From positions 6,963,058 through 7,027,057 of the forward strand of contig SCHM01000003.1 in NCBI GenBank assembly GCA_004123355.1: 64,000 nt of DNA, given 5' to 3'. This document shows, one piece after another, positions 1 to 64,000 of this stretch. The stretch is from Amphirosellinia nigrospora. Taxonomy: Eukaryota > Ascomycota > Sordariomycetes > Xylariales > Xylariaceae. Both the position numbers and the translations under genes were made by a program. The notes beneath the pieces were generated by a model, which made no database searches, was not told the DNA's origin, and saw only the letters and a program-made list of their open reading frames with translations. Every line of letters begins with the position of its first letter. Within the stretch, counting starts at the first letter, position 1.

Positions 1-79
1 TTCTTTCAGCCCTGAGAATAGCGTTAGCAGCCATCATAACTGATCAGTAATCGATATTACAAAATTAAAGAGGTAGGGA

Positions 80-1567
80 CTAACAGCCTTCGACATCCTC
101 GCCCACCGTATTCTGCACGCCACACTGGTTGGCAGCGGCGAAGGTCTGCGTCTTGAGGGCACTACAAGTTGCGCCAAAGCAACTAGCGTCCATGGCGTTC
201 TGAAGCGATTGACCTTCCCACCCGAAGACATAATCTCCGTGCTGTGTGTATTTATAAGCTGGATTGTGTCTTTCATGGAGCGTAAAAAGGACAGTTCTCT
301 CTTACCTGCCCGTACCCCGTGTTGTCCCCGTGGAAAAGTAGAACGGCTGAGAGCCGTCCTCGGGCCACAACGACTCGTCGTTGAACGGTGCCGTGTCCCA
401 TATCACCTCGAACATCAGCTGCGGGAGCTGCACGGGATGAGTAGCTGGACAAGGTCCACTATTCTCAAACGTCCCTGACGCTGGGTACGAGACATGGCTC
501 ATGTGGTCCGGACTATCGAGGTTCGTCCCGTCCCAGCATCTAAGTTGCAGGTCGCACGTTAGCGCTGAATCACCAACTCCCAAATACAGTGCAGTCTCCC
601 GGAGACACTCACGTCGGGAACCGGACCGTCGTGCGGATTCCTCCCGGGCAGAACTTATCCGGCAGCGCGACGGAGTCGACCGTGCTGTCCGAGCAAGGGG
701 CGAGGTTGTCGCCACCGAAGTTCGCCGTGTTGAAGCACCGGAAGCAGATCGCGTTCCATTTCGTCACGCCGCCAGGCTCTCGTTGCTCTTGGTGGCCGGC
801 AAGCATGCGGAAGCCCTGGTCATATGTCAGCAGGAAGAGAAGGGTTAGAAAGCTGTGTGCGTACCGGCTTGAAGGCTGTCACTTTCGATCCGTCGTATGG
901 GAGGTGTAGTACACCGTCATGCCGCCCTCCTCACCGTCTAGGAATCGGTTCGGCATTTGGCCCACGCGCTTGTATGTTCCGTTTCGGGCCTTGAAATACC
1001 TAGTCTGTGTGAGCTTCCATACACGCTAAGGGTTCGCCTGATGTCTGGACAGATACGGCGCCGCGCTTCCTTACTTACTAAGCCGGAGTCAGTGACGACA
1101 ATGAACAGCTTAAATGGGTAGAAAGTACTTTAGTCATTGCTCACCATATTCGCTGTCCAGTAATTACTCCTGTCTTCGGAAAAAGTGCAACTTGTGCAAT
1201 TCGCGATCCCCGAAACATCAGAATTCGGGATAGACGCCGCAAAGGCATTCTGTTCGCTACCTTAGTTCTCGCGCAGCACCAGCTTGTGTGACACGGACTT
1301 ACGCCTCCGATAATCTTCACTCAAGTTCATTAGTCGTAGCCATCACAGTTAGACGATCATCATATACCTGGTGCACATGTGGTGAGGGATTGACGTCCGG
1401 ATTCACGAGCCTGGGAATGTATTAGTTCCTATTTAGGGGCTTAGGAGCTGCAGTCACTCACGGATCAAGGCGCTCACGGCAATTTGTGAGCACCCAAAAC
1501 GCAAGACAGCGACGGCTGTGGCGCCTCGTGTAAGAAGCGCGAACGCTGTGGCGATGTTTAGCTGCAT
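80..1567 (-). CDS. DUF1996 secreted protein, paralog A (8 exons, two apparent 1-base deletions)
   Basis: The DUF1996 family is a group of fungal secreted or wall-associated proteins without a settled biochemical role. The protein starts MQLNIATAFALL, a signal peptide. It then carries the family hallmarks: SPHVHQ-IIGG-NAF, the TSC...DRSNYW block, YFKARNGTY, GFRMLAG, the WNAICFRC block, FPTCWDG, HMSHVSYP and a Cys-rich end finishing in VEGC. Exons read 1567-1458, 1410-1368, 1314-1303 (12 nt), 1249-1145, 1004-865, 815-613, 539-306 and 241-80. They total 1009 nt. Adding one base near 900 and one in the C-run near 318 gives exactly 337 codons. Those two indels are the only breaks, so this is either a slightly damaged gene or one hit by sequencing error. 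A paralog without breaks lies at 29.1-30.4 kb. Family assignment is secure; function is unknown. Confidence 0.85.
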
Positions 1568-2289
1568 TTCTTCGACAATCAATATAGGAGAAGTGTAAAA
1601 TTGAGGAGCTAGCAACGACGATACTGTGTTTGTCTTATTGAGACCCTGAACACTAATCGACCAGATCTATACATAAGTAGTGATAGGTCCCAGACAATCT
1701 ATGCCCACCTACGGTGCCAAAGCGACACAACAATTAGGCCGCCTTTTAATAACCTACCAGATATCCGATACCCCAATAGCGTGCCTTCAGCCAACGGCGC
1801 CTTTTGACTCGCAGCCGGGAAAAGTGCCAGCATATTCAACCGGATATGAAAGACATGACATGCCCAACCAGATTGTAGGCCCTTATTGGTTTTTCTACAA
1901 ATAGCCACCCTGAGCCTCCAACATGACGACATAGAGCTAGAGAAATGCCTGTTAGCGTTATCGTCGAAGCACTGCCTTGTTTTAACACTATGCATACGCG
2001 GTTCGATGGTCTGGGGGAAGGAACTTAGTTTGACCTTTGTCGACTCACCAAACTCTTGAGCCCTTTGATATTCGAATTCTTCATACATATAAAACTGGAT
2101 GTGATGTTGAGAGATCGGTTAGTTGACGATGGGGTACCCTCACATCGTATTAACAACACTATATGAGCGGTATTTTAATGCCTTAAACTTATTTTCCAGC
2201 TTAATGAAACCTTGAGGCAAATTGGCACAACTCGTAGCTTTTCGCTTACCCACGCTACCTTGCCGGAGTTTAGGTTCGTACAGTCGCCA
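1568..2289. other. Intergenic region, no recognisable gene
   Basis: This is the upstream region of the DUF1996 gene and the 3' flank of the dehydrogenase. Short open frames occur on both strands (for example 1699-2088 on minus), but none shows a known family, a convincing codon pattern or intron logic. Confidence 0.5.
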
Positions 2290-3418
2290 TCAATCCACCG
2301 GTCCCTCAATGATATTCTTAATCCCTTTCCCACTAGCGGTAGCTTCCCAAGCATCGGTCGCCTGATCGAACCGGAAAATCTCCGTGATAAAGGATTTTAA
2401 GGTGATGAAGCCCTTTCCAACCAGTCCTAATGCAGTTTCAAAATCGCCCGCACCGTACCGAAATGAGCCCTTGACAACTATTTCCCGGTCGCAGATTTCG
2501 GATATAGGGAATTGGACATTTCGCCTACCCATACCTACTTGAACATACACGCCACGGGAGCGAAGCATGTGTATCCCCGTGTTGATAGCCGATTCTGCGC
2601 CCGAGGCATCGATCACGATGTCGGCGCCGTCCCCTAGGTCGTGAGCTTCGATCATCATACGTGCGTTCACTTCCGGTGAACGCGACGGGTCTGACACCTC
2701 TACCCTTCCGACATCCTCGCCTATGAAATCTCTCGCAAAATCTAGCTTGTGGGCCTGGATGTCGATGGACAAGACAAGCGCAGCACCAAACTGCTTAGCA
2801 ACGGCGGCGCAGAAAAGGCCAACTGTACCAGCACCAAACACAACAACTTTATGTCCGAAATGGACCCCAGCCAATTTGACGCCATGCACCGCGACGGCCA
2901 GCGGTTCGATGAGCACCGCTTCCTGCAGCGGCATGCCATCGGGGATCTTGTAACAGAAGTCCGCCGACGAGGCGTAGAACTTGGTCAGCGTTCCGGGGTG
3001 AGGCGGGGAGGCCGCGAACACCATCCTGCGGCAGATGTTGTAGAAGCCGGCCTTGCAGTCGCCGCACTTCCGGCAGGGGATGCCGGGCTCGAGCGCCACG
3101 CGATCGCCGGGGATCAGATGGGTGACGCCGGGCCCGACGGCGTGCACGGTGCCGGCGGCTTCGTGGCCCATGACGAGCGGCTCGTGGGCCCGCGACAAGT
3201 GCCCGCCGTTGTGCCAGAAGTGGACCTGGGCAATGGTCAACACTTGCTGGACCTCAAATTTATGGGTAGGGGACTTGGGATGTATGTACATCGCTTCCGC
3301 ACACGCCGACATAGGCGATGCGGACAATTACGTCAGTTGTTCCTCCGAGGGTAGGAGTCGGTCTGTCCTCAATAGACGCGCTATGTGGACCGTGGAGGAC
3401 CACCGATGGGTTCTCCAT
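2290..3418 (-). CDS. Zinc-dependent polyol dehydrogenase (xylitol/sorbitol dehydrogenase type)
   Basis: Medium-chain dehydrogenase expected to oxidise a sugar alcohol such as xylitol, sorbitol or arabinitol with NAD+ in the cytosol. The product is 354 residues, normal for the family. The obvious long frame begins at 3327, but the true start is the ATG at 3418. Exon 1 (3418-3290, 43 codons) ends GVCGSD, a 64-bp intron follows (3289-3226), and exon 2 opens VHFWHNGG. Splicing restores the catalytic-zinc Cys of GVCGSDVH, joined by GHE (residues about 70). The structural-zinc motif CRKCGDCKAGFYNIC lies near residue 100, and the nucleotide fold shows GAGTVG, with an Asp (SIDI) after it that favours NAD over NADP. 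No frameshift is seen. Exact substrate cannot be settled from sequence. Confidence 0.9.
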
Positions 3419-4298
3419 GGAGAAAAATGGAGGAGGGGCTGATTATAGAATCGGCAACAATGGGCCGAAAGCAGGGCTGCTTGATTACGAGTATTGATTC
3501 AAGGGACGGTTCTCTATACGGTACGGAGCTCATACGCTTAGATGACAGATCCCGCACACTATTATAATACGTGACAGCTCTACGTTGACCACTAAGTGTG
3601 GTTCCTGGCGCCCTATACTCCGATCTACGCACGACGCCGCTTTGAATGTGATCGAGCGGTGGTTCACCCCGCACCGATATACGCAAGACGTTGCTCCGAC
3701 TTGGGGGTTGGTCTGCGGCCCACTCACTCCGATATAGACAATTATCGAACAGCAGAATGACGCTCCGTCGTGACGTAAGGACGTCAAAAAGCTCTTTGAT
3801 TCCCATCTGTGAACACCGGATAAACCTTTGGGAGAATCTTTACATAATCTGATTTATCTAGCCCCTATTTTACACACTCGACTGCTTAGCGCCAGACTAG
3901 ACAGCTGGATATGTTTACCCTCAAGCTCAAGCCAGCTAGTGTACATCGCTATTGTGTCTGAGCTCTGTGGACGAAGTTGCCTGGGCCAATAGAACCCTCT
4001 CGGTTCGAGAGCAGGCCAAAGTTCGTGGCCATAACTTTGCGTGTGGCTTGAGTTTTCTCTTCTAATGTCCCTGCGGAAATCGCATCGTACATGTCGGGTG
4101 ATTTAAAACCCACCCGGGCCAAGAAAAGTTGAGCGAACTGTAAAGTGTGATTCGCACTGAATGTTTCCAAAGGTAGCAAGTAATATTAACAAACAAGCAT
4201 AGAAGGCTTTTCGGCTCCTAACTTGGTACTAGTATTCCAGTTTCTTTCTGTTGCAAAGGTAGTATGTCGAATTGCGTGGATGTGATACCTCATGACCC
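3419..4298. other. Intergenic region with one unassigned small reading frame
   Basis: Space between the dehydrogenase start and the phospholipase end. A minus-strand frame at about 3949-4179 has gene-like composition (it contains FAQLFLARVGFKSPDMYDAI and ends cleanly), but I cannot assign it to a family. It may be the last exon of a decayed gene. The rest shows nothing recognisable. Confidence 0.35.
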
Positions 4299-6046
4299 CT
4301 AAATATCCTCGAAATCAAACTTTACCAGCAGAGAACACGTCGTCTCATGCCCTTTAAGTCAAGTAGGCGGATAAAACTCCACCCCGGAACGACATAAAGT
4401 AGCCGAATCGCAGTGACGGCGTAGATTGGGTTCTCGGCGAAGCTAATATCATCCTTTATGAAAATTCGCAGGAATATGAGATCGTTGTCGTCGTATTCCC
4501 ACTCTAACGTTTGGTCCCAGATAGGATCTTTAGGCGACGGGTTCTCGCCCCTATGTAGAAATCCTAGCTTATGCTGCCTATAGTGATGCGTTTTGCTCTT
4601 CTTGCTCTTGCCATCGACGTCGTCGGGGTGCACGAGTGAGCATGTGACATACGGCTTGATTTCTTCGGGATCCCGATCCGCGGGCACCGGTACATCTGAA
4701 GCGCCAGCAACATGCACACGAAGCTTCTTCCGTCTTCCAGTGTTTAAACGACCACTGCCTCCGGCTCGCAGGGCTGCTGGTTTTAACACGTAGCCTTCCG
4801 TGCCGCTAAACATTGCCTCGTTCAATTGCATGCTGCCACCGAATGTCTGCCAATTCATTGCGCAAATCTGCGCCCCGACTCCCCAGAAAGGGACCTGCTT
4901 GAGATTCTTCGACGATATGCGAGTCCCCTTGGGGAATACGCGCATGAGATGCTTCGCGTTGTGACGGGCGATGCTCTCGCTGTTAGCGGGCAGCAGAGAC
5001 TGGAGACCGGTCTCGGAAACATTGATGAGGTGATTGTGAGGTTCAGATAAGCTGCTCACGAACCATGAGTTATCCGGGGCTTTACAGACTGGGCATAAAA
5101 CCCCGAGAGCAGCAAGCTCTGGGATAATACACCTTTCTCCGCTTCCTTCTTTCGTTCGTTATAAATTGCACGATCCTGCTTTTCCTCTTCGTCTTCAGAG
5201 CTAGACTCGACGCCCCGTCGTCATCATTGTTACCCTCTCCGCTTGGGAAGTAATATTCGACGATGAGCACTATCTTGGAACCGAGCTCCTCTAGGCATAC
5301 TTGCTCATCTTCATTTTGTTGTTCTCTATGGCCCTTCTCGCGAACAGCTTTGCTCAGCAGCCTATCACCCCAGGTCTCTTTCATAATCTCAACTAGGCGC
5401 ATCTGCCCGTAGGGCCCGCAATGATTTTCGAGTGAGAGCATGATGGGTGCGGCGCGGTAACCTTGTTTGTCTATGGCCTCAGCTGCTTCCTTGTCGGCGA
5501 CATAGCGGATAGATTCACAGACTGCCCGGAAGGGTATATTTGACACAAGAGTATAGCCGTGTGTGACCTTGGGCTCGTCTCTATTCTCGGTATTATCCCA
5601 TGCATCGATCTCAACACATCGTGCACCGGTGAACAAAGCAGACTCATATGCTGAAGCCGAGGATCTCCCTGAAGTTGGTGCCCAATGAGATAGGTGTTGT
5701 GGCTGGAGCTAATGAAATACTCTGGTAATGGATACGATCGGTCCGTGAGCTCGGCTGGGACTTTGATGTGCGGCTTATCTAGCAATGCTTGTAAGGCCGG
5801 GCTCAAGCCATCGGATCCGAGAGCAGCGTCTCGCTCGGACACAACATGGTTATCGACCAGGAATGACTTCAGCGCATGGCTGATCCTCAGTTGATGGCTG
5901 GTGATCTGTGTCCGCCTGGCGCTGTGACCTCCTCCGGCGACGGTATAATCGTCGATCTCCTCGCCTATATCTTCGTCATATCTGCCTCTGATAGACCTTG
6001 ACAAGGTATGAAGCTTAGCCAGTCCAGAGGTGATAGCATCAGCCAT
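4299..6046 (-). CDS. Phosphoinositide-specific phospholipase C (X, Y and C2 domains), several frameshifts
   Basis: Eukaryotic PI-PLC hydrolyses PIP2 to IP3 and diacylglycerol at the plasma membrane. The N-terminal ~140 residues lead into the X domain: PLPEYFISSSHNTYLIGHQL with the first catalytic His, then GARCVEIDAWDN, and further IMLSLENHCG. The Y domain shows IIPELAALG..., CAMNWQTFG and MQLNEAMFSGTEGYVLKP. A C2 domain follows (KLRVHVAGASDVPVP ... VPGWSFIRLLDLKG). About 580 codons match the size of fungal enzymes. Single-base breaks lie near 5665 (before the SSASAYESALF segment), 5213 (in a run of C), 5082-5102 (two compensating shifts in the Y box) and 4338 (restoring a LLVKFDF tail ending at 4299). 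All catalytic motifs survive, so I read it as one real gene with indels. A decayed copy is the alternative. Confidence 0.85.
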
Positions 6047-6937
6047 TGTCAGATTGAACTAGGGACCGTGGATTTAAGGGGCACAAAAGTAGTATAAGAT
6101 CGGATAGGAAACAATCCTGAGCTGTTCGAAGTCGGCGGTTGAAGAAAAACTGCTGACAGTTATTTATGAGGGGTTGAGATGAGATGGGTCTACTTGTAAC
6201 TCGGTCATTATGAACCGGGTGACCTAGGACTTTAGCTGACAATGGACGCCATTGTCTATCCCGAACGGTATGGCTGGAGCCGCTATACCCGGATCATCAC
6301 GTGCTACACTCGATTCCAATCGAAACGTCGCGCCTACCCACTTTCTATACAGTCCAGTTACGCTTCACACACTCGAAGATACAGGGCTCCAGCGTATATA
6401 GTATATTGCATAGAAAATCTACAGATAAAGAGGGAAGGAAGGAAGGTCTAAATCTACACCATAGGCAGCTACCTAAATACTCACATTTTAGTGGGGCAGG
6501 TGCATTCACTGCTACTGCACCTAGAGATTGCGGGTGCTGTGGCTAGTGGTGGGGCACAGCCACCAGAGCCTGCAGTCCGTAACTAGTCCCCCTATTTTTA
6601 AGAAACATACCGATAATAGCACTTTTAATCTATAAACTATATAATATTAATTAAAGTTTATTCATTCGGCGGCTGCGACGGCTCTGAATACACAGAAATC
6701 GCTGTTTTTAGCTAAAACTCGTGTTTTTGAGCGATCGAATGCTAATTGTGTTGATTTACAAATAAAAGATCCTATTGTCGGTGTGTTTCCCACAACTGGG
6801 GGGAACTATACAGAGAGTGTGGACATTTCGGTTGGCATCAAGTGTATGGACCAGCGGAGCACATTTTTCAATGGGTCTATTAATTGGCGGTAGAGCATAA
6901 GTCTCATCCAATCTCGACTTTGAATCATAGTGAGACC
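6047..6937. other. Intergenic region containing an LTR relic
   Basis: Upstream region of the phospholipase and 3' flank of the permease. Apart from the LTR-like relic at about 6380-6600 and an AT-rich patch at 6590-6670, I see no gene. Confidence 0.5.
6380..6600 (-). repeat. Decayed solo LTR related to the gypsy LTR, inverted
   Basis: The 21 bases at 6524-6544 are the exact reverse complement of a stretch inside the left gypsy LTR (9981-10001). The flanks share further scattered blocks: a GGAAGGA purine patch, the GCACAGCCAC block and the GTAACTA end that mirrors the TAGTTAC start of the LTR. Much of the middle has diverged, so this is an old solo LTR or a relative of the same family in opposite orientation. 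Confidence 0.55.
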
Positions 6938-9627
6938 TTAAGTCGCGAAACGGAAATCTAGTCTGATAAAAGTATAAGTGCATGATTAGAAATGAACGGC
7001 AAAGGTAATCTTACCGCTTATTACCAACGTCAGTTGTCGTCTTCCTATATTCGTCCTGCTCTTCAGGAGTCATCGCGTCCCAGATTCTTGCCTTCTGGGA
7101 GTTTCTCCGTCGGTAATAAAGGTAGGTACCCGGGTATTGCACTACCTATGTGTGGCGTAAGCCGTTGAATTCCTATAGAGTATGAAGGCGAAGTGCGACC
7201 GAACTTACCACCATCCAGATGCAGATGACTAATAAACCTGTGTTTGCTTTGAAGTACCGCGGCGCATCCCCCGGTTGATACACTATGCGTAACCTGATTA
7301 GTAATGACAGCTTTTACTGAAAAAAGGAAGAAGAAGAAGAAAGGCATGACTAACCATTTGCTCCGATAATTGCGCTGACTTGAACCCATATATTATAGAT
7401 CCTAGAACTGAGTTAAAACTGCTACAAGGATGAGAAAAGCTGTGTACTAACGCGGCAGAAACTGTCCTCTGTTGGACCGATCCGGCATTCCGGCTTGTCC
7501 AAGCAACTTGTATAGGGTGCGTGCTGTGAGCATGGTAAGCTTAGTTCCCGATGTGCCGTTGTTTTCGTTACTTACTATGGAAACGATAAGAGGACAGTTG
7601 AAATTGCGAAATACGACCAAGGAGCGATAGGGTTCGGGAGCGCGATTAAAGCCGCGAAATTGGGGAGGAGCCAGAGATCTTCTGCCATCGCCACCAGACT
7701 CCTATTTTCAACCAACTCGCTCACTGCAGTGATGAGCAACATAGTGATAGCAGCGGTAACCATATATGGTATCGACAGCAAGTTGGTCTGGATGACGTTG
7801 AATCCTAGACCCCGAAATGACAGTGTCAGATATTGGTTGACTGGATACTTTGGTATACCAAACAGTAATCCTAGAGCGTATAAGGGCCACATATCGTAGT
7901 CCTTTGCGCATTTCCAAATCTGCCCGACTGTAAGACCTTGCCTGTTATACATCCCGCCTTCCCGGGGTCATCTCGGATTACTGACATACAGTTAACAAAG
8001 TGAAATACAGTCAGAGTTGTCAAAACTTAGGGGCCTACCGGAGTTTACGATGATCTTCACTTCTCTTTCGGTGAAATACCCTTTTGGGTTCCACCAGCTC
8101 TTTGTTTTAGCTGGACTCTGTGGCATGAAGAAGAAGGAAGCAAGTCCAACTAAGACTAAATTGAAATCAGCATATCGCACGTCGGGAGCTCGTGCTAACT
8201 TACAGGTGAAGAGGCCCCTAAGCACGTTAGTGTTGATCAACTTCTTAATAGAGGCGCTTACTTACTCAACAAGGAATAACCACCGCCAGCCTGCGTATCC
8301 TAGAACACCGCGAAGTGATAAAAGACCGACAGCAGCGAAGCCGACACCAATTTCAACTTGAAATGAGTGCACAAGTAAGTAGCTGCGAAAATCTCCGATA
8401 TGCAACATTGATCTCACCTAATTGCGAAGACGCCCAAAACCAAGCCAACCTGATAGGGAGCTGCGCAGTTGAGTTAAGTAACACGAAGAAGCAAACTGAG
8501 ATGGGTAACCTTACTCTTTTACCAGTATACCAGTAGCTTAGGTATAGGATCATGTCGCTGTTATCAATTAGAAAGTGTGGACTCCCCTGTTCGCAAGATG
8601 GCGGAGACTTACGGGATGAATCCGCCTTGAAATACTGCACTGATAGGTTTCGGTGAGCGAAGGCTTGCAGATGCAGGCATAATCCAAACTCACACTAGAA
8701 ATCTAGTGGCCAAGAACGAACCTCGACCTTGAAGGAAGAACTGGGCACCCGAGATGAAACTAAAAATGCAAATCTGAATCGGGACCACAGGTCCGGGCCA
8801 AGACTGAAAGCAACGTGAGTCTGCGGTTTTCTTCACTACTCCTTTGGAGGGCTTAACTCACCGTTTCGAGATTAATTGCGACGGGAGCTCGGCAAGTAGG
8901 AATCCGACCTTGGAAAGCGTTTGACCAAGATTCTACCCATTGGTTAGGAAGGTGTAAAACTTGATCAACGTTCACTGGAGAAGTACAGAAGTGGCGATTA
9001 TTACTCACAAAGTCGCTAGTGGTGAGCCCGAGGTCGTCGAGCAGATTGTCGGAAACCGCGTTGGAGATGCTGCCTCGGTCGATGTCCAGAGCAGCAAACA
9101 TCACAGACCCAGACCTAATAACGTCAAATTTGTTGATTTTCCTTCTCATCGCGCGGCTCGTGCACTTACCATTATCTTCCAATCGACCTTGTGCCTGACT
9201 GCATTCTCTTCTCTGTACGTCCAACGGAATAAAGGGTCAAAAGCAGAATAATTCTCCATTGCGGATGAATGTAAAGAGCTTTGTACTCCTCTACGTTCTC
9301 GGAATCCCAAATACTGGGCTGTGTTGCTGTCTTGATCCAAGTCAGCCGAAGAACAGGTTGGCCAAGCTTGGAGAAGTTACATACTGCTTCGAGATCAAAA
9401 CCGTCATTCTTCGGACCCTGTCGAATTCTCAAAAGGCGTAACAGAGCATTGCCCAGTGCTGATTCTATCCGCTCCGAGCCTTCGGCCGCCAGATCTGGCG
9501 CAAGAGGGGGAGCCGGACCCCCGGCATGTTTACTCTCGATGCTTTCCTGGGACTTTGACTTTCTTGCTACTGAAGACGAGTCGGAATCGTTTTGTGACGA
9601 CACACCACCTGGTTGCTGAGTAGACAT
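6938..9627 (-). CDS. MFS permease, Dal5/allantoate-permease type (about 16 exons)
   Basis: Plasma-membrane anion:cation-symporter family MFS carrier; relatives move allantoate, nicotinate or other organic anions. The start is the ATG at 9627; the codon 21 bases upstream is GTG. Diagnostic segments in order: KALYIHPQW..ENYSAFDPLFRWTYREE, MFAALDIDRGSISNA, NLGQTLSKVGFLLAELPSQL, AVFQGGFIPDMILYLSYWYTG, GWRWLFLVEG, FFFMPQSPAKTKSWWNPKG, YNRQGLTVGQIWKCAKDYDMW, YPVNQYLTLSFRGLGFN, VAWTSRNAGSV, and the typical end GNKRLDFRFAT. I infer about 15 short introns, including one producing a 14-nt exon at 8204-8217. One-base losses occur at 9256 (TGGGAG read as TGGAG), 8785 and 7954, all in G/C runs. Substrate is not predictable. 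The gene sits directly beside the transposon block. Confidence 0.8.
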
Positions 9628-9947
9628 GATGCTTCGATTATTCGACACAGTATTGGCGTATTACAGGAAGCATGTTGTATAAGAAGTGATTATTTTGATA
9701 TATTAATAACTTCATATACGGAGGTTTGTATCATAATAGATTATTATCCTTGGCAGCGGATTATAGTGCAGGGAAATCAGAGTATACTAATTTCGAAGAG
9801 CCCTATAATACCCTTTTTTGCTCTAATTTTTACTTAATTTGTATAAGTATAGCAGTATACCCTAAAGTATTTTACTTTTTTAAAATAAATAACAAAAAAA
9901 AAGTTGTGCTTATAGAAAATATAGTGTTTTTAACTAAATTTTAAGTT
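9628..9947. other. Boundary between gene-rich and AT-rich DNA
   Basis: Permease promoter region in which base composition falls abruptly from balanced to very AT-rich. There is no gene. It ends with aagtt(t), the likely target duplication of the gypsy element. Confidence 0.5.
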
Positions 9948-10150
9948 TAGTTACGGGTGGTGGCCAGCCAAGTGGCTAGTGCCACAGCACCCGCAATCTC
10001 TGTGGCTGTGGCCCTGCGGGGCCACACACAATATTTAGCTTGGAACCTGTTACACAGGTTCCTCATATACACACTCCTTCCTTACTTATAGATTTAGTAC
10101 AATAAACACTATTTTAGAGCCACGCTTTTTATTTTGTATAAAGTATACAA
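9948..10150 (+). repeat. Left LTR of gypsy element
   Basis: Begins TAGTTACGGG and contains the inner block CTTATAGATTTAGTACAATA shared with the right LTR. Differences between the two copies are mostly C/T and G/A transitions, as RIP would leave. The end is approximate. Confidence 0.8.
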
Positions 10151-10658
10151 TTTATAAGTTAACACTTATTAAGGCATAAAAACTGCCTTTAATTATTTTT
10201 TACTAACTTATTAATTAACTAACGAGTTATATACTTGTTATAAAAAAATCTGCACCTTTAGATCTAACCGAACTAACAAAATCTGATCTAGTGCTGCACA
10301 CTAGCCAAAAACCTTAACCTATTAATACGCTACCATAGCACGCTTACTAGAAAAACGTACGGAAGTTAAAAAAAGGCCCGCAAAAAATACGCTTCTTTTT
10401 AAACGTAATTAAAGCCTTTGCTTTAAAAGCAAATAAAACGCTTCGTAATAAAACCAAACGTAAATTGTTATTATTACCTCACATATATACACCGGAACAA
10501 AGTATAATCACTATTAATAATAAAAACGAAATAAATAACTTCGCTAAATACGTCGAAAAATTCAATCGTTAAATTAATAGCGAAAAATTTACTAAAAAAC
10601 TATATAATAAAGCCAAATTAATTAACTTAACTTATAATTTACTAAAAAAGTTCGCAGC

Positions 10659-10859
10659 TATTAAATTACGCATTAATTGGTGATTTATTTATATATTATT
10701 AAATAAATCACCTGGTTGTTTATTTAATATATGTAGTAGTACGCCGGGGTTTAACTAGTAGCTAGTGCTCCTGTTAAGTACTTTATACTAAAAATATTTT
10801 AATTAAGCTTAGCAGCGATAAATAAATAAATTAATATATATATATTATTAAATTTAATA
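10659..10859 (+). repeat. Left LTR of copia element
   Basis: Shares with the right copy the core GTACGCC(G/A)GGGTTTAA(C/T)TAGTAGCTAGTGCT and several flanking blocks. Most mismatches are transitions. Confidence 0.85.
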
Positions 10860-13800
10860 ATTAAGAGTTTTATTATAATCTTTATACTTTATCGAAAAAC
10901 AAAGCTATAAAATACGTACTAAAAGATTATTATTATGTTTATATTAATTACTATAATTTTTAATTCGTTAGAAAATTTTTTATTATAAGAATAGGACTTT
11001 ATAATGTTTATAATCTTAAAAGATCTTTAAGAGTATTTATAACTAAAAAAAACGCGATTTTTTAGTTTACGAAACTAAGCGTATTAAATATATTTAATTT
11101 TTTATATTTGCGAATATTGATAATTGTATTATAAATTTAATAGTAAACGGATAAACTTTATATATTAGTATTTAATAATATTATAATATTGTTTTAAAAT
11201 AATATATTTATTGAAATAAAGTTGTTAAGCTTTTTAAATAGATATAAAAATAGTAAATTCGAACTATAAGTTAATTTATATAAAAGCTTATTAAACTTTT
11301 AATAATATAATAATTTAAAAAAGTTTAGCGAAATAATAAGCTAAGTTTTTAAATATATTATAACGAATATAAGCGTTTATTAGTTTTATAGTAAAAAAAT
11401 TTATTAAAAACTTTGCTAAATAAACTAATAAATAATTAAATAAAGTTATTAAAGCAAATATTAAAAAATTAAATATTGCTAAATTGTTTAAGCTTATAGT
11501 TAATTTAAAAAAGCTTTATATAATATTAATTTATTTTAAGCTATATTATTAAAAGAAATTTATAGTAGTAAAATTTTAAATAATATTTTAAATTATTAAA
11601 CGATAATTATTAAGCTTTAATATAAAGCTTTTATATTAAATATAATATAAGTATTTATAAAAATCGTTAAAAGAAAGCTTTTGCTATTTATAAAACTAGT
11701 AAGCAAAAAAAATATAAAGATTATTTAGTTTATTTTAACGAAAATTAACTTAAGCGGACTTATTAAAAGCAAAAGGTATATTTTTAAATAGCCCGAAATT
11801 AATTAAATAGCTAATATAACGATTTTAAAAAGAATTTTTTAAGTATTTTTATAAAGCGCTTTAAAGTAAATATACGAACTAAAACTAAAGAAAAAAACCT
11901 TAATAATAGATTATATAGTTTATTATAAGAAATATTTAATTATAAGCTATTAGTTTTTTTTTTAAAGCTTTATTTTAAAAACTTTAAAACTAGTATTTAT
12001 TTTAAATTATTATTATTATATAAATAATTATTAAAAATAATATTAAAAGTAATAGAACGTTAAAAACTAGCGAAAAAAAAACGCGTTAATTTAATAATTA
12101 ATTTATAAGTTAATACGAAAATTAATTTATACGCCGTTAATAGTATATATTACGAACTTTTTATAATTAATAAAAAGCTTGCTAAGTTATATATATTATA
12201 TAATTACGCTATAATAAACTTTAAGTTTAATATATATATTTTTAATAAATAAGTTATTTTTTAAACTTTAAAAATATTAACTTAAAAATATATATAATTA
12301 GCAATAATACGATTAAAATATATAGTTAAAAAAATCGATATTAAAATATAAAAATTAAAAAATTATAGTTTATAAGCTTTATAATATAGCTTTTTGTTTT
12401 AATATAGCTATTAATTTTTTATTATAAGTTTTTAATTATAAAAGTATTTATTAAAAAAATAAACTTAATTTATTTTTTAAAATATTAATAAAAAAGCTTT
12501 TATATTTATTAACCCGAATATATAAATAATTTTATAAAATATTTTTTAGTATGTTAATAAAATATATTTTTATATTTAAAAAACTTTTTAAACTTTTATA
12601 TAAAGCGTTTTTAATTATAAGCTAATATATATAAGTAATATTAACGCTTAAAATATATAAGTTTTAAACTATTAAAATAATATTAATATATATTAAAAAA
12701 ATAATAATTATTTTTTAAAAAACAATAAAATTAAAACTATAAAGTATATTAATTATAATTTTATAAAAGCTTACTAAAAATAATATAAAAGCTTAATTTA
12801 AAGTTTTTAAAGCTAGTATTTAGCTAATAATTAATTTTTACAAATTTAATATTTAATATAAAAATAATTTATAAAAAATAATATTAATTATTAATAAATA
12901 TTTAAAATATATATAATTATATATTAATAATAAATATTAATATTATATAAGCAGTTTTTAAAAACTTATATATATATTTAGTTTTATTATAAAAATAATA
13001 TAATTATAATAAAATATAATAATAAGCTAATAAATATTATAAATAAAACTATTTAACTAGTAAAACTTATATAAAATATTTATAGTATTAAATTTGTGAT
13101 TTTTTATATATATTTAAAATTTTAATAAAAAATAAAAATTAAAGTTATTATTAAATAATAAATAAGCTTAATAAAAAATAAATATAAGCTTTTTGTTTTT
13201 TATAGCTTAAAATAGTTTATACTATAATATATTTATATAATTAACTTTTATTATATTAATAGCTAAAAAGTTTTTATAAAAAGTTCTATTTATATTTTAA
13301 TAATTTATAAAGCTATATAAGCTTTAAACAGACTTTAAATATTTTATATTAATAATATATAAATATATAGCTTTTATTATAATTATATTATAAAACGCAA
13401 AAAAAAAAAGCATAAAAGCTCGACTTTAAAGTTTAAATAAAATATTTAATAAAATATTAGTTTTTTAATATTTATTAAATTTAGTTATTATATAAAAATA
13501 AAGTAATTATTATAAAAAATATTATTTTTAACGAAAAAAGTTTTTTAGTAATAATAAAAATAAATTTAAAAAAATTTTTTAAAAATAAGCCGAAATTATA
13601 AAACTTATTAATTAAATTAATTATTAAAATATAGCTAAAATAATAACTAATTTTTTATAAATAAAAAAATAATAAACTAAAAAATTTATTATTAAAAAAT
13701 TTATTAAACTATTAAATTAAACTAAATAAAAAGCTAATTTAAGCAATAATAAGCTTATAAAAAACTTAAAAAATTATACGCCGAAAAATTATTTATATAT

Positions 13801-14479
13801 TAATTTAGAATTTTTTTTAGTATATTTATATTATTAAAATTATTAAAAGCTATATTATTTAGCTTAGCTATAATATAATTAAAACTTATTAATTTAAATA
13901 TAAATTATAATTAATTTAACTATTTATATTAAAATTAAAATAAGTTTATATTTTTAAATTAATTTATTAAACTATAAATATTTAATATAGTTTAATTATA
14001 TAGGTTATTTATTATAAATAAAAAAAATTATTAAAATATAAAAAGCTAAATTTTAAAAAGCTTTTTAAATATTATAATATTTAATTTAAATATTAAATAT
14101 AAAAAAAAATAATATTAATTTATAAAAAAATGTTTTATAAAAGTTATAATTTATTATTTATTTAATCGTAAATATTAAATATAATAAAAGCTTTAAATAA
14201 AACGAAAAAAAAATATTTTATAAAAGCTTATTATTTATTATTTATTTAATTATAAATATTAAATATTAATAAAAGCTTTAAATAAAATAAAAAAAAAATA
14301 TTTTTATAAAAGCTTATTATTTATTATTTATTTAATTAAGTATTAAATATTAATAAAAGCTTTAGGCGAAACAAAAAAAAAATGTTTTATAAAAACTTAC
14401 GAACTAAATAAAAAAGAATTTTTAAGCTAGCGATAAATTTTAAAGCTTATTTATAAAACTATTATTTTAAAAAAAGCGT

Positions 14480-15720
14480 ATATATTATTAAAATTTGCTT
14501 TTATTTAAAATAATATAAAAAGCTCGATTTATATTTATTAAAAAATTATTTTAAGCAAATAAAATATATTTATTTATAAAGCTATTAAAAAATAAAAACT
14601 TAAAAAAATACTTAAAAGCTTAATTTTAAATAAGCTAGTTTTTAATTATATATAAATATATATATAAATTTAATAAATATAAATATTATAATAAATATAA
14701 AGCCTAGCTAATAATATATAAAAATTAAAAACTAAATTATAATAAAAAAAATATTTATATAAATATTTTAGCAAAAAATCGTTTAAAACTTTAATAATAA
14801 TTACTGCTAAATTTAATTTTAAATTTAAATAATATAATATTATAAATATTTTTATTAATATAAACTTATTAAAAAAGTTTATATATATATACTTTTTAGC
14901 TTATAAAAAAAAATATTATATTAAATTATTATAAGCTTTTTATAGCTTATAAGAGTTTTTTTTATTATAGTAAAAAAAGCTTTCGAAATTATTAAACGAA
15001 ATTAGTTTTAAATTAATATTTTATAAACTTTACTATTTTTTAAAAAATAAAATATTTATTTTTATTTATATTAATAATATAATAATTATATATACTTTTA
15101 AAAGCTTTAAATTAATTAATATAATAATTATTATATTAAAATCTTAGTATAAATTAACTAAAAGCGAAAATTTATATAGTTTTTAAAAAAATAATTTAAA
15201 ATAAATAAAAATAATTACTATAATTATTTTAAGCTTTTTATAAAAAAATCGCTAAGCTTTAAAATATAAATATTATAATATATATTATTATTTAATAAAA
15301 ATAAATAAATTATTTTTATAAAAAAATAGCTTTATTTTTAAGCATATAATAATATTAATAAAAAATAGTTCGATTTTATATATAGCTATTATTATACGCT
15401 TAAATATAGCGTTTATTATTTTTAAACTATTACGTTTAATTATAACTTTTTTTTTAAATTATAAAGCTATAAATAAAATATTTTTATATTTATTATTTAT
15501 ATAATATTATATATATAATTTAATAATAAAAATAACTTTATAATAGCTAATAATATATTATTTATTAATAATATATTAATAAAAAAACTTTTAAGCTTAT
15601 ATTATAAAGCTTTTTAATAAAACTATAAGCTAAAAAACTAATAAATAAAATATAGTTATAACGTTTATTATAAAAGCTAAATTATTAGCGCTAGTTTAAG
15701 CTACTAAAAAAACTATATAT
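14480..15720 (+). pseudogene. copia pol remnant: reverse transcriptase and RNase H
   Basis: Conceptual plus-strand reading, through stops, recovers copia RT landmarks: a degraded DVxxAFL-type segment (14820-14880), a LYGLKQ-like segment (LLYSFYSL, 14920-14950), and FIYINNIII at 15066-15090. In the last, the catalytic YVDD has become YINN, Asp to Asn by G-to-A change. Further on lie a SILYIAIIIRLNIAF block near 15370-15420, resembling the family GxLxYL..TRPDI region, and an RNase H trace (TTEAELLAL-like) near 15660-15700. The copia order RT then RNase H, close to the 3' LTR, supports the class. Confidence 0.75.
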
Positions 15721-16205
15721 ATTAATAAGCTTATTATTAAGCTTATAACTTTATATTTATAATATATTTAAATTTAATATAATAATAATAAACTATAAAA
15801 CTAATTATTAAAAAATTAGCTTTTTTACGTATTAAATTATAATACGTTAATATTTATAACTATTAATTATATAAAAAGTTAAAAATAAAACTTTAATAAT
15901 AGTATATACGTTTATTAGCAAAATAATCGCTTAGTTTTATTAAAGCTTTATTTATTTAATAATAAATAATGTTTTTTAATAATTAAAGCTAGTTAAGCTA
16001 TTTATTAAGCTAGCAATATTAATAAACTAATTATTTACGTTAAAAAAAATCAAAACTAATTAATAAAGAAAATTAGCTGAATAAAACTAATTATATATTT
16101 TATTTTTTATTTATTAAATATTAAATTTAATTATAAGCGTTTATAATATAAGTAAAAAAATTAATTAATTTTTATTTAAAACTTTAAAGTTATTATATAT
16201 AATTT

Positions 16206-16281
16206 AAAAAAAAAAAAAAAAAAATGTTTAAAAAACCCGCGATTTTGTTATTAAATAGCCGGAATTTAATTTTAACCGGCT

Positions 16282-16331
<50 letters not shown>
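16206..16331. repeat. Poly-A / poly-T bounded island with small hairpin
   Basis: A run of 19 A (16206-16224) and a run of 48 T (16284-16331) bracket about 60 bases of distinctly higher GC. These bases include the inverted pair AGCCGG/CCGGCT around 16257-16281. It lies inside the copia internal region near the 3' end and does not look like copia coding sequence. The long poly-T yields a meaningless poly-Phe frame. Confidence 0.6.
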
Positions 16332-16334
<3 letters not shown>

Positions 16335-17641
16335 ACTCTAAAAAGCTTTAATAAAATATATACTATAGTATATAAAATAATAAACCAATATATAAGCTTA
16401 ACAAAAAGCGTATAATAAAATAATAATAATAATAATATATTCGATTAAAATATTATATAAAACATAAAAAACTTGCTTAATATTTTTAAAACTAATTATT
16501 ATTAAATAAATTATTAATTATTAAAATAAAAAATTATTTATAACTTTTTATAAACGTATTTAAAAATATAACGCTAATAGCGCGTTTTATTATTAATTAT
16601 TTTTATATAGTTATTATTAAAGCGATTTATAAAAACGTTTTTAACGTATTAAAAATATAAAGTTTTATAACGAACCGATAAATATTCTAGCTAAAAGCAA
16701 GAAATAATATAATAACGATTTATATTATTTTTATAACTATATAAGCGATAAGCCGGGCTAATAGTAGTAAAAAAAAGGCTATAATAATAATAATAATAAT
16801 AATAATAAACGAACGTTTTAATAAAGCTAAAATAAAAACTAGCGTTATTTAAATTATTTATTTAATTAAATTAATAAAATACTAAAGAGTTAATATTAAA
16901 CTAGCGATTTTAAAAATAATAATTATAATAGCAGCAGCTAAAGCTTAGCGAACTAATATGTAAAAAATAATAGTAATAAAGCTTTATAGGCATTATATGT
17001 TTAATATAACCTAGATCAGCCGGCTAAGGTAAACTAAAAACAGTAAAAGCAGCAAATAAAATATTTTTTTTGCTTAAAAACGAAAATAAAATAAAAATAA
17101 AAATAAGCTATTAAGCTATTTAATAATAAATTATATAAATATATAATAGTATTTATAAAAAAAAATAATATAATATAAGTTTTATTATATATTTAATTAA
17201 ATATATATTAATATTAAGTTTAATAATTATTAACGTTATATATATTATTAAAAATAATTTAAATATATATTAAAAGCTTATAATTATTTAATTAAACTAT
17301 ATATAAATTAGTATTAATTTCGGCTATTTTAAAAAGTACGTATATATAAATATATAACTATTTATTTATAAGTTTTAAAACTATAGTAATTAAAAAAAAA
17401 AAAAAAAAAAAAAAAGCAGCTAATACTTATATAAATAAATTAATTATTACTATTTATATAATTATTTATATTTATTAGTTATATAGTAATAATTAGTTTT
17501 ATAATATTTATATTAAATATAAGTTATAAATATTTATTATTATAGTACGTTAATAAACGATTATTTATTATATTTTATATAGATTATATTTATTAATTAA
17601 GACTTAAAAAAATAACTAAATTTACTTTTTTTAAAAAAATA

Positions 17642-17844
17642 TATTAAATTACGTATAACATAATAATTTATTTATATATTATTAAATAAATTACCCGGTT
17701 ACTTATTTAATATATATAATAGTACGCCAGGGTTTAATTAGTAGCTAGTGCTTTTATTAAGTATTTTATACTAGAAATGCCTTAATTAAGCTTGGCAGCA
17801 ATAAATAAATAGATTAATATACATATATATTACTAAATTTAACA
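17642..17844 (+). repeat. Right LTR of copia element
   Basis: Direct repeat of 10659-10859, ending TTTAACA just before the second GCAGC. It retains more G/C positions than the left copy. Confidence 0.85.
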
Positions 17845-19192
17845 GCAGCTTATTATTTAAAAAGCAACAACCTTACTTTTTTATTTTCTTTTATAACTAA
17901 CAAAACTAAAATAGCTATACCCGAAACGTTAAGACTTATAAATAAAAAAAGTTCCGCAAACTTTACGACAACTTTAATACACTTTAGCAAAAATTTAAGT
18001 TTAAAAAATTTATTATATTCTTTAATCGATAATAAATATTTAATTTATATAAATTACTTATTGCTACAAAATAACGCTTCGACGCTATAATCGAATAAGC
18101 TTATTATTTAGCCGATAAAAATATAAAAAAAATTATAGACTTAAAAATACTTAGCTTTAATTATAAGAATAAAGTATAAAAGCTAAAAAATATTTTAAAA
18201 CAAGCTAAAATAAAAACCAGTTTAACCCCTAATAATAGTACTTTAGCTAATACAAATATAGCCCTTAAAAATAGTTATATAACGTATAATTTTAACTAAA
18301 ACATGCTAGATCGCTTAATATATAAATTAACGGATATAATTACCGATCGCGATCGCTTGCAAAATTAGCTAAATAATTTTAACTAGCATATAATTAATTT
18401 AATTTTTTAACGTAGTATAACTTTCGGTTTTACCTGAACTAATTATATAAAAAGTAATACTTATAAAACTACTAAATTAATATATTTATTTTTTTAACAA
18501 CTTTAAAAAAAACGAAATTACGTTTAAAATTTAATACTATAAAATAAATAACCGCGTTATAAATAATATAGATTAATTCGCTAATAATATAGCCGTAATA
18601 GCTAATATTAAGTTTTACTTAAGTGGTATTATTATAACTAACTTTTAGCCGTACTTAGCTATTACTTACCCCTATATATTAATTATATCGACCTAACTAT
18701 TATAGCACTTATAAAACAGTTATATAAATATTAATTTTATAAATAAAACAAAAAAAAGCTACTAAAAATTAATAATGCCTAATAATTTAAACAAGTTTAG
18801 CACGTTTAAAATTAACTTATATAATTTGCTAACAAAATAAAACTATTTAAAAACTAATAAAAAAAAAATTTAAAAATAAACTTTCCGTATATTTAAATAA
18901 TAAAGTTATTTCGGAATATTTTAAGCTTAGTATAAATTTCGATATGTTTTCTAAATATTATACGCAAATAATATACTATTTATACTTAAAAATCTTAAAC
19001 GTAATATAAATCGTAAATATATATAACGCGTAAAACTTTACTAATAATAATAATAATAGTAATAAAAGTACTAGCTTTAAGCGCAATATTACTAATATAT
19101 ATAGTTATACTTTTAATGCCTTTATATTTTTAAACATAACGCGCGAACCTCGTTTAATACTTAATAAAATATATAAGCTTATTTTAAAAAAT

Positions 19193-19240
19193 AAATACTT
19201 TAATTATAAGCAGCTAGGCTATATTACTAAAAATATTTTT
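19193..19240 (+). pseudogene. gypsy gag CCHC zinc-knuckle remnant
   Basis: The reading YFNYKQLGYITKN aligns with the CxxCxxxGHxxxxC knuckle of gag. The Cys and His codons read Tyr (TGT/TGC to TAT/TAC, CAT to TAT), which is the change RIP produces. Confidence 0.65.
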
Positions 19241-20579
19241 TAAAAATAATAAATAGTTGCTAAACATAAAGTATGTATTATATTTATTATAGTATTATTC
19301 GGAATAAAAACGCCTTTAGCTAATAAAACTATTAAAAATAAATTAATAAACAAGTAAAAATTAACTTTAAAAAAATTAATTTTATTTAAAAAGTTTCTAA
19401 AAATAATAGTTAAAATAATATTTAAATAGCTTTTTGGAAAAAACCTTTTTATATTTTTTTCGATAAATAGTAATAAATTTTTATTAATTATTTATAATAT
19501 TTTTAAAAACATAGAAATAAACTTATATTTAAATATAAGTATATTTTTACTAAAAAATAATATAATACTTTAACTTATTTATTATCGACCAATTTAAACT
19601 AAAAAAATAGTTAAATATAATAATAATAGTAGTAACTAAAGTATTTATAAACTTTATTAATTATTTTACGAATCTACGGTTGTAGCTTTTGTTAAATCCT
19701 TGTATTTGTTTTTAATATATTTAATAATATTATACTAGGATAATTATAGTTCGAATAACACAATATTTTTTTTAATATAAAAAAGCATAGTTTGTTTTTT
19801 TATTAGATTTCTTATTTAACTTTAATAAAAATAACAACTATAATATAGCTATAAATAAAACAAACGTTTATTTACGCTATTTATTATATTAACGTAATAC
19901 CGACTAGAAAAACGCCGGCTTTAATAAAAATATAAAAAAAAAAATATTAATAAATAGTTACTTTAATATATAACAATAAAAAACCTCCGTACTAAAAAAA
20001 ATATAAATATTAAACGAAGTAATCCTATTGCTATAAATTTAGCTAAAATATAATATAGCTTAGATAAAAACCTTGCTTTACTTTTTTTTATAAAAAAAAA
20101 AAGATAAAAAGTAATAAATAATACTTATATAAAAAAACCTAATTATTTTTAGCGAATAAAAATTAAATATTAATAAACTTTATTAAATATAGTAAATAAT
20201 ATAAGTTAATATAAATAACGTTCGAGCGTAAAAATAATTAAAATTAATATTATTGCTTTTAAAATATAATCTAAAAAAATAAATCGGAAAAATAGGTATA
20301 ATTATTAGCGTTTATAAATAAATAAAGTAATTACGGAGCAAAAAACTAAAGATTTTTTAAACGAGAAGAATAAAGATTTTAAGCAAAAGTTTTAAAACTT
20401 ATACTTAAAAAATACTATAATTTTTTATATTTTTAATAAAGTAAACTTTAATATTTTACTTTTTATAAACTTTAAATAGACTATAAAATAGAATTTATAT
20501 AAAAAGTTATTTAATAATCTAGGATATAATTTTTTATATAAAATGTTTTTTAACGAATTAAAAGCTATAAAAAAGTATT

Positions 20580-22900
20580 TAATAAATAATTTTTATAAAA
20601 GCTTTATCGAACTTAGTAGCGCTTTTTATATGTTCTTAGTATTATTTATAGCTAAACTAAACAATAGTAGTTTAAAATTTTACGTTGATTATTAAAAATT
20701 AAACGAAATTTTATAAAAAAATTATTATTTTTTACTTTTAATTAAAAAACTTTATTATATATTGCTAAAACGAAAATTTTTATAAAAATTAACGTGCGCT
20801 AAATATTCTATTATATTTAAATAAGCGCTAGCAATAAAGATTTTATTACGTTTTATATAAGATATAAGGTTTATCGGTATAAAATACTATTTTTTAGCTT
20901 TATTAATAACTTTTTATTTTTTAGCGATATATTTAATATTTATTTAATTATTTTAATAATTTTTATAGTATTTACGTAAATAATATTTTAATTTATTTAA
21001 ATAATTTTAAAAAATATAAAATATACGTAAAAAAGTTTTTTAATAGCTAAAAAACGCCGGACTATAAGTAGATTTTAAAAAGTTTAAGTTTTACGTTATA
21101 AAAACCAAATTTTTTAGCTATATTATATATATAAAATATATAAATAAACCTTAAAAAGTATAAAAATATAATTAAGCGCTTTTAACTACTATTAAAATAT
21201 ATAATTTTTTTTAAGCTTTTATAATTTTTATTGTAAATTTGTTTACGAATATAATTATATTGCTACCTTATTAATAAGTTTATTAAGAAAAATAAACCGT
21301 TTTATTGGACGGTAAAGTGCGATAAGGCGTTTAAAAGGCTAAAAAAATGCTTAATTTTATTGCCGATTTTATAATACTATTTATAGCCTGCTAACTAAAG
21401 TAAAAACGAACGCTTTAAATAAAATAGCTATAAAAGTACTATTATAATTATATAATAATAGTAATAATATTTTATAAGCTATTACTTTAAAACCTTATAT
21501 AACGCCGAGCTAAATTATGGAATATTTAATAAAGAAATGCTCGCTGTTATTTTAGCGTTAAAAAAATAGCAGCTAAAACTAATTAAAAACCGCTAATTAA
21601 AACCGTTTTTAATTATTACCGACTATAAAGCTTTAAAATATTTTAGCAAAAAATAATACTTTAATTTATAATAAGCCGGATAAACTATATTATTTTCAGA
21701 ATATTATTTTTTTATTATTTACTGCTTAAAAAAAGAAAATATAATTGTTAATATATTATTATGTAAGTAAAAAAACTAAATATTTAAAAAAAAAAATAAA
21801 AAGTTTAACGCTATTTAACTTTTTTTAAACTTATATAAAATATAGTTGTGCTAGTTTAAATAATATAATTTTTAGCTATAATATTAGTATTATTGCCCTG
21901 CGAAAAGCTAGAAAAATTATTAAATTTTTAATTGATCGATTGTGCTTTAGTTGAGAACTGTAATAACCCCGGTATAAAAATTTATCGCTAAAAAGCTTAT
22001 ATTTATATAAGTAATAATTTTAACTTTTAAAATTTTAAAAATAATTTGATTATATATTAAAAAAACTAGTTATATTTAATTTTTTTTATTTTTATATTCG
22101 ATTAATTTAAAAAATATACGATAAAATATTAACGGTATATTTAAGAAAAAATAAAACGCGATAACTTATTAACGTAAAATATTAGTAGCTAAGCTTAGCA
22201 AAAAACTATAATAAATATATAGCTAATTATATAAAATATTACTTTATAAAAGTTTTTAGGGATAAAACGCTAAAAAAGCTAACTTTTTTATTAATATTAA
22301 ATAAAGTTTAAAGGTATTTAATAATTAATTTTAAATAAATACCTAAAAATAAATATAGTTATAATAACGCGCTTGTTATAATAAATAGATTAAGCAAGTA
22401 CGCATAAACTATGCTATATATAATAAAAGCTACTGTAGCTAATATATAATATATACTACGAAAGCCCGTTTTATATATTTAGCGTTTTAACTATATTTAT
22501 ATTTAATTAAAAGCTATAATTTATATTGTTTTTTATAAATAAGTTATATAAATTTAAAAATATATATATTTATATTTGCCGGGCATTATAAACCGTAAGC
22601 TAAGCTAAAATTATAAATAAATATCTAGATTAGCAGTTAAAGCTATATATAAATTATTATTAAAATAACTAGTTAAACCGTATACTAGCTATAAATTACG
22701 CGTAAACTACGCTACTTTATAAGTTAACGGGCATAATATTTTATAAAATAAAAATAGGTTTTTTATATTATTTTATTTCGATTAAAAGAATAAAATAGCA
22801 AAAAAAATATGTAACTTGTTATAATACGAAGCTAATTTGCGCGAAAACGCGTAATATAAAACGCGTTAAATCGCAAAATATGTAAAATTAGCTAAATAAT
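20580..22900 (+). pseudogene. gypsy pol remnant: RT, RNase H, integrase
   Basis: Plus-strand readings keep the gypsy order. LKFYVDY*KLNEI and LLLIKKL (20660-20755) match the LRFCVDYRxLN..YPLPLI block. IYVNNILIY near 20970 is the YLDDILIYS box with Asp turned to Asn. NKPFYWTVKCDKAFKRLKK (21290-21345) is the RT/RNase H connection, and NKEMLAVILALKK (21525-21565) the RNase H YDKEMLAIV block. Integrase-like traces follow to about 22.9 kb. Stops interrupt each segment. Confidence 0.75.
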
Positions 22901-23716
22901 ATTAGCGCACGCGTAAAATCGTATAATATAATAAGCGAATTAAGGCCGTAAAAACCTTAACTTCGGCGTAAAGGACTATGTTTTTATTTTAAAAAAAAAA
23001 TAATTTTAAAAAACTAATAAACTGTTTAATAAGCTGGATTATTTTATAATGTAGCAAAAGTTTAAAATTAAAAAATATAATGCTAGTAATAATATTTTTA
23101 CGTTAAAAATATTTTTATTTTAAAAAGTAACCGATAAATATTATATAAACCGTTTTAAAAAATATTTAAATAATTTATTGCTTAAATAAGCGGCAAAAAA
23201 CCTTAATAATAAAATAATAAAGCTTAAAAACAACGAAAAAAAATTCGTCGTTAAAAAATACGTATATCTAAAATCTATTACTATAAGCTATAATACTAGG
23301 TTATATAAAAAAAATAAAAAGTAAATAATAAGTAGTACTTAGCCGAAAACTTTAAAAATAGTATTAAAATACTATAAAAATACTATAAATCTAACCTAAA
23401 TATAGCAAGGCTGCTATTACGATTAAACGTATAAAAAAAGCCGCTATAAATAATAAATTTAACCTATTATACGAAATAATAATAAACTAGTTATGCAAGG
23501 TTTAAAGAAAAAAAAGCGCAAGCAAGTTTAATAAAAATAATTATACTAAAAACTTATAACAATTAAATATAAAAAACTAGTTCGATAATTTAATAAAATA
23601 AAGGCCTTACAATTAATTAATTAATAAAAACTTAAAGTAATTTTTTTTTTATTAGAAAATATTTAGTTTAAGTATAGCAGGTATTTCGAAACGAGCTATT
23701 TTTTTTTAAAGGGGGG

Positions 23717-23917
23717 TAGTTATAGGTAGTGGCTAGCCAAGTAGCTGGTGCCATAGCCCGCAATTTCTATAGCTGTGGCCCTTGCGGGGCCACACTACAG
23801 TATTTAGCTCGGAACCTGCTACGCAGGTTCCTTACATATACACTCCTTCTTTACTTATAGATTTAGTACAATAAACATATTTTAGAGCCACGCCTTCTAT
23901 TTTATATAAAGTGCAAC
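23717..23917 (+). repeat. Right LTR of gypsy element
   Basis: Direct repeat of 9948-10150, preceded by a purine tract and followed by aagtt. Confidence 0.8.
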
Positions 23918-25870
23918 AAGTTTTAGAGTTTATAAAGCTATTATACGTTATATATTATTTTTTGTAGTTAGGTTGTGCAGTAAAAAGCGCTAAGTTTACT
24001 AATTTATAATAGTTGCTATAATAGTTGCTGCTATTAACGCTACTATAAAGGTTAGATTATAGTAATTATAGCTTTTAATTTTATTACTTTGCTAAAGCGG
24101 TAGAATTCTTAATTAAGAAAGCGGTAAAATTGCGTGTAGATTTTTAAGCAGCAACGAAAATAGCGAAAATAACGTTTTTAAACGATTTAAATTGCGTAGG
24201 GCTTAATAAACTAATAAACAAGCGATTTAATATTTATAAAACTTTTAACAGTTTAATTTTAACGTTATATAATTACTAGTAAGCTATTAATAGACCGGCA
24301 AACCGCGAAGCTTTTATTTGCTATTAGAATTTATTTTGCTATTTAATTCTATTTAGTTTATTATTTTTGCTTTTAATATTTTTTTATTATTTAGCGTTTT
24401 AGCTGTTCGAAAAACTATTTTATGCTTTAATAACTTTATATTATGCTTTTAAAGCTAATTTTTTGTTTTTTATATTTATTCGGCCTTTAATTTATTATTA
24501 AGTTTTTTAAATTTCGAATTGTTTAGTAGCTAAATGTTTTTTTATAGCGATTTTTATTTATAAAGTAGATTATTTATATATTGCTACGTATTTTATCGAT
24601 TAAACGTTTATATTTTTATTAAAATAAGCTTTTTATTTTTTTTTATATTTTTTTTATTTTTTTAATGCTTTTAGCTTAAATAACTTTTTTTTAGTTTTTA
24701 TTATAAATTATGCCCGCTCGATCGTAAAAAAGTTTAGAAAGTTCGGTAGCTATATTAAAGTAATAAATCTTGTTTTTTTTTATATTAATATTATTTTAAA
24801 GCGTAGCTAAATATATTATTTTTTTAAGTAATAAAAGTAAGTTTTAAGTATTTTTATATATTTTTTAAAAAAATATAAATTTAAGCTTTAGAACTTTTTT
24901 ATAGTAATATATTTAATCGATTCTATTTGTTTTTAATTCTTTTATTTAAATACCCGTTTGTTTATTAAACCGTTATATTAGCTTATAATTTTTATAGTTT
25001 TAAAGATTTAACCTTACTATTTAGTTTTTAACTTTATTTTATTTTAGTTGCCGGTTTTACTTTATATTATATTTTGTTATTATTTTTTATATTTTGTTTT
25101 TTATACTACGGTTTACGCCGGCTATATATATAAAAGCTTTATTAAAAACTAATAAAAACAGCTCTAAAATATAAAAGTTTTAAAGCTTTTAAACTGCTTT
25201 TATATTATTTAGTTATTAAACGCTTTATTTATACGCTTTTAAACTTTATTATAGCTTTTAAATATATTAATAATAATAAAAGTTTTATTGTTTTAAACGA
25301 TTAGTTTTTATTTATTAAAGGTTTAGTTTTTAATTATTAAATACTACTTTAAACGTTTAATTAAGTTATATTTTTTAAAACTAATTAATATATTTAATTT
25401 TTTTAAACTTTTTTACGTTTAATAGTTTAGCTACCGTTTTTTTAAAGATTTACGTTTTTTATATTTTTTCCGTTAAATTTATTAGCTAATTATTATATAA
25501 AGAACTTATAAAATATTTTTTCGGTAGTTAAAATTTCGACGATTTTACGTTTTTGCTAATTAGTTAAAGCTAGCTTTTAACTTTTGCTAATTTTATTATT
25601 AATATATTTATAAAAATTAAGCTATTTTTAAGCTTATAACTACGTTTTTTTGCTATAATAAATAAACTATTAAAGCTACTAGCACTATTTTTGTTTTTTT
25701 TGTTATATTTTTATATAAGTAGCTTTTAAAATATAAGGTTAAAGCTTAAAGTTGTTTGCCGAAGTCGAATTTTTTTACTATACTAGATTTTAGTTAATTT
25801 TGCTTAATATTATAATATATTTAAAAAAAAAAAAAAAATCAATAAAAACTATATCCTTAACTATATTTAG
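23918..25870. other. AT-rich, RIP-like DNA without assignable element
   Basis: Composition matches the transposons to the left, and stops fill all frames. Some stretches keep protein-like texture. On plus, 24090-24320 reads FAKAVEFLIKKAVKLRVDF. On minus, 24700-25830 keeps runs such as KIVEILTTEKIFYKFF. No terminal repeats or class-defining motif are visible, so I leave it as an unidentified mutated repeat. Composition returns to normal at about 25870. Confidence 0.5.
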
Positions 25871-26479
25871 GTAGTAACTTAAGCACTAATTAATAGTCTA
25901 GGTTTGGCGCCTAAACAGTGTTTGGCGTATTCAATTTATACGTTACTTTAACGCTAAGGATAATGATCTATTATGATATAAACCTCCGTATATTGTAGGC
26001 CTTATCGACTGGGGCAATTCCAAAAAATACTGAGCTCAAGATTGCGACATCATCTTTGGACCACAAATGACCCCGGTATATCAATCACGCCATCATGCAT
26101 CAATATACATCATGGCCAGGTACCTAGGGCAGTGTTATGTTTATAGCGATTCTACTATATATCATACACACAGTGGACAATAAAATCAGAAAACTAACAT
26201 CAAATCTGGAGATTTCATGAGGCAGTCGCACGGACATCATCTCGCCATACGTGCACCAAATTCTACACGAACACCAGCGTGTGGCTCGTGTGGTGCTATG
26301 TCCTCAGCGCCAAGAAGCCTCGAAGTTGCGCGATGAACACTAAGCCACCTTTAACTGGGTCGAGACTATATATGGGTTACGAATATCTTCTTCCTGACAG
26401 GTCCGCACGACAAGCCCACGTACATGTGTCATCCTCCAATGACCAGATCTTGGGGATCCCAGGCTGACTCGCACCTAAC
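25871..26479. other. Intergenic, possibly 5' debris of the MFS pseudogene
   Basis: Normal composition, with no frame I can assign. Expected N-terminal transmembrane segments of the downstream transporter cannot be recovered here with confidence. Confidence 0.4.
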
Positions 26480-27445
26480 ACTACATAGTGCCGCAGTTCA
26501 ACCACCTTTCGGACAGCTAGCTGATATATTCGGCCGGCACTGATTGATTATGTTCATCGTTGATACATACACACTCTACAGCAGTATCTGCGGTGGTGCT
26601 ACTAATGGTGCAGGCTCATCGCCGGTCATGCCGTACGGGGATCGTAGTGGTGGCGTTAATATGATCATCCATTTCCTCATCTCTGGTTTTGTTCCACTAC
26701 GCGAACGGGGAATTATTTTTATCATTCTGATCGTCTATGCTATCGGAACTTCAATTAGCTCATTCGCTGGATGCATTCTCGTTGAGAGGTCTTCTTGGCG
26801 ATGGCTATTTTGCGGTGTCACGCTCTCCTTTTATTTATATTCTTCCGAACGGAGTATTGGACGCGATATTACCTTTATTGAAAGGGTAAAAAGAACTGAC
26901 TGCGTCGGCAACACTATTCTTATCGCTTTCACGGTATTACCCTTAATTCCTTGGCGGATGCAGGTCAATGTATGCTTGGGCCGATGTCAAAGTCGTCACG
27001 TCTTTGGTGTTCGAACTGTTTGGCCTCATCTTGTTTACGACATACGAAAGTTCGGGTTGGGCGAAGGAACCCGTTACCCCCTTCCGCCTATTCTCGCATC
27101 TGATAGGAGCTATTGCTTTCAACACGTTCATGGACTTCACTCTTCTCTACAGGGTGTTATTCTTTCTTCCTGTATACTTCCAATCAGTCCTGCTCTCTAC
27201 GCCGTCTTGGTCAGGAGTCCAACTTCTGCCCGCCGTTCTAGTAGGCATCCTGGGCGCTATAGTTACCGTGATCGTTCTTTCAAAGCTTGGGAAATACAAA
27301 GCGCTCCACATAGTCGGGGTTTCTATTGAAACTCCAAGTCTTGGACTCTTTGGTACTCTTGATCAGACTTAATCAACCGGTGAGTGATTATTTTCAGGTA
27401 CTGGCCGGTCTTGGTTCTAGTCACATGGTACCATTACGGCCGCCG
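26480..27445 (+). pseudogene. Broken MFS multidrug transporter (DHA2/14-TM type)
   Basis: Fragments of a fungal 14-TM drug:H+ antiporter are scattered over the plus-strand frames: QPPFGQLADIFGR (about 26490), SGGVNMIIHFLISGFVPLRERG (26645-26715), GTSISSFAGCILVERSSWRWLF, RTDCVGNTILIAF, EPVTPFRLFSH (27065), FFLPVYFQSVLLSTPSWSGVQLLPAVLVG (27160-27250), KYKALHIVG and a final AGLGSSHMV-like piece near 27420. Pieces switch frame repeatedly, an in-frame stop occurs early, and the N- and C-termini are absent. That is more damage than the one-base indels elsewhere, so this is probably a true relic. It sits on the edge of the RIP block. Confidence 0.7.
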
Positions 27446-29098
27446 AATTAATCTAGTAGTGTGAGATAAATTTGCGTCGTGAATTCGGGATTATATACCA
27501 GGACTACTATTATCTGTTAGGAAGCCCGAGCTCGAAATTGGCCTATGACACTTCGATGTAAAGCATCGTAAACAGAGAGAAACGCGTTGGTTAACCCCAA
27601 GACCAGAAACAGTCCTAAGGACCCCCAATACCTTAGATTTCACGAGAATGGCCTTCCTCGTTGGCGGTACAGCAAGCGCAGTTAACATATGAGACGATAG
27701 GTTTGGCCATTTCCGCTTTGGCGCGAAGATTCTCCTTGACTGATGAAGTGCCCATTCCAGCACCTACCTCGCTGGCCTCCGGCTCGAAGATTCTCCTTAG
27801 CTGCTCTGCTAGCGTGTCTCCCAGGGGCGATTTAAGAAGAGAACTAAAACCTACTGCATACTGACATGGTGTGGGCATCAATCAGCTTCCCCGTCACTTG
27901 GGATGGGGAAATCTTCGTAGCAAAGCAAGCGTCGAAGTCTTAGAGGCTAGCGCGGCCCCAGTCGGCCAGGTGGACAACAGACATCTCCGCAGCCGGAGAC
28001 GCCCCCCTTTCTCCGGGCTAGAGAAGAAACTACTTGTTTGTGGCTGCCACAGGGCGATACTGAGGACAAACTATACGTCCTTGTTCTTATACTCGCGCCC
28101 CAGGACGCGATCGTACGATGTCCCATCTCCTACCTTTTACCACTACGGAAAGTGTTTCGAACGACGCTAACACATTCGAGTGAACTGGGCTGATTAGGCT
28201 ATGTCTCGTGTATACCAGAATACTGATGTTTCTGCTTCTTGTTGGCTTGACAGAGGAGGTGGGGACGGTTTGCATTGTCCAAAAGGGTCAGGATAGTATC
28301 CTCGGGTGAAGATGGGCCGAATCTATAGGGTTATTGTACTGCTTCGATGAGCTAGTAGGCCGCTCTTCATTAGGTATTCAATATTGCTCTTAGGCACACC
28401 CATCTAATGTTTCTGTGCTGGATGCGTCCAACTTTCGCTTAGCGAAGCCCTATACCTTGGCGTAGGTAGTTGACCGACCCAGTCACCCTAGAAAAGATTG
28501 TATTCTTACTTCTAGATCAAAATTCTGAGGTGTCTTTTTAGCAAATCAATATCTCCATTTAAGAGCCTCTGCCCAGCTGACCTGCGAAATGCGAAATCAC
28601 GATGAATCCTCGCCTTCCTCCTGAACATGCAGGGTATTCGAGATCAATAATATCGCCTTGGGCATGTAACTATCTTGTATCAAAGCCGAGGTCAAAAGCT
28701 ATTTACTTTACATGAAGTGAGTTACAAGTTGTATGTACGCATGTAGCGGATGCTATGAACTAGGAAATCAGCACTTACGCATGGGCATTCGTAAAGCCCT
28801 CGGCTTTGCAGCAAAATAATAATGAAGCTGATTTTATACCCCCTCGAAAAATGTCATTTTCTCAAAGGAGGAAAGTTGAATTTCATTAGCATTCTTTAGC
28901 CACTATCTCAAATGTTGAGTAGGAGTAGAACGAAAGTGCTACTTTAAGGTTGTAGAACCTTGGCAAAATATATAACAAGAAGTAGTTTTGATCAGGCTTG
29001 GATCATAAAAAGCGCTTCGACAATAAAGTGTCTAAGCCTGCCACTTGAGCTAGTTCATAACCATCAGGACCTAGAAGCTGCGGCCTAGGTATAGTACC
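27446..29098. other. Intergenic, nothing firm
   Basis: Normal composition at first, drifting AT-richer. A minus-strand frame at about 27633-27881 (SPLGDTLAEQLRRIFEPEAS...) looks mildly gene-like but cannot be assigned. No RNA gene or repeat is recognised. Confidence 0.4.
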
Positions 29099-30357
29099 TT
29101 AGCAGTTGGTAATGACTTGGGCCGGGCCAGGACCAGCTTGGATGGGGTTGCAACCTGGCAATTTGTTGCCAACAACTCCACCGTAAGTCAGAACGTTACC
29201 AACGGGGTTATCTTCTTGGCCAAAAGTCCAGCCGACGTTCTCATTGGTCGTGGGCCTCTGTCTGCAAGCATCCATTTCCTTCTGAGTATACAGACCACCC
29301 TTGTTACCAAAGCAGCTAGCATCTGAAAGAGGGGAGTAGCGGTGTTACCGGGGCGGCATGTGGGCATGATGGATTGGAGAACACCCACTTGCCATCCATT
29401 GATCTTTGGGACTCATTAGTCTTCTACTGAAAAATCTGTAGCCGGGGATAACTTACAAAAACGGCGTGGAATCCGTAGCCGGTCGGATCACCGTTTGCCA
29501 GCACAAAGGGGTTGTCGTTAGCTCCGTATAGGCCGTTGAATGAGTTCGTGTTGAGCCAGTACTCGATAAATAGCTGCGGGAATCGCTTAACTCTGAAGCC
29601 CTCGGGACAGCCCTGCAGGGTGTCGGCAACTGGATAGGCCATGTGGGCAGTTGGGTTCGCGACATCATAGGCTTTTCCGTTCCAGCAAGATGGGAACGTG
29701 ATGGCAGCAGCAAGACCACCAGGGCAGGCGGTGAAGCCCTTGGGAAGACCAGTGGTGTAGTAGTCAGGGTGCCCCTGGCCATCACCGTGGCACGCCCAGC
29801 CGAGCTCACTACCATAGGGGCCCATGGTGGTATAGTTGTATGAGCGTGCCGTATTGCTCCCAGCAATCATGCGGAATTCTTGAGGGAACTCCGAGATATC
29901 TGTGTCGTATTGATTGAAGCTGTTGCCGTATTTGTAGTAGATTTTGTGATACGGCTGCTCCGGCACACGAATAAAGGAACCATTCTTGGGATCATGATAA
30001 TACAAGTTTGGCATCTGTATTTTGGGACAATGGACATCAGCTTCCACTTCCTAGCCAAATAATTCACTTTGGTGAGACGCTTACCCAGTAGTTTGATTTG
30101 TCGGCCTTGGGAGTAACTGTCGCGCAAGTTGATCTCTGAGTCTGCGCAAAGTCCATGGTAGGTGCAAATCCGTTGCCACCGACGACTGAGTGTACATGAG
30201 GTGACAGCTGCTGACCGGGCTGGAGAACAGGATCCAGTCGCTCGATCACAAGGGGCATGCCACTCCCTAGGACAAAATAAGGGCCTTGCTGAGCTACGGC
30301 GCCGGCAGCACAGAGACTCAAAAGAGTTCCGAAATACTTAGTAACCGATGCAGCCAT
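29099..30357 (-). CDS. DUF1996 secreted protein, paralog B (4 exons, intact)
   Basis: Exons read 30357-30085, 30014-29457, 29403-29349 and 29322-29099, giving 369 residues with every junction in phase. The protein opens with a signal peptide (MAASVTKYFGTLLSLCAAGAVAQ). DUF1996 landmarks follow: ERLDPVLQPG, SPHVHSVVGGNGF, KSNYW-MPNLYY, FRMIAG, ITFPSCWNGK, HMAYPV, FPQLFIEYW, NGWQVGVLQ and a Cys-containing tail ending VITNC. A tail of about 60 residues follows the canonical domain end. Relatives are extracellular or wall-associated; the biochemical role is not established. Unlike paralog A it needs no base correction. The two paralogs flank the transposon block about 28 kb apart on the same strand. 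Confidence 0.92.
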
Positions 30358-32291
30358 GGTGATAGGTGGGTGAGGTTCAACCTCTGGGCGTAGGCAAAGT
30401 CAAGGTGCGGATATGTGTTGTGGTTGCTAGGGGAAAACAATCACATTTGTGAGTTCTAGTGACGGTATTTATATTCAGAAAGCCAAGTTACTAAAGTTTC
30501 GAGCTTTGCTTCTGTGTGTTAACCCTTGGCCTTAACCCTTGGTCTTGATCCTTGGTCAATGACACAGCAGATTCTTCGATGGCACAGTCGATTGCTAGGT
30601 GACAGGATCTAGTTGCCCTATAGAGGTATACCCGTATCTAGGATGAAGTCACCCTGCGTAATGCGAGGAATGGCAAACTAGCCATGTCTCATTCGGCCGT
30701 TTTCATGTCCTACTGTGTGTATAAACCCGAATTCATGCATCAGGGCCGAATACTTGAAGGTGTGCAAGAAAGGCCTTGTGGTTGAAGGGTCCAACCTAAA
30801 CATGAAAGGACCAAGACCGAAGTGAGCCCATGGCGGGAGTCAGGTCCACAAGGCATCACACACATACTAGTCTATAGCCTTCCTGAACTTGGCCACTTTA
30901 GAGAATAGGCAAGAACAAAGCAGGATAATCGGAAATTGAAAGTAAAAGCCATTCGACATCCTATAATCTTGTTTGAGTAAATAATATGTTCTGTCCTATC
31001 AATATGATCTGATCTTCCCGCACCTGACCTTGATTCTTTACAGCCACCAACACTCAAACTGTGTATTTTGCCTTTTAAAAATACCTTTCTACGATAAGTC
31101 ATCTTCGAAATCTAGTTCCCTTCGTTTCATCCTAGTCACACCGTTTTGTTTTTCTAACCTTTTCTTGCTAGTGTCATTGATATTTCAAGTAGTGGAGCCG
31201 GAGGTCGCGGTAGCTCTTACATGTGTGTGTTGTCGTCAGGACCTAGTAGAACAGGTCCTTGGCGGCCCCATGGAGGCGAACGGTAACCCGAGTACCCAAA
31301 TCTGGGATTGGCTGCATTTGCCAAGCCGGCCGATAGCGATGCCAGTTTCCGCGTGTTCATCGACAGGGGTAATCAAGGTAGGCTAGTTGATTGCTATTCG
31401 CTGCCAGGACGTTGACAAATTTGACCACAAGTGCGGTTTTCTAATATCACCTTCTCCTTAGAAAACAAGGGGGTGTGCAGGGGGTAAAAAGTTCGTCGCA
31501 TTTAACTTGCGAGCCTCACGCAGCTAATAGGCGCGAGCACAAAACGACCGAGGCTAGTGCTTAGTGTTAAGCTTCTAGCATGGCACAGTTTGCGGGGAAA
31601 CAAGCTAGCTAGGTCGTTATAGATCTTATGTAATTCTTTTTAGGCTAGAGACGTCAACGACCCCCTATTAAGTGCCATCGCGCAAAAGAGAGAATTAAAG
31701 ATGTGGTATGAATATTTATGAGTAGTTCAGAGAAAATGAAGGCGCCAATACGTGGCAAAGAGGAAAGTAAAAAATGCAAGAACAATACAGCATTATCATA
31801 TTTCTCTATATAGTAATAAGATGATAGTAAGAAGCCTGTCGGCGGCGTCAAGATACTTACACCATGGCCAGTTATTTGGTCAACCGGACGTTTGCCAGGG
31901 CACAGCCACAACATATTGGGCATGTCAAAATAAACCTCGCCCTTCCTTATGGTACCGTCATAAACAGGCAGGATGTCATGTGCATAGAGCAGGATAGGCG
32001 CTAGGCGCCTAAGCCGCCATTCAAGAAACAAGAAATACTGTCACATCGTCGTTGTGCGGAATTCAAACCGATTATCGGTCCGAGCACCAGCGGCCAAATA
32101 TGCGGCGCTTTAGCGTATGTGAAGATGCGATGCCCTCTCCGTGCAGCATTGTAGCTCGCCACATCATGATGAATCGAGGATGCGGTGCGATGTGGCTCGC
32201 CTCTATATAACAAGCCATCCATTGCTTCTCGTTCTTTTCTTTTGGACGCACTCAAGCAGTTTTCCCTCATTACTTTGGCATCGTAGCAATC
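30358..32291. other. Long intergenic region, no supported gene
   Basis: Divergent promoter space between the DUF1996 gene (minus) and the GH128 gene (plus). Near 30520-30560 there is a short tandem of CCTTGG/CCCTTGG-type units. Open frames at 30872-31102, 31030-31386 and 31654-32031 have no family resemblance. No RNA gene was recognised. Confidence 0.45.
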
Positions 32292-33418
32292 ATGAAGGCC
32301 GAAACTTCTATTTTATTCTTGGCATCATCTGTGGCCGCTACAAGATCTGCCAAACGCGGTCTCATCCACATCCCCAACTCTAACTGGCCGCAAGACAACA
32401 ACATCTGGATTCAGCCCGGGGTCGACCTGACCTGGTACTACAACTATGGACAAGCACCAAGCAGCCAGTATAGCTCGGTTCCTCAGTCCCAGATTGAGTT
32501 CGTCCCGCAGAGATGGACACAGAGCAGCAACCCGCAAGACACAAGCTTCAGTGCCTATGTCAAGCAGCTTATCGCGGGCGGTAGAGCTATCAAGAACGTT
32601 CTCGGCTACAACGAGCCGGAATATCCGTTTTCTTCCGGCGGTGCTCAACTTACCCCTTATACCGCGGCACTCGGTTGGATTGCCGAGTTCGTTCCGCTAC
32701 AGAAACAAGGAATAAGGATTGGTCTACCCGCTGTGAACGGTGATGAGTTTGGCATGCAGTGGCTGGACCAGTTTCTGGCCAACTGTACCCAGATGGTGAA
32801 ACAAAGCAACACCGCATCCAAATGCCCCTATGATTTCCTACCAATCCACTGGTACAATAATTTCGCAGGCCTGCAGGCACTTATCAACCAAGTCAACTCT
32901 AGGTAAGTACACTACCTCTATCTTGCATGTCGAATTTCCAATTGGGCCTGTGGCCCTGTACTATTTACCACCTGGTGTCTCGGCTGACGGTGTTGATATA
33001 GGTATCAACCCCAAAGATCTGGCTTACCGAAATCACGGATCCCAATGTGGATCTAGCAGCATCGCAACAATTCTACAACCAGTCCATCCCATACTTGGAT
33101 GCTCTTAGCAATGTTGAGCGATATTCATGGTTCGCTGCTTTCCGGGTACGTAATATCATAGTTGGCCCTATCCTTTTGGTGTCTTTGGGGGCTTGATGTT
33201 GTCTCGCACGAGTTGGGTTCTCCTCCTTCGAGATCATGGCGGCTAGAAAGCAATTGGGATCTTCACCTTTATATAATTTACTAACTATCATGGTATAGTC
33301 GAACGTCAGCAACGTTGGCCCTAACGGGGTTTTCTTGAACAACGCTGGTAAATTGACTGACATTGGGTCTTGGTACCTCGGTGGAAGTGCAACTGGCGTC
33401 ATCCCAACGTCCGGTTAG
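32292..33418 (+). CDS. GH128-family glycoside hydrolase (Asl1-like, probable beta-1,3-glucanase)
   Basis: Secreted or wall-associated glucan hydrolase. Three exons: 32292-32902, 33002-33145, 33299-33418. An N-terminal hydrophobic leader precedes RGLIHIPNSNWPQDNNIW. The (beta/alpha)8 core shows WYYNYG, the GYNEPE motif (acid/base Glu, residue about 104), YDFLPIHWYNN, then KIWLTEIT (nucleophile Glu) and VERYSWFAAFR. It ends with NVGPNGVFLNNAGKLTDIGSWYLGG, the standard domain end. One base is missing just after the first intron (33003-33011, a C near the CCCC run), otherwise the frames join. Likely role is wall beta-glucan remodelling or degradation. Confidence 0.87.
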
Positions 33419-36066
33419 ACTAAGGCACAGACTTGCCCTCCGCTCACACAGAAAATATCGTAACGTTGCTCGATACGAAACGACAAACGAAAAGTAAATA
33501 TTTTCTAGTACGGCAAACAATGCTCACGTCATGGAGCACGGTATACGCGAGGCCGGAGGACTTATACGAAGCCCACCTCTAGCGCACGGGGTGGATCAGC
33601 CTAAGCGGACATTGAACTCCTTATAAGTGTCCCGCTAGCTCTCTTTTGTATATACAGAACTTAAATAGATTATCGGAACTACTGTTACACAGACTCCATT
33701 TTGAAGGGCATGCCATGATGTGCCTATGAGATTTAGGTAATCACTATAAGAACTGTGCCTTCTCCATTTTAAACGTCGTTTGATACTCAAAACATAGAGG
33801 TGCTCTATACTCGGTTATACATGTATACGCTCAAATAGTACTTGATTTTCCTCTAGCGTTGTCAGCGAAGTCACACCCATAAGGCTATATTCATGCTCTC
33901 CTCTTGACAAACCACTTTGCTACCGTCCTTAAATACCTTTTAACCTGCATCGTAAGGAGGGAAACTATGGAATTTAAAACCGACGGCCGTCGCATAAATC
34001 AAAATAATGTCATCGCCGTGACCCCAACGTTGAACTAGTTGTCTTCATGGTTAAATGGTTCACATTCCAGATACCACGGAAGATGAAAAGTTGCCGTTAT
34101 GTCCGTTGTTGATCGGAGTTCTGGAAAGGTGCTAGCCGCATTAACATATTTACTAGTTTTTCTTCACAATTTGATGCCGGCAGATCTCACAGCTGGCATT
34201 GTCCGCTCCTACTATTACGTCTCGCTAAACCCATTTAGTTTAGACAGCGTATCGCTGTACTTACTTAGTCATTAGTCACTAGGCGCGAGGAGAATTAGTC
34301 ATCGGCACGGCTTTAGCAACGCCGCACTAGTCTTCATATCGGTTACTGTAATAGGAAGTATAAGCCGAGCAATAATTATGTACTTTTAAGGAGGCCTTCT
34401 GGCAAAAAGATAATACTGCTCAAAAGAAGGAAAGGGAGCTGTCATCACTCACTATATTAGCCTACTAATATGGACTGTTAAGCGATTAATTACACTTTAT
34501 TACCACGATCTACTCGGCTTATTCCGTACCTGTTTCTTTTTTCTAGTCTCCTGGGATAACAACGTAAGTAAGTGGCATGCAAGAATTAAGGAAATCATAT
34601 AGTACTTAGACACATTTTGTCAGAATAACCTTGAATTAGCCCCTATTAATTACTCATTTACAGTAGGTCTTAGCCACGTAGATAATTGGGGGATCTATTG
34701 ATCAAGTAGTATGTAGTGTAGTAATAAGAGAAAAACTCAAAAGCCACGAAGTGTGTAGTTAAGTATAAAAGCAAAATATAATGTGGGAAATCTGGTATTT
34801 TACATCATAGCATCTCTATTAATTTCCCCTGATTTCTTCCAACTCGCATAATTTACCCCCTCAACACAATAATGCTCCAAAGAGCCCCAAAGCCCGCGTT
34901 CATCTATGGCCCTAAGCAGGTATAAGACTAACTCATATTAGTATAGAATATCTATAGCAATAATAATAATACTGTAGGCTTTGTACGTAATCCTAAATGT
35001 CGGAATCTTTCCAGCGAGACCTAGATTATTGGACCAATTAGGATCAGCTATTCCATTGTAAATAATAGCTAGCAGATAAGAACCGCTTCTATCCCTTCTT
35101 TCCCGTATAACACTACATGTCCATTCAAACGCTATGATCCAACACAGCTAAATTCATCTAGTAATACTATCATTCGAGCGTTATCTATCGCTTTTTTTTA
35201 TCACACAGCCGATATAATATTCAAAGGGGACAGCAATAACGCCTAGCGATGCCTAGGCACTACATCTGACATCCCCGCTGCGGTAGTCGATGAGCGAAGC
35301 TTTATCCCTGCCATTTTTAGTGCCGTGCTTGTTTCCCCTGCATGCCATGTCTAGTGAACCTCCACTCCATAAACGGAACGCACAATCCATACTGTGAATC
35401 ATTGTAGTACCCCGTGCAGACCCCGTGCCGAAGATTCTGCTAACTCATGGTGGCGCTGCAGTAGCTCGACCCAACAAAATAACAGTTGCGCCCCGCCCCA
35501 CCGCCCACGAGATTACTTCCACATGACTATCACAGTTTCATCCCCTACGTGGGATTATGTTACCCAATGGGGACCCCTGCCCCCGCGGTACCATGCTTGT
35601 GGTTCGACTCGGAAGTGAAGCACGCGTTTCTTTCAGAGATAAATCGAACAATTTGATGCCTCCGCAAAAATGGATACCTGCTTACATCTCGGCGTCCCAG
35701 GGATGTTTGACCATGGGCCGATCCGCTTATCGACAAGATGTGCCAAGCCATGATGCGAGATCGATCTCGGACTGAGCGACTCCGCCTTCACCAAACAAGT
35801 AATATTGATGATCCAACAACGATGTAACCACGCCCACTTTTGCTTCGACGTCTTCCTCCTGAATGGCAATGAACAGCCCTCTAATGACCTATGTTGTAAA
35901 TGTGACCAGTCTGTCTTCCGAATTCATGAAATAGAGAAATGCATATAGAACCTACTGCGGAGCAATCCTGCCGCCAAATCTTTTGCATTCCAGTATTCTA
36001 ACACTCAGAGGCATGGTAAACGAGGCCTACTTTACTTGATGGATATTGCCAGGATCTCCGTATATA

Positions 36067-36167
36067 CCTAGTAGATATGATACTTGTTATCTCGCAAAGG
36101 ATCTAGAATCCCTTGTGCTGCGGGCTAGCCTCTTATCTCTAGATATTTGCACACGCCTCTTTCCTCG
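36067..36167 (+). repeat. Imperfect direct repeat, copy 1
   Basis: Shares with 36960-37070 the ordered blocks ATGATACTTG, ATCCCTTGTGC, GCC/TAG..TCT..TAT and a C/T-rich end, with mismatches mostly transitions. It could be an eroded solo LTR pair or fragments of one family. No coding content. Confidence 0.55.
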
Positions 36168-36959
36168 TTCTATAGGAGCTGAGGGAACAGCATCAGCACA
36201 GATATGATCATCCCAGCACTTCACGATGATGGTGTACTAGTAAAAAAGCCCAAAGAATATACCGCGAGAGCGAGCGACCTAGGAGAAGACGTGACAAATA
36301 GAGCTAGCGATGGCAACGCGAAACTGGTGCTAGATAACCCTCTATAATTGTTCGCAGACTACGTACTTACTCAGCAACCAGTTCTTTGGGTTTAATTGTC
36401 GCTTGCCATCACTCCCTCCCCTTCAGCCCTCTCTACCATTTTTTCTTCCTTTCTTCTTATGCACCTTTGCCTCCTCTATTACATCCAAGACATACCCCAT
36501 CAGCTACCGCTCTTCAGTTAATTATGGACCTATATTGAGTTTATACCCGATTTACAGTCAGCATTAGTCCCGGGAGACAGTGTCTGTTGGCCCGTACTTA
36601 CGAAGACCAACTACCTAAGTAATTCTTCAGTTTGATCGATATTATACCTTGAAGCTCGTGTCTGTTACAATAACTCGAGGTGTTAAATAGACAGGTTTGG
36701 CGATTGATAGTTTTCAATGAATTCATATTATGTAAAAGTTACAGAAGGCAAAATGAGATAATCAGCTTCAAAGGTACGTGATGTTTTTAACGACCGTATA
36801 ATCTCAGAGCAAAGGTAATTACAGAACGCATTTATCTCATGCATGCTGAATCGGCGCGTCAACAGCAATCAGTATCGGACGCTTGCCAAAAAGGCCAGTA
36901 TACCATCTAATGTAGTGACATTTTTACATATCTATGCCACGTTCTCTGTTATACTAGGT

Positions 36960-37070
36960 ACTAAGTAGGTACAATATGATACTTGCTGTCACGTAAATGG
37001 TCTAAGATCCCTTGTGCCATACGCCAGTCTCCTATTCTCTGGCTATATACAGATACGCGCTTCCTCTCGG
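36960..37070 (+). repeat. Imperfect direct repeat, copy 2
   Basis: Second copy of the 36067-36167 repeat, about 890 bp downstream, in the same orientation. Confidence 0.55.
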
Positions 37071-40000
37071 GAAATGGGTTTTGTAACAAGCATTTTCACG
37101 GATGAAAGATGCTAGTATGGGATACATCTCACCCTTTATTCAGCATGGGTCCTAGCAAGGATAGCATAAAAGTGCCCATGTCGTATAGTTAGACTACGTT
37201 TGTGCATCGCGTCTGTGCCCACCCGAGAAATTTGTACCGTACCGCCAAACCCCGCACCCGCGGCACCGTGTCCTCCAGTGTGAATTGACTCTAAAACCTG
37301 AACAAATCAGCCTACAACAAATAAGGGATTGGGTAGGCGGGTTTGAATAAGGTACCTAAGACAGCCTTCCCTTCACAAGCTTGTGAGGACCCCAGGGAAA
37401 CATTAATTTCAGATGTCACGATACTGCCCCCTGGAATGAAGAATGAGCGTTTGTATGACCAGAAATAGGAGCCTAGCCTGCGGCACAAGAGCCTCTCAAC
37501 CCTTACGTGGCAATAAGTCTCATACTCCCCAGGTATACGGGGGCCCTGACAGCAGAGAGGTGTACATTTTCAAGCTACTAGTCGACACCCGTGCCGCTCT
37601 TGTGGCTGTTAGTATGACGACTGCCGAAACTGTGCTTGGTGTGATTCGATCCTCTAGCTGACACGGGGGACTTATCCACTAAGTCTCCCTTCGATTCTCA
37701 TGCCCATATTTCTCATTGAATTGAGGGCAGAGGGAATTTTTTCAACTCGGCGATGAGTTGCCGTAGAATTCTGGCTAATGCTTGTCTGTTCAGACTTTGC
37801 TCGAGAGTGTAGTGCAGTGATATATGGCCCTAGCCTAAGAGGCAATCCTGCTTTTACTTTTCATACGCCAGACTTGTTCAGTCGAAGAATTAGGTAACCA
37901 AAGAAGAACACAATAAAACAGCTAATAACTAGTTAACACAAAGCTAAAAAAAATAAAAATAAAAAATAAAGACAAAAGCAGGCTGTCTATATAGATCTAT
38001 AGCCCCCGTATATCTATAGCTTCCATTTAATAAATGTCACAAGGCATCTCCTGATCTCACGATACCTTGTCTGGCACACCAAAACACTCAGCCTCCCAAG
38101 CCTCATATAGACTCCGTGGGACTTACGGCCCTAGCAACAAAGGACCTAGATGTATATAGCCAGGGGCTAGCCCCCAGAGACTCCTAGGCTCTCTGCGCAA
38201 CAACAGATATCAACATACACCCCATACACTGATAGTGAGGTTATGACAATAAAGGTCGCTATGCCGCTCTGTCACACGGATTTTCAGCCCTCGGCTGCAG
38301 CTCGTTTATTTGTACCCTTTTGAGTAATATTGGCTACACAGGCCTAACGGAGGTCCGTTGGGGTAGCCCGAAATCTGTGTATATATAGGCTAGTTAGGTC
38401 CCGAGTCCTCTGGAAAGGAATCTAGAGAGCAAGAGGTCCTTTGACGCTATAGCTAATTATTAGATCTGAAGGAATGAAGCTTTCCTAAGCCCTCAAACAG
38501 AGCCCTTGTGACACGGTCGCACTACTTTAACACTTGGTTATATTTAATACGCATCTGCAAAAGAATAACGGCGTGGCTAGCAAGAACCGTGCCGTGTTTA
38601 AGGGGTTTAGCTGCTTCCGGGACAGAATCGGGATTCTAGAAAAGTGTATTGTCGAGTTTCATGATTTGCTGTCTTCGAGGTTTCTATACGAAGTAAATTC
38701 CACTTTGATGAAATATACGCAGTCTCATGTCAAATGTCACAATCTTATATTAACATACAAGCTAGAGGGCTCGCTATATAGAGTTTTGTTCGAAAGGGTT
38801 CTGCTAGCCGGAGAAATACGGTCGAAAGCTAAAGCAAAAAAAGGGCTGCCAAAAACTAGCAATAAAGAAAAGCAAAATAAACTATATTATATTGTAGTCT
38901 TTGAACTCGGAGAGGATTATTGACTGCATACGAACTCCCGGGTAACAAATTAAATGACGTACACGCAAACCCAGACAAATAGACTGGCCATGTGTAATTA
39001 GTCAGCTATCACGGTTTTAAGGACATATGTGGCGAGAAGTCTCAAGGCAAAAGTTGTAACCTGACTTCACTCTCAAGGAGTAACCCTCAGCACGCGCGAA
39101 ACCTCTGAATGATTCAATGAAATCATGAAATCTGCTTGCCTTGTATCCGTAGAAAAAGAGGATATCGCGAGATGAACATGGAATGAAATACCGAATCATA
39201 AACTTGGGTGTTTTATTATATCTTGTATCTATCAAAATTAAGTGGGTTAGACACCATGGGCCAGTAGCGCAGAGTCTCTAAATTATGCTTCGCAGAGTTC
39301 ACAAAAGAGGATAGCATCTAAACGGAGTTCCTCTTAATCAATGTTGAAAATGTCGCATCAGGAACGCCGGCGCAATGAGTAAGGTCAAAAATCAAATAGG
39401 GTAGGGGGTCAAAAGAGAGAAGGGAGGGATAGTTCACCTGAAGACGAGGACAGCAGGTTCAATGGAGAAACGTATTGCATAGATCGTGGACGTGTGCGAT
39501 CATATAATACAAACCCGACTTCCCCACCAAGCCTCTGTGCCGCTGCCATAACCGAACCTATACCCCCTGAATATCGCGTTCCACACACCACATGAAGATG
39601 ATGAATATCCCCATGCCTCATTACCCTCACCGCTCGCAAGGAGCACCCCACACATCTCGTCGTCTCGTAGAATCAATCTGGTTCGTGATGGCGAGAGGTA
39701 ACCAATGCGCACCATGAGAACCTCTTATGGCAACAGGGGTGCGCAAGAGTTGTTGATGCTCTGTCTTCCAAGAGCTCAAGTTGTTTTTGTTTGGGCCCAG
39801 GCAAATACGAAGAAAGCCGCAGGCGAAAAGAAAGAAGAAAAGCGCAAGCGGCCTTTGGAATCACCCTGCGGCAAGCGCTGTACTTCATACATCATATCGA
39901 ATCTTGTTTCAGCCGTCATGGCGAAGTAATGCGTCGAGCAATAGAGGGACAGATAAGAGTCCCGGAAAAAGGAGTGTATCGAAACGTTAGGACGGTGACG

Positions 40001-40146
40001 ATTTCCAGGTCTAGGATTCGCATCCCGTTCCTCGTCTCGGTTGTCATGGTCATCCGGCCCGGCCCAGCCCAGCCCATCAGACACCGACAAGCGCGACAAC
40101 CCTCACACCTTGGTGCGCCACCATGTTTCTCTCGATGCGCCATTCT

Positions 40147-41259
40147 TTAGTTGGCAGGCAATCGGTCGAGGCTCCCACCCTTGGCTAGCCAATCTCTTTC
40201 TATCAGGGTTGCCCGATCTTGCCACAGGAAGCGATACGCCGTCTTGATGGTACCGTCACTAACGCCGGCCACCCCGGCAATCTGCTTCGAGGTCTTGCCC
40301 TCTCCCATGAGATGGGAGATCATGTAGATGCAGGCGGCGGCCACAGACAAGGGTGAGCGACCGGCCAAGTCCTTGACAGCGGAACTCTTCTCACACAGCT
40401 CAGACGAGAGGCGAGCCATGAGATGGTTGTTGGTGAAGCGTAGGCCGCTGCAGTACCGCGCACACAGCTCGGTGGCGTTGGTGGCGCTGAGAGTGGGCGC
40501 TCCGCCATCCTGGTTGATGGGTCGCACGAAGGCCTTGTTCTTGTCGTCCTGCAGGAACTTCTCGAGCATCTTAAAGGTACGGCCAATCTCCTTCTTGGGC
40601 ACCTTGGTGAGGGCGAAGATCTCCCGGAAGGTGCGGGGGGCGTTGGACTGGCGGCAGGCGATGAAGATGCAGCCGGCGATGATGACCTCGGTGGACTTGC
40701 CCTTGAAGTACTTGGCGTCGTCGGTCATCTTGAAGATGTGCTTGGCTGCATCTTGGGTGGTTTGGAGATGGTCATGGCATCGCAGAAGTTGGAGATTTCG
40801 CGGTAGGCGGCGAGGAGGGCCGAGTTGCTCTGCTTGGTATCCTTCTCATTCTTCTTGGCGGCCTTGGTCTGCAGGCGCTGCAACTCGCGGGCGTCCTTGC
40901 CGTCGAAGGCGATATTGGTCTCGAGCTGTGAGCCGTTGAGCAGGGGGTTGACCGAGTCACCGACACGGCTGGGTCGTCGTTGTTCTGGTCGTCGTTGGCG
41001 AAGGTGCGCCACTCGGAACGCGTGTCGATAATACGGTCGCCGAGCACAAGTCCGCACGAGGCGCACACCATGTCGCCTGACGAGAACTCTTCAATCAGGT
41101 TGGGCGGGAACTCGCGGCAATCCTTACAGTGCATGATCTCATTGAGATTCTGCTGCCACGGCTCCTCCTCCTGCGCGATACCGGTGGCCGCGGCGATGCT
41201 GGCGCTCTGCTGGGCTGCGATGAAGGCATCCGAGTGCGACGTGACTGGGCGGCGGCCAT
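40147..41259 (-). CDS. Transcription initiation factor IIB (TFIIB), interrupted by single-base indels
   Basis: TFIIB bridges TBP and RNA polymerase II at promoters and is normally single-copy and essential. The ATG at 41259 is the only one in a sensible place. A short Ala/Gln-rich leader reaches the zinc ribbon CKDC...CASCGLVLGDRIID, then the B-reader/linker SEWRTFANDDQNNDDP and SRVGDSVNPLLNGSQL. Two cyclin repeats follow: KGKSTEVIIAGCIFIACRQ...PRTFREIFALTKVPKKEIG and SSELCEKSSAVKDLAGRSPLSVAAACIYM...ASDGTIKTAYRF-like, ending RLPAN. In the ribbon I see C-x2-C and a second C-x2-C, as expected. Breaks near 41234, 40971 (a GGG run) and 40757 (TTGGGTGGTTTGG) each need one base. Such damage in an essential gene points to assembly error rather than gene loss. 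Confidence 0.9.
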
Positions 41260-42500
41260 GATGGGCGATGCGACCGGGGCGACCGTGGCGATGGTGTTAT
41301 CGATTTGTAGTTGTCGATGAACAATAGCCGGAATGCCGATAACGATAATGGGCACTGGACAGGAAATGACGCGCGAGCGGGATGAGAGTAACGAGAGGAC
41401 GGCGTCGTTGTTCAACGGTCGGAGGTGGGAGTGGGAGTTGGAAAAGAGTGACGGTGAGAAACTGGGCTGAGAGGAATGGTTTAGAAGGCTAAATCAGGCA
41501 CTCAGTGCAAGTGTGCAGTACAGGTGAATGATGACAGATCTGACTAAGCATGCGCGTACTTAGTAATCTAGGTACTTGTACGGTAAGGAGCACTGTGTTT
41601 TGATAGGTGCCTAAGGCTGAGGTTGCGTACTTAATTATGCCTTGCGAGGGTACTAAGAATGGAAGGGGTATGCTGGAAGTACAGTATCGATATACGGGCT
41701 ACTGGGTGGCGAACACTGTAAAAGGTAGTCTGTAAGGTGAAAGCTCAACAATTGAATGGAATAATCTAGTTAAGTAATTGAGCACAGTAACACAGAATGC
41801 GCAAGGCTAGACGAAATATTTATATGTGCAAATGATGATAAAAAACAACAACAACAATCCGCATTATCCAAAATCAATCTATGTTTCTGACAAGGCTTCA
41901 ACCAAAGTCAACACCTGGAGCATAGCCCTTCGCTTTGTCCCTTTCTACAACACCACCAAAGAGAACATATTCTTCTTTATGCCAAACTAGTTCAGTCACT
42001 CAGACCCCAGTATTATCTACCTGAAGAAATAGGTAGCCATTCAATGAAATGAAGTGCAGGCATGAAGGGATTGGTTTTTGCTACTGTAGATCCGAATCAT
42101 ACGAACACCGAGAAAATATCATATACCCATCACCAACTCCACGCTTGCTAAATTTCACACAATGTAGAGAAAAAGGATGTCTTGTGGTCCCCCCAGAAAG
42201 ACCTTTCAAAGACTCATCACTATGTCGTAGAGGTGGGGAGTGCACTCTGAGATGGTACTCCAATCCGCCCCAACCTCCCATCATCCCACTCCAAGATGAC
42301 AGCCCCTTCCAGACCAAACCGCCTCTAAAAGCGACGAGCCCCGGCACCATGACGCTGTGGAAGTCGACGTGCACGCTCAGGCACTGAGAGGTAGGGCGCG
42401 AAAGCCGGATGGCGATCGAGGCCGACACCACCAGGATGCGAGGCGCCCCTCTCGCTCTGGGCGCGCGCCTCCCAGGCCTTCCAGTCTTCCCTCAAGCTCG
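41260..42500. other. Intergenic region
   Basis: Promoter of TFIIB and 3' flank of the membrane-protein gene. Overlapping frames at 42049-42431 on both strands have no family match. No RNA gene seen. Confidence 0.45.
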
Positions 42501-42951
42501 TCATTTCTTCTGGTCCTCTTCCACCTCTAGGCGATCCTCTGCATTGCTCGGCAGTTGGGGGTGAAGGGTGGTAGTGCTCGTTGGACGACTGGCGAGAGAC
42601 TTTCGGATGATCATGTCTCGTTCTAGATTCTCGACCTGCTGGCGGTCGACTTCTGCGTCGGGTTGACTTTTTCTACGGGAAGAACAGCCCCTTTCCGAGC
42701 TTCCGCCGTGATCTAACGTAATGCGCGAGCATGACACCTGCGAGCGTCACGATGATGAGGACGCCGGCGACGACCACGACGACTAGCCAGGGGTCGACGG
42801 TGGTAGTTCCGCTGATGTTTTGGTTTGAGTCCGAATTCGATCTGATAGATCGACCAACCCCGTCTTCATCACCGAATATATAGTACACCCATTTTGAAGA
42901 CGCTTCGTGTTCAATTGGCAGAGCCGGGGTTGATCGTTGAGCGATAGACAT
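42501..42951 (-). CDS. Small single-pass membrane protein, unknown function (one frameshift)
   Basis: About 150 residues from the ATG at 42951. A polar N-terminal ~50 residues containing a Ser/Asn-rich stretch precede one strong transmembrane helix (WLVVVVVAGVLIIVTLAGVML). Basic residues (HYVRSRRK) follow it, so the C-terminus should be cytosolic. After GKG in a GGGG run (about 42690) the frame breaks. One base restores a charged tail (SRRKSQPDAEVDRQQVENLERDMI...) ending EDQKK at 42501. No family recognised; the layout suggests a type I/III single-span protein. Confidence 0.6.
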
Positions 42952-44456
42952 CTCAAGCAGAAGACGGCAGCCGGGGGGCGGGGAAGATGCAGGCTATATG
43001 GACGTCTGCTCATGGCTTACTCAATAATTGCCTAGTTAGAAGGGAACCTGCCCTTCCACTGCTTCGCCAATATTGTGTCGCGCAATAATCGCAAACAGGG
43101 AAGGGCGAGAGACATGGATATGCACGTTGGGTACCATCATGACACGGTTAGTGCTATTCTCGGCCAACCACACGATCGGGTGTCATCGGAGTGGCTGTGG
43201 GGGAGGAGAAACGAGGCATTGCGGGCGATCGGGGCCGCGGCCGTCTGCCCGGCGAGGCTCGAAGGGCAGTCTGGCTTGCGTCACATGTGTAGAAAGGGAA
43301 GCCTGTCTGCCCTTTTTATTTCTGCCTACTTAGTACTTTCCTTGCGACCCGGGCGGCACTTGAGTATGGTTGGGGGCGGCTGGGCGCGGCAACGTGATTG
43401 GCGATATCCTGCGCCCGCTATTCCCTGCCCGGTTCTGTACTATTTATTTCTTGCATTGGCGCAATGGAATGCGATTGATGCGACTCGTGGCCAGTGAGAA
43501 TGATTCGGGTTTCATGGAGTAGTAAACGCCATGTATCGATGGCTTCGCTGCTCCTTGAAGTTTGTAGAACAACATAGGTGGTTTTTCCTGTCGCAATTGA
43601 CAGAGCAATGCTCACATTCCTATGCTACATACCTGTCGTCGGGTTTGAGGCGCAATGCGCAGCGACTGCTACGGCCCGTTGTAGCAGGGTATACGATGTG
43701 AGAAGAGAGTTATTCCCGCAATTCTATCGTGAGCTGAGGCTCACGCCTTGGACCGTGACATGATTTCTTAGCGGCGCTGCCCCGGACTGCAGTTAAGCGA
43801 CATCATTCGAGGTGAACTTCACAGGTAGATGCCCATGACATGATTCACTAATAGAAAACGCCATCAAAACCGGCGAGAATGCTCTCCTACGCATAAACTA
43901 ACCTGACCAGGCACCATCTTTATTAAGTACTCGTATTCTTCATTCCCCACAAGCTAGAGCTTATTATAGTGTGAACGACCGCGCTAATACGTGCATTGCT
44001 TTCAAGTCCCGAGCCCCTTCGGGCGATGTGTCCGCTTATGCACGCAATGTTCAGCTGCAACGCCAGCAGCCGACATAGCTAGTATGCATCGTATCCTGCA
44101 GGTTTATTCAAATATCTTCACTCTCTTCATTCTGTATGAGATATTGGGCTCGGCAAAGCAGCTCCCGACCTCGTATAGCTCCTACGCGACTTATAGCCAC
44201 ACGCCAGACTAAGAAATGGTATGCTCTGTGCCACGGAACAGGCAGACAGCAAATGCCGTACAGTCTATTCTCATGTCTCAAAACAGAGCATAAAGATCAG
44301 TCCTCTGTATGGAACAGTGTAAGTGATAAGGCAAGTCCTCATGAACCTAGCAGTGAGACGTCGCTCCGGTCGCAAATACTCCAAAGACAAATTCGCCCGG
44401 TGCCCCGATACCCTTCATACTCCAGGTTATCGAGTTAAAACGGAAAATCGTCTCAG
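42952..44456. other. Intergenic; N-terminal part of the ankyrin gene not found
   Basis: A NACHT-type gene would be expected to have its P-loop here, upstream of 44457. I do not see a Walker A motif in any frame. Frames at 43073-43497 and 43991-44438 have no family resemblance. Confidence 0.4.
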
Positions 44457-46208
44457 ATGCGGGTAGGTAACTTGTCGCAAGAGACATTCGGGGAGCGAAA
44501 TAGAGCGGCATTGAAAGAAACCAGTGAAGACTTCGGCCAGCCTGACGATGAAGGCCAAGCGGGACGGCCGAAACATCTTCCAGAGGGCTCTGAAGAAGCA
44601 TACGACGAGTTATATTATGCCAAGATTGGATGGGACCAGATTTGCCTCCAGCGAGCCGTCAAATGGGTTATGCATGCGCGCGAACCGCTTTCTACCGAAA
44701 TGCTTCTATCAGCAGTCCAGCTAGGTCCAAAGAATGACGATGGCGAGCTTGGTCTTGACATTGCCATTCGGATACCGGAGTCAGCGCTCGAAAGCATCTG
44801 TCGTCGGCTCATTGTCAAGGACCCCTAGGTAACTGGGATTTCTCCCAATCAACTGTTAAGGAATACTTTAGAGGTGAAAAGCATAAGTCCTGGAGCTCTA
44901 AAGATGCTGAAACTGAGTTGGCCACCTTGTCACTCTCCTGCTTACTGACAATTTTCGAAACTATCACCTTCCTGATTCCGTCGTTGAGGCTGGTACCTTG
45001 ATCAATAGCGCAAGAGGCGACGACGAGGCCCAAGACCCCGTGATATGTCTTCGGAGCTACGTGGCGAAGCATTGGCATCACATGTCAAAGCAAGTAGTAG
45101 TGAAGACGACGAAACCACGAGCGTGTCGCCGCTCCTTAAGAGTTTCATGATCGCTCGAGATGGCTCACACAGCTCTAGCTCGGTGTATCAGACATGGGCT
45201 CGATACATTTCCCTAAAGGTCTACGATGAAGAGGACAGTACGCGGATATTAGGCCGACGTTTAAAACCAACCGAGAATCCAGCGTTTGGGATAGCGGCTC
45301 TGGGGCTACACACTATAGCGAAACGATGGGGACAGGATTGTCTAAACCTAAACTTGACGAATATCAGCAAAGATGGACTCGATCTCCTTTCCCTAGCGGC
45401 GCGGTATGGGCACGCCGAACTTTGTGATAAACTAATTAAATGGGGTAGCGATGTGAATCGCATTCTACCTACCGGAGATTGTCCCTTATCCGAAGCTATA
45501 AACGCACGCCAGACGGCTTGCGTCAGTGAACTTCTTGAGCGCGGAGCCGACCCAAATATCGAAACCGAAACGCGCCCATTATGCCACGCAGCTAGAGTGC
45601 CACCTGACTTGAAACTAGTTGAGCTATTGCTGAACCATGGCGCCGATCCGAACGGGATATGTACCCCACGATGTCACTTTGCTTGCGCACTGGAGGCCAC
45701 AGCATATGGGGATAATCTAGATATCGCGGAACGGCTGATCCAAGCCGGAGCCACCGTAAATTTGGATGGCGGTGGTCAATATGGCAGTCCCCTTGCAGCC
45801 GCGGCATATTATGGTTCTCTGGACCTCGCCGACCTTCTCATCAGCAGTGGTGCAGACGTGAATGGTCATCTGGAGGCCAGCTACTTTGGGGGCGTGTTAG
45901 CTGCTGCTTTTTGTGGCGACCAGCCCGTCAGCATGGTCACTCATCTCATTGAGAAGGCCGGGGCAGATCCTCGAAGAATCGTATCTGATCTTTCAGCGAA
46001 GAAGCCTTGGGTGTCTGGCACTAACAAGGGGTCAAGAGGGGAAATCGCAAGATACCTTTATTCTCATAACCATGCAAACATAAATGCATTACGAAGCTTG
46101 GACAAGGATTGCCGGGTGGGGAGTGCTTTTCATATGGCTTCATTTCATCTCTACAACCCGATGAGACATGGGAAGCAACGCCTCAAAGGGATTTCTTTAA
46201 GAGACTAA
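44457..46208 (+). pseudogene. C-terminal half of a NACHT/STAND-type ankyrin-repeat protein, frameshifted
   Basis: The first part matches the helical region after the NTPase in fungal NLR-like proteins: PKHLPEGSEEAYDELYY, then ALKWVMHAREPLS-type RAVKWVMHAREPLSTEMLL, ESICRRLIVKD. After a one-base break at 44823 it continues GNWDFSQSTVKEYF. A second break near 45075 precedes a single long frame from 45045 with at least five ankyrin repeats (for example DLLSLAARYGHAELCDKLIKWGSDVN, LVELLLNHGADPN, DLADLLISSGADVN). A third shift near 46150 would extend the end to about 46234. The nucleotide-binding domain is missing upstream. It is either a truncated relic or a gene whose 5' part is too broken to read. 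It runs tail-to-tail with the ankyrin-deaminase gene. Confidence 0.65.
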
Positions 46209-46327
46209 TGAGAAAACTTGGGGGCTACTACTAATAATAGCGCCCTTCGCTAGTCCACAGGTTACTTTTGCCTGTGGTTAATATCTGAATACCTGCAACA
46301 GATAGGCTGATGCACATATGAAACTAC

Positions 46328-48101
46328 CTAACTTGGATACCCAGGCCAACTCACTTCAATATTCAACTGGAAATAAGCATTCACCTTTTGATTGAAGCGA
46401 ATGCAGTCCTCGCAGATTTTGTTGCTGCTCAGTATGACTGCCTGTCTTAATGAGACAGGCGGCTCATTTTCACTCAGCGCCATCAGATCGTAATGAATTT
46501 CCTCTCTCTTCAACAACTTCTGTAGTTTCTTGTCTTCAGCTCTATCACGGCTACGTCATTGTCTAGCTCAAGGTTTGACAGTTCTCTCTTAACCTCGTTG
46601 ATGTCATGCTTCAGCTCTGCGACCTTTTGCTTATCATAAGGCTTATTCGCCGCGTCGAACATCTGTGCAAGAGAGTTCGTGATCCAATTTCACCTTCCTC
46701 GCTTCCAAGTCACGTACCTTTCCCCAGGTTGCAGACTTGCTCTTCTCTGCGTCAAGAGAGTATTTGGCTCCGCGGATTGAGTCTCTTAATTCCAAGTCAA
46801 GTTCTTTATCGCGAGGCGTGAATACATGCCTGTCTATGAAATAGGCGATCAACTTCTTCTCCGCATGGCAAGCAGAATATAGCCCAGGTTTGCCATGATC
46901 CCCATCTGGATAGACTTTGAATTCATGGCCAACAGTGGCTGCGATATAATAGACTTGCTCGATCCAACCTCGCCCAACCTTGTCGTCTGGAGGCAGAGCT
47001 TTGGCATCCCAACCGCTAGTTGCTGGCATACGGATGAATTGATCTCCCCTGAAGAGAACGGCAACGGTTTTATCAAGATTTTGCACGGGCAGTTGAGAAT
47101 CGGGCCATGAAGCGCTATGGTCTTCTCAGATTCCGACTTCCTAAAGGATATTTGATGCGTTCGCTCTCCGATGGTGGTCTTGTATACGCACGTTGCTTTT
47201 CAGCGTCTTGATTGCCGAGTAAGATGACAATATGCCGCCTGTCTCTATTCCGCTCGGGGAGGCTATCTGCAGCCGCAGGACCGGAACGCTGGAATCTTTC
47301 TTCTTCATTTTCTCGCCATGGCTGCGCGAAATCTATCGCACAATGACCCTTGTGGTCTCGAAGATTTTTGTCAGCATCAGCATTGAGCAGTACTTTCACG
47401 CTCTCGACTCGACCCCAAAGCGCAGCTTCCATGAGTGCACTTCTTCCAGCATTGTTGGTAACGTTTATATCTGCACCGTGTTCTAAAAGGAGTAACACCA
47501 TCTCATCGCTTTCTTCTGCCGCTGCTAATATCAGAGTAGTGTTTCCAGCCTCATTTTTCCCACGTAGAAAGAGTTCCGTTTCACTCGAAGTGCTGAGATA
47601 TTGACTTATTGCATCCAATTTACCAAGTATGCAGTTTGAAATAGCAAATAGTATCCTTTTTTGCTGAAAGGTGTCGCCATCTGAAGAAGTGATAGATTCG
47701 ACTTCTCTTGAATCTTCGTCTAGACTTAAACCCGGCCCTAGGTTTTCTTTTGCGTCCGAGATATTCATCTTGTTGTGGAAAAGATCGGCCAGTTCAGCCT
47801 CGTCTTCTTCCAAAAAATCTGAAGTGTGATTCCTTTCGTCTGCTTGCGAGGAAATATTCACAAAGCAAGCTTTTCTCTTGTCAATCTCATAGCCTACAAG
47901 TTCCCTCGTCTCATCAATGGGAAATATGAACTCGTATTGACCACTAGGGACGCAGTGTGAAGCACGTTTTCCTGAAAGCTTAAATCCGTGGCGATGTATC
48001 TTCTCACAGTACGGGCATTCAACGTAGACGGAGCTCGCATCCCAGTGATGCACGTCGATTTTGGGACAGAGTACTATGTCGGGAGGCATGATGCGCTTCA
48101 T
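46328..48101 (-). CDS. Ankyrin-repeat protein with C-terminal DYW-like nucleic-acid deaminase domain
   Basis: The first 328 codons run unbroken from the ATG at 48101. They hold a small Cys pair (VECPYCEKIHRHGF), an acidic stretch, then ankyrin repeats (NTTLILAAAEESDEMVLLLLEHGADIN, SALMEAALWGRVESVKVLLNADADKN). One-base shifts near 47130, 46660 and 46540 connect this to a zinc deaminase-like domain: IEQVYYIAATVGHEFKVY, then CHAEKKLIAYFIDRH (His and catalytic Glu), a charged coiled-coil region, and finally KICEDCIRFNQKVNAYF with C-x2-C. HAE followed by CxxC is the cytidine-deaminase zinc signature. Ankyrin plus this layout resembles the DYW-type deaminases reported in ascomycetes. A target (RNA or DNA) is not known. 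The gene is convergent with the ankyrin/STAND gene, 120 bp away. Confidence 0.75.
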
Positions 48102-48487
48102 AAGAAAGGTAAAAGTTGTGATGAAAAGGCAGGATTAACTTGCTCACCTACCAGTCGCAACTATTGAACACAAGTAGCGGGGTAAGGCCACGTAGGTAGA
48201 CATTATTTTGATGTCACAGCTAAGCCATAGAGTATCTGAGCCCAAGGGTTGGACATCGCTAGTGATAACAGGGATATTGGAGATCAATCCAAAGAGACAA
48301 AGGATTTTGCACAAATAGGGGCTAAATGACAGGTTACATTGCAGTAAGAAATGGAGATTAGATGAATTTTCACTGAACGATGTTGGGAACGAAATACGGC
48401 CTTATCCGACCATGCGCTTAACATGCAACGATGAGGTGTTCATGAGCCCGATGTTGTATAATTGAATGCGAATCTTTCTAGTATAGT
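48102..48487. other. Short intergenic region
   Basis: Promoter of the deaminase gene and 3' flank of the PKS. No further feature recognised. Confidence 0.5.
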
Positions 48488-51400
48488 CTACCGTTTTATA
48501 GTTTCTAACTCATCAACTCTTGACAACCTCTGGCGGTGCAATTTTCCAGCGACAAATTCTCTTAGCGACCTAAGAGACTGATGGAACTAAGGATATCGAG
48601 GAATGACACGTCGACTTTGAATACCGTCCAAAACCACATCCGAAATTCAGAAGCGATCATACTATCAACACCGAAATCTAACAGTGGCTTTCCGACGTCA
48701 ATTTGATCTGGTTTGACAAGCATGAGGTTTGAGAATGTTTGGTCGTAACCCGCAGGACCGCATCCTGTAGCGATGTCGCATTGACCTCGGTAGCCATAGC
48801 GTTAGCCACACTGGCCGGGAGACTACGCAGCCAATGTGTGGCCGGCAGCTGACTAACTTCTGGAGCGCCCGTATTATCTCCATTATGAGGCCGCGAACTA
48901 TCTTGAAAGGCAGATGCAATGAGGATCGCGCGAGGATCCTGCATGGTACCGTGGCTGACATCGAACCCTTTAGCCATCAGCTCGCGGACCTTGAAGGGCT
49001 CCAATCCTGTTAGAATGTGCGATGATTCCGGGTCTCGACCTTGAGACTCATGCGTGAGTGCCATATCAATTACCTGGAGAAATTCGTCTTCGGTCAACGG
49101 TTGGATGCCTCTACGCAAGAGGAGCGCCTCGATCTTGGGGTTCTCGTGCAGGTAGCCGACCTCGGATATCATGCCTAGGCCTACCGAGACTGCTGGTTTT
49201 CCCTGAATACGACGCCAGCGTGCGAAGCATCGAGGAATGCATTAGCAGCGGCGAATAGGTTACTTTCCGTCGCAGTGCCCACACTCCCAGATACCGTGAA
49301 GTGAGCAAGAAAAAGTCCAGCCCCTCTTCGTGGCCATGGGCCTCGAGTGCGCGATGGAGATTCCAAGCGCCTGCTACTTTGGGCTGGATAGCAGTATGCC
49401 AGGCGTCACTTGTCATACGGGTGAACAGGGCCTCATGAAGTCCATGGCCGCATGTACCACACCGCCGATCTGCCTTGGTCTACAGGCAACTATTCTTTGC
49501 GTTCACTCATCGTCTTTCAAAACATTGCCTCGTATAACGGTGGCGTTGCGCCAGCGTCGGTCAGCCAGGATATCAGTTGCCGGGCAGTAGCGTTATCAGA
49601 TCCGGACCGCCCGAGGAAGACAAAATGCCGAGCGCCTCGTGCCAGCATCCAGCGACAAAGGCTACGACCCAGTCCTAGACATCCTACGAGCAGATAGACC
49701 TTGCTGGGGTCGAATACTGCTGAGTATTTCGATGGAGAGACCTGTGTATCTTTTGTCAGTATCCGAAACTGGTAGGCAGGATAAAGTGAGTCTCACAGGT
49801 ATACGACTGGATTGGTCTTCAAAAGAGATGACCACCTTGCCGATTCTATCTTTTGAAGAAAAAAATCGGTACGCTTGGCTAGTCTCCGATACATCGAAGG
49901 TGGTTATTGGGCTTGGCTTGATCTCACCTGTGCGATACATTTCAAGTACCTCTTTCAAAAGCCTGTATTTGAAAGTTAGTAAATCCCTTCTTGAATGGCA
50001 CTTTGATGAATAATAACATGAGCCGGCACTTACTTCGACAACATGTCACGATACGATTGGTGTTCATGATAGAACAGTTCACTCAAGTCAAACGCTATAA
50101 ACGTGGCATTCCGCGAGAAAATGCTCATGTCCAGCTTGCCTGCGTCGACCAGTTCACGCTTACCTACTTCAACGAAGCGCCCGAAACTCGCAACACAGCT
50201 CCAGCTCGCGTGCATGAGGTCTCCCACAGGGAGTTGAGAACCACGTCCACCCCGCGCCCTTCGGTAGCTGCCATGATGCCCGAAACAAAGGAGTCATCAC
50301 GAGAGTTGAAAATCCTTATTTGTGGTATACCAAACTCGCGCGATATATAATCCCGCTTTACGGATGATGAAGCAGTGGTGTAGACAACGGCTCCGAGCCA
50401 TTTGGCGATGGTAATCGCTGCGATCCCGAGCGCACCAGACCCGCAGTGTATCAATACAGACTCGCCTGCCTGGAGACATGCACGATACCGTAGAGCATAC
50501 AGGGCCGTAGCGTAGGCCACAGGAAGGGTTGCCATGGTCCTGTAGTCTTCGCTCGGAAGTATCTTATGCGCAGCCCATGATGGGACGCGCTCCGTCGTGG
50601 TCATATGGTTTGGCGCCAACACTAGGACTCGATCTCCGACCTCTAAATGGCTTCCGTCTCCGACTGCAGTTACGACACCGCTGAACTCTAAGCCGGTAGT
50701 TCCCTTACGAGTGTCTGTGCGCCTCAGAACATAAATATCTTTGGCGTTCAGACTGACGGCTTTCACGTCAACGTCCACGAACCCCGCCGGAATAGGGGCT
50801 AGGGGCTCCCGCAATTGCTGGAAATGTATTGAACTAGTGACACCCAGTTTACCAATGGCCAATTGGGCCGGCCGGGCATCAGCCAGAGTTTCGTATTGTA
50901 TCGCTTCCTGCCCTCCTAAACGGCGGCGAAACAACTGATTCAACTCTGCACAAGGGGAAGCGGCTAATGTAGACCAGGCCATCCTTTTCGATAAATTCCT
51001 TGTCATCTGTGTTAGGCCGGCTAATTAGCGCATTCAGTATATTTTATATGTCAACATCAACCTGCGGCTTGACCTGTCGGCAAAGCTTATCGTCATCACC
51101 GCAAACCTAAGCGATGGTCTTTCAAGCATCAAAGCACGCGACAGACCATTAACCAACGACACATTAGGGCTTGGATCGTTTGCTGTACCTGTCCCAGTGA
51201 GCCATAAGAGGTTCGTGACTGTGTCTGTCATTCGCCGCACAACATCCATTTCCGTTTGATCCATGTGGGCGAGAAAGTCGTGTTCAATCTCAATCATGGA
51301 GATGCATATTGTATTTTCAGAGGGGATCGCCTTGTTCAGATCAAGTAGAGAGATGCTAGAGACTTCACTGATAAATGTGTTCTGTCTGAAAAGGATTGCG

Positions 51401-54400
51401 AGAGCCGAAACGAGCTCCAATACAGCTTCTGAAGGGTTAAGATACTGTTGAAATGTCAGCACCATGGTCTTTTATCTTCAAATCAAATAAATATTTACCA
51501 CAAATACCAAAGAGTACCCTTCAAGGTTTGGTGACATTTGCTGGGTGTGGCAAGAAGAACATTTTGATCAAGCTGGACCGTCGTGAACCCAGCTGCTTCG
51601 AAGCACGCACTCGATGTGTCGTGTTGCCTTATAGCAACTATGCCGCATTCGCTAAGATGAGACATGATTGAACTAGTAAATCTCGCTACATCGTTTTTAG
51701 ATATCGCATCCTATATCAAATTGAATTAGTTCTCAATTCGGAGGCTTCGGTGTACCAAGCGCACATACTTCAGGAGCGACAATGACGTCAAATGGTTTTA
51801 TGTCTTGTTCTAGGAAACAAATCTTTCCTTCGCTATCGAATCGAGCCATCTGCCACGAGCTATAACACGGAAAGTCTGGTTCTTCATTTGAGCGGTCTAC
51901 CCACTGTTTCAAAGCACTGCTAGTCCCGATCTCGAGAATGCGAAGCTGAGAAGTCTTGTGCGCAGCAAGATCGATAAGAGTGTCAATGATAGGGGATGAT
52001 CCGTCATCTGTTGAATCGTTCCTAGCCATTTCGGTATTGTTTCTGATATACTGGTTGATCTGTGAACTCACGCCGGAGTGCAGTCGGCGTATATCTGGTT
52101 TCCACTGAATCTGTAGACAGGGATGGCGTTTTTGGTGAGAAACTTGAGGCGTGGTTTCTGCACCGAGTTTTTCAGTGTACAGAGAAAGTTTCACGCCTTT
52201 AAATTGTGCGATTCGCGTTTCATTTTTGTCGTACAGTGTTGAGTCCGCATTCAGAGTGGAAATCCCAGATCGGACCGAGCGCGCGTAAACGGTGGCGTCG
52301 CCAACGAGAGTCGCATCCAGAAAGCGAGACTGGCAGGACGGGATAAATATAGGCAACCAAGCTCTCTGTTTACTCAACGTTCCTGCCGAATCACTACAAT
52401 TGCAGCTTGTAGACAGGCATCAAGGGCAATTACCTGCATGGCGCAGGGGTAGAATTGCCATCTAGCTTCACCGCACACAAGGCATTGCTTTGCTGACGTT
52501 TTCCGTCAGTACGCAAAGTGGCCAAGGACTGGAATCGTGACCCGAAGGAAAGGCCTTCTTCTTTTAATTTGGTGTACCATCCCTCCATGGAATGGAGTTC
52601 GAGATTATTAGTGTTGTGCTGTGAATCATTTATCCGTACAGTATCTGATTGCAGGCGCATGCTGCCAACGCAGTGAACTGTCGCAAGACCAGCTTTCCAA
52701 GATGAGATTGAGAAGTCATACCAGTCGTTTGACCTCGATGCTGTTGACAACTTCTTCAGCGCTACTGTCGTGTGCAATTCCAAATTTTCCGATTCCAAGC
52801 CAGTTTGATATGGTATGACAAGAGCTGAGCGGACGTTCACATTGCTAAACTCGAACAGCGCGCTACGCCGCGACTGCTCCGTCTTGAGGCAGCGGATTTG
52901 CGAAACAGCTTCCATTGCCATGGTCAGATATCCTGCAGCTGGAAAAACAACTTGTGTTTCAATTTTATGATCAGCCAGCCAAGGCACTTCGTCAATAGAC
53001 AGTACGTTGCGCCAACTCCTATCTATGTCGTTACCAGCAATCTGCTGGGACCCAAGCAGTTCGTGTCGCCGATATTCCCGAGCTCTTAATTCGCGGCTAG
53101 GCCGAGGTTCGCGCCAGAGTAAGCCGGACGAATAATCCCACGGGTAAGGTGCCAGGTCGGACAGGTGATCAAGTCCACTCTCGGCAGACCGTTGACTATG
53201 CTCCAATTCAGGTTATGCCATGTACGAAGAGAGCACCTGCAAGCTGCTTCAAGCTCAGGTTTGAATTACAGTTTCTTTCTAAAGTAGCAGAGTATGGTGC
53301 AATCTCCTTGCCGAGGCTTTGCTGACTTTGTTGAATGAGGCTTTTCAGTGCTGTATGTGGCCCTAACTCAATCCAATGATATCTTCCGCTAGCCAGCAGC
53401 TTTTCAGTAGCAGAACTGAACTGCACTGGAAGCTCAAGATTGCCCGCCAGTAGTTTGGTGTGTCCATAGCAGGATTCATTTGGGTGCTGTCTTGGCTGGG
53501 GTAAACGGATGAGAAAATCTTGACAGCTTTTGACTCCTCTGGATCCCAAGATGGAAATAAGGGGCCAAAAGCTCTTGGTATAGTGATCCTACTTCTTCAT
53601 CATGTATGAATGATATGCTTGCCCCCTGTGCGAAGCATTCTAGCGAACAACCTCTGGCTTTGAATGTTTTCTAGTAGAATGCCGATGCCTTCAACAGAAC
53701 CACTCAAGGTCACACTCTGCGGTGAGTTTATGCAAGCAACACAGACCTGCTGGCCTAACCCTAGTTCCTCAATGAGTTGGTTTGCAGACTTAGCATTCAT
53801 GCCTGCTGCCAGCATGGCACCTCTTGTTTGGACTTGGGAAACAACATGCCCACGAAAATACGCCACGAGTAAAGCTTGAGTAGCAGTGAGCAATCCAGCA
53901 GTGTAAGCAGCTCCAATTTCACCAGAGGAGTGGCTATTGTGGCAGAAGGCTCTACTCCCCAAGAACGTAGAACAGCCACCAAGGCAATTTGGATGGCGTA
54001 CATAATGGCTGACTACGAGCGGCTTCGTCCACTTTGCTCTTATCTGGGGCGTCGAGAATCGAATTCTTCCAGGGACCAAGAAGGTGCCAATTCCGATGGT
54101 AATGTTCGCAGGATACCGTCTAGCTGCCTTATACTTGAACGGAAAATAGAGTTATGTTGGATCAGTTCCTTCCCCATTCCTGCATATTGTGCTCCCTGGC
54201 CGGTAAAAGCAAACACAAACGGAAGAGGGCTTTGTGTGTTAGAGGTCATAGGATCCGCTATCTCTGTCTGCGTTACGCTCGTCATCCCCGTTTCTGCAGC
54301 ATCACTAACGATCAAGAAGTGGCGGAATCGTAGATGAGAGCGGCGCATAGTGAGCGTGAAAGCTAAACGGCAAAGCCTTCCATGGTCACAACGTCTAATC

Positions 54401-56304
54401 TCTTCTTCTATTTGGACTTTCCTCCTTTTCAGTGACGTTGAAGATGCCGCAGAAACGGGGATGACGAGCGTTTCTTGACAATTCAGCTTAGGTTGGCTGT
54501 TTGTTCGATGAAGTAACCAATTCGAATAACTCTCGGGGATTCAAGAATGAGATGAGCATTAGCTCCTCCGTAACTATTCATTACCATCTTAGTAAACCAC
54601 TGTGTCGTAATGATGAAACATGAAACGACAGGATAGAGGAAGGGAAGTAACTCAGTACCCGAACGAATTGATCCCAGCCCTTTTGATGGATCTTGGCCAG
54701 TCTTGGTGTTCAGTCACCACCCTCATGCCATTAGACTTTAGATTGACTGACCACACATGTCAGAGTCGCTTTAGGGTATTAGATGGACAATTCTTACGCT
54801 TAGGATTCACATTAGTTGGACCCCGAGTAGGTGGGAGCGCCCCATTTTGAAATGCTAGGGCAACCTTGATAATCGATGTTAACCCGCTGGCTGCCTCACT
54901 GTGACCAAGATTCGTTTTCACCTATGAGCGATATTAAATCAGTTTTCAACTTGCTCCTCAGAGTAGAAATAGTTCAACAGCTCAGACCTATCTTTATGCA
55001 TAGGCTAACGAATTTTTTGGAGACTGAGAATTTTACTTACTGCACCGATCATAAGAGGTGTTGATCTCTTTGTTGTTGAGAAACATCGAGCCAAACCCCT
55101 AACTTCAATGGGGTCTCCCACAGCTGTTCCTGTGCCATGACATTCAACATAATCCGTGTCCGAAAACTGGATATTGGCCTCAGCATACGCTTTTCGGATG
55201 ACGGCTTCTTGGAGGGTAGAGCTTGGCTGCGTTATGCCGGGTGTTCGTCCGTTCCTGGCTCAGTCCCAGTCAGTGCCTCTTCAGTCGCAGAACGGAAGGA
55301 GATGGATTACGAGTTCACGGCACTTGAGCGGACGACGGCCCAGACTTTGTCACCCGCTTTTACGGCAGAGGAGAGACGCTTGAGATAAACGGCATTTACC
55401 CTTCAGCACGTCCGTACCCATCAGCTGACTCGTCAAAGGTATTGCATGTGGAGTTTGGCGAGAGGATCCCCGCCATCGCACAGTACCAAGATGTTGCTCA
55501 GGGGAAGTGATCAAGTTAGCGCCAGCCACAATCGCCCCGTCACAATCTCCCGCTTGGAGTGCTCTGACAGCGGAATGAAAGCAGTACATGGTTGAAGAGC
55601 ACGCGGTGTCCATCGTAACACTAGGTCACATGTCAGTGATTAACGCTCGATGCGACGGCTAACGCGTTGAGATACCTTGGGCCATGGAGGTTAAACACAT
55701 GACTAATCCGATTTGATAGAATCGCTGTTCCAAGACCAGTAGCGCTATACCTATGAAGATAATCCGGATCTCTCATCTGCATAGTCTGGTAGTCGACTGT
55801 AAAATTCCCAACATAGACACCTGTATTGGAGCCGCTGATGTCATGGATAGATACACCAGCATTTTCGAAACATTCGAAGACGACTTCGAGCAGCTTACGT
55901 TGTTGGGGATCCATATACGTAGCCTCCAAGTTGTTGATTCCAAACACATTGTTGTCGAACATACGCACATCTTCATCCAAGAAATATCCTCCGTCGGCAT
56001 TCAACGTGCCTCCCAAGTTTCTGCCAGGGCATGGAAACCCCCAATATTAAAGCGCTCCGGTGGAAGACGCCCTTGAGCAGACTTCTTTTCCACCAAGAAA
56101 TCCCAGAGCGCCGAGGGAGAATGGATATCTCCCGGCAGACGGCACCCTGGCAGTCGGACATTAGCTATTGCACAAGTCTGGAGTTACATTGAAGGCTTAT
56201 GAGAGTGAAATACCGATTCCGACAATGCATACTGGGTCGACATGGCCATCGCCTGGTTCTACGTCATCTCGCCCAAGTGCATCGTCGTGTAGAGATGAAG
56301 GCAT
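48488..56304 (-). CDS. Highly reducing type I polyketide synthase (KS-AT-DH-vestigial MT-ER-KR-ACP)
   Basis: Iterative fungal PKS building a reduced polyketide from acyl-CoA units. The start is the ATG at 56304; a 67-bp intron follows residue 30. KS shows DTACSS (Cys, about 55605), VECHGTGT (His) and NLGHSEA (second His). AT shows FTGQGAQYAGMG and, after restoring one G near 53933, GHSSGEIG. DH has WLADHKI (His, about 52970) and LDACLQA (Asp, about 52420). The MT position has LEIGTSSAL instead of a GxGxG SAM site, so it looks dead. ER shows HCGSGALGIAAI (NADPH site). KR has VGCLGLGRSL but FAAAN where YAAAN is expected. ACP has DFGVDSM with the phosphopantetheine Ser. At least five introns sit in the KS. 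Naive stop lies at 48562; restoring one base extends the ACP end to 48488. Several one-base indels break the frame. Confidence 0.9.
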
Positions 56305-57202
56305 CGACTTGACGTGCTATTACGACTGGAGTCAATCTGGGCGCACCCTTGAGAGCCGAATTCCTCACTCTCCCTAATATTTCTTTTCCTTGTTCTTAGT
56401 TTGCCCTTCGCAACGGAGAAACTAATACGAAGCAGACGTCAGGAGATATAAATTACCACGAGTATCGAAATCTTCAGTTGAGCATCCACCTTGCTGAGTC
56501 ATCTATCATTGAGATTTTATATTATTCTTTATAATTTTACCCTCCTTTATATATACAGCAACGCGGAACGTAGAGTCACCAGTCACGGAGGTCCTAAATC
56601 CTACACAACGACCTCCGTCTACTACAGTCCGCGACTCCTCTCAGGCTTCACATATATCGTGACAGATATCCGTAAGTTCATTTTGTACACGTACTTTGGT
56701 TATAAAGATGCCAATGCTTACTATTCAAATATTGACATCAAAAACTTGTAGACAACTAACAATTATCGATGCACTAAAAGAATATAAGCCCGCCAGAAAT
56801 CACCTAATTAGGCGGACTTTGGTCTAAGTATGCCACAATGAGATACCGACTCAACGGCCCCGCCCATGCTGGTGTGCCGAGAAATCCTGACAAATACCAC
56901 CTATACCAGAAATGCAGGTAAGATGTCACTGGAATGATGCATATGCACACCCCTGGCTCTCGCCAAGGCTTCAATGCATGGTACTTGGCTACCTAGTCGC
57001 CTTGTAGGGATACGGCTCCACCGTGCTTATCCACCACCTGTCATGCATGTAAGACGCCGGTGTACTTTCCGAGCATGTACCCGCGACAGATTTCTTTGGC
57101 AAAGCACTACGTAGAGTTAGTCGCCAATATGAAAACTTCTAAGATTCCTTTCTCTAAGCACCATTACTTTACCTTAGTGACGAACCCCACTAACCCCTTA
57201 TC
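56305..57202. promoter_or_regulatory. Divergent promoter of the PKS and SDR genes
   Basis: About 900 bp separate the PKS start (minus) and the SDR start (plus). A shared promoter would co-regulate the pair, as is common in fungal clusters. The most regular structure is the inverted repeat at 56585-56618. No gene is supported inside. Confidence 0.6.
56585..56618. promoter_or_regulatory. Inverted repeat ACGGAGGTC-N16-GACCTCCGT, candidate activator site
   Basis: Perfect 9-bp arms with CGG/CCG cores. Zn2Cys6 regulators of fungal clusters bind paired CGG triplets, and this palindrome lies in the PKS/SDR shared promoter. Spacing of 16 between arms is wide for the class, and the arms could instead form a hairpin. 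Binding is inferred. Confidence 0.45.
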
Positions 57203-58602
57203 ATGCCGTCAAGACAGAAACATGCGCTCGTCACCGGGTAAGTCTTCAGCCTACCGTGCTACTTCCTTGCTGATTCATGATCAATATCATGTAGCTGTGG
57301 TCAGGGAGGTATCGGCGAAGCTCTCGTGCGAGAATATACTCGCCAAGGCCTTCACGTCATCGCCACCGTTCTGCCTTCCGAACCCAGCACCCATCTGTCA
57401 GGACAAGGTGTTTCATGCTTCACGTTAGATGTCACGCAAGAGCAGTCAATCGCCGATTTACATAAGCATGTCAACGAGCTCACAAATGGGTATCTTGACG
57501 TGCTGGTAAATAATGCGTGAGTAACACATTCGGCCGCAAGGGCGTGAATTTATCGTAGCTTACCTTGTGTTTGCCATATAATAGAGGAATATGTTAGTTT
57601 AAACATCGTGAAGGCTCTAGTGACGCAATAGCTCAGTGTGCAAATAGGCTACACTATGACGGCGATAGACACAGACGTCGCCGAGGTTCAGAAAATGTTT
57701 GATGTCAACCTTTTTGGGCCTATGAGAATGGTGCATCACTTCCATGGGGAACTGATTGCTGCCAAGGGGCTATCGTCAACATCGGTTCCGTTGGGGGCAT
57801 CGTGCCCTTCCTATACGGATGTAAGTTATGATTTCGCATACGTTCTAATATCTGTTAATTGATGCTGGAGATAGCTGCGTATAATTCCGCCAAGGCGGCA
57901 TTGCACCATTGGTCCAACACTTTGCGAGTGGAAATGAAACCATTTAGGTACGTTTTCTTAATTACAGTCGAAAAGACTAACTCTTAACTAACATACCTTT
58001 CAATAGCGTCCGGGTTGTCACCGTGAGTTATGCTGGTTTCAAGCGTACTTACGTACCTAGGTATATATACTCTCAGCTGATCAAAATTTCGTCCAAGATT
58101 ATCTCAGGAGAGATAGGCACAAACATTCTAGCGCGGGATCAAATAGCCAATCGCAAACTACCAGAAGGTATTATAGAAGCTATATTTTGATGATCCTACA
58201 CTAACTAGCTAGACTCTTTCTATTCTCCTCTTGCTGTTGAGTTTAATCAGCATATCCATCGAGTACCCAGTACGTAATGTGAAAATTCTCACATCTTTAG
58301 ATCGAAGAACTGCATTCATGATGTTCTAGAGACAACAAATCGCTTCCAATACGCCGAGAAAGTTGTCGCCGAGAGTTTGAAATCATCTCCCTCGGCGTGG
58401 TTTTGGTACGGAAGCACTACTAGTATTGTTCGCTTCTTTGACATCTTCGGGTTTCGAACTGTCTGGGTATGTAGCACACTTGATACACAATTTTAATAAG
58501 AAGTCTGGTCGCTGATAGCTATAGGACTATATCTTTTGGAACTGGTTCAACTTAAACAAGCTAAAGGATGCACATCTTCAGCGCACTATTGTAAATTCTT
58601 GA
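57203..58602 (+). CDS. Short-chain dehydrogenase/reductase, acyl-DHAP-reductase-like (10 exons)
   Basis: NADPH-dependent classical SDR resembling 1-acyldihydroxyacetone-phosphate reductases; beside a PKS it is a candidate tailoring reductase. Exons: 57203-57237, 57295-57516, 57585-57592 (8 nt), 57648-57820, 57875-57947, 58007-58022, 58098-58167, 58213-58269, 58330-58466, 58525-58602. With one G restored in the run at 57766-57769 all phases close and give 289 residues. Motifs: TGCGQGGIG (cofactor), LDVLVNNAG, NIGSVGG (Ser), YNSAKAALHHW (Tyr-x3-Lys), then a hydrophobic C-terminal part (AWFWYGS...FWNWFNLNKLKDAHLQR) typical of the membrane-associated subgroup. It is divergent from the PKS across a shared promoter. 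Confidence 0.9.
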
Positions 58603-58766
58603 GCGAATGCGCCGAGTCAGACATAGCTTGTCGGCATAGCAAAGTGACGATTATAGGGTTGGGACTTCGTTGCTCGGCATTAACCGTTGTGATTGAATTG
58701 CTGGTGGGCCTGGGATGAATACTAGTGTTTGCTCCTGTTCTCACTGAGATTGCCAGCTGGTGTCTA

Positions 58767-59441
58767 TCAAGCATCCTTTTCGACATCATCCCTCCGCCCA
58801 ACATAGTCCTTCTCTAGCGCACCCAGATACCCTTCCAGCTTCTGGCCATTCACTACAACGTCATTGCAGTCCAACAGGATGTATATCATACGGCCAGGAA
58901 GCGCACCACCACCTGTGATATTGCGCCATTTGTGGGCACAGGCACGATTGACACTCACGTCGCCTTCGCGCATAATGCGACGTTCACCAGAGTCGAGCTC
59001 AAGCTCAAATACGCCTTCGAGGACGATGCCATAGTCTATGGACAGCGCTCGGTGCAGTGGTGACTCCACTCCTGGTGCAAAGTCCACCATTCTCACAACG
59101 CTCCGTTGTGGTAGTGTAGGGGCGGCTGCTCATCTTCAGTCAGCTATTTCAAGATATTCCAAAGATAGGGGTCTGTCTTGATAAAATTCCGTACCTCACG
59201 TTCCTTGGCCTTTTGAACATCCACATTTTCGTTAAGTTCTGTTGGCGACTCTTGTGTGGAATATAGAATATTAGAGACGGCCCGACCATCGAACATGATG
59301 CGTGTGTGGTCTCCCACATCGTCGACAAGAAACGCCCTTCCCTTCAGCATTATGGCCCGTGATGTGACGCTGTATCTGGCGTAGGCCTGGCGCCGGAAAT
59401 CCCTCCTTCACGTATCCGGCATTGGGAATTTCTGATTCCAT
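58767..59441 (-). CDS. Cupin-domain protein, candidate cluster enzyme
   Basis: Small single-cupin protein of the kind often found in fungal polyketide clusters; the reaction is unknown. The ATG at 59441 opens MESEIPNAGYVKEGFPAPGL, then RQIQRHITGHNAEGK. A one-base insertion-type shift near 59343 leads to AFLVDDVGDHTRIMFDGRAVSNILY. An intron lies between 59194 and 59129; its junction is off by one base, so a further indel is likely. The cupin follows: motif 1 SPLHRALSIDYGIVLEG (His, Glu) and motif 2 EGDVSVNRACAHKWRN (His, Asn), ending EKDYVGRRDDVEKDA. The gene is tail-to-tail with the SDR, 164 bp apart. Confidence 0.8.
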
Positions 59442-60152
59442 GGCTTCAAGTTTCGTGAATAGAATAGCTCCGTAGACTTTGAGGGAAATCGTGTCGCCAA
59501 TCGATCATGAATTTCCAAGACTTGTAGATAACTAAAGGTCTACGATACATGAGCTAGAAGTACCCATTTGTAGACCTGTGGGGATAAGATAAAACCGACG
59601 CATGGAACTTCCGTCACTTCTACACTAGTGTAGGACTCCCTGTTGTATATGTGGGGTTAAGGTTGATCCATGAGCATGGTGTCTACTACCCCTGTGTGAT
59701 AGCCCCTCGTTCACGTTGCTCCGAAACAACCGTATTCCGCCAGTTCCTAGGGCTTTCATCCTCTGTCCCTGCAGGTAAGATCTCTATCTGACTCGTTGGA
59801 AATGGATGCAACGTCGGGTTCTTATAAAAATGGGACATGCCAATTCTGGACGCGCAACGAAGCTCCCACCCACATCCCAACCCAAAACGGAAAGCAACCA
59901 AGATAGTTATTCTTTCCGCCTTGTTGTCCCGTCATGAGAGAGTTCTTGGAACAAAATCCAAGCGGGAGCCACTATGAGATAAGGGCAGTGATGACCGCGT
60001 CAGGATGAGTACCAATAGCTCATGGGTTGCCTGCTGTGGTATTATGACTTTAGGTAAGAGAATATGTAGACTGGGAAAATTTTAAGTTTGTATCACGACA
60101 TGCCCTCAAAAATACTCTCTAAATAGATCATAGCCACAGTTACATAGGGGAC
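59442..60152. other. Intergenic region
   Basis: Upstream region of the cupin and 3' flank of the second SDR. No gene or repeat recognised; a minus-strand frame at 59686-59901 has no family match. Confidence 0.45.
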
Positions 60153-61206
60153 CTAGACATGAGCCGTCAACGTCGTCCCGCCATCAATGATGAAGCCGCA
60201 TCCCGTAACATAGCTTGAACGAGGACTACTTAAGAACAAGACTGCATCGGCCACCTCTTCTGCCCTAGCTAGGCGCTTCATTGGCACTGCGCTCTTGATG
60301 AAGTCTTCTAGTCCGTCCATCCCTTCAGCGCCCGCTGCACCATTGGCGTATCTACCCAAGTAGGACAGACACAATTCACTCTGATGTCATGTTTTACGTT
60401 ATCGAGAGCTAAATTACATGTGATTAATACCCGTTTGCAAATAATCTGCATCAAAAAGCGGGATGATCAAACAGATACAAGGGGGCTACCGGCATTCTTG
60501 GCTAACCCGAGCACCGCATGCTTTGATGCTGTGTATTGGACGATGTCCGGCGAGGCGATATACGATGCAGCCGATCCCAGCAAGACTATGGTTCCGCGAG
60601 TCGCCCCTCGCAGGGATGATGTTGGATCGTTGGTTCGCGGCTCTTGCGATCGCATGATTGCCGAAGCAACACTTGTTATTATTAGAGTGCCCGTGACATT
60701 AACATTCACACTGAATTCCTGAAATCAACGTCGGCTACTTGTCGGGCATTCTGCACGCCGATCTGTTCCAAATCTACATTAGCAGGGTTCATAAATAGTT
60801 CGATTAAATGTGACGGGACAGGACAGGAATTCGGCAGCTATCCTACCCCAGCCGAGTTTACGCAGTAGTCAATCCGCCCAAACAAGCTGCTTGTAAGTTC
60901 CATGCAGCGCCTTACAGAATCCTCCATCGTAACATCGATCTCCGATGCTTCGGCTCGAAAGTTTGGATTGGTAGCAGCAGTTTTGCTTTCACTTGCAACT
61001 AGCAGCGCGGCTTCTTTGTCCATATCGGCAACCATAATGCCCGCTGCACCATCTTTGGCGAAGGCAATGCAGCACGCTCTGCCAATGCCGTTCCCTGGAT
61101 GATTAGTGATGTGGAACGCCAAAGGCTAAAGAAAGAAAAACACAGTCACAGCGAAGGACGGCTTCTTACCGCCACCCGCAACGAAAGCATAACCAGTTAA
61201 GTCCAT
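60153..61206 (-). CDS. Classical short-chain dehydrogenase (FabG-like), candidate tailoring enzyme
   Basis: NAD(P)-dependent oxidoreductase. Exon 1 (61206-61170, 12 codons) MDLTGYAFVAGG splices over a 75-bp intron to GNGIGRACCIAFAKDGA at 61094, completing the GGGNGIG cofactor motif. Next come VADMDKEAA, RIDYCVNSAG (NAG motif), another intron, VNVTGTLIITSVASAIM, LLGSAASYIA (Ser), YTASKHAVLGLAKNA (catalytic Tyr-x3-Lys), an intron, then LDNVKHDIRVNCVCPTWVDTPM, RLARAEEVADAVLFLSS and GCGFIIDGGTTLTAHV. About 280 residues. One-base losses are inferred near 60715 and in the run at 60320. The full catalytic set is present. Confidence 0.87.
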
Positions 61207-61729
61207 AATAGCAAGTCAAAATACGGTCACAACCATTGGCGCAGAAATAGCTGAACTGCGTGAAATGGGTGGGATTTTATGCACAAGGGTAAGATGAGAA
61301 TACATTATTTGCAGTGATAAGCAGTTGCGTCGACACGCCATCTTGCTGTGGAGCTGGAAAATAGAGTTGAGAGGCAGACTGCATGTGAATACGACGAAGT
61401 GTGTCGTACAGCGCATCTAGTTTCTAGTAAGCATATACGGAGGGGATTGGGGTGGCGTCCTCTTGGCGCAAAGCATTGGATTCGAGACCGAGCTTTACAC
61501 TACCTAGCCGTCAGGGTGCATGAAGGGAACCATGCCAACTCCAGTGGCTGGTAAAAGATCATCACAGCATCTTCTTAAGCAGGGTATGTAACTCCCCCCA
61601 TCACGAGTGTCACTCCGTGACTTGCTGATTTCGCCTTTGGTACTTCGAGGCATTGGTTGAAGAGGCGAAAATGAGAGTGTTGCGGCTCATCTGCCAAGTT
61701 CTATTCTCTGGATCAGTATGTCTAGTCCG

Positions 61730-61744
61730 CCCGACGTCTCATCG
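61730..61744 (+). repeat. 15-bp direct repeat, copy 1
   Basis: CCCGACGTCTCATCG, identical to 61880-61894; the core GACGTC is palindromic and CRE-like (bZIP). Confidence 0.6.
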
Positions 61745-61879
61745 GCACAACACCTAAACCTGCAAGCAGAAACTTGGCAAGCCCTTAATTGGGACTGCTG
61801 AAAAACCGTGACCTAAAATCCGAGAATATTCACCGTACTCATAGGTACGACGGACCTGAGAAGTCACATACGTCTACCA

Positions 61880-61894
61880 CCCGACGTCTCATCG
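61880..61894 (+). repeat. 15-bp direct repeat, copy 2
   Basis: Identical to 61730-61744, same orientation. Confidence 0.6.
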
Positions 61895-62328
61895 TCGAAT
61901 TAATGCGCCACGGAGCATGGTTCGAATCCTAGCGATGTGATTTTGTTGATATAAAGTGATAATAGAGTTGATAAATGACTCGGCATATAGTATCATTCCC
62001 GAGCCCTACCCGTAGATGCCGACACCTAAAGACTTAAGTAGCTATATGGCGCCGCCCTTGTATAGCCACTGTTTTTTTGATAGACTAGCTGGAATCTTGA
62101 ATGGGTAGGCGGGCGAGACTGGATACATATTACTACCACACAGTGGCAATTAGGATTTTATTACGCTTATAGCAGGTGCACTGCATTTGGATAGGACTCA
62201 TGATTTGGTTACTAACTTGATGCCACGCCGAGAATATAACCAACATGTAAGCCTATGATGATTAGTTAGCACGTTTATTTTGCCGAATCGTGAAAAGTTG
62301 CCTGATTCAACTGCGATCGCGAACCAGT

Positions 62329-63896
62329 ATGAATTTCCTCAGGCGCTTGATGGCGCCATCGTCACCACGTCCAGGCGATGTCGTGATAAAGGCCTCTACG
62401 TGGGATGATATGGAAATTGCTCGCGACCAGATTTTTGTTATCACACACCGTCTTGAAGATACTCTTGATCCCGAAATCCTTCATAATACACTCGTCAAAT
62501 TAGTCAATCGCGACGGGTGGCGAAAACTTGGTTCGCGTCTACGCCTGAATGTATGTCTTTTTGATATAACCTTGGCATCATAAAAGTTGGCGCACGTAAA
62601 GGGGATTTACACTGACATTGTGGCATCTTAGAAAGCAGGCAGAATCGAGCTACACATCCCCCAAGAATTTACTTCTGAGCGTCCCGGCGTAGGATACGCG
62701 CATCGTCATTACAATGACGCCATCGCAGACCACCCAATGGGGTCAAAAATGATGTCGAATCCAGACCCAGACCAACCACAATTCCACTCACCAATGGCCG
62801 AATTGCTGCCTCTGGCACTTCGTCCTGGAAGCCCGCGAACTTTCAAAGAATTCATGACTACCGACGAGCCAGCGCTAAATTTGTATATTGTCACGTTCGC
62901 CGACGCGACCCTGGTTTCGCTGTCATGGCCACATTGCATTTGGGACATGACCCACAAGGAGATGATGACAGCCTGGCGGTGTGTTATGCAGGGTCGTGAG
63001 GAGGATATCAAACCAGTCGCAAGCTTCGCGCAAGACGCGCTCGCGGATACTGCAGAATTAGCAAAGAGCGTAGAAGAGGGCTATCTACTGAAGCCATACT
63101 TGTGCAAAGGGTGGAGTTTCGGTCTTTACATGATACGCGTCCTCTGGGAAGGGCTCTTCGGGTGGAATAAACCAACACCGATCGTTCTTAGCATTCCAGC
63201 GTCGTATATGGCCGTCCTCCGCAAAGAGGCACTCTCGACGCGAGATCCAGACCGAAAGTCACAAGTTTCCTTTTTGAGCGACGGCGATATCCTCACAGCG
63301 TGGTCGACGCGGTTATGCGCTGGCGCCTTGTATAGTCGGCCTCGACGCACCGTCACACTTTTGAGTGTTTTCGACCCCGCGGGCGGTTACCCGCCATCTT
63401 CGGTACCGCGGAAGTACAGCTGCAGAACTGTGTCATGGCGCTACATGCACAGTTTTCTGCCGCAGGGGTTCGGAAAGCAAATAATCGACTCGGTGCGCTC
63501 GCGGAGGAGGTGCGGCACGCTATCGTGCAGCAGACCGAGCCCAGCCAGGTCGCCTTACAGGGCCGCGAGCTATTCGAGGCTATAACAAATACTGGAAACA
63601 TGCCATTTTACGGCGATCAGAGTAGCTACTCCATCATTATGTCTAGCTGGGCGAGCGCGGGGCTCTTTGAAGCCGATTTTAGTGCCGCTGTGGTAGGCGA
63701 TGATGATGGCGCGCGTGAAAAATCGCGACGAGGGAAGCCAGTCAGGGTCCACGGCACTTCGCTCGGTCTGCCGCCCGTAGTGACGTGCTGGCACATCCTA
63801 GGCAAGGATGCAGCGGGCACGTACTGGATGATTGGACAGCCCAGGGGTGTGGACAGGGATATGATAAGAGCCGAATTCACGGCACTGCCGAGCTAA
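62329..63896 (+). CDS. HxxxD acyltransferase (fungal transferase/BAHD-like family)
   Basis: CoA-dependent O- or N-acyltransferase, plausible for acylating the cluster product. The ATG at 62329 is chosen; the codon further upstream at 62290 is GTG. Exon 1 (62329-62550) starts MNFLRRLMAPSSPRPGDV and ends LRLN; an 81-bp intron leads to exon 2 at 62632 (KAGRIELHIPQEF). The catalytic motif is SWPHCIWDMTHKE (His-x3-Asp, about 62928-62945). Further segments: SFLSDGDILTAWSTRLCAGAL, the C-terminal NNRLGALAEEVRHAI, SSWASAGLFEADF and DRDMIRAEFTALPS. One base is missing in the CCCC run at 63376; correcting it joins the two long frames. The family's second motif (DFGWG) is not conserved, as in many fungal members. 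About 495 residues. Confidence 0.85.
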
Positions 63897-64000
63897 TGTA
63901 CCTCAAATTTCTATTCCAAAGTCCTGGATCATATATCCAATCATCTTTCATTGACCAAATCCTGGGATGCCGTTAGGTAGCGATATAGGATCCATCGAGA
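63897..64000. other. Right edge, nothing recognised
   Basis: Only the 3' flank of the acyltransferase is visible; the cluster may continue beyond the window. Confidence 0.5.

What the first reader, a model, noticed from the sequence alone, without database searches (positions are those of the whole stretch)
48488..63896. Compact polyketide cluster: HR-PKS, two SDRs, cupin, HxxxD acyltransferase
Five biosynthetic genes lie in 15.4 kb with shared divergent promoters. The combination (reduced chain, two reductases, cupin, acyl transfer) suggests a modified, esterified reduced polyketide. I do not recognise the set as a known named pathway, and no P450, regulator or transporter is visible, so it may extend to the right.
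Basis: partly seen in the sequence, partly recalled or inferred. Interest (0 to 1): 0.7.

Follow-up and report, generated by a model that had tools for sequence, protein, structure and literature searches.

The report
Fungal salicylaldehyde-type polyketide gene cluster
A fungal chromosome carries a polyketide gene cluster whose four central genes match the published set that makes alkyl salicylaldehydes, with a probable acyltransferase and a cytochrome P450 beside it, so it looks like an ordinary new member of a widespread pathway family rather than an unknown one.

Summary
Window 48.5-63.9 kb of a 48.1-Mb fungal genome carries an HR-PKS (KS-AT-DH-ER-KR-ACP), two SDRs, a cupin and an HxxxD-like gene, as two divergent pairs around a cupin/SDR tandem. 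The expected product is an aromatic salicylaldehyde or salicyl alcohol, perhaps acylated, not simply an esterified reduced chain. The genome holds two more loci pairing such a PKS with this cupin. The PKS frames are badly interrupted, but so are HSP70, RPB2-family and TFIIB genes, so this assembly cannot show whether the PKS is intact. A related cluster with cupin and O-acyltransferase is in print. New member of a known kind; low interest.

The parts
48565..56183 (-). HR-PKS gene, order KS-AT-DH-HRPKS NAD-binding-ER-KR-ACP, no methyltransferase hit in the 16 pieces scanned; frames interrupted in this assembly
   Evidence: Pfam on separate open pieces; paralogue matches
55008..56183 (-). ketosynthase part; DTACSS and HGTGT motifs readable
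   Evidence: PF00109 E 1.9e-25 and 4.5e-14, PF02801 2.6e-19; frames printed
53603..54540 (-). malonyl acyltransferase part
   Evidence: PF00698 E 3.6e-14 and 3.8e-08
51736..53212 (-). dehydratase part and following linker
   Evidence: PF21089 E 3.9e-15; PF14765 2.5e-4 and 0.0098, both below its cut-off
51037..51471 (-). HR-PKS NAD-binding domain
   Evidence: PF23114 E 3.3e-11
49665..51024 (-). enoylreductase part
   Evidence: PF00107 1.8e-9, PF08240 2.5e-8; PF13602 1.5e-5, just below its cut-off; CurK in PDB 2.4e-26
49114..49792 (-). ketoreductase part
   Evidence: PF08659 E 2.4e-10 and 9.4e-12
48565..48801 (-). C-terminal acyl carrier protein, DSM serine readable; about 430 bases to the next ORF, too little for a release domain
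   Evidence: PF00550 1.6e-4; frames; ORFs; that gap itself was not scanned
56285..57200 (.). shared divergent promoter region PKS/SDR1
   Evidence: gene orientations
57200..58000 (+). SDR1; VNNA and YNSAK readable in the three-frame print (AYR1-like: recalled, not tested)
   Evidence: PF00106 E 9.2e-10 for the first piece, none for the second
58770..59504 (-). cupin; nearest solved structure 8x0u
   Evidence: PF07883 1.7e-6; phmmer 174 bits over 104 ungapped residues, upstream piece 1.4e-11
60156..61125 (-). SDR2, tandem with the cupin, arrangement also kept at locus c2
   Evidence: PF00106 1.7e-10 and 5.2e-7, PF13561 1.4e-12
61126..62265 (.). shared divergent promoter region SDR2/fifth gene
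   Evidence: gene orientations
62266..63893 (+). probable HxxxD (BAHD-like) acyltransferase, three pieces
   Evidence: HCIWD in the middle piece, DFSAAV in the last; one homologue in the genome, 30% identity; no transferase family or PDB match

Best explanation
This is a biosynthetic gene cluster of the fungal alkyl salicylaldehyde (ASD) type. Inferred working, from published clusters with the same four genes: the HR-PKS builds a partly reduced chain; the two SDRs and the cupin act with it to set oxidation levels and allow aromatisation to an alkyl salicylaldehyde or salicyl alcohol; with no release domain on the PKS, the chain leaves reductively through the ketoreductase (recalled; seen here only as a paper title in the reference list). 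The P450 right of the window would then oxidise ring or side chain, and one or both HxxxD-type gene products would acylate a hydroxyl group. Shown here: the domains, the gene set, the gene order and the paralogous loci. Inferred: every chemical step.
For: Gene set: HR-PKS, SDR, cupin and SDR side by side. Passages of PMC11915489 state that two SDRs and one cupin protein are usually necessary with the HR-PKS for ASD formation, and count at least 493 homologous clusters in 401 strains. A passage of PMC11669671: fogA+fogBD+fogC co-expressed in A. nidulans led to a product on the way to flavoglaucin. PMC11161606 passages: the px PKS has the order KS-AT-DH-ER-KR-ACP. Within the genome the PKS's two best relatives by ER score (271 and 183 bits, 58% and 46% identity, next 140 bits) are at the same two loci as the cupin's two best relatives (pieces of 62-71%). 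3 of 5 cupin loci lie 2.7-6.3 kb from a KS piece, the two weaker (50%) 64 kb and 2.8 Mb away. At c2 the cupin-SDR2 tandem is kept, with BBE oxidase, FAD_binding_3 and further SDR genes near by.
Against: No sequence of a characterised ASD enzyme (FogA-D, StrA-D, RusA-D) was available for comparison or a tree, so the assignment rests on gene set, domain order and similarity of the cupin to a PDB entry (8x0u) whose source and title I could not read. Among the flank pieces that I scanned, no FAD oxidase, prenyltransferase or transporter was recognised, and a motif scan found no Zn2Cys6 regulator; the flanks were not scanned in full. At c1 the window's SDR pieces find no match in the 40 kb fetched. 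The PKS frames are interrupted.
Confidence: 0.87

Rival explanations
1. The cluster is a decayed relic: the HR-PKS and some neighbours are pseudogenes and make nothing.
For: 10 tight frame changes in 6.3 aligned kb of the PKS, and 10 more across larger gaps that may or may not be introns, against 2 such larger-gap changes in the control. Several changes fall in the KS alone. The two paralogous loci are interrupted too.
Against: Genes expected to be essential are interrupted likewise in the same assembly: 15 tight frame changes in 13.8 kb of seven HSP70 and three RPB2-family genes, 13 of 15 in the same direction, and TFIIB inside this window. The PKS tight rate (1.6 per kb) is above the pooled control (1.1) and below the RPB2-family group (7 in about 3.4 kb). 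The direction split (7 to 3) does not differ from the control (Fisher P 0.36), weak evidence at these numbers. Active-site motifs stay readable.
Confidence: 0.15
2. A generic HR-PKS cluster for a reduced aliphatic chain that is esterified by the fifth gene's product.
For: HR-PKS with all three reducing domains and a probable transferase gene are present.
Against: The cupin plus two SDRs is a published set for aromatic ASD scaffolds, and this cupin type sits by this PKS type at three loci of the genome.
Confidence: 0.08
3. The core ends at SDR2; the HxxxD genes and the P450 belong to another or no pathway.
For: The HxxxD-gene pieces have no match at c1 or c2 (E 1e-4) and no firm family match; the second is unrelated to the middle piece of the first by BLASTP.
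Against: SDR2 and the fifth gene share a divergent promoter region, and the P450, read by eye, starts about 0.6 kb after the fifth gene. A P450 is part of the rus, px and fog clusters, and an O-acyl transferase of the amm cluster.
Confidence: 0.3

Closest known systems
rus cluster (roquesalins), Penicillium roqueforti, with its relatives anu (annullatins) and str
   Same: HR-PKS, two SDRs and cupin as core; a P450 in rus (passages of PMC11915489)
   Different: rus has two flavin monooxygenases and a transcription factor and no acyltransferase among its eight genes. Sequence identity not testable here.
fog cluster (flavoglaucin), Aspergillus ruber
   Same: HR-PKS fogA, SDRs fogB and fogD, cupin fogC, P450 fogE (passage of PMC11669671)
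   Different: fog has prenyltransferase FogH and oxidoreductase FogF; here HxxxD-type genes instead
px cluster (xylasporin/cytosporin), Xylaria
   Same: KS-AT-DH-ER-KR-ACP PKS with SDRs, cupins and P450 (passages of PMC11161606)
   Different: px has prenyltransferase, FAD oxidoreductases, regulators and MFS; the word acyltransferase does not occur in the paper's main text
amm cluster, Trichoderma virens / Stachybotrys chartarum
   Same: HR-PKS whose domain organisation its authors liken to a T. virens salicylaldehyde PKS, RmlC-like cupin, Rossmann dehydrogenase, P450s and an O-acyl transferase (passages of PMC9430172)
   Different: has prenyltransferase, hydrolase, FAD/FMN dehydrogenase and MFS; one Rossmann dehydrogenase rather than two SDRs; assigned by its authors to acremeremophilanes. 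That it is related to the ASD type is my reading.
PDB 8x0u / 8x0v cupin
   Same: 174 bits over 104 ungapped residues
   Different: source organism and function not readable with the tools; no held paper from 2023 on contains the code

Membership tests
Fungal alkyl salicylaldehyde (ASD) biosynthetic cluster | HR-PKS with KS, AT, DH, ER, KR, ACP | tested here: met
   on separate open pieces
Fungal alkyl salicylaldehyde (ASD) biosynthetic cluster | no C-terminal reductase or thioesterase release domain on the PKS (recalled as typical) | tested here: met
   by room only: ACP piece ends at 48565, the next ORF (ankyrin) reaches up to 48134; the gap was not scanned
Fungal alkyl salicylaldehyde (ASD) biosynthetic cluster | two SDR genes beside the PKS | tested here: met
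Fungal alkyl salicylaldehyde (ASD) biosynthetic cluster | one cupin-domain protein beside the PKS | tested here: met
Fungal alkyl salicylaldehyde (ASD) biosynthetic cluster | sequence identity of the four proteins to characterised members | not testable with these tools
   no annotated fungal genome or MIBiG collection on hand
Fungal alkyl salicylaldehyde (ASD) biosynthetic cluster | product is an alkyl salicylaldehyde or salicyl alcohol | not testable with these tools
   needs metabolite analysis
BAHD-like HxxxD acyltransferase (62266-63893) | HxxxD catalytic motif | tested here: inconclusive
   HCIWD present, but any HxxxD occurs in 0.34 of shuffles and the genomic homologue L054 keeps only the H, by eye
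BAHD-like HxxxD acyltransferase (62266-63893) | DFGWG-type second motif | tested here: inconclusive
   DFSAAV here, DFGPAI in the homologue at L054
BAHD-like HxxxD acyltransferase (62266-63893) | profile match to the Transferase family (PF02458) | tested here: not met
   no match at E 10 for the three window pieces; E 0.25, below cut-off, for one piece of the homologue
Epoxyquinoid AtyE-type cupin (considered) | ManC-type (COG0662) cupin acting as epoxidase | not tested
   described in PMC12356543 passages; AtyE sequence not available here

The most novel reading that the evidence does not exclude
The cluster makes an O-acylated alkyl salicylaldehyde or salicyl alcohol, with two unrelated HxxxD-type transferases flanking a P450, a decoration not among the published products I met, in a genome that keeps three separate loci of the HR-PKS/cupin type with different tailoring genes.
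Probability: 0.25. Interest if true: 0.4.

Novelty: new member of a known kind. Interest (0 to 1): 0.22.

Why it matters
It turns an 'unrecognised' cluster into a concrete, testable prediction (an aromatic alkyl salicylaldehyde, perhaps acylated) and warns that frame breaks in this assembly must not be read as pseudogenes. Three loci of this type in one genome also offer a small natural series for seeing which tailoring genes travel with the PKS/cupin pair.

Tried and rejected
Pseudogene reading: held first, after one search showed many frame changes in the KS. Dropped as unproven once HSP70, RPB2-family and TFIIB genes proved interrupted too. The directional bias was strong in the control (13 of 15, binomial P 0.007) but not significant alone in the PKS (7 of 10, P 0.34), so it is not used as proof. 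An earlier, cruder count (28 frame changes with gap up to 40) mixed in overlapping chance frames and is not used.

Pathway regulator: a Zn2Cys6 motif scan over window 26-64 kb plus 40 kb to the right found none (a motif broken by a frame change or an intron would be missed). CGG-Nn-CCG sites in four intergenic regions: 3, 0, 1, 0 against shuffle means of 1.3, 1.0, 2.5, 0.7, no clear excess.

DNA search for a duplicate of 48400-58500 in the genome: three short 68-79% matches, at c2, c1 and one other KS locus, so no recent duplication seen.

Identity of 8x0u: no held paper from 2023 on contains the code; structure prediction, which could have led to the entry title, never started.

Fifth gene: Pfam gave nothing but a stray VF530 hit, PDB and NCBIfam nothing for the middle piece, the only one sent there. 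The second HxxxDG gene gave no meaningful PDB match (best E 0.59).

Full report
What is there. The window is bases 6963058-7027057 of contig C5 of a 48.1-Mb, 11-contig genome whose KS family search returned 120 pieces, a lower bound. Between 48565 and 56183 on the - strand, separate open pieces match, from the 5' end: ketosynthase, acyltransferase, dehydratase, the HR-PKS NAD-binding domain PF23114, enoylreductase, ketoreductase and ACP. None of the 16 pieces scanned matched a methyltransferase; 3 of them matched nothing. About 430 bases separate the ACP piece from the next ORF, too little for a release domain (the gap itself was not scanned). SDR1 (+) is divergent from the PKS; the cupin and SDR2 (both -) are in tandem; the fifth gene (+) is divergent from SDR2.

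Extension to the right. The next 40 kb were fetched. A P450 is certain at L009:2062-2487 (PF00067 E 4e-13). Read by eye from the ORF pieces, the gene starts near L009:490, about 0.5 kb beyond the window; two short upstream pieces gave no Pfam match on their own. A second transferase-like gene with HWRTDG lies at L009:4723-6562 on the - strand (PapA_C E 0.00089, below the Pfam cut-off, for its larger piece); it is unrelated by BLASTP to the middle piece of the fifth gene. Further right are a GST, a Fung_rhodopsin receptor gene and a CoA-transferase III gene. No Zn2Cys6 motif was found.

Which pathway. The set HR-PKS + two SDRs + cupin is known. Passages of PMC11915489 say that two SDRs and one cupin protein are usually necessary with the HR-PKS for alkyl salicylaldehyde derivatives, and that at least 493 homologous clusters occur in 401 fungal strains. 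A passage of PMC11669671 says that fogA, fogBD and fogC together in Aspergillus nidulans led to a compound later converted towards flavoglaucin. Passages of PMC11161606 give a KS-AT-DH-ER-KR-ACP architecture with SDRs and cupins for the px cluster. Of the primary papers, Liu 2019 and Yang 2023 are not held, Nies 2020 was not looked up; all three were seen only as citations or through others' summaries. The cupin here aligns without gaps over 104 residues to PDB 8x0u at 174 bits.

Three loci in one genome. The ER piece has 39 matching pieces in the genome; after itself the best are at C1:11.51 Mb (271 bits, 58%) and C1:9.48 Mb (183 bits, 46%), the next scoring 140 bits. The cupin has five loci (7 pieces); its two best relatives, with pieces of 62-71%, are at the same two places. 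The three strong cupins lie 3.1, 6.3 and 2.7 kb from a KS piece; the two weak ones (50%) 2.8 Mb and 64 kb. Locus c2 (C1:9.467-9.486 Mb) keeps the cupin-SDR2 tandem on one strand and has BBE oxidase, FAD_binding_3 and other SDR genes. Locus c1 (C1:11.498-11.513 Mb) has a P450 and a gene similar to the receptor gene right of the window cluster; the window's SDR pieces found no match there. Cupin and this HR-PKS type thus travel together here, as expected of the ASD core.

Intact or not. The PKS frame is interrupted many times: 10 frame changes with gaps too short for an intron in 6.3 aligned kb, plus 10 changes across larger gaps that may be introns. I first took this for decay. The control speaks against reading it so: in seven HSP70 and three RPB2-family genes of the same assembly (three further weak single-piece HSP70 hits were left out), 15 tight changes occur in 13.8 kb, 13 of 15 in one direction, plus 2 across larger gaps. 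TFIIB, inside this very window at 40.1-41.3 kb, is likewise split between frames; between the two matched parts lie about 181 bases for about 60 residues of the yeast protein, so an intron does not explain it (arithmetic). Genes of this kind are not expected to be so broken, so the assembly most likely carries frequent small indel errors. The PKS tight rate (1.6 per kb) is above the pooled control (1.1) and below the RPB2-family group (7 in about 3.4 kb), and it has more larger-gap changes. Nothing firm can be said for or against decay of the PKS. I did not read the PKS through or mend it.

Mechanism, as far as it can be inferred. From the published clusters: chain assembly by the HR-PKS, oxidation-level adjustment by the SDRs, aromatisation with the cupin's help, reductive release by the PKS's own KR (recalled; title only), then hydroxylation by the P450 and acylation by a transferase. 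None of these steps was tested. The transferase assignment of the fifth gene is the weakest: no family match, a HxxxD that chance gives in a third of shuffles and of which the homologue L054 keeps only the H by eye, and a DFS/DFG motif shared with that homologue.

Novelty. A related cluster with cupin and O-acyl transferase, amm, is already described (PMC9430172 passages). Searches for salicylaldehyde or HR-PKS clusters with acyltransferase and for HR-PKS, cupin, acyltransferase and P450 listed 6 papers and 1 paper; of these I read passages of PMC11669671 only. I met no acylated ASD product in the passages that I read of any paper, which is not a claim that none is in print. This is a new member of a known kind, with a modest open point in its tailoring genes.

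Noticed in passing
window 46646-48134 (-): Ankyrin repeats (PF12796 E 8.6e-14) next to an SsdA-like single-strand DNA deaminase C-terminal domain (PF24120 E 6.2e-17), in two abutting frames: a fungal locus with a bacterial-toxin-type deaminase domain.
   Followed up: no
window 10800-25500: AT-rich block of 15% GC (9% in places) with RIP-type dinucleotide ratios, TA/AT 1.32 and (CA+TG)/(AC+GT) 0.30, against 0.76-0.89 and 1.09-1.23 in three other stretches of the window.
   Followed up: partly
window 40147-41296 (-): TFIIB gene split between frames: evidence of small indel errors in the assembly.
   Followed up: yes
L032-L033 (C1:9467200-9485800): A second locus of this type with BBE oxidase, FAD_binding_3, several SDRs, cupin and HR-PKS.
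   Followed up: partly
L028-L029 (C1:11498600-11513300): A third locus with P450, cupin, HR-PKS and a gene similar to the Fung_rhodopsin receptor gene that lies right of the window cluster in L010.
   Followed up: partly
L054 (C6:6585899): The fifth gene's only genomic homologue found (30%) lies about 22 kb from another KS piece at C6:6608645.
   Followed up: no
window 29424-30050 (-) and 32211-32906 (+): A DUF1996 gene and a glycosyl hydrolase catalytic-core gene left of the cluster.
   Followed up: no
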